Source of the DNA: a virus
Length of the DNA: 41,583 nucleotides
IMG/VR virus record: IMGVR_UViG_3300032323_000253
Coordinates: 1-41,583 of that record
Strand: one strand, 5' to 3'
Notes under the pieces: model-generated
Databases searched by the model: none
What the model saw: the letters and a program-made list of their open reading frames with translations, nothing else
What the model was told of the DNA's origin: nothing
Shown: piece after piece, positions 1-41,583 of the stretch
Position numbering within the stretch: position 1 is the first letter of the stretch
Layout: every line of letters begins with the position of its first letter
Translations under genes and position numbers: made by a program

Positions 1-1
1 A

Positions 2-3000
2 ATGACCACTCTTTTTAATTACGACCCATTTTATGACGATTTTAACGAAGATAATAACTTCATGCGTGTTCTGTTTAGACCAGGATATGCTGTTCAAGCT
101 CGTGAATTAACTCAACTACAAACCATTTTAGCTAATCAAATTGAAAAGTTTGGTAATCATATTTTCAAGAGTGGAAGTCCAATTGTTGGTGGCAAAATTT
201 CTCTAGATGATAAAGCAAATTATATTATTCTAGATAGTCAATATAACAGTCAAGACATTGTTCCTAATGATTTTAGAGATAAAACAATTGTATCTTTTGG
301 TGGTACTAAATCTGTTCGTGCAAAAGTTATTGCGGTAGATACAACAACTGCAAATCCTATTCTTGTTGTTAAATATTTGTCTGGTGATGTTTTTTCTGAA
401 ACAGATGAATTGAAAATTAATGGCCAAAACATTTTTGCTAAATTACGTTCTTCTGATGCTGTAGGTCGTTCTTATGTGGCAAGTATTCAAGAAGGTGTAT
501 ATTATTTTAAAGGACAATTTGTTAAAGTTGTTCCACAATTTTTAGTTCTTGAGTTATTATATCGTAAGGGATACAACTCAACAACAATCAATTCACAACC
601 CTCATATAAAGTTGGTATTGAATTTACTGAAGATATTATTGATGAAACTGACGACCCATCATTATTGGATCCAGCTCAAGGTTCTTTTAACTATCAAGCT
701 CCAGGCGCTTCAAGATTTCAATTAAACACAACTCTCGCTAAAAGAACACTAGATTCTGCTGACGAATCTTCATTCTTTGAAGTTATTCGTTTGGTTGAAG
801 GTGTGAAAACAAAAGAGATTGATTACCCAATATACTCAGAAATTGAGAAAACATTAGCTCGCAGAACATATGATGAATCTGGTAATTATACAGTAGACCC
901 GTTTGTAATTTCTTTGGAAGAAGGTGATACTGCAAACGGTAAATTTAATGCCGTGTTGGATCCAGGTAAAGCTTATGTGGGTGGTTATGAATTTCAAACA
1001 ATCGCACCAACGACCATTTCAGTAGATAGAGCTCGTGAAACTGCAAACGTTTCAGACTATGACATACCTACAAATTATACAAGTTATGTTGTTTTGAATA
1101 ATGTTCGTGGCTCACTTGACATATCTTCTTTCCCATTAATTGATGTTCACGCTTGCGACCATGCAAACGTTAACGTGGCCACAACGGCTGCATATAATTC
1201 AACTAAGATTGGTACTTTACGTGCCAATATGATGAAGTTTAATGATGCAACAACATCAGATGTTGGCACAACACACTCATTTACTGTTAATGTATTTGAT
1301 GTTAATTCATCTTCTATTACCGGTACTTTGCCATCTAGTGGTTCAACCAACACAGTAATTAGAATACCGGCTAATTTCTCATCTACCGAACCTGCTAACA
1401 CATATGCAAATATGTATTTCAGAATTACTGATGCTGGTGGTTCAAGTATTTCGCCAATTTTAATTACATCTTCAAACACTGTTGCCAATACAATTACTTT
1501 GGCATCTGCATTACCATTTTCTCCTGCATCAAATACATTCTCTATTGATTCTGATTTCAAAGTGGCCGAGTCTTTTGTTATTAGAAGTGGACTATCAAAA
1601 TTATTTACAGGTAATATTGATTCTGATTCAAAAGAACCTGCAACAGGATTTGCATATATCAATGAACCACAAAAAACAAGTTTAGTGTTTGAAGCTCCGT
1701 TTGAAGCTGTTAAGGCTGCATCTATTTCTAATATGGATTTTATTGCTAGAAAAGTTTATAGTAATAAATTATCTGATGGTGGTGGTGTAATTACAATCAG
1801 TAGTGAAGGAACAGATACTTTCCCATTTGCTGGTTCTGGTGGAGTATTATCAGATTCTACAATTCTTAATAATATTATTTGTTTTATACGTTCAGATTCA
1901 GCAACAAATACTGCATCCGGTATTGTAGCTAATACCGTATTAAGTTTAGCTAACAATCTATTTACTGTAACCGCTATAAGTTCAACACAAATTGATATTG
2001 ATGTTAATACAGCGGGTGTTCGTGCTGATTTCTTAATTACATCTAAGGTTAATAACGCCGATAACTCAACATCTGGTGCTATTCGTGGTAAACAATTATT
2101 ACCATTGACAGATACTCTACATGAGAAAGTTCCATTCGATTTGGGTGGTGCAAATACATTAACTGATTTAGACACTGGTGTAACGACACCCGTATCTGGC
2201 ACGGGTTATGTATTTGAAGATGTTGGTGCTACATTCTTTGATGATTCTAATGTATTAAGAAGTTTGAAAACTCCAGGCACAGTAGTTTCATTACAAGTTC
2301 CTGATGTTTATGAGATTGTTCGCATCACTGATTCAAAATCAACATCTAACGTCACAACGGCTATGTTATTGGATCCATCATATGACGTAACTGATAGTTA
2401 TGAATTCGATAACGGACAAAAGAAAACTCATTATGACCACGCTACAATTAAATTGAAACGTGGTTACAGTTCACCAACAGGTAAAATTTTAGTTCAGTTC
2501 AAATACTTGGACCATCAATCAGCTCCTTCTCCACAAAATGAAGGTTTATTTACTGTTGATTCATATTTGAAAACTGGTTCTAATTTTACATATGACGAAA
2601 TCTCTAAATTCAACAATAAAGAAGATGGTAAATTAACACCATTGCGTAGTGCATTTGACTTTAGACCAACAAGAGCCATTGGTGGTTCAACTTTATCTGG
2701 TGCTGTTAATCCGGATCCAGATTCTACAATTGAAACCAGTTTTGATTATTATCTTGGTCGTGTTGACCAATTGGTTGTTAAACCATCTAGAGAATTCTCA
2801 GTAATTAAAGGTAAGTCAGCTGTATCACCTACTGCACCTCCAGTTGGTGATAAAGATATGTTGATTTACACTATGAATATTCCAGCTTATACTGAATCAG
2901 TTAAAGATATTCGAACAGATTTTAGAAACAATCGCCGATACACAATGCGTGATATTGGTGCTTTTGAAAATCGCATTAAAGGTTTAGAATATTATGTTTC

Positions 3001-6000
3001 ATTAAATGCTCTTGAGAAAAATGCTGCTTCAACCAAAGTTTTGGATGCAAATGGATTAGAACGTTCAAAGTATGGTATTTTGGTGGATAATTTTACATCA
3101 ACAGATTCACAAGCATCTTATAATGATGTTGGTTTTGACAATCGTTGTTTAATTGAAAATACAGAATTAAAACCAGCTTCATTGATGAGAACATTCAAAA
3201 TGAAATTGATTGAATCTGCTTGTTCAGGTGCTTTCAATATTGTAGGTACTAATGAGAAGAAACTTTTAATGTTGGACTATTCAACAGCAGAGTTTGCAAA
3301 GCAACCTTATGCAACTAAGTCTATTCCTATTGCTTCTGCTTTGTTTGCTAACTTCCAAGGACAATTAAAATTATTCCCCGAGTTTGCAGCTGATGTTGAT
3401 ACTGAAGTGACAGCTAAAGTAACTCTAAACTCCACACAAGGTATCGAAGAAGCTTTCAGTTTTATCAACGATGCATTTAAGTATATTTCAGACAGTAATA
3501 AATCTTGGGCTGATGATAAAGACAGTCCTTTTGCTAAGATTGTAGATTCTAAGTGGTATACAACAAAGCATATCGATTACACAACCAATAATCAATATTT
3601 GGGTGGTAGAACTTGGGGTAATTTACAGACTACAGGTGATGAAGTTTGGTTATCACAAGGTGCTGAATTACAACAAAAACAAATTACAACCTCATCTTCT
3701 GAAGTTGATGTTGGTTCGTTTGTTACAGACTTGGCAATTCAACCATATTTGAAATCACGTTTAATTACTTTCAACGCAGAAGGTGTTAAACCTAACACAA
3801 CATTCTATCATTACTTTGATGATGTTGCGGTTAATCAATTTGTTGTAGCTCCTAATCAGGTAACTCTAAATGTAACTTCTGGTTTCTCATCAGGTGAACC
3901 AGCTTTGATTGCCAATACAACAACTGATTTGGCTGCAAACTTGGCAAGTTATTTAGCTGGCGGTTTGAATTTTGATGCGGTCATTGTTACTAACAATGAA
4001 GTAGGTTCAAATACAGTTTCTATCGTTAATGAAACTGGTAAACCACTTGCAAGTAAATACATGATTGGTTTAGATACAGGAACAGTTGCGGTTATTAGTT
4101 CCGTTGATGAACATAAATCTGGCAAAACAGTTGCGATGACAGCCAACACAATTACTTTGGCATCAGATGCTCCTTCTGTAAACATTTCTGGTAATACGAT
4201 TTACTTGGTTCATAGAACTGGAAGTTTAGATGGTATTGGTGAAGCTTTAACTATCGCTAACTACAATGTAACTTCTAAAGTTGTTACTGTTGACGGTACA
4301 ATTTCATCCAATGTTTCTAATACTTACACATACAGTATTGGCACAAATAAATCTAATAAACTAGGTCAAGTATCTGGTGTATTCTTCCCACCAGCTGCAA
4401 CATTCCGTTCAGGTGAAAGAAACTTCCGTGTAACAGAATCCTTCAACAACACATACGATACTGATGCAATTTCATTTGCTGAACATACATTCGTTTCTTC
4501 TGGTGTTAAAGTTGATAAAACAACATTGGTAGATACAGTCTATAACGTTGGTGTTGCAACTAAAGTTGTTGGTACTACAACATCACCACAGTTAATTTCT
4601 TCAACAGTTCAAACAAGAGTTACTGCTGCTTGGAACGTAGACCCATTAGCTCAAACATTCTATGTGGATCCTCAAGTTTATCCGAATGGTATGTTCTTGG
4701 CTTCTGTCGACTTGTTCTTTAAGGCTAAAGATGATTCTAATTTGCCTGTAACTGTTCAAATTAGACCTACTATTAATGGTGCACCACACACAGATTTCTG
4801 GTACCCTGAATCTGTAGTATCGAAGTATCCTTCTGAAGTTAATATTTCAGAATCTCCAACTGCAACAACAGCTTCAACTAAAACAAACTTTGAATTTGAT
4901 ACTCCTGTGTTCTTGAAACCTGGATTATATGCTTTAGTGGTTGTAACAGATTCTCCAGACTATACAATGTGGGTAGCAGAAAAAGGTGCAACAACAACTC
5001 GTAATGAATTTGTTGCAACTAATCCATATGTTGGAACATTATACAAATCACAAAATTCTATGGAATATGTTCCATACATTAATGAAGATATGATGTTTGT
5101 GTTGAACCGTTGTGTATTCTCTGTTTCACCAGCAACATTCTCTGTTCAATCAGAAACACAATCACAAACATATCCTGTGGATAAATTCCGTTTGGTTGAA
5201 ACTACATTAGAAACACTATCTAATGCACCAATAACACTGAATCATTCGTTTATTTCTAAACCTATAGATGCAAGTAAAGAAACAGTTTATCGTTCATTCT
5301 CACCATACGTTACATATTCTATGGGTCAAGACGATTTGTATATTGTAGGTTCACGCAGAAAAGAAATTCAAGCTCAAGGTGATTTCACAGTTAAGATTGA
5401 TATGGCTTCCAGTGATGATGCAATTTCTCCAGTGGTATCATTAGAATCTCTATACTTAAATGCTTGGGAAAATTTTGTCGATAATGGTGTAATCGAATCC
5501 AGTGATTTTAATATTATTGCTTCAGGTTCTGGTTATTCTAACGCAAATACAATCACCATAACCTCATCTACTGGTTCTGGTGCAGTAGCTAACTTGGTTG
5601 TTAATGGTTCAGGTAACGTTGTTGCTATCAATGTAACAAGTTCAGGTAGTGGTTATACTGACGACTTTACAATTTCTTATTACACACATCCAACAACTCC
5701 AGCAACTATTGTTTTGAATAGTGAGTTTGATTCTTCTGGTGGTGTTTGTGACGCCAAGTATATCACTAAACCAATTACATTGGCTGATGGATTTGATGCT
5801 GGTGATTTGCGTGTATATCTATCTGCAAATAAACAAGGCAATTCTGAAATTGAAGTTTTCTATAAGATATTGTCAGCTTCAGATACCACCGATTTCAAAG
5901 ACCGTGGTTACTTAAAGATGGTTTGTGCCAATCCAACAACAACACCATCTTCTACAGAATTTGATTTCCGTGAATATGAATATCGCCCATCATTGACTGA

Positions 6001-6145
6001 TAATGCTATCACCTACACCTCAGAAAATGGTGTAACATACGATACATTTAAGACTTTTGCAATTAAGATTGTAATGACTTCCAACGACACAGCAATCGTG
6101 CCTAAGGTTAAAGATTTACGAATCATTGCTTTGCCGGCAGAATAA
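2..6145 (+). CDS. Baseplate/virion structural protein, DUF4815 family
   Basis: This 2047-residue protein is a large virion protein, probably of the baseplate or its attached fibre base. The N-terminus (residues about 5-60) carries the DUF4815 signature: FNYDPFYDDF, then an RPGYAVQARELTQLQTIL segment and GNHIFKSGSP. This is typical of T4-like phages of aquatic bacteria. The middle is Ser/Thr/Asn-rich beta sequence without clear domains. Around residues 1840-1880 there are two GSGY-type turns, and the C-terminus ends in a conserved-looking VKDLRIIALPAE. The ATG at base 2 gives the usual MTTLFNYDPF start, so the gene is probably complete although it touches the window edge. Its place upstream of fibres and neck genes corresponds to the gp10 region of T4. 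Family membership is confident; the exact position in the baseplate is inferred. Confidence 0.88.
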   Translation: MTTLFNYDPFYDDFNEDNNFMRVLFRPGYAVQARELTQLQTILANQIEKFGNHIFKSGSPIVGGKISLDDKANYIILDSQYNSQDIVPNDFRDKTIVSFGGTKSVRAKVIAVDTTTANPILVVKYLSGDVFSETDELKINGQNIFAKLRSSDAVGRSYVASIQEGVYYFKGQFVKVVPQFLVLELLYRKGYNSTTINSQPSYKVGIEFTEDIIDETDDPSLLDPAQGSFNYQAPGASRFQLNTTLAKRTLDSADESSFFEVIRLVEGVKTKEIDYPIYSEIEKTLARRTYDESGNYTVDPFVISLEEGDTANGKFNAVLDPGKAYVGGYEFQTIAPTTISVDRARETANVSDYDIPTNYTSYVVLNNVRGSLDISSFPLIDVHACDHANVNVATTAAYNSTKIGTLRANMMKFNDATTSDVGTTHSFTVNVFDVNSSSITGTLPSSGSTNTVIRIPANFSSTEPANTYANMYFRITDAGGSSISPILITSSNTVANTITLASALPFSPASNTFSIDSDFKVAESFVIRSGLSKLFTGNIDSDSKEPATGFAYINEPQKTSLVFEAPFEAVKAASISNMDFIARKVYSNKLSDGGGVITISSEGTDTFPFAGSGGVLSDSTILNNIICFIRSDSATNTASGIVANTVLSLANNLFTVTAISSTQIDIDVNTAGVRADFLITSKVNNADNSTSGAIRGKQLLPLTDTLHEKVPFDLGGANTLTDLDTGVTTPVSGTGYVFEDVGATFFDDSNVLRSLKTPGTVVSLQVPDVYEIVRITDSKSTSNVTTAMLLDPSYDVTDSYEFDNGQKKTHYDHATIKLKRGYSSPTGKILVQFKYLDHQSAPSPQNEGLFTVDSYLKTGSNFTYDEISKFNNKEDGKLTPLRSAFDFRPTRAIGGSTLSGAVNPDPDSTIETSFDYYLGRVDQLVVKPSREFSVIKGKSAVSPTAPPVGDKDMLIYTMNIPAYTESVKDIRTDFRNNRRYTMRDIGAFENRIKGLEYYVSLNALEKNAASTKVLDANGLERSKYGILVDNFTSTDSQASYNDVGFDNRCLIENTELKPASLMRTFKMKLIESACSGAFNIVGTNEKKLLMLDYSTAEFAKQPYATKSIPIASALFANFQGQLKLFPEFAADVDTEVTAKVTLNSTQGIEEAFSFINDAFKYISDSNKSWADDKDSPFAKIVDSKWYTTKHIDYTTNNQYLGGRTWGNLQTTGDEVWLSQGAELQQKQITTSSSEVDVGSFVTDLAIQPYLKSRLITFNAEGVKPNTTFYHYFDDVAVNQFVVAPNQVTLNVTSGFSSGEPALIANTTTDLAANLASYLAGGLNFDAVIVTNNEVGSNTVSIVNETGKPLASKYMIGLDTGTVAVISSVDEHKSGKTVAMTANTITLASDAPSVNISGNTIYLVHRTGSLDGIGEALTIANYNVTSKVVTVDGTISSNVSNTYTYSIGTNKSNKLGQVSGVFFPPAATFRSGERNFRVTESFNNTYDTDAISFAEHTFVSSGVKVDKTTLVDTVYNVGVATKVVGTTTSPQLISSTVQTRVTAAWNVDPLAQTFYVDPQVYPNGMFLASVDLFFKAKDDSNLPVTVQIRPTINGAPHTDFWYPESVVSKYPSEVNISESPTATTASTKTNFEFDTPVFLKPGLYALVVVTDSPDYTMWVAEKGATTTRNEFVATNPYVGTLYKSQNSMEYVPYINEDMMFVLNRCVFSVSPATFSVQSETQSQTYPVDKFRLVETTLETLSNAPITLNHSFISKPIDASKETVYRSFSPYVTYSMGQDDLYIVGSRRKEIQAQGDFTVKIDMASSDDAISPVVSLESLYLNAWENFVDNGVIESSDFNIIASGSGYSNANTITITSSTGSGAVANLVVNGSGNVVAINVTSSGSGYTDDFTISYYTHPTTPATIVLNSEFDSSGGVCDAKYITKPITLADGFDAGDLRVYLSANKQGNSEIEVFYKILSASDTTDFKDRGYLKMVCANPTTTPSSTEFDFREYEYRPSLTDNAITYTSENGVTYDTFKTFAIKIVMTSNDTAIVPKVKDLRIIALPAE

Positions 6146-6146
6146 T

Positions 6147-6377
6147 ATGTTAGTTAAAGTAGAAGGTGGTCAGTTCGTTAAAGATACATCCAACAAAGCT
6201 TTGTTGACGGTAAATCGTTCCGTGTTACAAGAAAATGAAGCACGTAAAAAATTGAGTGGTAAATTGAATGGCCACAATGGTGAAATAAATACACTGAGAA
6301 CACAAGTAGATAATCTTGCAAAAGATATGTCTGAAATTAAAATGTTGTTAAACCAATTAGTAAATAATAAAGAATAA
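6147..6377 (+). CDS. Small coiled-coil protein, probable structural or assembly factor
   Basis: This is a 76-residue protein of unknown function. I chose the ATG at 6147, one base after the stop of the baseplate gene, because the in-frame codons before it lie inside that gene and the MLVKVEGGQFVKD start looks natural. The N-terminal half has VKDTSNKALLTVNR, with the KALL pattern often seen in small phage structural proteins. The C-terminal half (about residues 38-74) is a charged, heptad-like helix, NTLRTQVDNLAKDMSEIKML, likely a coiled coil. It lies between a baseplate gene and a fibre gene with almost no spacing, so co-expression with virion proteins is expected. No catalytic motif is visible. 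Confidence 0.75.
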   Translation: MLVKVEGGQFVKDTSNKALLTVNRSVLQENEARKKLSGKLNGHNGEINTLRTQVDNLAKDMSEIKMLLNQLVNNKE

Positions 6378-6382
6378 GATAA

Positions 6383-8830
6383 ATGCCTATTCCATTAATA
6401 TCCAGAACGAACACCATTGATGAATGGCGTGTTCAAACCAACTTAGAAGCTAATGCTCTAAACAATTTAGAAACTGGCAACTACGTCAAGTCTAATGGTT
6501 CATTATCATTGACCGCTAACAGTTCTTTGATTATTACAGCCAACGGTACTGCACTGCAAGTATCCAATAGTGCTTTGTTTCAGAGTAACGTTACAGTTGC
6601 TGGTGATATTGCTCTAGGTACGCAAGGTTCAGCAACAGGCAATTTAACGACAGGTGGCATAGTAATAGTTCGTGGACCTGGCAATGCATTACAGGTGGCC
6701 AATAATGCAACTGTTAATACTGATTTACAAGTTACTCGCACAATTTACACAGGTAATGTTTCAGCTAATGGTGATGTTACTGTTGGAGGAAACGAAACAG
6801 TATCCGGTATTTTAAGACTACCTGGTTCAGGTAATGTTCTATATGTCAATACCGGTGTTGCAGTTGTTAAAACATTAAATGCAACCGATGTAAATACAAC
6901 AAATGCAGATATTGGTATAGCTACGATTGATGAAGAGAATGTTACACTTTCAACGATATCTATTGGCACAATTATTAATGGTAATGTTGTCACATTAACA
7001 AGCAATCAAGCTAATATAGCCAACTCAGTTTTGGCCAAAACGACTATTAACAGTGCAAATGTAGATTTAATTAATATATCAACAGCCAATGTCACATCGT
7101 TACTGAATGTTCAAAATGCTATTGTGCGAGTTAGAGGAACTTCTGCTTCAGACGATGCGTTAACAATTAGTCTTGGTAAAACAACTGTTCAAGATGTGGT
7201 GATTCAAGGTAACTTATCTGTTTCTGGAACATACACACAGACAGGTAACTCTAATATTGAAATCGATACAATTACTCTTAATGCGAATACAAACGTTAAT
7301 AAAGATGCATTTGTTATAAATCGTAGAATTTCTGGTAATAATGCAGTCATACAATGGAATGAAGTTGATAAGAATTGGAAAGTTTCTAGAGGTAATACAT
7401 ATTCTGCATTGAATGATGTTATAGATTCGAGTTATGTTCTCTCTGTTGTTACAAGCAATAGCACAACAAATGTAGCTTCAGCATCAGCAGCGAAAGCAGC
7501 CTTTGATACGGCAGTAATTGCTGGTGGTTATGCAAATTCAGCATTTAGAAGTCAAAACACTAGTGGTGTATATGCCAACACAGCTTATCTTCATGCTAAT
7601 GCATCATATGTTTCACAGAATACAACTGGTGTATATGCTAACACTGCATATCTACACGCCAATGCTTCTTATGCAAGTCAGAATACAACTGGTGTATATG
7701 CTAATGCATCATACAATCAGGCTAATACTGCAACCACCAATGCCGCTACGGCTGACCAAAGAGCAGTAACTAGTGGTGTATATGCCAATGCGGCATTTGC
7801 ACACGCCAACACAAGATTTGCTTCTGCTGGTGGTACAATCTCTGGTGCTGTTGTTATTAATGGTAACTTGACAGTTACAGGTACACAGACTTATGTAAAC
7901 TCAACAATTACAATGTTTGCTGACCCAATATTAACACTCAATGCTGACTGGCCAATGGCTTCAGCACCTGTCGAAAATGCAGGTATTGAAGTTCAACGAG
8001 GAACATCTGCAAACACAGTATTGAGATGGAATGAAACAACCGACAGATGGGAATTCACTAATGATGGCACAAACTACGGTGATATCGCTTCAGTAAGTCA
8101 AGTAACTTCATCAGGTTCATATGCTAACTCAGCATATACACAAGCAAATACGGCAACAACTAATGCCGCTACGGCTGACCAAAGAGCAGTGACGAGTGGT
8201 TCTTTTGCTAATAGTGCATACCTACAGGCTAACACAGCAACAACTAATGCGGCTACGGCAGACCAAAGAGCAGTAACTTCTGGTTCATTTGCTAATAGTG
8301 CTTTTGCAAGAGCAAACACTGCGGTATCCGATGCAGCATCAGCCAACTCAAATGCCAATGGTCGTGTATCCAAATCGGGTGATACCATGTCTGGTGCTCT
8401 AGTAGTTAACAGCACAATTACTGCCACAGGTAATATTACCGCACCTTTATTTGTTGGTACAGCAACTCAAGCTCGTTATGCTGACTTGGCAGAAAAATAT
8501 ACAACTGATGATGAATATTCTATCGGCACTGTTGTAGTTGTTAATCCTGAACCAGATTCAGAGGCAACAAAATCAACATCAATCTCTCAATTGGTTTTAG
8601 GAGTTATCTCCGAGAAACCTGCTTATCTAATGAACTCAGAATCCACTGGTCAAGCTATTGCTTTGCGTGGTCGTGTTCCTGTTCGTGTTGTTGGACCTGT
8701 TAAAAAAGGTCAAACATTGGTTTCTGGTCCTGATGGAACAGCCAGTGTTGGTGAAGTTAATCGTTTTGCGATTGCTTTAGAATCTAAAGATACACATGAA
8801 GAAGGGAACATTGAAGTAGTTATTTTATGA
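6383..8830 (+). CDS. Tail fibre protein with heptad repeats and C-terminal YADLAEKY domain
   Basis: This 815-residue protein is a probable tail fibre or tail-tip protein. Residues 1-370 are beta-rich short repeats of the GNLTTGG and VSGTYTQTG type. Residues about 375-480 are seven-residue repeats (ANTAYLH / ANASYVS / QNTTGVY), which recur at about 575-675 with the ADQRAVTSG variant. Between them is a fibre module running from SAGGTISG to ENAGIEVQRG and WEFTNDG, also present in the 1765-residue fibre downstream. The C-terminal 125 residues start with YADLAEKYTTDDEYSIGTVV and end with EEGNIEVVIL; they resemble the cap domain of cyanophage fibres. Its stop overlaps the next start as ATGA, so the modification cluster is translationally coupled to it. 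The host receptor cannot be read from sequence. Confidence 0.85.
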   Translation: MPIPLISRTNTIDEWRVQTNLEANALNNLETGNYVKSNGSLSLTANSSLIITANGTALQVSNSALFQSNVTVAGDIALGTQGSATGNLTTGGIVIVRGPGNALQVANNATVNTDLQVTRTIYTGNVSANGDVTVGGNETVSGILRLPGSGNVLYVNTGVAVVKTLNATDVNTTNADIGIATIDEENVTLSTISIGTIINGNVVTLTSNQANIANSVLAKTTINSANVDLINISTANVTSLLNVQNAIVRVRGTSASDDALTISLGKTTVQDVVIQGNLSVSGTYTQTGNSNIEIDTITLNANTNVNKDAFVINRRISGNNAVIQWNEVDKNWKVSRGNTYSALNDVIDSSYVLSVVTSNSTTNVASASAAKAAFDTAVIAGGYANSAFRSQNTSGVYANTAYLHANASYVSQNTTGVYANTAYLHANASYASQNTTGVYANASYNQANTATTNAATADQRAVTSGVYANAAFAHANTRFASAGGTISGAVVINGNLTVTGTQTYVNSTITMFADPILTLNADWPMASAPVENAGIEVQRGTSANTVLRWNETTDRWEFTNDGTNYGDIASVSQVTSSGSYANSAYTQANTATTNAATADQRAVTSGSFANSAYLQANTATTNAATADQRAVTSGSFANSAFARANTAVSDAASANSNANGRVSKSGDTMSGALVVNSTITATGNITAPLFVGTATQARYADLAEKYTTDDEYSIGTVVVVNPEPDSEATKSTSISQLVLGVISEKPAYLMNSESTGQAIALRGRVPVRVVGPVKKGQTLVSGPDGTASVGEVNRFAIALESKDTHEEGNIEVVIL
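7500..7830 (+). repeat. Coding heptad repeats in fibre 6383-8830
   Basis: In-frame repeats of 21 bases (7 residues), arranged mostly in 63-base units. The consensus heptads are ANxAYxH, ANxxYxS and QNTTGVY. Synonymous sites differ between copies, so the repeat is kept at protein level. Confidence 0.8.
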
Positions 8831-9354
8831 TAAGTATTGGTGAGTTTGAAGAATTTATACATAATGATTTTGTTTATACACAAAAATTAATCTCGGTTAT
8901 CAACGAAGAAGGCAAACAAATATTCGTTGATAACTTGAGTGAACTATATAAGTTTAATGCGTGTACCATTAAATTGGAACACATGGAAATATATAGTAAA
9001 GAAATTTACGATTATTGTAAGTTGCTTTCCAGTAAATATAATAATGATTTGCCGGTGACTTGTCATGTATTCAGAGCCTTTAGGCAATCTTTAAGTTTTG
9101 GCTTGCATACCGACCCGGACGATGTTATACTACGTTGTATTTGGGGTAAAAAAAGAATGAGTGTTAACGGTAAAATTGTTGACCTCTATGCAGACCAAGA
9201 AGTTTTCATTCCCGCAAATACACCACATGAAGCTCTCAATGATGAAGAATCGTTGATGTTAAGCTTTGGTTTAGAAGATTTTTATAAGAATAAAATATAT
9301 AATGAATTGGATGTTCTACCTAAAAACCACGGAAACGTGCAATCTGAATTGTAA
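8827..9354 (+). CDS. Cupin/JmjC-like putative 2-oxoglutarate/Fe(II) dioxygenase
   Basis: This 175-residue protein looks like a small cupin-fold oxygenase. A possible metal triad is visible: H94-x-D96 in FGLHTDPDD and H134 in FIPANTPHEA, separated by a beta segment with IWGKKRM and the DQEVFIPANTPH turn seen in JmjC/cupin_8 proteins. Enzymes of this class hydroxylate protein side chains or small molecules using Fe(II) and 2-oxoglutarate; the substrate here is unknown. It begins in an ATGA overlap with the fibre gene and its last 53 bases overlap the first radical SAM gene, so it opens the modification cluster. It could also be a non-catalytic cupin, because the 2-oxoglutarate-binding residue cannot be assigned with certainty. 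Confidence 0.65.
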   Translation: MISIGEFEEFIHNDFVYTQKLISVINEEGKQIFVDNLSELYKFNACTIKLEHMEIYSKEIYDYCKLLSSKYNNDLPVTCHVFRAFRQSLSFGLHTDPDDVILRCIWGKKRMSVNGKIVDLYADQEVFIPANTPHEALNDEESLMLSFGLEDFYKNKIYNELDVLPKNHGNVQSEL

Positions 9355-10366
9355 ACATTGTTTTACAAACGGCACCAATGGATCTAAGGTATTTTGGAAT
9401 CATTATAAGATAATTGACTGGATTAAAAGATTTGCAGAATATAGAAAAGATTTTCTAAAAGAAGATACTCTACATTGTGAATTTCATGGTGGTGAACCTT
9501 TCTTAGTTCCCACTTTTCAAATGCGACACGTTTGGGAAGATTGTAAAGATTTATTTCCCAATATGACTTGGGGTGCAACAACAAATTTAGTTTATAAGCT
9601 TGATGAAGAACAGATTGATTTAATCAAAGACTGTTTTGACAATCGTATAGGTACAAGTTGGGATCCTAAAATACGATTTGCAAACCAAAAACAAAACGAC
9701 TTATGGTTAAAGAATGTTAAAACTGTTGTTGACCGAGGAATAGATGTTAAGTTGTTCATCAGTGTCACAAAAGATACAATAGAGATAGAACCCATCGAAC
9801 TGTTGAAATGGGTCAAAAGTTTAGGCATAAAAGAACTATCTTTTGAACGACTTACTGGTAACGGAAATGCTAACTTGCATCCTGAAATCTTTCCGACTAA
9901 TATTGAACAAGATGCATGGTTTTTGAAGATGCATCATCAATCAGAAGAACAAGGTTGTAGAGAATGGTTTGATAATGAATTTTTGGAAACTATTTACAGT
10001 AAGTTTGAAACTGGATTTCTAAAGAGTGGAACATTTTGTCGAGATTGTGAAGAAAAGTTGTTTACGGTCAATGCCGATGGTACTATCTCTGGATGTCCAA
10101 ACTCCGCACCAGAATTTCAGTTCGGAAACATTGATGATGATATAGAAACACTTATAAATAGTCCTATAAGAATAGAAAATATCGCTTGCGAGAGGTCTAG
10201 GGACCCAAGATGTTATTCATGCGATGTTTTTGAGTATTGTGGTGGAGATTGCCACCAACTAGGGTGGCAAGACGATGTTTGTGGTGCACCTAAAAGTTTA
10301 ATGAGATTTATAAAGAATAATCAAAAAAGAAAAGTTTGGATAATGAAAAATGGCAACATTAAATAA
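9302..10366 (+). CDS. Radical SAM protein with SPASM domain (1 of 5)
   Basis: This 354-residue protein is a radical SAM enzyme. The [4Fe-4S]/SAM motif is C13-x3-C17-x2-C20 (ETCNLNCKHCF), followed by GGEP at 63-66. The C-terminal third is a full SPASM domain: C249-x10-G260-x4-C265, then C304-x2-C307-x5-C313-x3-C317 and C327, enough for auxiliary Fe-S clusters. SPASM enzymes usually modify ribosomal peptides or proteins through thioether, C-C or similar bonds. The gene lies directly upstream of, and overlaps by 17 bases, the CHxS-tail protein, which makes that protein its best candidate substrate. The start is uncertain: ATG 9302 or ATG 9311 (MFYLKTTETCN); neither has a clear ribosome binding site. 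Family call is firm; the reaction is not known. Confidence 0.92.
   Translation: MNWMFYLKTTETCNLNCKHCFTNGTNGSKVFWNHYKIIDWIKRFAEYRKDFLKEDTLHCEFHGGEPFLVPTFQMRHVWEDCKDLFPNMTWGATTNLVYKLDEEQIDLIKDCFDNRIGTSWDPKIRFANQKQNDLWLKNVKTVVDRGIDVKLFISVTKDTIEIEPIELLKWVKSLGIKELSFERLTGNGNANLHPEIFPTNIEQDAWFLKMHHQSEEQGCREWFDNEFLETIYSKFETGFLKSGTFCRDCEEKLFTVNADGTISGCPNSAPEFQFGNIDDDIETLINSPIRIENIACERSRDPRCYSCDVFEYCGGDCHQLGWQDDVCGAPKSLMRFIKNNQKRKVWIMKNGNIK
10153..10160 (+). promoter_or_regulatory. Possible internal late promoter box TATAAATA
   Basis: A perfect T4 late -10 sequence lies inside the SPASM gene, 189 bases before the CHxS-tail gene. It may add expression of that gene, but a chance match in AT-rich coding DNA is quite possible. 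Confidence 0.25.
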
Positions 10367-10922
10367 TCCCATAAATCCGCAAAATATCGTTGATAGATTT
10401 GCAGACTATGTAGTATCCACGGCCAATGCAGGAATTGTTTGGGGTACCGATGTTTCTCCTTTTGTTGAATTTAACACAGCTGAATTTGGTGGAACAACAT
10501 CAGGTAAGGCAATAGGAATTTCTGGTTCAAATATCAATGCAGTAGGTGATACAATTACTGCAACTAATATTTACAACACATTGGTTAATGAAACAGCTAC
10601 ATTTAGTAATATCAGAAATCTAAGAGCATTGTTGTTCGTTGAAGGTGGTGGTGGAAACACAGGTTCTAGGCCTACTCCTGGATATGTTTATGATAATACA
10701 CAAGTGGCATATTTGAATTCTTCATATTTACAAAGTGTTGGTTCACCTAGTGCTTCAGACGTATCTTCTGGTAATTCGGTAACTAGTTCGGGTTTAGAAA
10801 CATTCTTTGTGAATTTACAGTCTGCCTATAACACAACAAGAGCAGCAACTGCAACAATACAAGTTAATGTATGTCACGCTTCTTGTCATTCATCATGTCA
10901 CAGTTCAAGAGGAAGAAGATAA
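10350..10922 (+). CDS. Putative RiPP-like precursor or modified virion protein with (CHxS)3-RGRR tail
   Basis: This 190-residue protein is not one I can name. Residues 1-170 look like a folded or leader-like part: an N-terminal NPQNIVDRFADYVVSTANAG helix, a GGTTSGKAIGISG segment, and a later helix with LETFFVNLQSAYNTTR. The C-terminus is striking: C175-HAS, C179-HSS, C183-HSS, then R187-G-R-R. These are the only cysteines in the protein, and all sit in a period-four CHxS array. The next gene starts inside its stop codon, and five radical SAM and four oxygenase-like genes surround it. This is the layout expected of a RiPP precursor with a C-terminal core, although its length and location also fit a minor tail protein whose tip is modified. 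HxS-type precursors also carry His-x-Ser repeats, but no relation is shown here. Confidence 0.6.
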   Translation: MATLNNPINPQNIVDRFADYVVSTANAGIVWGTDVSPFVEFNTAEFGGTTSGKAIGISGSNINAVGDTITATNIYNTLVNETATFSNIRNLRALLFVEGGGGNTGSRPTPGYVYDNTQVAYLNSSYLQSVGSPSASDVSSGNSVTSSGLETFFVNLQSAYNTTRAATATIQVNVCHASCHSSCHSSRGRR

Positions 10923-11635
10923 TGAATATTATTGAAACGGCAGCTCCCATCTCAATTGAAAATCTTAAAAAATATTTTACTGATAAGACTATTGTTTATT
11001 TGGTTGATTATGAAAACAGCATACTAAAAGGTGCTAAACTTTTGACATATCTAAGTAATCTTGATTTGCCATGTGATATCAAATTAACAAATACAGAAGA
11101 AGATTATTCTCTAGTAAAAGATTATATGACTTCGCCGATGTTATCCAATATCAGAAGTTTAGAATTCAAAGTAATCGAAATTCTAATGGAATATAAAGGT
11201 TTGTTGGTTGATAAAACAAATCAAGAATTTATAACCGATAACCAAGAATTGTTGTCTAAGTGGGCATCCAAATTAGATAGTTTAACAATTTATAATATGT
11301 ATATGATAAACTCTGCCGAGTTCAAACAATTTGCCGAATCTCACCCACATGATGATACGGATGAATTGATTGGTGTGAATTTCATTAGTCTTTTGAAACA
11401 TCCAGAATTTTATAGTTTTTACTCTAAGATTCCTAAAGAAAATCTTAAATTTTATACGAAATATTTTAATGAGTATATGTTCAAAGGAAAAAGTTTATTT
11501 TCATTTTGGGCTAACGAAAACAATCCATTATTTTTATTAACATATGGTATATCAGAAGGCATTGTGACTGGTAAAGAATATGTTGAAGCAAAAAAAGAAA
11601 CCGCACAAGGAACATTAAATGTTACACCTGTTTAA
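10922..11635 (+). CDS. Unknown protein, possible partner of the radical SAM pathway
   Basis: This 237-residue protein is unrecognised. I chose ATG 10922, which shares its A with the TAA of the CHxS-tail gene; an in-frame extension to 10871 would overlap the conserved cysteine tail and is less likely. The protein is mainly helical and acidic, with TIVYLVDYENSILKGAKLL near the N-terminus and a SHPHDDTDELIG loop near residue 145. It has one cysteine and no obvious metal site or membrane segment. Because it directly follows the presumed substrate gene and precedes another unknown protein, a role in substrate recognition or delivery is a reasonable guess only. Confidence 0.6.
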   Translation: MNIIETAAPISIENLKKYFTDKTIVYLVDYENSILKGAKLLTYLSNLDLPCDIKLTNTEEDYSLVKDYMTSPMLSNIRSLEFKVIEILMEYKGLLVDKTNQEFITDNQELLSKWASKLDSLTIYNMYMINSAEFKQFAESHPHDDTDELIGVNFISLLKHPEFYSFYSKIPKENLKFYTKYFNEYMFKGKSLFSFWANENNPLFLLTYGISEGIVTGKEYVEAKKETAQGTLNVTPV

Positions 11636-12743
11636 TAAAACATACTTAGAATTTGATGATAATGTGGATATCAATGTGGACCGTGTTGTCATATCTTCAC
11701 GATATGGTACACCTGTGTTGGCAGCTTTAGATAAAGTTGCCTATGGAGAATTGATATCTTACGGTAAAACTTTAGATGATGTTTTAGGTGAAGGTGATTT
11801 TATCGATTTTATAGAATCTGTAACCTCACATGGCAACACATCAAATAAAAAAGTTATTATTTTTTGCGATAAACAAAATTACAATCAATTTGTTTCATTG
11901 TGGTTCAAACTAATATTACCTAATTTAGATTCAACTTCATTTCAGAGTTTAATTGATTTAACACTCTATAAAGAAAGAATCACTAAGAACACACAGCTAT
12001 CAGCTTCAGGTCCAATGAACATATCTTATTTGGTTGGTGCCTTTGGTGATATTGTTGAAGTTTGGGAAGGTTTACCAAATTTTACAACTACACAAAAGAA
12101 TAAATTTAAGACTTTGAATTTGAACTTATCATATGAGTTTTTATTGTCCTCATACTTTGCTGGCTCAACAAGTTATACAGAAAAATTATTAAAGACGGCA
12201 CATTTGTTTTTAGAAAGATGGTTCAAAGAAGCACTTACTGATAACCGTCAGATGATTTTGATTAACTTAACCAATCATAAAATTTTATCAGATTTGGGTG
12301 TTGATTATAGTTTAGTGGATATCACAAAAGAAAATCCATTAGATGGTATTGAGCAATTCAAATACTACGCTGATGATGAAATTTGGGATAGAGTATCTGA
12401 TGCAAGTAGTGGCACATATGGTATCTGTAATCTTAGAGGTTTGTCCGATGAAAAATTACAAGGTCTGAAGAACACACTAATTGGTGTTTATAGTAATGCT
12501 GAAGGCATGGACACAAACAAAACTTGTTTCTCTGCTTTTGATTGGATTGATGTAGCTGGTCGAGATTCTATGACACAAGAAGAACTAGATTCTATTTTAG
12601 ACTTCTTAGTATCCGACCCATTTGATACTTGTTTAGTTCCTAGATTTGATTTCCAAAATGTAAACTTCAGTTTAATGTTACACATATTAAAATTAAAGAA
12701 AGACGGCAACAATTCTGAGTTGAATAAATTCAAACTTTTATAA
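11619..12743 (+). CDS. Unknown protein in modification cluster
   Basis: This 374-residue protein is unrecognised. The N-terminal 100 residues look like an alternating alpha/beta domain (VVISSRYGTPVLAALDK, GKTLDDVLGEGDF, KKVIIFCDKQNYNQFV). The middle is helical, and the C-terminal part contains ICNLRGLSDEKLQGLKNT and ends LNKFKLL. No radical SAM or oxygenase motif is present. It starts 17 bases before the end of the upstream gene, with AAGG about eight bases ahead of the ATG, and its TAA shares an A with the ATG of the next radical SAM gene. This tight coupling places it in the same pathway. I considered a DUF1835-like N-terminus but could not support it. Confidence 0.6.
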   Translation: MLHLFNKTYLEFDDNVDINVDRVVISSRYGTPVLAALDKVAYGELISYGKTLDDVLGEGDFIDFIESVTSHGNTSNKKVIIFCDKQNYNQFVSLWFKLILPNLDSTSFQSLIDLTLYKERITKNTQLSASGPMNISYLVGAFGDIVEVWEGLPNFTTTQKNKFKTLNLNLSYEFLLSSYFAGSTSYTEKLLKTAHLFLERWFKEALTDNRQMILINLTNHKILSDLGVDYSLVDITKENPLDGIEQFKYYADDEIWDRVSDASSGTYGICNLRGLSDEKLQGLKNTLIGVYSNAEGMDTNKTCFSAFDWIDVAGRDSMTQEELDSILDFLVSDPFDTCLVPRFDFQNVNFSLMLHILKLKKDGNNSELNKFKLL

Positions 12744-13816
12744 TGTTACGAGATATATTATTAGAACGCAAAAGGGACAAAGAACAAGAATACACACTAC
12801 ACCTATTTGAGTATTGTAATCTTCGTTGTTCCTTTTGTTGGCAAGACCACGAAAACATAGTTGGCCTTGACACAATCACTGAGAAATTAATTCCCATAGA
12901 GAAGTTTCTGCAAACAGAAACAAGAGATTCTGTTGTATTCAATGCAATGGGTGGTGAAATCTTTGCACCAGAAATATTCAATCAAAATTTACTCCAACAA
13001 TACAAAGACTTAACTTTAGGTATCAAAAATCTAGGGTTAAAATATAATAAGAAAGTAAAAATCAATTGGGTAACAAATCTAGTTACTGACAAATATAACG
13101 AAATTGATGAGTTGATGAATTACTCAAAAGAAGTGGGTGTTCATTCTGAAATTGTTACATCATACGACCCTAGAGGCCGTTTCAATAGAAATGATTTGGA
13201 ACAATTCAAAAAGAGTATGGAATACTTTGGTGATAGAGTAACTTGTATCAGTATGTTACTGAATGGTCCTAATATAGACTATATTCTACAAGACAAAGAT
13301 GCATACTTCAAAAAATTATATAATGAAGGCAAATACATCTATTTTGATTACTATATGCCAGATTCTTCAGCTGAATATCAATATCCCACAGCTCAAGATA
13401 TGTTGAATGTGTTTAAGCATTTCATTGACAAATATCCGAAAGTTCATCCAATTGCCGATTGGATTGAAAATGAAAAGAATTACTTATCATGCAGAACAAG
13501 TAAGTTAGTATTGGCTGATGGTACCATGTGTAATTGTGGCAACTTGGTACAAGAAGAAAAATCTATAAAATTCTACAAATCTAAAATAGAATCTATGGAC
13601 AACTCTGGAATAGAGGAAAGTTTTCTGAATAAGTATGATTGTATTTCATGTGAATATTTTGACAGATGTGGTTTGGGTTGCTTTATGCAACACGATTATA
13701 AATTCAGGGAAGAACTAGATGAGTGTGTCTACAAACTTACGCACCGATATATTGACGATGTTCGCTTATCAAGAAGAGCCGAACCCGTTGAATGTCAAAC
13801 TACTCCCCAACATTGA
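12743..13816 (+). CDS. Radical SAM protein with SPASM domain (2 of 5)
   Basis: This 357-residue radical SAM protein has C25-x3-C29-x2-C32 (EYCNLRCSFCW), preceded by a 20-residue charged N-terminal extension, and a GGE motif at 70-72. The SPASM domain is complete in pattern: C250-x9-G260-x4-C265, then C300-x2-C303-x5-C309-x3-C313 and C328. It therefore should hold auxiliary clusters and act on a peptide or protein. It shares only the family motifs with the first SPASM protein, so the two probably install different modifications or act at different sites. The gene starts in a TAATG overlap with the unknown 374-residue protein, and its 3' end overlaps the next gene by up to 98 bases. Confidence 0.92.
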   Translation: MLRDILLERKRDKEQEYTLHLFEYCNLRCSFCWQDHENIVGLDTITEKLIPIEKFLQTETRDSVVFNAMGGEIFAPEIFNQNLLQQYKDLTLGIKNLGLKYNKKVKINWVTNLVTDKYNEIDELMNYSKEVGVHSEIVTSYDPRGRFNRNDLEQFKKSMEYFGDRVTCISMLLNGPNIDYILQDKDAYFKKLYNEGKYIYFDYYMPDSSAEYQYPTAQDMLNVFKHFIDKYPKVHPIADWIENEKNYLSCRTSKLVLADGTMCNCGNLVQEEKSIKFYKSKIESMDNSGIEESFLNKYDCISCEYFDRCGLGCFMQHDYKFREELDECVYKLTHRYIDDVRLSRRAEPVECQTTPQH

Positions 13817-14288
13817 TGTAAAAAAAGATGATTTACCAATTGCATATCCTTATGTTCCTAGGATATGCAAAGAACAAGGCTATATGTTTATTTGGTATGG
13901 AACTCCAGAATCGGATCCTGATTTGGTTGAAGATTGTTTGCGAGTTAAGGATGAACCACAGTGGATTAGTTGTGAAGAATCGTGGAAGATTGAAACTGGC
14001 ATCGCATTAATTTACCCATACGAAGATGAGATTATTATAGGAGCTGTTAAAACTCCAGGGTATATGAAGAAAAGAACTAATGTGGAAATTAGAAATGTTT
14101 TAAGACATATGTGGAAAGATATAATACATATGTTTGGAGATAAAAAAATTATTTGTCCTAGTGGTTCTTATTTTGAATATTTGCATATGTCAATGAGCCA
14201 AATAAGGATACCACATGAAGCTTATCATTGGAAGATTATGAAACAAAATGGATTCAAACGTGACGGTCATTATTGGATTAGAAACTAA
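13719..14288 (+). CDS. Unknown protein, possibly GNAT-like acyltransferase
   Basis: This 189-residue protein has no firm family. The region from about residue 85 to the end, with GIALIYPYEDEIIIGAV, a long helix and then HWKIMKQNGFKRDGHYWIR, recalls GNAT-type acyltransferases of phages, where a late helix is followed by a GF-x-R-x-G-x-YW strand. The acetyl-CoA-binding R/Q-x-x-G-x-G/A loop is not evident, so this is weak. The start is ambiguous: ATG 13719 has AGGGA eight bases upstream but overlaps the radical SAM gene by 98 bases; ATG 13758 would shorten the overlap to 59 bases. If it is an acyltransferase, it could cap or acylate the modified product. Confidence 0.5.
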   Translation: MSVSTNLRTDILTMFAYQEEPNPLNVKLLPNIDVKKDDLPIAYPYVPRICKEQGYMFIWYGTPESDPDLVEDCLRVKDEPQWISCEESWKIETGIALIYPYEDEIIIGAVKTPGYMKKRTNVEIRNVLRHMWKDIIHMFGDKKIICPSGSYFEYLHMSMSQIRIPHEAYHWKIMKQNGFKRDGHYWIRN

Positions 14289-14876
14289 ATGCAACAATCA
14301 TTTATACTTTGGCCAACAAGAATAGAAGTAATTGATAATTTTATTGAAGATGTTAATATCATCAATCAATTAAAAGAAGAATCAATTATTAATACTGTAA
14401 TTAGTGGGCAAGACACCAGTAATATGTCTTGGGCTCAATCTGAACTTATGAGTATGGTTGATAGGTCTGTTATGACTTATTGTGTTGAAAGTAATATCGA
14501 TTACAATTCATTAGCCTTAAATGATATGCAAAAGGGTTGTTTGTATCCATATAGTGAAAGTATGGTCGGTAATCATCTATATGAACCGCACCACGACATT
14601 GCTGAAAATGGATTTATAACAGCCATCTACTATATCAATAGTGATTGGACAGAAGAAACTTGGGTTGGTGGTGAACTCTGTATCTATAAACAATTAACAT
14701 TTAGTGATTATCCAGAAAATTCAATCAACATTTTACCAAAATCAAATCGTCTAATTATATTTCCTGGTTATTTGGTGCATCGTGTCAAACCATATTTTGG
14801 TAAAAATCCAAGAACATCTATGGTAATGGGTTGGAGAGTTAATGAACCAACCAATAATAATGTTATGATTGTGTAA
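14289..14876 (+). CDS. 2-oxoglutarate/Fe(II) oxygenase-like protein, LWPT type (1 of 3)
   Basis: This 195-residue protein fits the prolyl-hydroxylase-like 2OG-Fe(II) oxygenase fold. It starts with the LWPTRIEVID segment shared by two other cluster genes. The metal triad is H101-x-D103 (EPHHDIAENG) and H164 (FPGYLVHRV), with R175 in NPRTSM as the likely 2-oxoglutarate contact. The strand WVGGELCIY between them is typical. Members hydroxylate peptide residues or small molecules; the target is unknown here. It begins immediately after the stop of the preceding gene and ends in a TAATG overlap with the third radical SAM gene, so it is translated as part of the cluster. Confidence 0.85.
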   Translation: MQQSFILWPTRIEVIDNFIEDVNIINQLKEESIINTVISGQDTSNMSWAQSELMSMVDRSVMTYCVESNIDYNSLALNDMQKGCLYPYSESMVGNHLYEPHHDIAENGFITAIYYINSDWTEETWVGGELCIYKQLTFSDYPENSINILPKSNRLIIFPGYLVHRVKPYFGKNPRTSMVMGWRVNEPTNNNVMIV

Positions 14877-15949
14877 TGGAACTAATCATTAAACCTACAG
14901 AAAAGTGTAACTTCAAATGCACATTCTGTTCATCAACACACATCACTGACGATAAAACGGCAGAATTAAGTCACGACCACATATTCAGATTTTTAGATAG
15001 ATATCCCGAAACAAACACTATCATTGTTAATGGTGGTGACCCATTGATGATGGAACCGGATTATTACTGCAAGATTATAGACTATCTTGACAGTAAGAAT
15101 ATGTCAACTACGATTTCATTTACAACCAATCTGTGGCCTTTTTATAAAAATCCTAATAAATGGATTGATTTGTTTAACCATGAAAGATTAGGCATCACCA
15201 CATCATTTCAATATGGTGGCGGTAGATTGAAAGGTGATTTGACTGAATTTTCAGAAGAAGATTTTTGGAATGTATCGAATAAGATGTTAGAGTTGGTGGG
15301 ATATAGACCAGATTTTATTTCAGTTATAACAGAACAAAATGTTGATAGAGCTATTGATAATGTCTTACTAGCCAAAGAGATGGGTGTTGAGTGTAAGTTA
15401 AATTATGCTTTTAGTTCAGGACCACCAGTTAAGTTTCGTGGTATCACTATGGGTCAACAAGGCAAACCATATGTGTTGGCTGATATCTATGAAATCTATG
15501 TTGAGATTTGGAAGATGGGTCTGACTGATTGGGAATACAATACTAAACAGATGGTCAAAAGGCTTAGTGGAAAATCAACATCTTGTCCACAAAATAGAAA
15601 TTGCGATTCTGGCATCAGAACATTACAACCATCAGGAGATTATTATTCATGTGGTGCCTTTGGTGATGATAAACAATATCCTATAGATTTTGAAAAAGAG
15701 ATGAGTGGTGATAAGATATTTCCACTTAAATTTCAACCTGAACTTAATTCATTGAAACAATCGTGTTTTACTTGCCCTATGTTTGATATTTGTAACGGAT
15801 GTAAAAAGACAATTAAAGATTTGAAAGACCACGACATGGTTGAAACACATTGTAAGAAGATGAAAACATTGGCAATAGATATAATAGAGGCTAACGGATT
15901 AACTGGAATTTTACAACCAACCGAGTATGAAGATGAGAGAAAATATTGA
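14876..15949 (+). CDS. Radical SAM protein with SPASM-like domain (3 of 5)
   Basis: This 357-residue protein has C11-x3-C15-x2-C18 (KCNFKCTFCSS) very near its N-terminus and GGDP at 53-56 in the place of GGEP. The C-terminal region carries C243-x10-G254-x4-C259 and then C297-x2-C300-x5-C306-x2-C309 with C326, a SPASM pattern with one spacing shortened by a residue. An extra C237 precedes it. It lies between two LWPT oxygenase regions and shares its start with the stop of the first oxygenase (TAATG). The role is presumed peptide modification; which bond is formed cannot be told. Confidence 0.9.
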   Translation: MELIIKPTEKCNFKCTFCSSTHITDDKTAELSHDHIFRFLDRYPETNTIIVNGGDPLMMEPDYYCKIIDYLDSKNMSTTISFTTNLWPFYKNPNKWIDLFNHERLGITTSFQYGGGRLKGDLTEFSEEDFWNVSNKMLELVGYRPDFISVITEQNVDRAIDNVLLAKEMGVECKLNYAFSSGPPVKFRGITMGQQGKPYVLADIYEIYVEIWKMGLTDWEYNTKQMVKRLSGKSTSCPQNRNCDSGIRTLQPSGDYYSCGAFGDDKQYPIDFEKEMSGDKIFPLKFQPELNSLKQSCFTCPMFDICNGCKKTIKDLKDHDMVETHCKKMKTLAIDIIEANGLTGILQPTEYEDERKY

Positions 15950-16997
15950 AAAACTAATAGACTTCACGTTAGAAGTTACTAATGGATGCCAATACAATTG
16001 CACTGGTTGTTCTGTAGACAAAGAAGGTAATTCTTGGCCTAGTGATTCCGATTTCGGTAGAATAGAATATTTGGTTGACGACTTGGCCAAAAATGATTTC
16101 AAACCTATGAATTTGGCCATAGGTCCAACTGATATTATGACCAGTGTTAATCGTGACCAGATACTTGGTAGTGATATGGTGAAAAATTTAGCAAAGAAGT
16201 TTCTAAAGACATCCATTAATTGTGCCTTCCTTGACCCGTTTGATGAGAATTATATCAATATGGGTAAGAAATTAAATTGGTTATTGGAAGGCGGCATAGT
16301 TAAATTTGTCATACCTTTTGAAGCCTTTCACATAGACAATAAAGAATATATTAATCGTATTCGTAGAAGAAGAGATTTGGTATTAAGTCAAATGCCAAAT
16401 GTAAAACACCACAAAACATATTTGGTGATAAATTATGAAACTTCTTCTGTTTATGATAAAGAAAACAACACAAATATTACTGAAGATTTGATTCTTAAAG
16501 TTTACGAATCTGAATTAATAGGAGATTTCAATACTGATATTGTTTTACCACAAACTAGAGCCAATCTAAGAGAGCCTGAAGTTTCTTTTGCATTTCTAAA
16601 AGCCACACATAAATTAAAAACAACAATGGCTGCCGCTAGAAAAAAATACGGATATACAGTAGAGATTGCCGAAACAATGACACATGAAGGTAAAGATTGG
16701 GACATATTCTATAAAGCTGGTAAATTGTATATGACACCATTTTTATTAGAAGGTTTGGCTTGTTTTGATGAAAAGTTTGAAGTTACAACTGATTGGACTT
16801 TTGATGGTTTATATTCTTATTATGTAGACGGTTTGGTTTCGCAGATTGATTGGGCTTTGAATAATGAAGATTGTTCATCATGCCAGTTTGTTGGTATGTG
16901 TGCTGAAAGAGGCATACACACACTAATGCAGGTTGTGGGAACAAACAAGTGTATAAGTCCGGCAAAGAATGTGGAAAACATGGTGATTTGGAATTGA
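15927..16997 (+). CDS. Divergent radical SAM protein (4 of 5), reduced C-terminal cluster
   Basis: This 356-residue protein has C21-x3-C25-x2-C28 (NGCQYNCTGCSVD), so it should bind the SAM cluster. The usual GGE is not recognisable; NLAIGPTDIM occupies that position. The C-terminus has only C316-x2-C319-x5-C325 and C342, without the preceding C-x-G-x-C pair of full SPASM domains, so it probably holds one auxiliary cluster at most. It may be a distinct subfamily, or a partner that works with another radical SAM protein. The start is ATG 15927 or ATG 15933, both inside the end of the upstream gene. Confidence 0.85.
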   Translation: MKMRENIEKLIDFTLEVTNGCQYNCTGCSVDKEGNSWPSDSDFGRIEYLVDDLAKNDFKPMNLAIGPTDIMTSVNRDQILGSDMVKNLAKKFLKTSINCAFLDPFDENYINMGKKLNWLLEGGIVKFVIPFEAFHIDNKEYINRIRRRRDLVLSQMPNVKHHKTYLVINYETSSVYDKENNTNITEDLILKVYESELIGDFNTDIVLPQTRANLREPEVSFAFLKATHKLKTTMAAARKKYGYTVEIAETMTHEGKDWDIFYKAGKLYMTPFLLEGLACFDEKFEVTTDWTFDGLYSYYVDGLVSQIDWALNNEDCSSCQFVGMCAERGIHTLMQVVGTNKCISPAKNVENMVIWN

Positions 16998-17941
16998 AGA
17001 ATATAACATTATCGGTAAACCCATGGTACTACTGCAACTTCAGATGTGACTTTTGTTATCTAACTGAAAGTCAATTGGAAGACACCAAGCTGTTACCGAT
17101 TGAAATTTTAGAAGAAAGACTGATAGAGATTTCAAGTTATGCCAAAATTGACATGGTAGACTTGTATGGTGGGGAAGTAGGAATATTGCCGTATGAGTAT
17201 ATTTCGGCAATGAAAGAGATGTTTCATACTTACGGCATAGATGGTATCAACTTAATAACTAATTTATCTATGGTCAATGACATTGTTACCGATGAAGATT
17301 TTTATATCTCTGTTAGTTATGATTTTGAAGCCAGAGAGAAGCATGAACAGGTGTGGAGAAATATGTTGTTACTTAAACGACCATTCTCTGTTCTTATGTT
17401 GGCCAGTCCAAAGTTGATTCAAAAAGATGTCAATGAAATGATACAGGCCTTCAATCTAATACCTAATGTTAGTAGTGTGGAGATTAAACCATATTCACCC
17501 AATCAGGCCAATCAGTTAAATATCAATTACCGTGAATATGAAGAATTCGTAAAAAAATGGATTGCAAGTCCAATACAGAAGAATTTTTCATTTACCAATG
17601 AACAACAAATTGAACTGAGTATCTCTAAAAGAAGAAATAGTTTTTCGGATGACCACATCTATATAACACCATCAGGTAAATATGGTGTATTGGAATTTGA
17701 TTTGAATGACAATGAATTCTTTTTAGAGTATGAAACTTTTGATGAATATTTGAACTGGTGTGAACGAGAAAAGAAAAGAGTTTTAAAAAATAAATTCTGT
17801 TCCGAATGTAAGTATTTTGGCAATTGTCTATCCGAACATCTAAGAGAGGTTAAGAATTTAGACAATAGCTGTAATGGATTTAGACTATTATTGAATTGGT
17901 ACGATGAAAGACTGGCAGATAAGACAAGACCTGTATCATAG
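16949..17941 (+). CDS. Radical SAM protein (5 of 5), reduced C-terminal cluster
   Basis: This protein of up to 330 residues has C29-x3-C33-x2-C36 (YYCNFRCDFCYL) and YGGE at 73-76, both well conserved. The C-terminal cysteines are C284-x2-C287-x5-C293 and C308, the same reduced pattern as in the preceding radical SAM protein, suggesting the two are related. There is no ATG start: GTG 16949 has GGGA eight bases upstream; TTG 16994 would form a TTGA overlap with the upstream stop and give a shorter N-terminus (LKNITLSVNPWYYCN). I list the longer form. The gene ends 38 bases inside the next reading frame. Confidence 0.88.
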   Translation: MYKSGKECGKHGDLELKNITLSVNPWYYCNFRCDFCYLTESQLEDTKLLPIEILEERLIEISSYAKIDMVDLYGGEVGILPYEYISAMKEMFHTYGIDGINLITNLSMVNDIVTDEDFYISVSYDFEAREKHEQVWRNMLLLKRPFSVLMLASPKLIQKDVNEMIQAFNLIPNVSSVEIKPYSPNQANQLNINYREYEEFVKKWIASPIQKNFSFTNEQQIELSISKRRNSFSDDHIYITPSGKYGVLEFDLNDNEFFLEYETFDEYLNWCEREKKRVLKNKFCSECKYFGNCLSEHLREVKNLDNSCNGFRLLLNWYDERLADKTRPVS

Positions 17942-18308
17942 ATTGAATACAGAACATTCGGATGATTTAAGTTTACATCACATTGAAATAACAGACAATG
18001 TGGTTGAAGATGCTATTAGATATTTCAATGAAAGAGATATAGGTTGGATATACCCATCTAAAAGTTACATGGTTGGTATATGTTATGCTAAATGGTTATC
18101 TGAACAATTTGGTGGAGAACCAATTGATTATTTGAATGAAGAAGATTTACTATATGGAAATGACCCATACTTTGTAACTTACGATAAAGACAAAGATACT
18201 TATGATGAAATACTAAGTAAAATTGGTGGTTGGAATTTCAAATCTGATGGTATGGTTTCTGATGTTAAAGAATATTTTAATGAGGAGTTTATGATTGAAA
18301 ACTTTTAA
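17904..18308 (+). CDS. Small unknown acidic protein
   Basis: This 134-residue protein is unrecognised. It is rich in Asp, Glu and Tyr. The central part, EDAIRYFNERDIGWIYPSKS, followed by YAKWLSEQFGGEP, reads as two helices with a turn, and the C-terminus, VKEYFNEEF, is another helix. There are no conserved Cys/His metal motifs. The ATG at 17904 lies inside the end of the fifth radical SAM gene, and its last codons contain the ribosome binding site and TTG start of the next oxygenase, so translation of the two is linked. A helper or substrate role is possible but unsupported. Confidence 0.55.
   Translation: MKDWQIRQDLYHRLNTEHSDDLSLHHIEITDNVVEDAIRYFNERDIGWIYPSKSYMVGICYAKWLSEQFGGEPIDYLNEEDLLYGNDPYFVTYDKDKDTYDEILSKIGGWNFKSDGMVSDVKEYFNEEFMIENF
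18283..18297 (+). promoter_or_regulatory. Ribosome binding site fixing a TTG start
   Basis: AGGAG at 18283-18287 lies seven bases before TTG 18295. The nearby ATG 18291 is in the frame of the upstream gene and ends within five codons, so TTG is the start of the second LWPT oxygenase. Confidence 0.75.
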
Positions 18309-18807
18309 TTTATGGCCAACCAGAATTGTTATTGACCAGTTTGACGAATCTGATACTATGGAAATATTCAACAATTATTTGATTGGTAATGATTCAGATT
18401 GGGATACATTGATACCTGAAAATTTACAACAAAAACTTTTGAATGTTATAGAAGATAATTATTCTGGTAAATATGAAATAATTGATGGATGGATAAGAAA
18501 ACTTGAAACAGATAGTCATAATGAATTTGAGTTACATTCGGATTCTCATTATGGAGGTCATTTAATTTCTGTTATACAATTGATGGGTGATGAGAATTCT
18601 GGTGGCAATTTAATTATATACGACCCAGCTTGGAGGAATCCACAATTTATGTCAGATAAAAAAACAGAGATGTCAAACAGATTTGAAATACCATTTAATC
18701 CAACAACAGTTATTATTTTTCCTAGTAATGTTTGGCACAAAGTTTCGGAGTATACTGGTAAAACAAACCGATTGACCATGAATCTTATTATTAAGAGGAT
18801 ATTATGA
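18295..18807 (+). CDS. 2-oxoglutarate/Fe(II) oxygenase-like protein, LWPT type (2 of 3)
   Basis: This 170-residue protein starts at TTG with MKTFNLWPTRIVIDQF, which parallels the N-terminus of the other LWPT proteins. The metal triad is H81-x-D83 (FELHSDSHYGG) and H148 (FPSNVWHKV), with R159 in KTNRLTMN as likely 2-oxoglutarate ligand. GGNLIIYDPAWRNP is the usual strand-turn segment. Length fits a minimal oxygenase domain. It is set between the unknown 134-residue protein and the third oxygenase, with an ATGA overlap at its end. Peptide or protein hydroxylation is a plausible role from family and context; the target is unknown. Confidence 0.85.
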   Translation: MKTFNLWPTRIVIDQFDESDTMEIFNNYLIGNDSDWDTLIPENLQQKLLNVIEDNYSGKYEIIDGWIRKLETDSHNEFELHSDSHYGGHLISVIQLMGDENSGGNLIIYDPAWRNPQFMSDKKTEMSNRFEIPFNPTTVIIFPSNVWHKVSEYTGKTNRLTMNLIIKRIL

Positions 18808-19373
18808 GAATAGAAAAACTTTGGCCTACCACATTGATGGTACATGAGATTGAAGATGAAAAATTAATGTCTGAATCTTTGGCTTTTCTAATGTCTAACC
18901 GAACAGAACTAGTTAATAGAGAGAATAAGAAAAGTTGTATATTAGAAAACGAACCACTAAAACAATTAAAAGAAAAAGTATTCTTACCGGCGTTTGATAA
19001 ATACCTACAAGAAACTTGTAATAAAAAACTTGATGATTGGAGTTACAATCTCAACGGATGGTTGGTGTCTTATGGTGAAGGTCAAAGTTTGAATTATCAC
19101 AATCATAGAGGTTCACAACTAAGTTCGGTACTTTATATGATGGCTGATTCTGAAGATGATGGGGGAGATGTATTATTCACCGACCCAAGACAAAACGCCA
19201 ATCGTGGATATGACCTACATTTTAGTAGTTGGTTTGAATCGTTTAGACTGAAACCTAAGTGTGGACAGTTAATTGTTTTTCCTAGTTTTCTATATCATTA
19301 TGTGGAAACATACAGAAGTAACATAAGAATGGCCTTGCCCGTAGATTGTTTCTTACAAAACAAACATAAATAA
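18804..19373 (+). CDS. 2-oxoglutarate/Fe(II) oxygenase-like protein, LWPT type (3 of 3), HxH variant
   Basis: This 189-residue protein begins MRIEKLWPTTLMVHEIED, again the LWPT start. The core reads SLNYHNHRGSQLSSVLYM, then GGDVLFTDPRQNANRG, then GQLIVFPSFLYHYVETYRS. It resembles the putative 2OG-Fe(II) oxygenase family with the H-x-H-x-x-S-x-LSxVxYM motif (TIGR02466/2OG-FeII_Oxy_5). Metal candidates are H99, H101 and H165, with R171 or R175 near the end; an H-x-H replaces the H-x-D of the other two. It is the last gene of the modification cluster and is followed four bases later by the S74-capped fibre. Confidence 0.83.
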   Translation: MRIEKLWPTTLMVHEIEDEKLMSESLAFLMSNRTELVNRENKKSCILENEPLKQLKEKVFLPAFDKYLQETCNKKLDDWSYNLNGWLVSYGEGQSLNYHNHRGSQLSSVLYMMADSEDDGGDVLFTDPRQNANRGYDLHFSSWFESFRLKPKCGQLIVFPSFLYHYVETYRSNIRMALPVDCFLQNKHK

Positions 19374-19377
19374 GTAA

Positions 19378-20679
19378 ATGTCCTCATTATTAGATAGATT
19401 AAATTCCGGAACAACAGTTGATGTCGTATTAGTTTATGATACGGTTGATGCTTCTTTCATAAAAGCTAATTCTGCTTTTAGTAGTCAAAACACTACAGGC
19501 GTATATGCTAATTCAGCCTACATTCATGCTAACGCAGCTTATTTTTTGGCAAATACTGTTGCTGGAAATAACACTCCAACTTTAGCCTTTATTACTGCAA
19601 ACTCCAGCTTCATACAAGCTAACAATGCATATATTCATGCCAACTCGGCTTATATTAGTCAGAATACTACAGGTCTATATGCCAATACGGCTTATAGACA
19701 TTCCAACAGTTCTTATAATCAAGCCAACACCGCTACTACTAATGCGGCTACGGCTGACCAGAGAGCAGTAACTTCTGGTTCATTTGCTAATAGTGCTTTT
19801 GCAAGAGCAAATACCGCAAACACAAATGCAGCTACAGCAGACCAACGAGCGGTAACTTCTGGTGTATATGCTAATGCCGCTTACATTCAAGCAAATACCG
19901 CAAACACAAATGCAGCTACAGCAGACCAACGAGCGGTAACTTCTGGTGTATATGCTAATAGTGCTTTTGCTGCTGCAAATACTGCTCTTTCCAGTGTTTC
20001 TGGTACGTATGCAAACTCTGCTTTTTCTGGTGCGAATACCGCAAACGTGAACGCAACAAGTGCTGGTGTATATGCTAATGCGGCCTATGCACAGGCAAAC
20101 ACAGCAACAATCAATGCGGCCAGTGCCAGTTCATATGCAAATTCATCTTATATTCATGCCAACGCTTCTTACACCTTCGCAAACACCAGAGCTGCCAGTT
20201 CAAATTTAACTATTGCTTGGACACACGCCAATTCGGCATTTAATACTGCAAACACAAAATTTAATTCATCTGGTGGAACAATAAGTGGTTCTGTAAACAT
20301 TTCTTCTGGTGGTTTAGCTGTCACAGGAAACTTGGCAGTTACAGGTGCGATTACTGCCACAGGAGATATTACTGCGTTTTTCTCGGATGATAGACTTAAA
20401 GATAGAATTAGTAACATAGAAAATGCATTAGAAAAAATAGAACAATTGAATGGTTTTTATTATTTACCAAATGATGTTGCGGTCAGTCTAGGATATAATA
20501 GAACAAAAGAAGTTGGAGTATCTGCACAAGAAGTTCAGACTGTTCAACCAGAGGCAGTTACTAAGGCACCAATATCGGATGAGTATTTGGCTGTGAAATA
20601 TGACAGATTGATACCACTAATGATTGAAGCCATAAAAGAACTCAAAAGAGAAATTGAAACCTTAAAAATGCCTAAATAA
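19378..20679 (+). CDS. Tail fibre with heptad repeats and C-terminal S74 intramolecular chaperone
   Basis: This 433-residue fibre has a short N-terminus (MSSLLDRLNSGTTVDV), then residues about 25-300 of seven-residue repeats (ANSAYIS, QNTTGLY, ANTATTN, AATADQR, AVTSGVY). These form a likely trimeric fibrous shaft. A short beta segment, GGTISGSVNISSGG, leads to the S74 endosialidase-type chaperone domain: S336-DDRLK-K341 begins a 98-residue end domain with GVSAQEVQTVQPEAV and YDRLIPLMIEAIKEL. In this family the domain helps trimer folding and then cleaves itself off at the Ser, with the Lys needed; both residues are present. The mature fibre would thus end near residue 335. It directly follows the modification cluster. 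Confidence 0.9.
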   Translation: MSSLLDRLNSGTTVDVVLVYDTVDASFIKANSAFSSQNTTGVYANSAYIHANAAYFLANTVAGNNTPTLAFITANSSFIQANNAYIHANSAYISQNTTGLYANTAYRHSNSSYNQANTATTNAATADQRAVTSGSFANSAFARANTANTNAATADQRAVTSGVYANAAYIQANTANTNAATADQRAVTSGVYANSAFAAANTALSSVSGTYANSAFSGANTANVNATSAGVYANAAYAQANTATINAASASSYANSSYIHANASYTFANTRAASSNLTIAWTHANSAFNTANTKFNSSGGTISGSVNISSGGLAVTGNLAVTGAITATGDITAFFSDDRLKDRISNIENALEKIEQLNGFYYLPNDVAVSLGYNRTKEVGVSAQEVQTVQPEAVTKAPISDEYLAVKYDRLIPLMIEAIKELKREIETLKMPK

Positions 20680-20690
20680 AGAATAAAAAA

Positions 20691-20704
20691 AGGAGTTCAT
20701 TTTG
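20691..20704 (+). promoter_or_regulatory. Ribosome binding site fixing a TTG start
   Basis: AGGAG at 20691-20695 lies six bases before TTG 20702. No ATG lies at a suitable distance in that frame, so TTG is the likely start. Confidence 0.7.
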
Positions 20705-21034
20705 GCGGCGTTTTCAGAGATTACTATTGAACAAGGTGCAACATTTAATACCACACTGAACGTAGAAGATGTTTATGGGAGTCCGGTTAACCTTACAGGT
20801 TATTCTGCAACTTCACAAATGCGAAAATCTTATCAATCTACAACAGCATACAATTTAACAGCCACCGTTACTGGTACAAGTAATGGTCAAATTACACTTT
20901 CCATGACATCTGCAAATACCTCTAATTTGCCATCTGGTCGTTTGTTATATGATTTAGTTATTGATGATGGATCTGGAGTAAAAACACGGGTAGTTGAAGG
21001 AATCGCTGTCATATTACCGTCAGTAACGAGGTAA
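20702..21034 (+). CDS. Small beta-sandwich virion protein, BppU N-domain-like
   Basis: This 110-residue protein starts at TTG behind a good ribosome binding site. It reads as an all-beta domain: ITIEQGATFNTTLNVED, VNLTGYSATSQMRK, GQITLSMTSANTSNLPSG and LLYDLVIDDGSG. The pattern of an EQG-x-T-F-x-x-x-L start, an LTGY turn and a Y-D-L strand resembles the N-terminal domain of BppU-type baseplate proteins and small proteins of T4-like cyanophages. It probably sits at a fibre or baseplate junction. It forms an operon with the next two genes, four bases and zero bases apart. Confidence 0.65.
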   Translation: MAAFSEITIEQGATFNTTLNVEDVYGSPVNLTGYSATSQMRKSYQSTTAYNLTATVTGTSNGQITLSMTSANTSNLPSGRLLYDLVIDDGSGVKTRVVEGIAVILPSVTR

Positions 21035-21037
21035 GAA

Positions 21038-21271
21038 ATGCCAGCTAATATTGGTAAGGTCATAGTAAAACCTAACATTCGCACTACAATTGCGGCTCCT
21101 AATTTTTCACCTAAAGTAAATGTATCTATCTCTGATGTTCAACAAGTAAACGTTGCAACACGTCAAGACGGTGACACTCTAATCTATAATTCCTCAACTG
21201 GTGAATTTGAAGCTGGTCCTATTGAGGTTGCACGTATCGTTTTAACAGCTATTAATGGTGGACAATTCTAA
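21038..21271 (+). CDS. Small virion protein preceding giant fibre
   Basis: This 77-residue protein has a basic N-terminus (MPANIGKVIVKPNIRTTI), then VSISDVQQVNVATRQDGDTLIYNSSTGEFEAGP. The QDGDTLIYNSSTGEFE segment is a common small motif in phage structural proteins, often at the N-terminus of fibres. It may be an adaptor joining the following fibre to the baseplate, here as a separate gene. Its TAA shares an A with the ATG of the giant fibre. Confidence 0.7.
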   Translation: MPANIGKVIVKPNIRTTIAAPNFSPKVNVSISDVQQVNVATRQDGDTLIYNSSTGEFEAGPIEVARIVLTAINGGQF

Positions 21272-24200
21272 TGGCATTCGCAAACGTAGCTATACAAATA
21301 AAATTTTCAGATGTTACAGGACAACCACTATTACTGAATATTGCTGAACCTGCATATTCTAATGTATCAGGTAAATTATGGACAAATGATGGCAGTGGTG
21401 TTGTTCCTATTGGTGGTACGCACTATACATTACAAATAGACTCTGCTACAAATGCAGCCAATTCAAACACAATTGTTAAACGTGATTTGTCTGGAAGTTT
21501 TGGTGCAAACACTTTTATCGCAAACACAATTATTGTCAATACAGAAACTCCAACTTCTGGTTTAACTGGTGTTTACAAAGATGGTGTTGAAATCTTCACT
21601 CATGCAAATGCCATCTATCTATTGGCCAACGCAGCTTACACTTCACAAAACAGTTCTGGTCAATATGCTAATTCGGCATATCTTCATGCCAACGCAGCTT
21701 ACACTTCACAAAACAGTTCCGGACAATATGCTAACTCAGCTTATCTTCATGCCAATGCAGCTTATGTAAGTCAAAACTCCACTGGTCAATATGCTAACAC
21801 GGCATACCTACACGCTAACTCAGCATACATTAGTCAGAACACCACAGGTGTATATGCGAACACGGCTTATCTTCATGCTAATGCGGCCTATGTTAGCCAA
21901 AATACAACTGGTGTTTATGCTAATGCGGCCTACGCACACGCTAATACTAAGTTTGCATCTGCTGGTGGTACAATCTCTGGTGACGTTTCTATTACAGGCA
22001 ACTTAGTAGTAACAGGTGAAACACAATATTCTAATGTCATCAATGTAATGATTGGTGATAACATCATAGTACTTAATGCTGATTTACCACAAGATGCTTC
22101 ACCTACACAAAATGCAGGTATTTCAATTGAACGTGGTTCATTAGCTAACACAGAATTCATATGGAATGAAGATGTCAATTTCTGGCAATTCACAAATGAC
22201 GGCACAGTATATCACAATGTAGGTTCTCAAGCGGCTGAATCGTATTCTAATTCAGCTTACATTCATGCCAACTCAGCTTATATTAGCCAAAATACAACTG
22301 GTGTTTATGCCAACACAGCCTATCTTCACGCTAATTCGGCTTATGTTTCACAAAATACAACAGGTGAATATGCCAATGCAGCATATCTTCATGCTAATAG
22401 TTCTTACATTCATGCTAATAGTTCTTATGTAAGTCAGAATACTACAGGACTATATGCTAATACGGCTTATCTTCACGCAAATGCAGCTTACATAAGTCAG
22501 AATACTACTGGTTTCTATTCTAATGCAGCTTATGGTCATGCAAATAATTCTTATGAACACGCTAACAGTTCATATAGTCATGCCAATGGTTCTTATTTGC
22601 ACGCCAACTCAGCATATATTTCACAGAACACCACAGGACTATATGCTAATACGGCATACTTGCACGCTAATGCGGCTTATGTAAGTCAGAATAGCACCGG
22701 ACAATATGCTAATGCAGCCTATGATACTGCCAACAGTGCATATTTACACGCTAACTCAGCATACCTTTCTCAAAATACGACTGGTGAATATTCTAACAGT
22801 GCCTATATTCATGCTAACAGTGCCTATGTAAGTCAGAACACTACAGGTCAATATGCTAATGCGGCCTATGATACTGCCAATTCTACATATCTCCATGCCA
22901 ACTCAGCATACATTAGTCAGAACACAACTGGTGTTTATGCTAACACTGCATATCTTCATGCCAATACGGCCTATGTTAGCCAAAACACCACAGGTGTATA
23001 TGCGAACACTGCGTATGCTCATGCAAATGCGGCCTATGTTTCTCAAAACACAACTGGTGTTTATGCCAATACGGCTTACTTGCACGCTAATAGTGCTTAT
23101 GAGTCCCAAAATACTACCGGATTGTATGCTAACACTGCATATCTTCATGCCAATGCGTCTTATGTAAGTCAAAATACCACAGGTGAATATGCCAATACGG
23201 CTTACTTGCACGCTAATAGTGCTTATGTGTCCCAAAACACAACTGGTGTTTATGCCAACACAGCCTACCTTCATGCTAATAGTGCTTATGTGTCCCAAAA
23301 TACTACCGGTGTTTATGCTAATTCAGCATATTCATCACAGAATACTACGGGTGTTTATGCCAACACAGCCTATCTTCATGCTAATAGTTCTTATGTAAGT
23401 CAGAACACAACTGGTGTTTACGCTAACACCGCATATCTCCACGCTAATTCGGCCTATGTTAGTCAAAACACAACTGGTGAATATGCTAATAGTGCTTATC
23501 TTCATGCAAATTCTGCTTACATAAGTCAGAACAGTTCCGGTCAATACGCCAACTCAGCATACATTCATGCAAACTCATCTTATGATTTTGCTAATACGAG
23601 ATTTGCAAGTGCTGGTGGTTTCATTACAGGTTTTGCAAATGTATCTTCTAATATATCTGTCGGTTCATATGTAGACTATAATGCTAGTGCATCAGAACCT
23701 GTTGTTACTGAAGGTCGCACTTGGTACGATAGAGGTTCAAAAGCCTTAGCATATTATAACGATTCTAATAGTTATATTCATATTGGCCAAGATGTTGTAA
23801 CGAGAGTTTGGAATAATACAGGAAATACAATTGGCCGAGCAAACTGCGTATTCATTATTGGTGAATCTTCAGCAAATGGTTTTCCATCTGTTGCATTAGC
23901 TAGTGCATCTGTTACTGCAAACTCTGAAGTAATAGGTTTAACCACAACTGAAATTGCAAATGGTGCTTACGGTTTTGTTATAACATCAGGAAGAATTGAA
24001 GATTTAGATACTTCATTATTGGTAGAAGGAGAAGAACTATTCTTATCCGATACACCAGGAAGATTTACTCCTACTGTACCTAATTCTCCAAGTGTGCCAT
24101 TAAACGTTGGTTATGTAACTAATTCTGATTTGACCAGAGGTACAATCTACGTCAATATACACTTGATGGAAGGAAGTAACAAGACTGATGGTTCTATCTT

Positions 24201-26568
24201 GTTTGCTAGAAATCAAAAGATTGACCAAGATAATGAAACACTATTTTGGGATTATGCAAATAACAGATTAGGTATTGGTACAAATTCACCTACTGCTAAC
24301 TTACACGTTATAGGTTCAGGATTATTCACAGGTAATGTTACCATCTCTGGTAATCTAATTGTATCAAACGCACAAGCAATTACAACAACCGAATTGACGG
24401 TTGGTGGTAATACAATTATATTGAACAGTGAACTCGTTGGAACTCCTGTTTCTAATGCTGAAATTATTGTTAATCGTGGCACATCACCCAATGTGTATAT
24501 TCGTTGGGCAGAAGATATCAACGAATGGGTGATGTATGAAGCTGGTTCTTATCCTGAAGGACACATTTTACATTCGGAAAAAACTGCACACGATTGGTCA
24601 ATGTATGCAGCTATGCCAGCATATGAAAAACTTACACATCCAGTTGGTGCTGATGTAGCCAATGCAACAAATGAACACGCTAAAGCAGGTTACATTACTG
24701 CAAATATTGCTTCGGCTCATGCAGTTTCGGCATTCATTCAAGCTAATAGTGCCTATATTTCACAGAACACTACTGGTTTATACGCCAACTCAGCATATGC
24801 TCATGCAAACTCCGGATACATTCATGCCAACTCGGCTTACATAAGTCAGAACACGACTGGTGAATATGCCAACGCAGCTTACGATACGGCTAACACTGCA
24901 TACTTACACGCCAATTCAGCATTTAGAAGTCAAAATAGTTCTGGTCAATATGCCAATAGTTCATACTTACACGCCAATAGTTCTTACATATCTCAGAACA
25001 CAACTGGTGTTTATGCTAACACTGCTTATCTCCATGTTAATGCGGCTTATATAAGTCAGAATACTACTGGTGCTTATGCTAACAGTGCTTACATTCATGC
25101 CAACAGTTCTTACATACACGCCAATAGTGCATTTGCAAATCAAAATTCAACTTTAGTTTTTGCAACAAGTGGTTATATTCATGCCAATGCTGCCTACACT
25201 TCACAGAACAGTTCCGGTCAATATGCCAATTCAGCATACTTACACGCCAATTCAACATTTACAAGTCAAAATACTACTGGTGTTTATGCTAACACTGCTT
25301 ATCTCCATGCTAATAGTTCTTATGTTGCACAGAATACTACAGGACTATATGCTAATGCAGCTTATCTCCACGCTAATGCAGCTTACATAAGTCAGAATAC
25401 TACTGGTGCTTATGCTAACAGTGCTTACATTCATGCCAATTCAGCATACATTCAGGCTAACAGTGCATTTGCAAATCAAAATTCAACTTTAGTTTTTGCA
25501 ACAAGTGGTTATATTCATGCCAATGCGGCTTATATAAGTCAGAATACTACTGGTGCTTATGCTAACAGTGCTTACTTGGCAGCCAATGTGGCAGACCAAA
25601 GAGCAGTAACTTCTGGTGTATATGCTAACGGAGCATTTGCGGTTGCCAATACGGCAGACCAAAGAGCTGTTACATCCGGTTCATATGCTAACTCAGCATA
25701 CCTACACGCTAACTCATCTTATGTTGCACAAAATACAACTGGTGTATATGCAAACTCAGCTTATGCGGCCGCAAACGTAGCAGACCAGAGAGCTGTTACT
25801 TCTGGTTTGTATGCCAATTCTGCATATTCAACAGCTAACACGGCAGACCAAAGAGCTGTTACTTCTGGTGCGTATGCTAACAGCGCATACACTCATGCTA
25901 ATGCAGCCTATGCTCACGCAAACACACGATTTGCCTCTGCTGGAGGTACAATCAGTGGTGACGTTATTATCACTGGTAATATTACTGTATCAGGCCAAAC
26001 AACTTATGCCAATACAACTAATGTATTGTTGGGTGATGCAATCATTACTCTCAATGCTGATATACCACAGGCACAAGCACCATCAGAAAATGCTGGTATT
26101 GAAGTAGACCGTGGTTCTCTTGCAAATACATTGATATTATGGAATGAAACAACTGACCGTTGGTCGTTCACTAACGATGGAACAAATTATAGTAATATTG
26201 GTTCAGCTGCATCAGAGTTATATGCTAACAGTGCTTTCTTAGCCGCCAATACGGCAGACCAAAGAGCAGTAACTTCTGGTGTATATGCCAACGCAGCTTA
26301 TGGTGTTGCAAACACAGCATTCATCAATGCGGGTTCAGCTAGTTCATATGCCAATTCATCATACTTACACGCCAATTCAGCATTTAGAAGTCAAAATACT
26401 ACTGGTGTTTATGCTAACACTGCTTACTTACACGCTAACAGTTCTTTTATTGCACAAAACACATCAGGTATATTCGCTAACGGTGCATATTCTACTGCAA
26501 ACTTAGCATTTGCGGCTGCGAATACTGCGGCTTCAGATGCATTAGCCTTTGCTATTGCCTTAGGATAA
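21271..26568 (+). CDS. Giant heptad-repeat tail fibre
   Basis: This 1765-residue fibre protein is built mainly of seven-residue repeats. Repeat blocks lie at about residues 110-226, 320-778, 1125-1552 and 1650-1763. They are separated by beta modules at 226-320 and 1552-1650 (SAGGTISGDV ... NAGIEVDRGSLANT ... WSFTNDGTNYSNIG), and by a larger unique domain at about 790-1090, with a GRTWYDRGSKALAYY segment and GYVTNSDLTRGTIYVN. The repeat is mostly a 21-residue unit of three heptads (ANTAYLH, ANAAYVS, QNTTGVY), with about 35-40 QN heptads in all. If the shaft is a coiled coil, it would be very long. The C-terminus lacks an S74 or C1q cap. The TAATG start couples it to the small protein upstream. 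Confidence 0.88.
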   Translation: MAFANVAIQIKFSDVTGQPLLLNIAEPAYSNVSGKLWTNDGSGVVPIGGTHYTLQIDSATNAANSNTIVKRDLSGSFGANTFIANTIIVNTETPTSGLTGVYKDGVEIFTHANAIYLLANAAYTSQNSSGQYANSAYLHANAAYTSQNSSGQYANSAYLHANAAYVSQNSTGQYANTAYLHANSAYISQNTTGVYANTAYLHANAAYVSQNTTGVYANAAYAHANTKFASAGGTISGDVSITGNLVVTGETQYSNVINVMIGDNIIVLNADLPQDASPTQNAGISIERGSLANTEFIWNEDVNFWQFTNDGTVYHNVGSQAAESYSNSAYIHANSAYISQNTTGVYANTAYLHANSAYVSQNTTGEYANAAYLHANSSYIHANSSYVSQNTTGLYANTAYLHANAAYISQNTTGFYSNAAYGHANNSYEHANSSYSHANGSYLHANSAYISQNTTGLYANTAYLHANAAYVSQNSTGQYANAAYDTANSAYLHANSAYLSQNTTGEYSNSAYIHANSAYVSQNTTGQYANAAYDTANSTYLHANSAYISQNTTGVYANTAYLHANTAYVSQNTTGVYANTAYAHANAAYVSQNTTGVYANTAYLHANSAYESQNTTGLYANTAYLHANASYVSQNTTGEYANTAYLHANSAYVSQNTTGVYANTAYLHANSAYVSQNTTGVYANSAYSSQNTTGVYANTAYLHANSSYVSQNTTGVYANTAYLHANSAYVSQNTTGEYANSAYLHANSAYISQNSSGQYANSAYIHANSSYDFANTRFASAGGFITGFANVSSNISVGSYVDYNASASEPVVTEGRTWYDRGSKALAYYNDSNSYIHIGQDVVTRVWNNTGNTIGRANCVFIIGESSANGFPSVALASASVTANSEVIGLTTTEIANGAYGFVITSGRIEDLDTSLLVEGEELFLSDTPGRFTPTVPNSPSVPLNVGYVTNSDLTRGTIYVNIHLMEGSNKTDGSILFARNQKIDQDNETLFWDYANNRLGIGTNSPTANLHVIGSGLFTGNVTISGNLIVSNAQAITTTELTVGGNTIILNSELVGTPVSNAEIIVNRGTSPNVYIRWAEDINEWVMYEAGSYPEGHILHSEKTAHDWSMYAAMPAYEKLTHPVGADVANATNEHAKAGYITANIASAHAVSAFIQANSAYISQNTTGLYANSAYAHANSGYIHANSAYISQNTTGEYANAAYDTANTAYLHANSAFRSQNSSGQYANSSYLHANSSYISQNTTGVYANTAYLHVNAAYISQNTTGAYANSAYIHANSSYIHANSAFANQNSTLVFATSGYIHANAAYTSQNSSGQYANSAYLHANSTFTSQNTTGVYANTAYLHANSSYVAQNTTGLYANAAYLHANAAYISQNTTGAYANSAYIHANSAYIQANSAFANQNSTLVFATSGYIHANAAYISQNTTGAYANSAYLAANVADQRAVTSGVYANGAFAVANTADQRAVTSGSYANSAYLHANSSYVAQNTTGVYANSAYAAANVADQRAVTSGLYANSAYSTANTADQRAVTSGAYANSAYTHANAAYAHANTRFASAGGTISGDVIITGNITVSGQTTYANTTNVLLGDAIITLNADIPQAQAPSENAGIEVDRGSLANTLILWNETTDRWSFTNDGTNYSNIGSAASELYANSAFLAANTADQRAVTSGVYANAAYGVANTAFINAGSASSYANSSYLHANSAFRSQNTTGVYANTAYLHANSSFIAQNTSGIFANGAYSTANLAFAAANTAASDALAFAIALG
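21600..21950 (+). repeat. Coding 63-base repeats, block 1 of giant fibre
   Basis: About five 63-base in-frame units with QNSSG or QNTTG heptads. Copies differ at synonymous sites. Confidence 0.8.
22230..23605 (+). repeat. Coding 63-base repeats, block 2 of giant fibre
   Basis: This is the longest block, with about nineteen QN heptads. Some units are shortened or lengthened by whole heptads, for example the run ANNSYEH, ANSSYSH, ANGSYLH near 22540-22610. All indels keep the seven-residue register. Confidence 0.85.
24645..25925 (+). repeat. Coding heptad repeats, block 3 of giant fibre
   Basis: Units of block 2 type mixed with ADQRAVTSG heptads and a twice-used NQNSTLVFATSGYIH variant (near 25135-25180 and 25470-25520). 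The two variant copies are nearly identical in DNA, which indicates recent internal duplication. Confidence 0.8.
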
Positions 26569-26569
26569 A

Positions 26570-26577
26570 GATAAATA
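26570..26577 (+). promoter_or_regulatory. Late promoter-like box GATAAATA
   Basis: NATAAATA matches the late -10 box of T4-like phages and lies in the intergenic gap, with 22 bases between it and the start at 26600. The same spacing recurs before 29783 and 31533. Confidence 0.6.
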
Positions 26578-26599
26578 AGATTATTAAAGAGATTATAAA

Positions 26600-26926
26600 A
26601 TGGCCAACAATTTCAAAAACTACTTTCTAAAGAATTCTGGACCAACCGCAAATACTGTTTATACAGTAGGTTCTGGTGTATCTGCCACTGCGATTGGAAT
26701 GACGATTTCCAATACAACATTATCACCAATTACTGCAAATGTAATTGTCACATCATCATCAGTAGATTATTATTTGGTAAGATTTGCAACGATTCCTGTG
26801 GGTGGTTCTTTGGTGCCAATTGGTGGTGAACAAAAAGTGGTATTGGAAGCTACAGACCAAATCAAAATTGAAACTTCAGCATCAGCTTCAGCGGATGTTA
26901 TTTTATCTGTTTTAGAGATTTCATAA
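26600..26926 (+). CDS. Small virion protein, all-beta
   Basis: This 108-residue protein (MANNFKNYFLKNSGP start) reads as a beta-sandwich: TVYTVGSGVSATAIGMTISN, ANVIVTSSSVDYYLVRF, TIPVGGSLVPIGGEQKVVL and DVILSVLEIS. The pattern of an alternating core with IPVGGSLVPIGGEQK resembles small structural proteins found beside fibres in T4-like phages of aquatic bacteria. It opens a transcription unit with a late-type box upstream and is followed one base later by a fibre gene. It may serve as a fibre adaptor; function is not proven. Confidence 0.7.
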   Translation: MANNFKNYFLKNSGPTANTVYTVGSGVSATAIGMTISNTTLSPITANVIVTSSSVDYYLVRFATIPVGGSLVPIGGEQKVVLEATDQIKIETSASASADVILSVLEIS

Positions 26927-26927
26927 T

Positions 26928-29255
26928 ATGGGATATATTGGTAATAACTCAATAGTACAACAATTTACTCCTGGTGCCGATAGATTTTCAGGTGACGATT
27001 CTACTGTTGCCTTTACACTGTCACGACCAGTAGGTTCAGTATTTGACATTCAAGTATCTGTTGATAACGTTGTACAAGATCCATACACAGCATACTCTGT
27101 TAATGGTCAAACATTAACATTTACTGGAACTCCTCCAACAGGTTCATACAACATTCAGGTTGTATATCGTTCATTAATAACTCAAAATATTAAGCCAAGT
27201 CCAGGCACAATTACTACAGAATCTTTTGCAAGTCAAGCTATACAAAACGTAGCAATAACAGGTGGTTCATTAAATAATACAATCATAGGACAAAATACTC
27301 CTACCACTGGTAGATTTTCTCAAATAACTATTACTACACCTGGTGGTGATTCAACTATTCTTGAAAATAATGAGTCTTCAAGTTGGATTTATTCAGGAAA
27401 AACAAAATCAGTTACTGCGGATGAAACAGCTCCAAACGGAGTATTTTTTAAACCTGACGGTACTGTTATGTATATTGCAGGTGATACTGGTAACGATATC
27501 ACACAATATACACTAAGTACCGCTTGGGATGTATCAACTGCGAATACTCCTGTTACTTTTTCTATTAGCACTCAAGAAGCAACAGTACAAGATTTATTTT
27601 TTAAACCTGACGGTACTGCTATGTATATTGTTGGTACAACGGCAGATACTGTATTTCAATATACGTTAGGAACAGCTTGGGATGTTTTAACTGCATCATA
27701 CGCAAACATTTCTTTTAGTGTTGTATCACAAGAAAGTGCTCCAAACGGTATATGGTTTAAACCTGACGGTACTGCTATGTATATTGTTGGTACAACGGCA
27801 GATACTGTATTTCAATATACGTTAGGAACAGCTTGGGATGTTTCAACTGCATTATATAATTCAAAATCATTTAACGTTACAACACAAGATAGTAATCCAA
27901 CATCATTATATTTTAGTGATACTGGTTTAACTATGTATGTTCTTGGAAACACTTTTGATAGAATAAATCAATATACGTTAGGAACAGCTTGGGATGTTTC
28001 AACAGCAACTTACGCAGATGCGTTTTATGTCGGTAATCAAGAACAAACACCAACAGGATTATTCATTTCTTTAGAGAATGAAGTTGCCTATGTTTGTGGT
28101 TCATCAAGTGATTCCGTATTTCAATATGATACAAATGTTAATTCTATTGAATTTAGAAGTTTAAATACATTATTTCCTAATCGTGTTGCGATTGAAAATG
28201 ACTTATATGTTCAAGACCGTTTGGCTGTTGGTGGCACATTTCAAACTTATGGTGCAGCAACATTAGCTTCAGCAAGTATCGGCACAACAACCATCTCTGG
28301 TACTTTAACTGCTTCTGGTGCGGTCAACTTTAGTACAACAACCAGCAATATTACTATAGGTACAGCACAAACAACCGGTGCTCTTAATATTGGTGGTACA
28401 ACACAAACAGGACCACTGTTTATAGGTCAATCTACTGGTGCTCAGGTATTAAATTTAGGTACAGGTGCAACGCTTAACGCAACAACAAAAACAATAAACA
28501 TTGGAACTTCAGGATTATCTGGTTCCACTACAAATATTAATATAGGTTCAGCTGTATCGGGTTCATTAGGAACAGTATCAATACAATCACCTTTGGTAAC
28601 TATTAATACTGCTGGTACAGAACGTATGCGTATTGATAGTTCTGGTAATGTAGGTATTGGTACAAGTAGTCCAAGCGGTGCTTTAGATGTTAGGGTTGGC
28701 TCGTTTAGCAGATTTACGGTGAGTAGTAGTGCTTTTGATGGAACTGTAATTGGTCGTAGGTTAAATAACGACAACTTTGCAACACTTACTTTTTCTGCTG
28801 GTGGAGCAACAAATCCAAAAATAGAAGCTGCTGCAACTCAATTAGATTTTTATACAAACAACACTTATCGTGGTGGTTTTACAGAAAGCGGTGATTTCCG
28901 ATTTAACTCAGGTTATGGTTCTGCCGCTGTAGCTTACGGATGTCGTGCATGGGTAAACTTCAACGGCACTGGTACTGTGACTATTCGTAGTTCAGGCAAT
29001 GTCAGTTCTATTAGTGATATAAACACAGGCCTTTATAGAGTTAATTTTACCAATGCAATGCCTGATACTAATTATGGAAACGTATTTGGTTTTTGTATGG
29101 ATAATGCTAGTTCTGGTGTTGGTTATTATTATGGAGTACACACAGTCAACGGAGTAGTTCAAGATAAATCAACAACCGCACTTCAAACATTGTGTAAAAG
29201 CCAAGCAGGTAATGATGCTGATTCTAGAGATTTATCAGTATCTATATTCAGATAA
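26928..29255 (+). CDS. Tail fibre with propeller-like repeats (type A fibre 1)
   Basis: This 775-residue fibre starts MGYIGNNSIVQQF and has an N-terminal beta domain (residues 1-85, RFSGDDSTVAFTLSR) shared with the fibre at 31533. Residues about 150-400 contain about five repeats, 51-52 residues apart, of FKPDGTxMYIxG followed by QYTLxTAWDVSTA, probably a beta-propeller-like binding domain. Residues about 430-600 are short G-rich fibre repeats ending in ERMRIDSSGNVGIG. The last 120 residues (FRFNSGYGSAAVAYGCRAW onward) form a cap domain also present in the fibre at 31533. It is one base behind the small beta protein and is followed by its small partner at 29267. Confidence 0.85.
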   Translation: MGYIGNNSIVQQFTPGADRFSGDDSTVAFTLSRPVGSVFDIQVSVDNVVQDPYTAYSVNGQTLTFTGTPPTGSYNIQVVYRSLITQNIKPSPGTITTESFASQAIQNVAITGGSLNNTIIGQNTPTTGRFSQITITTPGGDSTILENNESSSWIYSGKTKSVTADETAPNGVFFKPDGTVMYIAGDTGNDITQYTLSTAWDVSTANTPVTFSISTQEATVQDLFFKPDGTAMYIVGTTADTVFQYTLGTAWDVLTASYANISFSVVSQESAPNGIWFKPDGTAMYIVGTTADTVFQYTLGTAWDVSTALYNSKSFNVTTQDSNPTSLYFSDTGLTMYVLGNTFDRINQYTLGTAWDVSTATYADAFYVGNQEQTPTGLFISLENEVAYVCGSSSDSVFQYDTNVNSIEFRSLNTLFPNRVAIENDLYVQDRLAVGGTFQTYGAATLASASIGTTTISGTLTASGAVNFSTTTSNITIGTAQTTGALNIGGTTQTGPLFIGQSTGAQVLNLGTGATLNATTKTINIGTSGLSGSTTNINIGSAVSGSLGTVSIQSPLVTINTAGTERMRIDSSGNVGIGTSSPSGALDVRVGSFSRFTVSSSAFDGTVIGRRLNNDNFATLTFSAGGATNPKIEAAATQLDFYTNNTYRGGFTESGDFRFNSGYGSAAVAYGCRAWVNFNGTGTVTIRSSGNVSSISDINTGLYRVNFTNAMPDTNYGNVFGFCMDNASSGVGYYYGVHTVNGVVQDKSTTALQTLCKSQAGNDADSRDLSVSIFR
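27600..27687 (+). repeat. Exact 88-base direct repeat, copy 1
   Basis: Identical to 27756-27843, offset 156 bases (52 codons), coding the propeller-like repeat of the fibre. A 36-base part of it recurs near 27970. Confidence 0.9.
27756..27843 (+). repeat. Exact 88-base direct repeat, copy 2
   Basis: Identical to 27600-27687. The lack of synonymous change shows a recent in-frame duplication or gene conversion of one repeat unit. Confidence 0.9.
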
Positions 29256-29266
29256 AAGGACAAAAT

Positions 29267-29512
29267 ATGAACCAAAGAATTATTTACCCTACTGATGATG
29301 GCGGCGTTGCTGTCTTAATTCCAACTGGTGAACTTGAGCTTGCTGAAGTTGCACGTAAAGACGTGCCAGCGGGTGTTGCATATAAAATTGTAGACGTGGC
29401 TGATATTCCAGCCGACCGCACATTCCGTGGAGCTTGGGAAGCAGATTTCAGTAATCCAGATGGTTATGGTATTGGTGCTGACGCTTGGTTTGCAGAACAA
29501 ACAACAAACTAA
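29267..29512 (+). CDS. Small fibre-associated protein, PTDDG type (copy 1)
   Basis: This 81-residue protein (MNQRIIYPTDDGGVAVLIP) has a conserved core: ELAEVARKDVPAG, YKIVDVADIPADRTFRGAWE and PDGYGIGADAWF. Proteins of this kind commonly follow phage fibre genes, and a chaperone or assembly role is likely but unproven. A close paralogue at 33347 follows the other type A fibre; the last 78 bases of the two genes are almost identical. It has AAGG ahead of its ATG and is 11 bases behind the fibre. Confidence 0.75.
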   Translation: MNQRIIYPTDDGGVAVLIPTGELELAEVARKDVPAGVAYKIVDVADIPADRTFRGAWEADFSNPDGYGIGADAWFAEQTTN

Positions 29513-29523
29513 TAAGGAACAAA

Positions 29524-29757
29524 ATGAGCATAACGATTAATATTTCAAAAGCAAAAGATATTTGGAAAGATAAACTAAGAACTGAAAGAGCACCATTGCT
29601 TTCTCAATTAGATGTTGCATATCAAAGAGCTGATGAAGCTGGTGATGCAACTAAGAAAGCAGAAGTAGTTGCTGAGAAACAAAGACTCAGAGATATTACC
29701 AATCTAGTTACCAGTGCAACAACATTAGACGAAATCAAATCCATTTCTGTTGAATAA
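29524..29757 (+). CDS. Small tail assembly chaperone-like protein
   Basis: This is a 77-residue protein. I chose ATG 29524, which has AAGGA about six bases upstream and gives MSITINISKAKDIWKDK; a longer frame from 29485 would run into the previous gene. The sequence is helical with the pattern K-x-IWKDKLRTERAPLLSQLDVAYQRADEAGD and QRLRDITNLVTSATTLDEI. This resembles the tail-fibre assembly chaperone families of phages (Phage_tail_APC-like: R-x-x-R-x-x-LL-x-x-D, then LRDI). It has no paralogue in the window. It probably helps fold a neighbouring fibre. Confidence 0.65.
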   Translation: MSITINISKAKDIWKDKLRTERAPLLSQLDVAYQRADEAGDATKKAEVVAEKQRLRDITNLVTSATTLDEIKSISVE

Positions 29758-29760
29758 ATA
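29753..29760 (+). promoter_or_regulatory. Late promoter-like box AATAAATA
   Basis: Overlaps the end of the chaperone-like gene and leaves 22 bases before the start of the C1q fibre at 29783. AAGG lies closer to the ATG as ribosome binding site. Confidence 0.6.
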
Positions 29761-29782
29761 AAAAGTAATTTAAGGATATTTC

Positions 29783-31222
29783 ATGGCATTAACTAGAGTA
29801 AATTCAAAACTATTAGGTGGCACATTCTCATCAGATACATCAGGTAATCTGAATATTGATAGTGGCACTTTCTATGTTGATGCTAGTAATAATCGTGTTG
29901 GTATAGGTTTTACCAGCCCTACTACCATTCTCGAAGTTGCTAGAGATGCTTCAGGTGGTTCAGATATAATTTCAATATATAATTCTAGTACATCTTTAAA
30001 TACAACAAAATATGCAGGATTAGAATTTAGAGGTATTGATAGTGTTGGTACTATAAAAGATACAGCTTATATCCGCACATATCCTCAAGATGGTAATTAT
30101 GTATCTTCTGCATTGACATTCTTCACACGTGGTTCTGATGCACTTGCAGAAAGAATGAAAATTGATGCTTTAGGTAATGTAGGTATTGGTACTAGTGCTC
30201 CAACAAATAAATTGGAAATAGTAACTGAAGTAGCCGGTCAAGGCTCAACTTTTACAACGTATACTGCAAATACTAATATAGGAATTTTTTCATCATTTAG
30301 AACAGCTCGTGGAAATATAGCTGCACCTTTAATTGTTCAATCAGGTGACAGAATTGGAGTGTTGGGTTTTGGTGCCTATAATGGCACTACCTTCATTAAC
30401 GGAGCAACAATCATTTCAAACATTGATTCTGGAACAGTTAGTGCCACATCAATGCCAATGAATTTATCATTTTGGACTTGTCCAGATGGTTTTACAACCA
30501 GATTAGAGCGTATGCGTATTGATAGTGTTGGTAACGTTGGTATTGGCACTACAAGTCCTTCTTATCAATTAGATTTGAGTGGCGGAACAACTGTAAATAA
30601 TCGTGTTCAATTAAGAAGAGGTTCTGATGACTCCAATCAATCTATGCGAATTGGTTGGGATAGAATTGAATCAGTAAGAGCTAATGAGGCATTAACCTCT
30701 CCACAAACTTCGTTGTCTTTTATTCAAACCGGATCTAATGGTTCTAGAACTACAATGCTTATTAATAGTAATGGTAGTGTAACTACGCCATTACAACCAG
30801 CGTTTAGTGCGGCTTTGACTAGAAGTTCTCCGTCAACATGGAATTCTATGGGCGGACAGACCATCATATTTGATGATGCCTCTACATCGGAGTTATTTAA
30901 CCAAGGTAATCACTACAACACATCGAACGGTAGATTTACAGCGCCCGTTGCAGGAGTGTATGTATTTAGTTTTTCTACCAATGTGACAGGTGGTGGTGAT
31001 TTCAAGAATGTCCAGTTAAGAGTAAATGGTAATTTACGCAGAGAAAATTATAACCAGTCAGATAACTCATGGGACTTGCTCTCATGGACTCACATAGTTG
31101 AGTTAAGTGCTGGTGACTATGTGACTTGCCAAAATGCCAGCCAATCAACTGCCACTTTTGACGCAAATGCCTCCGGTTCATCAGTTCAATGGACTTTTTT
31201 CAATGGTTACTTACTTGGCTAA
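29783..31222 (+). CDS. Tail fibre with C-terminal C1q-like domain (type B fibre 1)
   Basis: This 479-residue fibre starts MALTRVNSKLLGGTFSS. Residues 15-340 are short fibre repeats of the type NLNIDSGTFYVD, NNRVGIG and ERMRIDSVGNVGIGTTSP. The C-terminus from about residue 372 (HYNTSNGRFTAPVAGVYVFS) is a C1q/TNF-like jelly roll, which trimerises and often forms the receptor-binding tip. The protein ends in FFNGYLLG. The fibre at 33603 shares this end. It is followed 16 bases later by its small partner at 31239. Confidence 0.88.
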   Translation: MALTRVNSKLLGGTFSSDTSGNLNIDSGTFYVDASNNRVGIGFTSPTTILEVARDASGGSDIISIYNSSTSLNTTKYAGLEFRGIDSVGTIKDTAYIRTYPQDGNYVSSALTFFTRGSDALAERMKIDALGNVGIGTSAPTNKLEIVTEVAGQGSTFTTYTANTNIGIFSSFRTARGNIAAPLIVQSGDRIGVLGFGAYNGTTFINGATIISNIDSGTVSATSMPMNLSFWTCPDGFTTRLERMRIDSVGNVGIGTTSPSYQLDLSGGTTVNNRVQLRRGSDDSNQSMRIGWDRIESVRANEALTSPQTSLSFIQTGSNGSRTTMLINSNGSVTTPLQPAFSAALTRSSPSTWNSMGGQTIIFDDASTSELFNQGNHYNTSNGRFTAPVAGVYVFSFSTNVTGGGDFKNVQLRVNGNLRRENYNQSDNSWDLLSWTHIVELSAGDYVTCQNASQSTATFDANASGSSVQWTFFNGYLLG

Positions 31223-31238
31223 ACGAAAGGAATAAAAA

Positions 31239-31499
31239 ATGGTAACTTACACAATCACCCTAAGCAATGCTGAAGATAAGGCATTAAAAACAGTAGCACT
31301 TTCAGCACAAGACTGGATTGACAATGCGGTGCATGAACGTTGCAGAATCGCTATTGACGAAATTGTTAATGCTGAAGTTCAGCGTAAATTGGCAGCTGGT
31401 GAATCTATCACAGGTTCTAAAGATGACATCGTAATGGCTGCAGATATAGAAAGTGCAGCAGAGCGTCAAGCTCGTATTGAAACTCTTGAATCAAAATAA
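31239..31499 (+). CDS. Small fibre-associated protein, TYTITLS type (copy 1)
   Basis: This 86-residue protein (MVTYTITLSNAEDKALKTVA) is mainly helical, with AQDWIDNAVHERCRIAIDEIVNAEVQRKLAAGESI. This family is widespread beside phage fibre genes and has no assigned function; the ITL-S-x-AEDKAL-x-x-VA and DW-x-DNAVHERxRIAxDEIV patterns are distinctive. A nearly identical paralogue lies at 34899, also directly after a C1q-capped fibre. This pairing suggests a chaperone or structural partner specific to that fibre type. Confidence 0.78.
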   Translation: MVTYTITLSNAEDKALKTVALSAQDWIDNAVHERCRIAIDEIVNAEVQRKLAAGESITGSKDDIVMAADIESAAERQARIETLESK

Positions 31500-31502
31500 C
31501 GA

Positions 31503-31510
31503 CATAAATA
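31503..31510 (+). promoter_or_regulatory. Late promoter-like box CATAAATA
   Basis: Lies in the 33-base gap before the fibre at 31533, with 22 bases between box and start codon. Confidence 0.6.
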
Positions 31511-31532
31511 CAGTATTAACTAAAGAATAACT

Positions 31533-33332
31533 ATGGCCTATATTGGAAATTCTCCGCTAAATTCAGCATTCCCATTAGACACCTTTACCGGTGATGGTAC
31601 GACTGTTGCGTATACAATGTCTTTTGCACCAGCCTCTACCAATTCAATGGTGGTTTCAGTTGATGGTGTTAAACAGGCCGTAACAACATATGGTATCAAT
31701 GGTTATACTCTAACATTCTCTGAAGCTCCTCCAGCATCATCTACCATTGAAATATTGTTCTTAGGTATACCAGCATCAGGTGTAACTAATACTGCCTACA
31801 GAACAGAAACAGAATTCACGGCCACATCAGGTCAAACAACATTCAATGTACCTAGTTATACTCCAGGTTTTATTAGTGTATTTCAAAACGGTATCAAATT
31901 AGGTTCAGAAGATTTCACTGCAAATAATGGTGTTACAGTAGTATTGGCATTAGGTGCCACAACTGGTGACTTTATTGAAGTTGAATCATTCTTTGTATCA
32001 TCAATCAATAATGCGGTATCACAGAATGGTGGTTCATTTAGTGGTAATGTCCAGTTTCCAAAAGGTACAGCAGCTGCACCATCATTATTCTTTAATGAAG
32101 CCACAACATCAGGTTTCTATTCAAATGTCAATACTGTAGGTATTTCAACAAACGGTAACTCAGCAATCTTTATTGATAGTTCACAGAGAGTTGGTATTGG
32201 TACAGTAACACCTACTCAAAAATTACACGTTATTGGTAATCAAATAGTAGATGGTAAAATAATTACAGGTGATAGTCTTAATAGCGCTAACATAGCCAAT
32301 GTGCTAAATTTAAGTACTTTAACTGGACCTGCTGCATTTAGACCGATAAATTTAATTGATACTAGTGCTACTATTAAAGTTGCTAGAGTTAATAATACAG
32401 CTGGCGGAGCAGTAGAATTGTTTCAATGGGATTCTACTATCACTAGTTTATTATCATATGGTATGATTGCTGGAGAAAATGGTAATTTATTGATAAGACA
32501 ATTAATGGCTGGAGCTGGAAATATTATTTTTCAAAATGGCGGTTCGGCATTTGAACGTATGAGAATTGATATCAATGGTAACGTTGGTATTGGAACAAGT
32601 AGTCCTGCGGTATTGTTGGATGTAAATAGAACGGGTGGTCAATTAAGAGTATCTGACGGTACAGTAGATATGAGAATGTTGCCGTTGGCAGCAAGCAGTG
32701 TTGGTATTGCAGGTACACTTTCTAATCATGCGTATGTGCTTTACACTAATAACGTAGAGCGTATGCGTATCACCCCTGGTGGTGAGGTGGGTATAGGTAC
32801 TACTAATCCTACAGCTCAGTTACAAATAAACAGGTCTGGTACTGGTGACTACACAACTATAAGATTATCAAACTCTGGTGCTTCTGGCCGAATTTATGAG
32901 ATTGGCTTAGGTGGTAATACAGCAGCTTCTGGTTACGCAAACAGTTTATATTTTTATGACAGCACAGCTGGCGCTCTTAGAGCAGCTATCGATAGTTCTG
33001 GTAATCTACAATTCAACTCAGGTTACGGTTCATCAGCAACTGCATATGGATGTCGTGCATGGGTTTGTTTTAGAGGTGATGGAACAGTGGCTATTCAAGG
33101 AGCTGGTAATGTAAGCTCAATAACTGATATTGGTCTTGGTAGTTACGCAGTTAATTTTTCTACAGCAATGGTAGATACAAATTATGCCTGCGTTATGGGT
33201 CAACAAAGGGCGGGAACATCGGACTTTATTAACGAAGGATTTAATAGAGGCACCAATTCAACACGAGTTGAAACTTTTGCGAATGGAAGTGGTGCTGATT
33301 TTCCAAGAGTGCAACTTGCCTTCTTCCGCTAA
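31533..33332 (+). CDS. Tail fibre, type A fibre 2
   Basis: This 599-residue fibre starts MAYIGNSPLNSAFPLDTF with two successive beta domains (residues 15-80 TFTGDGTTVAYTMSFAPAS and about 85-160 FTATSGQTTFNVPSYTPGF). These domains are common at the base of phage fibres. The middle has EATTSGFYSN, QRVGIGT, ERMRIDINGNVGIG and ERMRITPGGEVGIG repeats. The last 110 residues (LQFNSGYGSSATAYGCRAW onward) match the cap of the fibre at 26928. It is followed by the PTDDG-type partner at 33347, the same arrangement as for that other fibre. Confidence 0.87.
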   Translation: MAYIGNSPLNSAFPLDTFTGDGTTVAYTMSFAPASTNSMVVSVDGVKQAVTTYGINGYTLTFSEAPPASSTIEILFLGIPASGVTNTAYRTETEFTATSGQTTFNVPSYTPGFISVFQNGIKLGSEDFTANNGVTVVLALGATTGDFIEVESFFVSSINNAVSQNGGSFSGNVQFPKGTAAAPSLFFNEATTSGFYSNVNTVGISTNGNSAIFIDSSQRVGIGTVTPTQKLHVIGNQIVDGKIITGDSLNSANIANVLNLSTLTGPAAFRPINLIDTSATIKVARVNNTAGGAVELFQWDSTITSLLSYGMIAGENGNLLIRQLMAGAGNIIFQNGGSAFERMRIDINGNVGIGTSSPAVLLDVNRTGGQLRVSDGTVDMRMLPLAASSVGIAGTLSNHAYVLYTNNVERMRITPGGEVGIGTTNPTAQLQINRSGTGDYTTIRLSNSGASGRIYEIGLGGNTAASGYANSLYFYDSTAGALRAAIDSSGNLQFNSGYGSSATAYGCRAWVCFRGDGTVAIQGAGNVSSITDIGLGSYAVNFSTAMVDTNYACVMGQQRAGTSDFINEGFNRGTNSTRVETFANGSGADFPRVQLAFFR

Positions 33333-33346
33333 TCGAAGAAATTAAT

Positions 33347-33598
33347 ATGACACAAAGAATTTTATACCCAACCGATGATGGTGTATCCATCCTAATTCCA
33401 ACCGGTGAACTAGATATATTAGAAGTAGCACGCAAAGATGTGCCAGCTAACACTCCATATCTTATTGTAGATACTGAAGATATTCCATCAGACAGAACAT
33501 TCCGAAATGCTTGGGAAGCAGATTTCAGTAATCCAGACGGATACGGCATTGGTGCTGACGCTTGGTTTGCAGAACAAACAACAAACGAATTAGGTTAA
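33347..33598 (+). CDS. Small fibre-associated protein, PTDDG type (copy 2)
   Basis: This 83-residue paralogue of the protein at 29267 starts MTQRILYPTDDGVSILIP and shares ELDILEVARKDVPAN, IVDTEDIPSDRTFRNAWE and the identical end EADFSNPDGYGIGADAWF. The N-terminal half has diverged more than the C-terminal half, where even third codon positions are mostly shared; recombination between the two copies is likely. It probably assists the type A fibre upstream. The ATG is 14 bases after the fibre stop. Confidence 0.75.
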   Translation: MTQRILYPTDDGVSILIPTGELDILEVARKDVPANTPYLIVDTEDIPSDRTFRNAWEADFSNPDGYGIGADAWFAEQTTNELG

Positions 33599-33602
33599 TC
33601 AT

Positions 33603-34880
33603 ATGACAAGAGCAGCATCACTCGCAAGATTACTCAACGCCAGCAATCAGCTGACGGTAGCTGATATTGTACCTACAGGTAATACGATATTAGGTGATGC
33701 TGGGTCAGACACAATTACATTCAATGCAAATACACTAGCAATACCGAATAATCTGAATATTGATAGTGGTACAATGTTCATCGATTCTACTAATAATAGA
33801 GTAGGTATAGGAACAACAATACCAAGTCAAACACTTCAGGTTAATGGTAGTATGGTTATAAATTCAGGACTTTTTGGTTATGGTGATGTAAATGCTGGAT
33901 TTGCAATCGGTTCATCTGATGCAGCTTTAAACATTGGTGCTTCAAGAACAGCTAACGGATTTGCATATATCGATATTACTGGTGATACTTTCTATACAGA
34001 TTTTGGATTGAGAATAATAAGAGGTAATAATGGTGCAAATGCTGCTAGTCAATTGGTACATAGGGGTGTTGGAAGTTTTGATTTTTTATCCACAGAAGCT
34101 GGAACAATAAGACTTTTGACCAACAACGGTGAACGTATGCGTGTTGATGCTAATGGTAACGTTGGTATCAATGAAGTTAATCCTTTGGTTAGACTTCATG
34201 TACAAAGAACTGGACCAGATTTTAGTCCTACTTTTGATAGTGCTGTAACAGCTGCTTTCGTATCTGGTGGTGTATCAGGTTCAGGTTCTACAGTAGCAAT
34301 TACTTCCGGTAATACTGGTGCTGCAGTGATATCTTTTGGAGATACAGATTCAACAAGCATCGGTAGAATATCATATTTAAATGCCACAGATGAAATGACT
34401 TTCATCACAAATAATAATGAGCGTATGCGTATTGACAGCTCTGGTCGTGTTACTACTGCAAATCAACCTTCGTTCAATGCTAGGTCTTCATCAGGATATA
34501 GCGTTAGTGGTGGTTCTTGGCAGAAAATCAGCGGAAATATGACTACGATGAACCACAACACAGGCTCGCATTACAATACTTCAAACGGAAGATTTACAGC
34601 TCCTGTTGCTGGTGTTTATGCGTTTTTTGGTGGCGGTTGGGCAGCACAAAGTAGTAGTAGTACAAATGACCGTTATGCTTTTGGAATTTCTATTAATGGC
34701 GGTGGTTATGAATACATTACAGGTGGAAATTATTGCAACCTAGATAGCCCACTAGATGGATATTCAGTTTCCGTTTTTTTGAATGCAAACGACTGGGTTG
34801 AACTTCATATGTTTTCGTCTTTGAGTGTCACATTGCATGGTTCACATCCAGTTTGGTTTTCAGGTCGTTTACTCGGATAA
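33603..34880 (+). CDS. Tail fibre with C-terminal C1q-like domain (type B fibre 2)
   Basis: This 425-residue fibre starts MTRAASLARLLNASNQLTV, a Ser/Ala/Leu-rich start seen in phage fibres. Its repeats are NNLNIDSGTMFIDS, NNRVGIGTTIP, GERMRVDANGNVGIN and NERMRIDSSGRVTT. From about residue 317 (SHYNTSNGRFTAPVAGVYAF) to the end is a C1q-like domain close to that of the fibre at 29783 and ending FSGRLLG. It is followed by the TYTITLS-type partner. Unlike the other three large fibres nearby, no NATAAATA box is visible before it, so it is probably transcribed with the genes from 31533. Confidence 0.87.
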   Translation: MTRAASLARLLNASNQLTVADIVPTGNTILGDAGSDTITFNANTLAIPNNLNIDSGTMFIDSTNNRVGIGTTIPSQTLQVNGSMVINSGLFGYGDVNAGFAIGSSDAALNIGASRTANGFAYIDITGDTFYTDFGLRIIRGNNGANAASQLVHRGVGSFDFLSTEAGTIRLLTNNGERMRVDANGNVGINEVNPLVRLHVQRTGPDFSPTFDSAVTAAFVSGGVSGSGSTVAITSGNTGAAVISFGDTDSTSIGRISYLNATDEMTFITNNNERMRIDSSGRVTTANQPSFNARSSSGYSVSGGSWQKISGNMTTMNHNTGSHYNTSNGRFTAPVAGVYAFFGGGWAAQSSSSTNDRYAFGISINGGGYEYITGGNYCNLDSPLDGYSVSVFLNANDWVELHMFSSLSVTLHGSHPVWFSGRLLG

Positions 34881-34898
34881 CTTTTTAAGGAAATAAAA

Positions 34899-35168
34899 AT
34901 GGTAACTTACACAATCACTTTAAGCGATGCCGAAGACAAGGCATTAAAGGTGGTAGCACTTTCAGCACAAGACTGGATTGACAATGCGGTTCATGAAAGA
35001 TGCAGAATTGCTATTGATGAAATTGTCAATGCAGAAGTTCAACGCAAACTAGCAGTTGGTGAATCTATTACTGGTTCAAAAGAAGATATAGTAATGGCTG
35101 CAGATATAGAAAGTGCTGCTGAAAGACAATCTCGTATAAAAGAAGAAAACTTAATTAAAGGAGAATAA
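34899..35168 (+). CDS. Small fibre-associated protein, TYTITLS type (copy 2)
   Basis: This 89-residue paralogue of the 31239 protein is nearly identical over residues 1-78 but has a different C-terminal end (SRIKEENLIKGE). The DNA of the two is identical over 38 bases (34953-34990 against 31293-31330) and differs elsewhere mostly at third positions. It directly follows the second C1q fibre. The last codons contain the ribosome binding site of the next gene. Confidence 0.78.
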   Translation: MVTYTITLSDAEDKALKVVALSAQDWIDNAVHERCRIAIDEIVNAEVQRKLAVGESITGSKEDIVMAADIESAAERQSRIKEENLIKGE

Positions 35169-35173
35169 AATTG
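35159..35173 (+). promoter_or_regulatory. Ribosome binding site fixing a TTG start
   Basis: AGGAG at 35159-35163 lies seven bases before TTG 35171, the likely start of the next gene. Confidence 0.7.
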
Positions 35174-35479
35174 GCAGTAGAATGGAAAATTGTAAATTTA
35201 GAAAGAACTTTACCTAATGATATTGTAACAACAGCTCACTGGACAGCTTCAGAAGTTGACGGTGGCCACACAGGTTCAGCATATGGTTCTGTAGGTATCC
35301 CATTAAACGAAGAAAATGAAATCATTCCTTTTGAAGATTTGACGGAGGCAGAAGTAATTGCTTGGGTTAAAGAAACATTAGGTGAAGAACAAGTAGAAAC
35401 TATTGAGTCAGCCATTGCAACTCAAATCGCAGTAGCAAAATCACCAGCATCTGCAACTGGGACTCCTTGGGCACAATAA
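35171..35479 (+). CDS. Small conserved phage protein
   Basis: This 102-residue protein starts at TTG. It reads WKIVNLERTLPNDIVTTAHW, then TASEVDGGHTGSAYGSVGIP, and a helical C-terminal half with LTEAEVIAWVKETLGEEQVE. The combination of an N-terminal beta part with a GS-x-YG-x-VG turn and a C-terminal helical part with AWVKETLG is common in small proteins of aquatic myoviruses located beside fibres. Function is unknown. It is two bases behind the TYTITLS protein, so both are translated together. Confidence 0.7.
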   Translation: MAVEWKIVNLERTLPNDIVTTAHWTASEVDGGHTGSAYGSVGIPLNEENEIIPFEDLTEAEVIAWVKETLGEEQVETIESAIATQIAVAKSPASATGTPWAQ

Positions 35480-35482
35480 ATA
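35475..35482 (+). promoter_or_regulatory. Late promoter-like box AATAAATA
   Basis: Overlaps the stop of the small protein and leaves 26 bases before the fibre start at 35509. Confidence 0.55.
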
Positions 35483-35508
35483 AAAAGAAAAACTACTAGA
35501 GAACACTA

Positions 35509-37062
35509 ATGGCATTATCAAAGATTAATTCCAATTCGATTGCCGATGGTGCAATTGTCGTTGCGGACATAGCAGATGGTTCAGTAACTTCTAATAAACT
35601 GGAAGCAAATATTGCCATTACTGGTAATCTCACAGTAGATTCTACGACACTCACAGTAGATTCTGTAAACAATAGAGTAGGTGTAGGAACAGAAGCTCCA
35701 GGAGTTGAGTTAGATGTTATTGGTTCAGGAACTAGAACAATTAGGGCATGGTCTACAGATACTTCAGGTATTAATATTGGTCGTGTTTGTGCTAGTTTTG
35801 GTACAGGAGCATCAACATCTTTGGAGATGCGGGCAGGTAGTGGTTACACATATCTACTTAGCACAGGAGCTTCTGACCTATTACTGTTTGGTGTAGGCAA
35901 TAATGAACGTATGCGTATCACCTCGACTGGTCTTGTTGGTATTGGAACAACTTCACCAACCACAACACTAGATGTTAACGGTACAATTACTGCAACCTCT
36001 GTAAATGCCAATAACACGTTTGGATTCAAGAATAGAATCATTAACGGAGATATGCGAATCGACCAGAGGAATAATGGTGCGAGTGTCAGTGTCACTAACG
36101 GCTTTGCTTTTCCTGTAGACCGCTTTATCGGGGTTACTGCTGCAAGCACCACTGTGGCTTTTCAAAGGTCAACCACTGCACCATCAGGATTTGTAAATTC
36201 ATTATCTTGCACAGTAACTACACCAAAAGTTCTTGCTGCGGCAGATGTAAACAGAATTATTCATCGTATTGAAGGTTTTAATACATCAGATTTTGCTTTT
36301 GGAACTTCTAGCGCTACCCCAATAACCTTATCTTTTTGGGTAAGAAGTAGCGTAACAGGAACATACACTGTTACATTTGTTGGTGGGCAAAGTTATATGG
36401 CCACATACGCTATTAATGCGGCTAATACATGGGAATATAAAACTATAACAATTTCAGGCTCGACTTCTGGTAGCTGGCCAACTGATAACACTACTGGCCT
36501 AGAAATAAATTTTAATTTAGGTGCAGGTACAGATTGGCAAGGCACTGCTGGTTCTTGGATAAACACTACAGCCAGATTTACTGTTTCTGGCGCTGCTAAT
36601 TTTATTGGCACAAACGGAGCTACATTCTTCCTAACAGGCTGTCAAATTGAGAAAGGCCAAACGGCTACGAGTTTCGATGTTTTTCCTTATGGTACTGTGT
36701 TAGCTTTGTGTCAGAGGTATTGTTTTGTTATTAGAGGAAGCAGCGAATACTCAAACGCTTTTTCTAGGTACTTAGGTGTTGGTAACGGAACAAACCAATT
36801 TCTATGGATGCCTCAGTACCCAGTTATGATGAGAACGCCACCAAGTTTGATTACATCAAACTTCACCTCTGGCAATCTTGACTTATATAACTATAGTTCA
36901 AACGCTGGTTTAACTTTTTCATCTGTGAGCCTTGGTGAAGGTGATGTTGTTCATGGACAGGTAACAATTGTTGCAACTTCAGGAGTTTCTGCTGGACAGA
37001 ATTGTTCTTGGAGATGGAATGGCAACAGAGATGCGTATATTGGATTTAACTCGGAGTTATAA
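35509..37062 (+). CDS. Tail fibre with carbohydrate-binding-like C-terminal region (type C)
   Basis: This 517-residue fibre starts MALSKINSNSIADGAIVVADIADGS, a common phage fibre N-terminus. A short shaft has NNRVGVGTEAPG and ERMRITSTGLVGIGTTSP. From about residue 172 (GFKNRIINGDMRIDQRNNG) a long beta domain follows, with SWPTDNTTGLEINF, a GTAGSW turn and FLTGCQIEKGQTATSFDVF. This module occurs widely in phage fibres and resembles jelly-roll carbohydrate-binding domains; it probably contacts host surface glycan. It has neither the C1q nor the YGCRAW cap. The small DYQEYLKW protein follows one base later. Confidence 0.85.
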   Translation: MALSKINSNSIADGAIVVADIADGSVTSNKLEANIAITGNLTVDSTTLTVDSVNNRVGVGTEAPGVELDVIGSGTRTIRAWSTDTSGINIGRVCASFGTGASTSLEMRAGSGYTYLLSTGASDLLLFGVGNNERMRITSTGLVGIGTTSPTTTLDVNGTITATSVNANNTFGFKNRIINGDMRIDQRNNGASVSVTNGFAFPVDRFIGVTAASTTVAFQRSTTAPSGFVNSLSCTVTTPKVLAAADVNRIIHRIEGFNTSDFAFGTSSATPITLSFWVRSSVTGTYTVTFVGGQSYMATYAINAANTWEYKTITISGSTSGSWPTDNTTGLEINFNLGAGTDWQGTAGSWINTTARFTVSGAANFIGTNGATFFLTGCQIEKGQTATSFDVFPYGTVLALCQRYCFVIRGSSEYSNAFSRYLGVGNGTNQFLWMPQYPVMMRTPPSLITSNFTSGNLDLYNYSSNAGLTFSSVSLGEGDVVHGQVTIVATSGVSAGQNCSWRWNGNRDAYIGFNSEL

Positions 37063-37063
37063 A

Positions 37064-37228
37064 ATGGAATATCAACTTGCTGGAAAAGATGAAACTGGAA
37101 GGCAAATTCAAGTTGTTCATTGTTTGACTAATGACACTTGGATTCCATTCGCACCTGATAACACAGACTACCAAGAGTACCTAAAGTGGGTTGAAGAAGG
37201 CAATACTCCACTGCCAGCTGACGAATAA
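37064..37228 (+). CDS. Small fibre-associated protein, DYQEYLKW type
   Basis: This is a 54-residue protein. I chose ATG 37064, one base after the fibre stop with GGAG about seven bases upstream; the longer frame from 36968 lies inside the fibre gene. The C-terminal part, WIPFAPDNTDYQEYLKWVEE then GNTPLPADE, is the IP-x-D-x-x-N-x-DY-x-EYL-x-W motif found at the ends of many phage tail-fibre accessory proteins. It is likely the partner of the type C fibre. Confidence 0.75.
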   Translation: MEYQLAGKDETGRQIQVVHCLTNDTWIPFAPDNTDYQEYLKWVEEGNTPLPADE

Positions 37229-37245
37229 CCAAAAACAAGCATATA

Positions 37246-37253
37246 TATAAATA
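37246..37253 (+). promoter_or_regulatory. Late promoter box TATAAATA
   Basis: Perfect T4 late consensus in the 73-base gap before the 60-residue gene, 48 bases from its ATG. Confidence 0.7.
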
Positions 37254-37301
37254 GACAGTCTGAAGTAACTGATTGATTAATCATTTTTTATAGGAATTAA
37301 C

Positions 37302-37484
37302 ATGAGTGATATTACCCTAAACCTTAAACTTGAAGAAGTAAATGCAGTATTACAAGCTTTAGGTCAACTACCATACGCACAAATCTCTCCATTGGTAGAG
37401 AAAGTTCGTGAACAAGCTGTACCGCAAGTTCAAAAAATTCAAGAAGCTGAAGCAGCTGCACCAGCAGTCGCACCAGCAGCCTAA
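37302..37484 (+). CDS. Small conserved late protein in its own transcription unit
   Basis: This 60-residue protein (MSDITLNLKLEEVNAVLQAL start) has a helical middle, LGQLPYAQISPLVEKVREQA, and a Pro/Ala-rich tail (EAAAPAVAPAA). Small proteins with the LNL-x-x-EEVN-x-x-LQ-LGQLPY pattern are common in phages and have no assigned function. It is flanked by a perfect TATAAATA box and an intrinsic terminator, so it is expressed alone, probably strongly, late in infection. TAGGAATT lies ahead of the ATG as a weak ribosome binding site. No metal or enzyme motif is seen. Confidence 0.8.
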   Translation: MSDITLNLKLEEVNAVLQALGQLPYAQISPLVEKVREQAVPQVQKIQEAEAAAPAVAPAA

Positions 37485-37503
37485 TAGACATTATCTATTA
37501 TAT

Positions 37504-37536
37504 AAAACGCAGGTACTTTACCGTCCTGCGTTTTTT
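37504..37536 (+). terminator. Rho-independent terminator
   Basis: AAAACGCAGG at 37504-37513 pairs with CCTGCGTTTT at 37525-37534 across an 11-base loop, followed by a T-run. It ends the 60-residue gene unit and separates fibre genes from the neck operon. Confidence 0.85.
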
Positions 37537-37549
37537 ACTTTGGTGATAT

Positions 37550-37557
37550 TATAAATA
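37550..37557 (+). promoter_or_regulatory. Late promoter box TATAAATA for neck/packaging operon
   Basis: Perfect T4 late consensus just after the terminator, 23 bases before the gp13 start. It probably drives gp13 through gp17. Confidence 0.75.
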
Positions 37558-37580
37558 AGTAATAACTAAAGGTAAATAAT

Positions 37581-38537
37581 ATGGCTAAACCAACCACCAA
37601 AACCGAATTCAAAGATTATTGCTTACGTAAGTTAGGCCATCCGGTTATAGAAATTAACGTTGCTGATGAACAAGTTGATGACCGTATAGACGAAGCACTA
37701 CAATTCTTCCACGATTACCACTTTGATGGATGTGAGAAGATTTATATGAAACACCAGTTTACGCAAGCTGATATTGACCGCAGGTGGATTTATTGTCCAG
37801 ATGCCGTTTTATTTGTGACTGGTGTTCTACCATTCGATGATTCCAATTCGTCAGTCAATATGTTTGACTTGCGATATCAATTAAGACTGCATGACCTTTA
37901 TGACTTCACATCAGTTTCTTATGTGTCATATGAAGTTACTATGCAGCACATCCGCACATTAAATTTATTGTTCTCTGGTACTCCTCAATTCAGATTCAAC
38001 CGTAAACAAAATAAAGTATTCCTTGACATTGATTGGGAAAGAGATGCAACTGTTGGTGAATATGTCATCGTTGAATGTTACCGTAAATTAGACCCATCAA
38101 ACATCACCTTGACCGGTACGATTACAGGCAATACAACATCAAACACAATCACTGGTTATGGTACAACATTTGACCAAGAATTAATTGAAAACGATTTCAT
38201 TCTTTTAGGTGATGGTCAAGAAGTTCAAATTAGAAAAATTAATTCACCAACTGAAATTATATTGTCGGCTCCACTGAGAACAAATGTGGCAAATACATCA
38301 ATTACTAAACAAGGTGTTACTGATGTTTGGGATGACCGTATGTTGAAGAAGTATGCTACAGCACTCATTAAAAAACAATGGGGTGAGAATCTTAAAAAGT
38401 TTAGTGGTGTTCAAATGCCTGGTGGTGTTACATTAAACGGTAAAGAAATTTGGGATGAAGCAGTAGAAGAAATTTCAAAGATTGAAGAAGATTTATTTAA
38501 CTTCAATAGTTTGCCTAGTGAAATCTTTACTGGATAA
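37581..38537 (+). CDS. 13: Neck protein gp13
   Basis: This 318-residue protein matches T4-like gp13, which with gp14 closes the filled head and joins it to the tail. The N-terminus reads TKTEFKDYCLRKLGHPVIEINVADEQVDDRIDEALQFFHDYH in two successive segments typical of the family. The C-terminal region has DVWDDRMLKKYATALIKKQWGENLKKF and MPGGVTLNGKEIWDEA, also conserved in gp13 of cyanophages. It is the first gene after a terminator and late promoter box and lies two bases before gp14. Confidence 0.93.
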   Translation: MAKPTTKTEFKDYCLRKLGHPVIEINVADEQVDDRIDEALQFFHDYHFDGCEKIYMKHQFTQADIDRRWIYCPDAVLFVTGVLPFDDSNSSVNMFDLRYQLRLHDLYDFTSVSYVSYEVTMQHIRTLNLLFSGTPQFRFNRKQNKVFLDIDWERDATVGEYVIVECYRKLDPSNITLTGTITGNTTSNTITGYGTTFDQELIENDFILLGDGQEVQIRKINSPTEIILSAPLRTNVANTSITKQGVTDVWDDRMLKKYATALIKKQWGENLKKFSGVQMPGGVTLNGKEIWDEAVEEISKIEEDLFNFNSLPSEIFTG

Positions 38538-38539
38538 TA

Positions 38540-39442
38540 ATGCCTACTAATTTTTTCTTTAATAATTTTCCAGCCAATCACATAACAAGTGAGCAATTAC
38601 TTGTAGAAGATTTGGTGATTGAATCCATGAAAATTCATGGCATGGATGTTTTCTATTTGCCAAGAATGTCGCAAGACTCTGTAGACTTTCTTTATGGTGA
38701 GGATCCACTTAAACAGTACCGTAAAGCCTATGCAATTGAAATGTATATGGAAAATGTTACAGGTATGGATGGTGAAGGTGATTTTATTTCTAAATTTGGT
38801 TTAGAGATTAGAGATGAAGTTTCTATGTTGGTATCACGCCGAAGATTTGCCGCAACAGTAGAACAACTAAGACCTAATGAAGGTGATTTAATATACATTC
38901 CATTAGTTCAAAATTTCTTTGAGATTACTTTTGTAGAACATGAAAACGACCAAGCTATGTTTCACACACTAGGTCGTGGTCGTGGTGGTAATGTTTACCT
39001 CTATGCTTTGAAGTTGAAACAGTTTGTATTCTCTAACGAAATTATTGAAACTGGTGTTGATGAAATCGATTTGCAAATTCGTGACCATTATCCAAGAACA
39101 GTTCTTGCTATTGCCAATACCATTTCTGCACCTTGGTCAACTGGTTCATTTACACCAGATGAGATTGTATATCAAGGTTCTTCATTAGCCACCGCAAACG
39201 CACAAGCTATCGTTTACTCGTATCAACCACATTCAGAACTTAGAGTTATTCGTGTTAAAGGTAACTTTGTATCAGGTAATGTTACAGGTAATACAAGTGG
39301 TGCGTTCCGTGGTATCACATCAACAGATGACTTGCGTGAAATGGCGGATCCATTTGAAGAATTATATGACAATAAACAGATAGAAGATGAAGCTTCAGGT
39401 ATTATAGACTGGACTGAATCAAACCCATTTGGTGAACCATGA
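38540..39442 (+). CDS. 14: Neck protein gp14
   Basis: This 300-residue protein is T4-like gp14, partner of gp13 in the neck. Family features are the start FFFNNFPANHITSEQLLVED, the IHGMDVFYLPR segment and the EDPLKQYRKAYAIEMYMENV segment, with DFISKFGLEIRDEVSMLVSRRRF following. The C-terminus has the MADPFEELYDNKQIEDEA stretch and ends in DWTESNPFGEP. It overlaps gp15 by four bases (ATGA). Confidence 0.93.
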   Translation: MPTNFFFNNFPANHITSEQLLVEDLVIESMKIHGMDVFYLPRMSQDSVDFLYGEDPLKQYRKAYAIEMYMENVTGMDGEGDFISKFGLEIRDEVSMLVSRRRFAATVEQLRPNEGDLIYIPLVQNFFEITFVEHENDQAMFHTLGRGRGGNVYLYALKLKQFVFSNEIIETGVDEIDLQIRDHYPRTVLAIANTISAPWSTGSFTPDEIVYQGSSLATANAQAIVYSYQPHSELRVIRVKGNFVSGNVTGNTSGAFRGITSTDDLREMADPFEELYDNKQIEDEASGIIDWTESNPFGEP

Positions 39443-40452
39443 TAACTAATCATTTCTATAATAGAACAATTCGTAAGATAGTAGTTGCCTTTGGTACACT
39501 ATTCAATGAAATCAATTTAATACGATATAATCGAGCAGGTAATGTTGAATTTGAAAGACATAAAGTACCTTTAGTTTATGCTTCAAAAGAAAAATTTATA
39601 ACCCGTGTTACTTCTGACCCTACACTAGTCAAATCAATCGCTACTACTTTGCCTCGCATGAGTTTCGAAATGACAGGCTTAGAATATGATAGTTCTCGCA
39701 AACAGGCATCTTTAACTAAAAACTTTGCTTATAATACAGTAACAGATACTTACAACTCTCAATTTGCACCTATACCTTATAACTTTGATTTTACACTATC
39801 AATCTATGTAAGGAACCAAGAAGATGGCACACAAATACTAGAACAGATATTGCCATTCTTTACACCAGATTTTACCGTAACTGTTGATTTAGTTCCAGCC
39901 ATGGACCAAAAGTATGATATGCCAGTCATACTAAATTCTGTATCACCTGAAATTGATTATGAAGGTGATATGTTAACCACAAGAATGGTTATTTGGACAT
40001 TGAACTTTACAGTTAAAAGTTTTATATTCCCACCTGTTAATGCAAGTGCAGGTATTATTCGTCAAGCCAATACGAGCATCTATATAGAGGATGGCAAGAC
40101 AGATGCACAGAAAATATATGTAGATTTTCCAACAGGTAATGGTGTATACACGACAGGTGAAACAATTACAATTGACAGAGATAATAGAACAGACCCAATT
40201 ACCGGTGAAGTTGTTTACTTTAGTAATAATATCTTAGGTATTTTAATAGTTAAAAATTTAACTGAGGTAGTTCAAGCAAATGATGTGGTGAAAGGTGCCT
40301 ATTCCTTATCTAATTTTAAGGTTAATTCGGTAGATAATGCACCACTTAAAGCGGTAACAATTACAACAACACCAGACCCAATCACTGCTGAACCTGGTGA
40401 TGATTATGGATTTAACGAAACGAAAACATATTGGCCTGATACTTTAATATGA
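39439..40452 (+). CDS. 15: Proximal tail sheath stabiliser gp15
   Basis: This 337-residue protein corresponds to T4 gp15, which caps the tail tube and sheath and binds the neck. Visible family features are HFYNRTIRKIVVAFGTLFNEI at the start, KVPLVYASKEKFITRV, LPRMSFEMTGLEYDSSRK and PYNFDFTLSIYVRNQEDG. The overlap with gp14 and gp16 (ATGA at both ends) fits the T4 order. Length is slightly above the 272 residues of T4 gp15, as in cyanophages. Confidence 0.9.
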   Translation: MITNHFYNRTIRKIVVAFGTLFNEINLIRYNRAGNVEFERHKVPLVYASKEKFITRVTSDPTLVKSIATTLPRMSFEMTGLEYDSSRKQASLTKNFAYNTVTDTYNSQFAPIPYNFDFTLSIYVRNQEDGTQILEQILPFFTPDFTVTVDLVPAMDQKYDMPVILNSVSPEIDYEGDMLTTRMVIWTLNFTVKSFIFPPVNASAGIIRQANTSIYIEDGKTDAQKIYVDFPTGNGVYTTGETITIDRDNRTDPITGEVVYFSNNILGILIVKNLTEVVQANDVVKGAYSLSNFKVNSVDNAPLKAVTITTTPDPITAEPGDDYGFNETKTYWPDTLI

Positions 40453-40853
40453 AAAAATTGAATGATAATCTCTCTGAGATTTTTGATGTAGAACCGATGC
40501 AATTAGTAGAAGCACCAAAATCACAAATAGTTCCTGTAGATGAAACTAATTCTACGGTAACTAATGATTTTGAAGAAGCAAGAAAAAATACCAAGTCTTT
40601 AATACAGAAGGCTGATACTGCTTTAGATAATCTATTGATGGTTGCCAATCAATCAGAACATCCAAGAGCATACGAAGTAGCAGCTAACCTAATTAAAACA
40701 TTAGGTGATTTGAATAAAGATTTATTGGAGTTACAGAAACGCAAAATGGATTTAACTGGTGAGAAGAAAGATGCCGGTAAAACTGTCATTGATAAAGCTG
40801 TTTTTGTAGGTAACACTTCAGAACTATTAAAAATGATTAAGGAAAAGAAATAA
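40449..40853 (+). CDS. 16: Small terminase subunit gp16
   Basis: This 134-residue protein is assigned as the small terminase subunit from position and sequence. The core is helical: FEEARKNTKSLIQKADTALDNLL, then ANQSEHPRAYEVAANLIKTLGDLNKDLLELQKRK, the coiled-coil oligomerisation region of T4-like gp16. The SEHPRAYEV segment is characteristic. It regulates the large subunit and binds DNA in packaging. In T4 the gene for the large subunit follows directly; here a Dps-like gene is inserted. Confidence 0.88.
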   Translation: MKKLNDNLSEIFDVEPMQLVEAPKSQIVPVDETNSTVTNDFEEARKNTKSLIQKADTALDNLLMVANQSEHPRAYEVAANLIKTLGDLNKDLLELQKRKMDLTGEKKDAGKTVIDKAVFVGNTSELLKMIKEKK

Positions 40854-41287
40854 TGGAAACATTAATTGACATTATGAAAAAAGTTTTGGCTGATGCCTAT
40901 GCCTTTCAATTAAAAGCAAATTACTATCATTGGAATGTTGAAGGTCCAGACTTTGCACAACACCATGAATTTTTAGGTAATCTTTATCAGGAAGTATTTG
41001 AAGCAACAGATGCCATCGCAGAACAAATTAGAGCATTAGATTCTTACGCACCTGGCTCATTTACAAGATTTTTAGAGATTACTAATATTGAATGTGAAAC
41101 TACTGTGCCTGTGGCTTTAGAGATGATTAAACGATTGTCTGCTGATAATGAAAAAGTATTGGCAACACTAAACATTGCTTTCAAATTAGCTAATGAATTA
41201 GATAAACAAGGCCTTGCAGATTATTTGGCAGGTCGCATAGACACACACAACAAACACGGTTGGATGCTTCGTAGTATTGCTAAGTAA
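40853..41287 (+). CDS. Dps/ferritin-like protein
   Basis: This 144-residue protein has the Dps core: KANYYHWNVEGPDFAQHHEF, then EATDAIAEQIRALDSYAPGS. Dps proteins bind DNA and oxidise and store iron at sites formed between subunits. By comparison with Dps, candidate ferroxidase ligands are H26, H38, D53 and E57; the Asp four residues after the second His is Gly42 here, so iron oxidation may be altered. A C-terminal THNKHGWMLRSIAK helix fits the family. It starts on the last base of gp16 and ends five bases before gp17, so it is made with packaging proteins, in an uncommon place for such a gene. Confidence 0.88.
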   Translation: METLIDIMKKVLADAYAFQLKANYYHWNVEGPDFAQHHEFLGNLYQEVFEATDAIAEQIRALDSYAPGSFTRFLEITNIECETTVPVALEMIKRLSADNEKVLATLNIAFKLANELDKQGLADYLAGRIDTHNKHGWMLRSIAK

Positions 41288-41292
41288 ATATA

Positions 41293-41583
41293 ATGAGTGA
41301 TTATGGTTATTTGGGTAACCCACACTTAAAGAAGGCAGGTGTTGAGTTACATTATACTGAAGAACAAATTGTTGAGTTAGCAAAGTGTTCGGAAGACCCA
41401 ATTTATTTTATTGACAATTATTGTATGATTGTTACACTTGACCACGGTATACAACCGTTCAAGTTATACGATTGTCAAAAGAAAAAAATTAAATTAATAC
41501 ACGATAACCGTAAGGTTATTTTGATGGAAGGCCGTCAGCAAGGTAAAACAACATCAGCTGCGGCCTATATTCTTTGGTACACA
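41293..41583 (+). CDS. 17: Large terminase subunit gp17, N-terminal part (cut by window end)
   Basis: The first 97 codons of the packaging motor ATPase are present; no stop is reached. The sequence begins MSDYGYLGNPHLKKAG and includes PFKLYDCQKKKIKLIHDNRK, the Q-motif-like region, followed by the Walker A loop EGRQQGKTT with K85 and T86. This order is standard for T4-like gp17, which translocates DNA into the prohead and cuts it. The remaining ATPase and nuclease domains lie beyond the window. The ATG follows the Dps-like gene by five bases. Confidence 0.93.
   Translation, partial: MSDYGYLGNPHLKKAGVELHYTEEQIVELAKCSEDPIYFIDNYCMIVTLDHGIQPFKLYDCQKKKIKLIHDNRKVILMEGRQQGKTTSAAAYILWYT

Follow-up and report, generated by a model that had tools for sequence, protein, structure and literature searches.

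A radical SAM gene module coupled to a CHxS-tail protein in the fibre region of large bacterial viruses

Results

The window analysed here is a 41,583-nt stretch of viral DNA (IMG/VR record IMGVR_UViG_3300032323_000253), on which ORF calling delineated a run of 14 genes at 8827-19373, all overlapping or abutting and all on the plus strand. The first-pass annotation had described the same overlapping layout and counted fifteen genes, a number reached only when the S74 fibre gene at 19378 is included. Among its products are five radical SAM (rSAM) proteins and a 190-aa tail protein, along with three 2OG oxygenases and one cupin/JmjC-like protein. Fibre genes flank it on the same strand. Upstream, an 815-aa fibre-like protein (6383..8830) matches tail fiber PHROGs (phrog_19602, phrog_13481, and phrog_32540) and ends in a C-terminal 'YADLAEKY' domain of ~126 aa. 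Downstream, a protein with an S74 intramolecular-chaperone domain (19378..20679; PF13884, 44.2 bits) also matches tail-fibre PHROGs.

A motif scan located CxxxCxxC in the five genes to which it had been ascribed from the sequence, namely rSAM1 (9302..10366), rSAM2 (12743..13816), rSAM3 (14876..15949), rSAM4 (15927..16997), and rSAM5 (16949..17941), and the three full or near-full SPASM patterns reported earlier were likewise recovered, with CX2CX5CX3C matched exactly by rSAM1 and rSAM2 and almost completely by rSAM3. rSAM1 passed the cut-off for PF04055 (34.4 bits, cut-off 29.5) and was the sole rSAM protein in the window to pass the SPASM model TIGR04085 (34.9 bits, cut-off 27); its CxxxCxxC, HGGEP, and SPASM cysteines were invariant among 17 diverse homologues. 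rSAM3 also passed PF04055 (35.6 bits), scored below the TIGR04085 cut-off (22.9 bits), and showed the strongest conservation of the module's enzymes, with 59 to 62% identity across cultured phages and 52 to 62% to Bdellovibrionota. The remaining three fell below the PF04055 cut-off: rSAM2 (25.9; phrog_1802, 4e-53), which scored 18.4 against TIGR04085 and was again below its cut-off, rSAM5 (26.8; phrog_1802, 1.5e-41), and the divergent rSAM4 (16.2; phrog_31457). The best NCBIfam matches of rSAM1 were peptide maturases, with all equivalog scores far below their cut-offs, and none of the window rSAM proteins passed a metabolic equivalog cut-off.

Of four genes previously read as oxygenase-like, three passed Pfam cut-offs as 2OG-Fe(II) oxygenases, located at 14289..14876 (PF13640, 42.2 bits, cut-off 27), 18295..18807 (TTG start; PF13759, 28.6 bits, cut-off 27; phrog_81), and 18804..19373 (PF13759, 49.8 bits, cut-off 27). 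The fourth, at 8827..9354, has an HxD...H site and matches phrog_8014 (3.5e-25) and fell short of both Cupin_2 (1.5e-4, 21.8 bits, cut-off 27.2) and JmjC_2 (4.7e-4, 20.1 bits, cut-off 22); it is a cupin/JmjC-like protein and a possible non-haem iron oxygenase. Other ORFs encode DUF-A (10871..11635; phrog_20767), an obligate partner by synteny with a confident AF2 model (pLDDT 92.4); DUF-B (11619..12743), a conserved partner with homologues in 129 loci, Bdellovibrionota included; an accessory protein lacking a Pfam match and found in part of the loci (13719..14288; 48 loci); and a small conserved protein (17904..18308; phrog_20737, 2.8e-53) that is also present in Bdellovibrionota clusters (L302, L305, L306, and L308). 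Pfam and NCBIfam model searches matched no window gene to a peptidase, leader-cleavage, export, or immunity family.

As noted from the sequence, a protein with a Cys/His/Ser tail follows the first rSAM gene directly. Its 190-aa ORF (10350..10922) overlaps the end of rSAM1, and the protein, the proposed substrate, ends CHASCHSSCHSSRGRR (encoded at 10872-10919). The near-invariant C-terminal motif CHxSCHxSCHxSRGRR-stop occurred in >110 viral contigs. In 145 unique proteins, conservation of serine was 91%, 79%, and 90% at tail positions 4, 8, and 12, and that of glycine was 90% at position 14; all four positions had been left free in the search pattern, and the tail is therefore not a chance occurrence. 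While identity between the bodies of homologues, which are 190 to 300 aa long across loci, fell to 24 to 30%, the tail Cys, His, and Arg residues, including the RxRR end, were invariant. In the AF2 model the body is confidently predicted and the tail has a pLDDT of about 54; the C-terminal tail is, on this prediction, flexible and carried on a folded body. Structure searches against the PDB returned no solved-fold match for the tail protein or DUF-A, hence structures of both would be informative in themselves.

A BLAST-type search of the phage collection with the tail protein gave zero matches even though relatives are present there, because the bodies have diverged beyond its reach; a profile or synteny is needed to retrieve them. 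BLAST groups had first pointed to a mobile tag, the tail being exchanged among unrelated proteins; this idea was weakened by a body-only profile, which matched both the copy in Agrobacterium phage Atu_ph07 (1e-21) and those of Bdellovibrionota (1.5e-16). Most of the 88 tail-pattern matches in genome contigs arose by chance, in CH-repeat sequence or in DNA rich in GC, and a frame and stop requirement removed them. Known rSAM-modified families did not account for the protein: the FibroRumin model for Cys-rich RiPPs (TIGR04135) gave 13.8 bits (E 0.044, cut-off 45) and any match at all in only 3 of 80 homologues, and none of the Hxs models matched.

We ran the co-occurrence search proposed in the first-pass annotation in both directions, the reverse scans using rSAM alignments as the sole query and never the tail. 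With rSAM1 alone, 80 loci were retrieved, 76 of which encoded the tail and stop 0.5 to 1.6 kb downstream; in the other four, the sequence ended <260 bp after rSAM1. rSAM4 relatives take the place of rSAM1 beside the tail gene in class-2 loci, and a scan with the class-2 rSAM found the tail in 46/46 loci, with two tail proteins per locus. Conversely, of the 112 tail loci in the forward scan, 107 had an rSAM gene within range; all of these counts include near-duplicate contigs, so loci are not independent events. Tail genes lacking rSAM genes in most relatives, the finding that was to count against a joint module, were not seen; all testable loci (76/76 and 46/46) were coupled, and computation thus bears out the CHxS protein and rSAM genes as one module with one-to-one gene coupling. 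In nearly every class-1 locus rSAM1 adjoins the tail gene, mostly ≤50 bp apart, and DUF-A follows the tail gene in 72 of 75 testable loci. Among cultured phages, rSAM1, rSAM2, rSAM3, rSAM5, and DUF-A all occurred in the same 7 of 50,697 records, and in all five loci read the protein after rSAM1 bore the CHxS tail.

The conserved unit has the order fibre, cupin, rSAM1, tail protein, DUF-A, and several enzymes differ from locus to locus. In most loci with the module, the gene just before the cupin gene encodes this 'YADLAEKY' domain type, and a profile of the last 130 aa of the fibre identified an ORF ending mostly 455 to 605 bp before rSAM1 in 71 of 76 rSAM1 loci. Together with the fibre PHROGs, this supports the fibre-region placement originally proposed. 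In Atu_ph07, a virion-protein cluster defined by ESI-MS/MS is delimited as 'CDS 170-215' in the text of the published report (PMC6102473), and CDS 170 (gp170), at the boundary quoted there, is the CHxS-tail protein. We infer from this one indirect proteomic clue that the tail protein may be on the virion.

The module also occurs in chromosomes of some Bdellovibrionota, a phylum that contains predators, and is therefore not purely a phage device, a point missed by the first-pass annotation. Misbinned phage contigs were ruled out for the loci read, which had housekeeping flanks (Ada, 3-hydroxyacyl-CoA dehydrogenase, DksA-like, and ketoacyl-ACP synthase III) on long contigs. Four Bdellovibrionota genomes carry an S74 fibre gene beside the CHxS cluster, and two of these four neighbours have an N-terminus that scores above the Pfam cut-off as pilin-type. 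The rSAM1 tree requires at least four changes between phage and bacteria and yields no direction of transfer.

Discussion

These data reveal a previously unrecognised module in many large bacterial viruses. We consider it probable that this is a fibre-region protein-modification module, in which rSAM1 and its helpers modify the C-terminal tail of a protein that is linked to the fibre, sits on the surface or virion, and takes part in attachment or entry. The substrate of rSAM1 would be the CHxSCHxSCHxSRGRR tail, the flexible C-terminus of the product of the next gene downstream; DUF-A and DUF-B would be putative partner proteins, and further tailoring would fall to the other rSAM proteins and the iron-dependent oxygenases. 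Cross-links of Cys/His side chains are the likely products, whether thioethers or rings closed between His and Ser in the three H-x-S units, and hydroxylation may be added. The surface or virion protein that carries the tail would keep it and, together with the fibre encoded nearby, would serve to attach to bacterial cells or to enter them. With five rSAM proteins and three to four oxygenases, the module seems to hold many enzymes for a 16-residue tail, so some of them may have other targets, e.g., the fibre.

The pathway was first described as RiPP-like, and the modified tail could in principle be cut off, then released or injected as a toxin or host-takeover effector. A dedicated SPASM maturase beside a Cys/His/Ser-repeat C-terminus is indeed the usual layout of rSAM RiPP clusters, maturase and tail genes being neighbours here in 76/76 and 46/46 testable loci, and occurrence in Bdellovibrionota fits a weapon. 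However, this part of the description stands without the other, a short, cleaved, and exported precursor. The carrier is a folded protein of 190 to 300 aa (190 aa with a confident predicted fold in the window), the module has no peptidase, ABC exporter, or immunity family, its constant neighbours are fibre genes, and gp170 at the virion-cluster boundary quoted for Atu_ph07 is an indirect clue for the full-length protein on the virion. Given that neither protease nor exporter was found, a released peptide is improbable. It is similarly unlikely that CHxS is an unmodified metal-binding tail and that the enzymes have another target, e.g., a molecule of the host surface or the adjacent fibre. A tail with three Cys and three His has potential ligands for Zn or Fe, linkage of the fibre to the module is as tight as that of the tail gene, and oxygenases near fibre genes are common in marine T4-like phages. 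Yet rSAM1 adjoins the tail gene in nearly every class-1 locus, and class 2 pairs a different rSAM with the same tail; every maturase variant thus accompanies the tail and not a fibre type.

The invariant RxRR end could serve as a docking signal, and DUF-A has no known function, so that either the CHxS protein or DUF-A might be a scaffold or recognition partner, the tail just docking enzymes whose chemistry takes place on the fibre. Repeated redox-active Cys-His-Ser units far exceed what docking needs, however, and class 2 has many tail proteins per enzyme set (two per locus); we regard this as very unlikely. Least credible of all are auxiliary metabolic genes boosting Fe-S, haem, or cofactor metabolism of the host, the type of assignment published for phage rSAM genes (PMC5332604, PMC7150976, PMC9301287, PMC2853527), given the strict coupling with a non-enzymatic tail protein and a fibre gene and the equivalog scores of the rSAM proteins.

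Beyond modification of the tail itself, the module could represent a widespread form of virion maturation in T4-like and phiKZ-related tailed phages and some Bdellovibrionota, in which a line of rSAM and iron-oxygenase enzymes equips a fibre-linked surface protein with a tip that is cross-linked or carries metal. Viruses and bacteria would then share, by exchange, a means of attacking Gram-negative cells. We advance this broader view tentatively, at somewhat less than even odds. Phage rSAM genes are abundant and routinely filed as auxiliary metabolic genes; for one large group, gene-by-gene coupling to tail fibres and a specific substrate-like protein now makes its purpose directly testable by mass spectrometry on cultured phages. 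Were the tail found to be modified, phage virion maturation would gain a further layer and rSAM enzymes a new chemistry. Bdellovibrionota copies beside S74 fibre genes, the kind used for prey recognition, point to a shared tool for attacking the bacterial envelope.

In the open-licence literature we found no report of the CHxS motif or linking SPASM with the virion. A viral likeness exists in the swappable cassettes with several rSAM genes in T4-like pelagimyophages and Campylobacter phages CP220/CPt10, for which no function or substrate beyond metabolism was proposed (PMC7029224, PMC2853527); at the limits used, Campylobacter phages gave no match to window rSAM1, rSAM2, rSAM3, or rSAM5. SPASM maturase-substrate RiPP pairs (ranthipeptide PapB, dynobactin DynA, cyclophane FxsB/YhhB/XyeB, and sactipeptides) share an rSAM gene adjoining one for a protein with a Cys/His/Ser-repeat C-terminus. 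In contrast, the substrate candidate here is a folded protein of 190 to 300 aa, encoded without protease or exporter in a lytic phage fibre region alongside five rSAM proteins and several oxygenases, and scores were far below the cut-offs for PapB (NF047865, 43.6 vs 340 bits), FxsB (31.6 vs 370), YhhB (29.3 vs 445), AmcB (25.7 vs 425), and XyeB (28.1 vs 450). The His-Xaa-Ser system (HxsA/HxsB/HxsC) also combines at least two rSAM proteins with H-x-S repeats, whereas here each repeat begins with a Cys (C-H-x-S) and the motif always occupies the very C-terminus; scores were 26.5 vs 370 bits for HxsB (TIGR03978) and 29.4 vs 267.9 bits for HxsC (TIGR03977). Maturation of whole proteins by rSAM enzymes is known from QhpD, acting on a quinohaemoprotein subunit, and from anaerobic sulfatase maturase. 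The shared idea is that the modified protein remains a protein, although the present module is viral and fibre-linked and does not belong to these families by sequence (38.0 vs 349 bits for the sulfatase maturase model). MAT fibres of Bdellovibrio bacteriovorus, S74 tail-fibre-type proteins for prey recognition and invasion, were described without a radical SAM or CHxS component (PMC10769870); the S74 genes neighbouring CHxS clusters in four Bdellovibrionota genomes resemble them, but two differ in encoding the pilin-type N-terminus.

A multienzyme module in the phage fiber region

The 41.6-kb window is from a T4-like phage and is framed by genes for a large protein of the baseplate region, a neck protein, and gp15. 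The stretch separating the first of these from the neck genes occupies the position of the pelagimyophage host recognition cluster (PMC7029224). ORF calling placed 14 plus-strand genes with overlapping or abutting ends at 8827-19373, encoding, in order, a cupin/JmjC-like protein, the radical SAM protein rSAM1 (9302-10366), the CHxS-tail protein (10350-10922), DUF-A (10871-11635), DUF-B (11619-12743), rSAM2 (12743-13816), an accessory protein, 2OG oxygenase 1, rSAM3 (14876-15949), rSAM4 (15927-16997), rSAM5 (16949-17941), a small conserved protein, and 2OG oxygenases 2 and 3. The first-pass annotation of this cluster was accurate overall, except that it counted fifteen genes and overrated a fourth oxygenase, which scored below Pfam cut-offs. 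The accessory gene (13719-14288) occurred in approximately 48 loci at a constant position, without family assignment.

The gene preceding the cupin (6383-8830) matched tail-fiber families. Using the last 130 residues of its product as a profile, a same-strand ORF with this fiber C terminus was found in 71 of 76 rSAM1 loci, mostly ending 455 to 605 bp before rSAM1, which places the fiber one gene upstream, ahead of the cupin. In the window, the module is flanked downstream by a fiber gene with an S74 chaperone domain (19378-20679).

A conserved CHxS tail is coupled to radical SAM genes

Every pattern match on viral and bacterial contigs was translated and its frame and stop inspected. Nearly all viral matches read CHxSCHxSCHxSRxRR followed by a stop, closing a frame of 115 to 350 residues, while the majority on bacterial contigs lacked this exact ending. 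Across 145 unique proteins, tail positions left free by the search were also conserved (Ser4, 91%; Ser8, 79%; Ser12, 90%; Gly14, 90%). Given these exact endings and conserved free positions, the tail is a real feature; its Cys, His, and Arg residues are invariant although the protein bodies fall to ~25% identity.

In the forward scan, a radical SAM gene lay nearby in 107 of the 112 tail loci with enough flank, and DUF-A followed the tail gene in 72/75, the commonest order being cupin-rSAM1-tail-DUF-A-DUF-B. Because these loci had been picked by the tail, a reverse scan was run using rSAM1 only. The tail plus stop was found 475 to 1,613 bp downstream of rSAM1 in 76 of the best 80 loci, the sequence of the other four stopping ≤260 bp past rSAM1. 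A second class, in which two ~130-residue tail proteins neighbor an rSAM4-like gene, carried the tail in 46/46 loci; both scans considered at most the best 80 loci, included near-duplicate contigs, and yielded overlapping sets. One phage (L084 and L100, on the same 151-kb contig) carried both the class-2 pair and a class-1 cupin-rSAM1-type unit. In L025, L037, and L054, tail proteins occur in unusual settings, with several divergent radical SAM genes, two copies of DUF-A, or a body that falls outside the main family; these may represent further classes.

AlphaFold2 modeled the tail protein with a mean pLDDT of 88.5, its last 16 residues being flexible (~54), and DUF-A with 92.4; neither model matched a solved structure. 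In the viral structure library BFVD, the tail protein matched only relatives and three large Myoviridae sp. ctijX18 proteins of 504 to 660 residues that contain its fold (A0A8S5USJ8, A0A8S5USJ7, and A0A8S5USV2).

The rSAM1 SPASM set is complete, and its best family scores were among peptide maturases; as none of these came near its cut-off, family membership does not reveal the bond type. Each C-H-x-S unit has a thiol available for thioether formation and an H-x-S triad comparable to the aromatic-x-x rings formed by cyclophane maturases. Family searches found no protease or exporter among window genes; hence, the carrier protein is taken to remain whole, with its tail putatively cross-linked in an rSAM1-dependent manner. 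A virion location is suggested by the published virion-protein cluster of phage Atu_ph07, stated to span CDS 170 to 215 (PMC6102473): CDS 170 is the tail protein, the numbering being consistent at gp198 and gp204.

The module spans phage lineages and Bdellovibrionota chromosomes

Among 50,697 phage records, rSAM1, rSAM2, rSAM3, rSAM5, and DUF-A each matched the identical seven, jumbo phages of Agrobacterium, Sinorhizobium, Burkholderia, and Pseudomonas. The tail was present on the product of the gene after rSAM1 in 5/5 cultured-phage loci read; locus L048 is presumably RSF1. Atu_ph07 is T4-related (PMC6102473) and the RSF1 group phiKZ-related (PMC5468394), and the module therefore crosses phage lineages. 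Burkholderia phages carry two dihydrofolate reductase-annotated genes within the module, between the rSAM2- and rSAM3-type genes (L003:20406-21583). Some versions, both phage-like and bacterial, include a radical SAM protein of ~570 residues (L304:16572-18308, L305:12569-14278, and L126:3324-5030), whose B12-binding domain, examined in L304, suggests a cobalamin-dependent methylation step.

With viral-looking contigs excluded, real tails among 84,980 species genomes were confined to Bdellovibrionota, where the pattern search gave five positives in 241 genomes; the trait is thus sporadic in the phylum. Relatives of rSAM1 were detected in 11 of 12 Bdellovibrionota genomes tested. The clusters comprise the tail gene, DUF-A, most radical SAM types (rSAM3 sharing 52 to 62% identity with that of the window), and the small protein, and are flanked by chromosomal genes. 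At least four changes between phage and bacterium were needed on the rSAM1 tree. In three genomes (L302, L304, and L305), the next genes encode an S74 protein and a ~190-residue protein weakly resembling the phage fiber C terminus; in a set of 186 ORFs, the E value of the latter was 2e-4 for two genomes and 0.014 for the remaining one. In L302 and L305, the N terminus of the S74 protein scored above the cut-off for pilin methylation. S74 matches also occurred in L307.

Comparison with known systems

In Bdellovibrio bacteriovorus, S74 fibers are prey-recognition proteins with no radical SAM component reported (PMC10769870). Campylobacter phages CP220 and CPt10 encode 11 to 12 radical SAM genes in swappable clusters (PMC2853527); window rSAM1, rSAM2, rSAM3, and rSAM5 gave no match there at the limits used, so these may constitute a separate system. 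Published accounts of phage radical SAM genes assign them to metabolism or propose no role, and the literature searched contained no description of the present setting, a multienzyme line with a folded carrier in a lytic-phage fiber region and also on Bdellovibrionota chromosomes. The enzyme-substrate logic itself is of a known kind.

What the first reader, a model, noticed from the sequence alone, without database searches (positions are those of the whole stretch)
10350..10922. C-terminal (CHxS)3-RGRR array on a 190-residue protein
The only three cysteines lie in a strict four-residue period, each followed by His and a Ser at position four, with a basic RGRR end. This is core-peptide-like. 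Thioether crosslinks, metal binding by Cys/His, or cleavage after the basic end are all possible. It resembles His-Xaa-Ser repeat precursors only in the HxS unit.
Basis: partly seen in the sequence, partly recalled or inferred. Interest (0 to 1): 0.82.

Follow-up and report, generated by a model that had tools for sequence, protein, structure and literature searches.

The report
Phage protein with enzyme-linked Cys-His tail
Many uncultured viruses of bacteria, six cultured phages and some chromosomes of the Bdellovibrio phylum share a small protein that ends in a nearly fixed Cys-His tail and sits beside radical-SAM enzymes that probably remodel it; since its neighbours are often tail-fibre or pilus-like genes, the tail may be a chemically modified tip for gripping other bacteria.

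Summary
In detail: ORF 10350-10922 encodes 190 residues ending CHASCHSSCHSSRGRR, with no other cysteine. The tail marks a widespread family. Searching with the neighbouring radical SAM/SPASM enzyme alone, the tail gene followed within 1.7 kb in 76 of 76 viral loci with enough sequence. A second radical SAM enzyme gave 54 exact and 3 variant tails among 62 loci; 5 showed none in the stretch. The same genes are in six cultured phages, where the tail protein is annotated "hypothetical", and in Bdellovibrio-phylum genomes, often beside prepilin-like S74 genes. Bodies diverge; a confident AlphaFold model found no solved match. Natural variants keep a CHx[S/N] unit but change cysteine number; two become period-three Hx[S/N] repeats. 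Best reading: a RiPP-like core on a fibre-linked protein, matured by the operon's radical SAM enzymes. Modification, chemistry and virion location are inferred. In Atu_ph07 the gene is CDS 170, first of a published virion-protein cluster, which is only suggestive.

The parts
10350..10922 (+). Tail-bearing protein, 190 aa: folded body (residues 1 to about 174) plus C-terminal (CHxS)3-RGRR
   Evidence: translation; alignments; model, mean pLDDT 87.4, last block of residues 52
10872..10919 (+). The 16-codon tail CHASCHSSCHSSRGRR (C175 to R190)
9302..10366 (+). rSAM1: radical SAM/SPASM enzyme; its end overlaps the start of the tail-bearing gene
   Evidence: PF04055 3.1e-8, SPASM TIGR04085 34.9 bits against 27; ten Cys invariant in 112 of 112 unique homologues of 320-420 aa at E<1e-60; tail gene within 1.7 kb downstream in 76 of 76
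8827..9354 (+). Cupin/JmjC-like protein with HxD...H triad, overlaps rSAM1
   Evidence: PF07883 1.5e-4 and PF08007 4.7e-4, both below the Pfam cut-off; H94, D96 and H134 conserved in 95 of 95 unique homologues of 140-260 aa
10922..11635 (+). Protein of phrog_20767, unknown function; its ATG overlaps the TAA of the tail-bearing gene (TAATG)
   Evidence: phrog_20767 4.9e-76; overlap; same 7 phage records as rSAM1; no solved match at E<=0.001
11619..12743 (+). Unknown protein following in many loci
   Evidence: no Pfam, NCBIfam or PHROG hit at E<=0.1; 54 of 127 family loci
12743..13816 (+). rSAM2, radical SAM enzyme
   Evidence: phrog_1802 4e-53; PF04055 25.9 bits, below the cut-off of 29.5; best-hit relative in 17 of 17 tabulated regions
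13719..14288 (+). Unknown protein inside the operon; membership of the system uncertain
   Evidence: no Pfam or PHROG hit; 14 of 127 family loci
14289..14876 (+). 2OG-Fe(II) oxygenase
   Evidence: PF13640 1.7e-10
14876..15949 (+). rSAM3, radical SAM enzyme with SPASM-like cysteines, the best conserved enzyme across hosts
   Evidence: PF04055 1.4e-8; TIGR04085 22.9 bits, below the cut-off of 27; eight C-terminal Cys invariant in 14 aligned; 52-81% identity in 16 of 17 tabulated regions
15927..16997 (+). rSAM4, divergent radical SAM-like protein; tandem copies accompany paired precursors elsewhere
   Evidence: phrog_31457 3.4e-13; PF04055 16.2 bits, below cut-off; CxxxCxxC at residue 21
16949..17941 (+). 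rSAM5, radical SAM enzyme
   Evidence: phrog_1802 1.5e-41; best-hit relative in 16 of 17 tabulated regions
17904..18308 (+). Small protein of phrog_20737 next to rSAM5
   Evidence: phrog_20737 2.8e-53
18295..18807 (+). 2OG-Fe(II) oxygenase; role uncertain
   Evidence: phrog_81 3.1e-15
18804..19373 (+). 2OG-Fe(II) oxygenase; role uncertain
   Evidence: phrog_81 9.1e-24
6383..8830 (+). Tail-fibre protein directly upstream of the operon; its C-terminal domain recurs upstream of the operon
   Evidence: phrog_19602 tail fiber 2.2e-8; domain within 6 kb upstream in 53 of 73 loci with room
19378..20679 (+). Fibre protein with Peptidase_S74 chaperone domain; the domain also lies beside the operon in Bdellovibrio-phylum genomes
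   Evidence: PF13884 2.4e-11

Best explanation
The 190-residue protein is a precursor with a folded body and a C-terminal core. The radical SAM enzymes of the same operon (rSAM1 and rSAM3 most tightly linked, probably with rSAM2, rSAM5 and the HxD...H cupin) modify the tail units, using the body and perhaps the RxRR end for recognition. The protein, body included, then serves in the contact apparatus: near the tail fibre in phages, and near an S74 fibre on a prepilin-type stalk in Bdellovibrio-phylum bacteria, where the rigid basic tail touches the target cell. Shown: the tail, its linkage to the enzymes, the overlapping genes, and the frequent fibre or prepilin neighbourhood. Inferred: that the tail is modified, by which enzymes and how, that the protein is in the particle, and that the tail contacts the target. 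The unit common to the period-four and period-three tails is Hx[S/N]; in two variants the His of a unit is Phe or Tyr. The most economical chemistry is therefore a crosslink between the aromatic residue and the residue two positions on, as in three-residue cyclophanes (that motif is recalled, not tested); a Cys thioether remains possible.
For: Tail-blind linkage: 76 of 76 rSAM1 loci with enough downstream sequence (4 of 80 cut off; the 80 best of 377 relatives); rSAM3: 54 exact plus 3 variant tails of 62 loci with 9.9 kb or more upstream (80 best of 332). rSAM1, rSAM3 and the phrog_20767 protein hit the same 7 of 50,697 phage records; the six distinct phages all carry the tail. rSAM3 occurs in 18 of 368 genomes of the phylum, including all 9 with the exact motif (no match of the reversed control pattern is listed for any of the 368); 8 of the other 9 have a variant tail. 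SPASM cysteines invariant in rSAM1; among the nearest solved proteins by sequence are 5wgg (3.1e-8; a thioether maturase by recall) and the anaerobic sulfatase maturase 4k37 (3.6e-8). Only tail columns are invariant across 57 precursors, partly by construction. Overlapping frames. Fibre C-terminal domain within 6 kb upstream in 53 of 73 loci; S74 gene with a prepilin-like start in 10 of 15 examined genomes of the 18. The Atu_ph07 tail gene is CDS 170, first of the published virion cluster CDS 170-215. G054 and G112 tails are four Hx[S/N] units; CFTS and CYTP keep an aromatic residue.
Against: No modification, product or virion location has been measured. Five of 62 rSAM3 loci show no tail in the stretch (L308, L315, L372, L373, L376) and one genome (G083) has the enzymes with no precursor found; these may be truncations or distant genes, but that is not shown. 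In the paired-precursor loci rSAM1 is directly upstream in 0 of 18. All three published Atu_ph07 clusters are exactly 46 CDS long, so their edges may be fixed windows rather than detections. rSAM1 and rSAM3 lie far below every specific-maturase cut-off shown (25 best of 44 and of 59 models). 18 of 73 loci have no recognised fibre domain upstream, and 3 of 15 Bdellovibrio-phylum regions have neither S74 nor fibre gene, with L167 doubtful. Against the aromatic rule: in G054 the second Cys is followed by Ser, and in CYTP the residue two positions after the ring is Pro. The Phe and Tyr variants may be only two events. In G001 two ABC-exporter-like genes adjoin the cassette, which suits a released product.
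Confidence: 0.58

Rival explanations
1. The tail is not covalently modified; Cys and His bind a metal (Fe or Zn) at a fibre tip, and the radical SAM enzymes act on other fibre proteins or on the body.
For: Cys-His pairs repeated at a fixed spacing, few further cysteines (none in 75 of 108 entries); fibre neighbours. One Cys and one His are kept in every variant seen.
Against: The tail gene follows rSAM1 in 76 of 76 loci, and the enzymes persist where the tail has only one Cys (G112) or one His (G352), so a site that needs all six ligands is unlikely.
Confidence: 0.14
2. The tail is a recognition tag (a follower peptide) for the enzymes, and the modified residues lie in the body or in the adjacent fibre.
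For: Enzymes often bind a conserved segment; the terminal RxRR is kept in the variants seen except in one phage (L347).
Against: No body residue is invariant across 57 precursors (the body columns that reach 90% are I29, P37, G48 and R89); repeated units are typical of cores rather than tags.
Confidence: 0.12
3. The tail is cut off and released as a small modified peptide or cofactor (toxin, signal, metal carrier) during lysis or attack.
For: RiPP-like layout; many tailoring genes (five radical SAM-like and three 2OG genes in this window); in G001 two ABC-exporter-like genes (ABC_membrane plus ABC_tran) adjoin the cassette (L163:2190-5583).
Against: No protease or exporter was recognised in the family scans of the window's operon genes; folded, well-predicted body rather than a disordered leader; fibre neighbourhood.
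Confidence: 0.1
4. The enzymes oxidise the tail without crosslinking, for example Cys or Ser to formylglycine as anaerobic sulfatase maturases do; the last unit C-x-x-S-R resembles a sulfatase motif (motif recalled).
For: The rSAM1 profile matches anSME 4k37 at 3.6e-8 over positions 11-318; sulfatase maturase model 38 bits.
Against: 38 bits against a cut-off of 349.45; the first two units lack the Arg; the period-three tails do not keep the motif.
Confidence: 0.06

Closest known systems
His-Xaa-Ser (HxsA/HxsB/HxsC) systems
   Same: C-terminal repeats built on H-x-S, several radical SAM enzymes; two relatives (G054, G112) have four Hx[S/N] units in period three
   Different: Main form has Cys before each His and period four; precursor scores HxsA 16.1 of 121.65 bits on the HSS tail only (G112), G054 none; rSAM1 26.5 of 370 bits for HxsB and rSAM3 29.4 of 267.9 for HxsC. 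A Mucilaginibacter cluster with an HxS precursor and enzymes unrelated to HxsB/HxsC is reported (PMC9062424, passages seen)
PapB-type ranthipeptides and CXXX-repeat maturases (TIGR04115)
   Same: Cys every four residues, SPASM enzyme (PapB 43.6 bits over residues 7-319 of rSAM1)
   Different: Far below cut-offs (340 and 350 bits); Cys number is not conserved here; long folded body; phage and fibre setting
Dynobactin maturase DynA
   Same: Best NCBIfam match of rSAM3 (52.3 bits, residues 4-330 of 357); DynA is recalled to act on a His side chain
   Different: Cut-off 450 bits; substrate unrelated
Bdellovibrio mosaic adhesive trimer (MAT) fibres (PMC10769870; start of abstract and passages seen)
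   Same: Phage-like S74 fibres used by a predator on prey
   Different: 'radical SAM' and 'pilin' do not occur in its main text; here the S74 domain is on a prepilin-like protein next to the operon
Radical SAM clusters of Campylobacter phages CP220/CPt10 (PMC2853527, passages seen)
   Same: Several radical SAM genes in one phage module (11 and 12 genes in the two phages)
   Different: The authors propose metabolic roles; no rSAM1 or rSAM3 hit in a Campylobacter phage, but I did not check that these phages are in the collection

Membership tests
HxsA/HxsB/HxsC His-Xaa-Ser system | Precursor reaches the TIGR03979 (HxsA) cut-off | tested here: not met
   P0001 no HxsA hit; G112 variant 16.1 bits against 121.65; G054 variant no hit
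HxsA/HxsB/HxsC His-Xaa-Ser system | Maturases reach the HxsB and HxsC cut-offs | tested here: not met
   rSAM1 26.5 of 370; rSAM3 29.4 of 267.9
Radical SAM/SPASM peptide maturases (broad) | rSAM1: CxxxCxxC motif plus SPASM domain | tested here: met
   TIGR04085 34.9 bits against 27; ten Cys in 112 of 112 unique rSAM1 homologues
Radical SAM/SPASM peptide maturases (broad) | rSAM3: SPASM domain at the curated cut-off | tested here: not met
   TIGR04085 22.9 bits against 27, though eight C-terminal Cys are invariant in 14 aligned
PapB/CXXX-repeat/FibroRumin ranthipeptide families | Model cut-off reached by enzyme or precursor | tested here: not met
   PapB 43.6 of 340, TIGR04115 30.9 of 350, FibroRumin precursor 13.8 of 45
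RiPP in general | Enzyme-installed modification of a ribosomal precursor | not testable with these tools
   needs mass spectrometry
RiPP in general | Conserved core or recognition segment genetically linked to modifying enzymes | tested here: met
Virion (tail-fibre-associated) protein | Present in purified particles | tested here: inconclusive
   Atu_ph07 CDS 170 opens the published virion cluster 170-215, but all three clusters are 46 CDS long and the protein table was not readable
Metal-binding tip | Constant set of metal ligands | tested here: inconclusive
   Six ligands in the main form, but Cys falls to one (G112) and His to one (G352) in variants; one Cys and one His always remain

The most novel reading that the evidence does not exclude
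Phages and bacteria of the Bdellovibrio phylum share one machinery that builds a post-translationally crosslinked, aromatic-centred macrocyclic tip on a protein of their contact fibres: a RiPP that is never released but works as a structural tool for gripping or piercing Gram-negative cells. The module would have moved between phages and these bacteria as a host-attack cassette.
Probability: 0.35. Interest if true: 0.95.

Novelty: new variant of a known kind. Interest (0 to 1): 0.85.

Why it matters
The phage papers seen list such radical SAM genes as accessory, unknown or metabolic, or give no role. If the tail is modified it would be, as far as I know, the first enzyme-crosslinked peptide used in a phage's contact apparatus, and the shared genes in Bdellovibrio-phylum chromosomes would link phage adsorption to bacterial predation at the level of chemistry. 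Ten searches of open PMC papers listed no title or abstract that describes it; only the listed papers were seen, and papers outside that library were not searched.

Tried and rejected
Whole-protein and tail-only tblastn in INPHARED found nothing; low-complexity filtering probably hides the tail, and the neighbours rSAM1 and phrog_20767 found the phages instead. A paired-type precursor (L087) hit 6 records, all among the same phages, through its C-terminal part. FibroRumin precursor (13.8 bits, cut-off 45) was rejected as a chance match to the tail. tblastn with a long precursor (L065) in phages and with L148 in plasmids found nothing. Ralstonia jumbo phages named in papers could not be read, as the accessions I tried are not in the collection. 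Structural comparison of the body and of the phrog_20767 protein gave no solved relative at E<=0.001; the tools warn that this does not prove a new fold. A loose pattern to find the missing precursor of G083 was uninformative: 428 matches against 519 for the reversed control. The BLAST clustering linked everything through the shared tail and is not used as evidence.

Rows dropped before counts: one search left out L001 (copy of the window), identical copies and incomplete frames under 100 residues, and kept the chance frame L134, so 107 of its 108 entries are real. One search left out L134; one search left out L134 and L001; one search kept both. Searches used length (and in 72 E-value) filters. 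frequencies are biased by the bait pattern, which demanded the Cys, His and two of the Arg; only searches are tail-blind, and they keep only the best 80 of 377 and of 332 relatives. One search examined 15 of the 18 rSAM3 genomes (not G004, G008, G009).
Full report
1. The observation. The frame 10350-10922 is real and reads as described: 190 residues, the only three cysteines at 175, 179 and 183, each followed by His, Ser fourth in each unit, then RGRR and stop. No other CH..CH occurs in any frame of the window. The gene lies in a run of mostly overlapping or abutting frames on one strand: cupin/JmjC-like protein (8827-9354), rSAM1 (9302-10366), the tail-bearing gene, a phrog_20767 protein whose ATG overlaps the stop codon (TAATG at 10920), an unknown protein, rSAM2, another unknown protein, a 2OG oxygenase, rSAM3, rSAM4, rSAM5, a small phrog_20737 protein and two more 2OG oxygenases. 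Fibre genes flank it. rSAM2 and rSAM4 are below the Pfam cut-off and rest on PHROG matches and the CxxxCxxC motif.

2. A family, not an oddity. A tblastn-confirmed scan gave eight loci; seven encode full-length close relatives, and L009 matched over 19 residues only. Of 172 matches in the loci then held, 152 had a stop codon directly behind the motif. After removal of near duplicates 108 entries remain, one of them a chance frame; the rest are 116 to 364 residues long, the shortest beginning close to a contig end. Position four is Ser in 95, 79 and 95 of the 108 entries for the three units, and 151 of 152 matches (all but the chance frame) hold at least one CHx[S/N]. Across 57 single-precursor proteins the only invariant columns are the tail Cys, His and Arg, at a mean column identity of 22%. 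Those residues, but for the last Arg in the viral pattern, were in the bait, so this is partly by construction; the synonymous codon mixture is not.

3. Tail-blind tests. With an rSAM1 alignment (A2) the viral collection gave 377 relatives, of which the best 80 were kept. In 76 a gene with three CHxx units and RxRR-stop ends within 1.7 kb of the rSAM1 stop, in 69 of them within 0.9 kb; the other four loci end within 250 bases. With rSAM3 (A5) 332 relatives were found and 80 kept. Of 62 with at least 9.9 kb upstream, 54 carry the exact tail, L367 and L369 carry CHYSCFTSSCHFSRGRR, and L347 carries CHSSCHYSCHSSCHGDGPGNGGGV without the basic end; five show nothing in the stretch (L308, L315, L372, L373, L376), of which L315 begins inside the phrog_20767 gene. 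Of 18 loci with less upstream sequence 9 carry the exact tail and 9 do not. The two tests share contigs with each other and with the bait search, so they are not independent samples.

4. Gene order. By phmmer, 92 of 127 family loci contain an rSAM1 relative, 89 the phrog_20767 protein and 61 the cupin (many loci are short). Counting only loci with room: rSAM1 directly upstream in 61 of 74 single-precursor loci; any radical SAM gene in 82 of 83; phrog_20767 within 1.5 kb in 68 of 82; cupin in 48 of 67. Twenty-three loci have paired short precursors (under 160 residues); none of 18 has rSAM1 directly upstream, but 19 of 20 have a radical SAM gene, usually rSAM4-like; phrog_20767 is within 1.5 kb in none of 21. 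The C-terminal domain of the window's fibre 6383-8830 lies within 6 kb upstream in 53 of 73 loci with 3 kb of room, 55 if S74 fibres are added; 18 have neither.

5. Cultured phages. rSAM1, rSAM3 and the phrog_20767 protein each hit the same 7 records of 50,697: Sinorhizobium Phosso, Agrobacterium Atu_ph07 (two records), Burkholderia S13 (SURPRISE13), FLC6 and FLC8, and Pseudomonas pPa_SNUABM_DT01. In all six distinct phages the gene ends in the tail and is annotated hypothetical. In Atu_ph07 it is CDS 170 by counting (the count puts a head completion protein at 125 and a sheath protein at 132, where the paper has gp125 head and gp132 sheath). The Atu_ph07 paper (PMC6102473; abstract, passages and the whole section on structural proteins seen) reports 131 virion proteins and clusters CDS 31-76, 170-215 and 284-329. 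The tail gene is thus the first CDS of a virion cluster, but all three clusters are 46 long, so I give this little weight. The S13 paper (PMC11898562, passages) lists the cupin, radical SAM and 2OG genes as accessory or unknown; the FLC6 paper (PMC8066314, passages) lists the same kinds of genes.

6. Bacteria. A scan of 84,980 genomes gave 19 loci, three of them (L133, L134, L140) chance. Nine of the rest lie in one phylum, which by record titles (Bacteriovorax, Bdellovibrionaceae, Halobacteriovoraceae) I take to be Bdellovibrionota; six others have phage-like order or paired precursors and L139 could not be judged. Of the 368 genomes held of that phylum 9 have the exact motif and none is listed with the reversed control; 18 have rSAM3 at E<=1e-40, including those 9. 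Of the further nine, eight carry variant tails near the same enzymes: CHGNFPPPCHGSRGRR (G086, G087, G091, G092), CHTNVPTPPPCHASRGRR (G110), CHSNHCSHSNHGSRGRR (G054), CHSSHSSHSSHSSRGRR (G112) and CHSNCYTPPPKSRSRR (G352, read by eye in the gap between rSAM1 and phrog_20767); in G083 no precursor was found. G110's precursor match is weak (E 0.049) but its tail and place agree. The setting looks chromosomal where tested: ribosomal S20 and 3-hydroxyacyl-CoA dehydrogenase in L164, cytochrome oxidase and FixG genes in L165, an AMP-binding enzyme in L166; L163 has two ABC-exporter-like genes next to the cassette. In 10 of 15 examined genomes a gene with a prepilin-like start and a Peptidase_S74 end lies near the cassette (Pfam S74 in the three tested and the N-methylation motif in one of them; the prepilin start of L164 was judged by eye); in one more (L280) a phage-type fibre domain precedes it; L166, L277 and L278 have neither and L167 is doubtful.

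7. Conservation of the parts. In best-hit comparisons with 17 regions rSAM3 is 52-81% identical to the window's (16 of 17), rSAM1 39-95% (17), rSAM5 41-92% (16), rSAM2 27-74% (17), and the phrog_20767 protein 27-59% (15). The values for the precursor are probably inflated by local alignments around the tail. That rSAM3 is the slowest-changing part fits an enzyme acting on a constant substrate.

8. Structure. AlphaFold2 on the 57-row alignment gives a confident body (mean pLDDT 87.4, pTM 0.81), three long helices and a sheet, with the tail at about 52. No solved structure matches (best Foldseek E 0.98; no Z of 2 or more among 469 chains re-aligned), which does not prove a new fold. Predicted viral proteins match: two of 178 and 173 residues (TM 0.81 and 0.67), one of Atu_ph07, and three of Myoviridae sp. 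ctijX18, the last of these at E 0.004. The phrog_20767 protein also has no solved match at E<=0.001. So the 'leader' is a folded domain, unlike short disordered leaders.

9. Mechanism. rSAM1 is SPASM-type; rSAM3 has SPASM-like cysteines but is below the SPASM cut-off. Both relate to peptide maturases by profile, at scores far under the specific cut-offs shown. The variants are the best guide to chemistry. Cysteine number goes from four (L043; L347) to one; the basic end is lost once. After its leading Cys the G054 tail reads HSN-HCS-HSN-HGS and the G112 tail HSS four times, so the unit shared with the CHxS form is Hx[S/N]. In CFTS (L367, L369) and CYTP (G352) the ring is kept but not the His. 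This favours a reaction on the aromatic side chain with the residue two positions on, over one that needs every Cys. Against it, G054's second Cys is followed by Ser and CYTP lacks the Ser or Asn. It rests on few events and on a recalled motif, so I hold it at about even odds among crosslink types. The cupin has an HxD...H triad in 95 of 95 unique relatives, which recalls Fe(II) oxygenases, and may hydroxylate the tail; this is inference.

10. What it is not. Not HxsA, PapA-type, FibroRumin or a CXXX-repeat family by the curated cut-offs tested. A metal site that needs all six ligands is disfavoured by the variants, a smaller one is not excluded. Not shown to be a toxin or a released peptide.

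11. Verdict. Observation confirmed; interpretation partly supported and extended. A widespread tail-plus-enzymes system, not found described in my searches, often beside contact-fibre genes in phages and in Bdellovibrio-phylum bacteria. Interest 0.85; confidence in the stated mechanism 0.58.

Noticed in passing
window 12743-19373: Four further radical SAM-like genes and three 2OG-Fe(II) oxygenases follow on the same strand; which act on the tail and which on fibres is open.
   Followed up: partly
L010, L035, L044, L058, L071, L085, L087, L106 and others: Tandem pairs of roughly 125-145-residue precursors with the same tail, often followed by several rSAM4-like genes (up to six in L105).
   Followed up: partly
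L347:7617-8189 and L043:8108-8878: Precursors with four CHxx units; L347 lacks the RxRR end and runs on into a Gly-rich stretch, with rSAM1 and rSAM3 kept.
   Followed up: partly
L272:2190-2558, L163:15373-15771, L164:7931-8233, L281:9211-9594, L279:16264-16644: A small protein of 100-132 residues with a twin-arginine-like stretch (RRxF or similar) near its start recurs near the S74 prepilin-like gene in Bdellovibrio-phylum genomes.
   Followed up: no
L163:16951-17505, L165:1130-1729, L272:426-1010, L276:14415-14999: A 184-199 residue protein (no Pfam hit in the two of these four that were tested), in several cases seen to end ...GRHWVKxK, next to the prepilin-S74 gene.
   Followed up: no
L163:2190-5583: Two ABC-exporter-like genes adjoin the cassette in genome G001; possible export of a product.
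   Followed up: partly
L165:3769-5481: A radical SAM protein with a weak B12-binding match (both below Pfam cut-off) lies in the G003 region; L164 has a similar-looking protein.
   Followed up: no
L151:20406-21583: Two dihydrofolate-reductase-annotated genes sit inside the cassette of Burkholderia phages S13 and FLC6.
   Followed up: no
BFVD entries A0A8S5USJ8, A0A8S5USJ7, A0A8S5USV2: Three long proteins (504-660 residues) of Myoviridae sp. ctijX18 match the precursor fold; whether they bear the tail is unknown.
   Followed up: no
window 19378-31222: Several fibre-like proteins with long ANSAY/SQNTTGVYANTAY-like repeats; the largest is 21271-26568.
   Followed up: no
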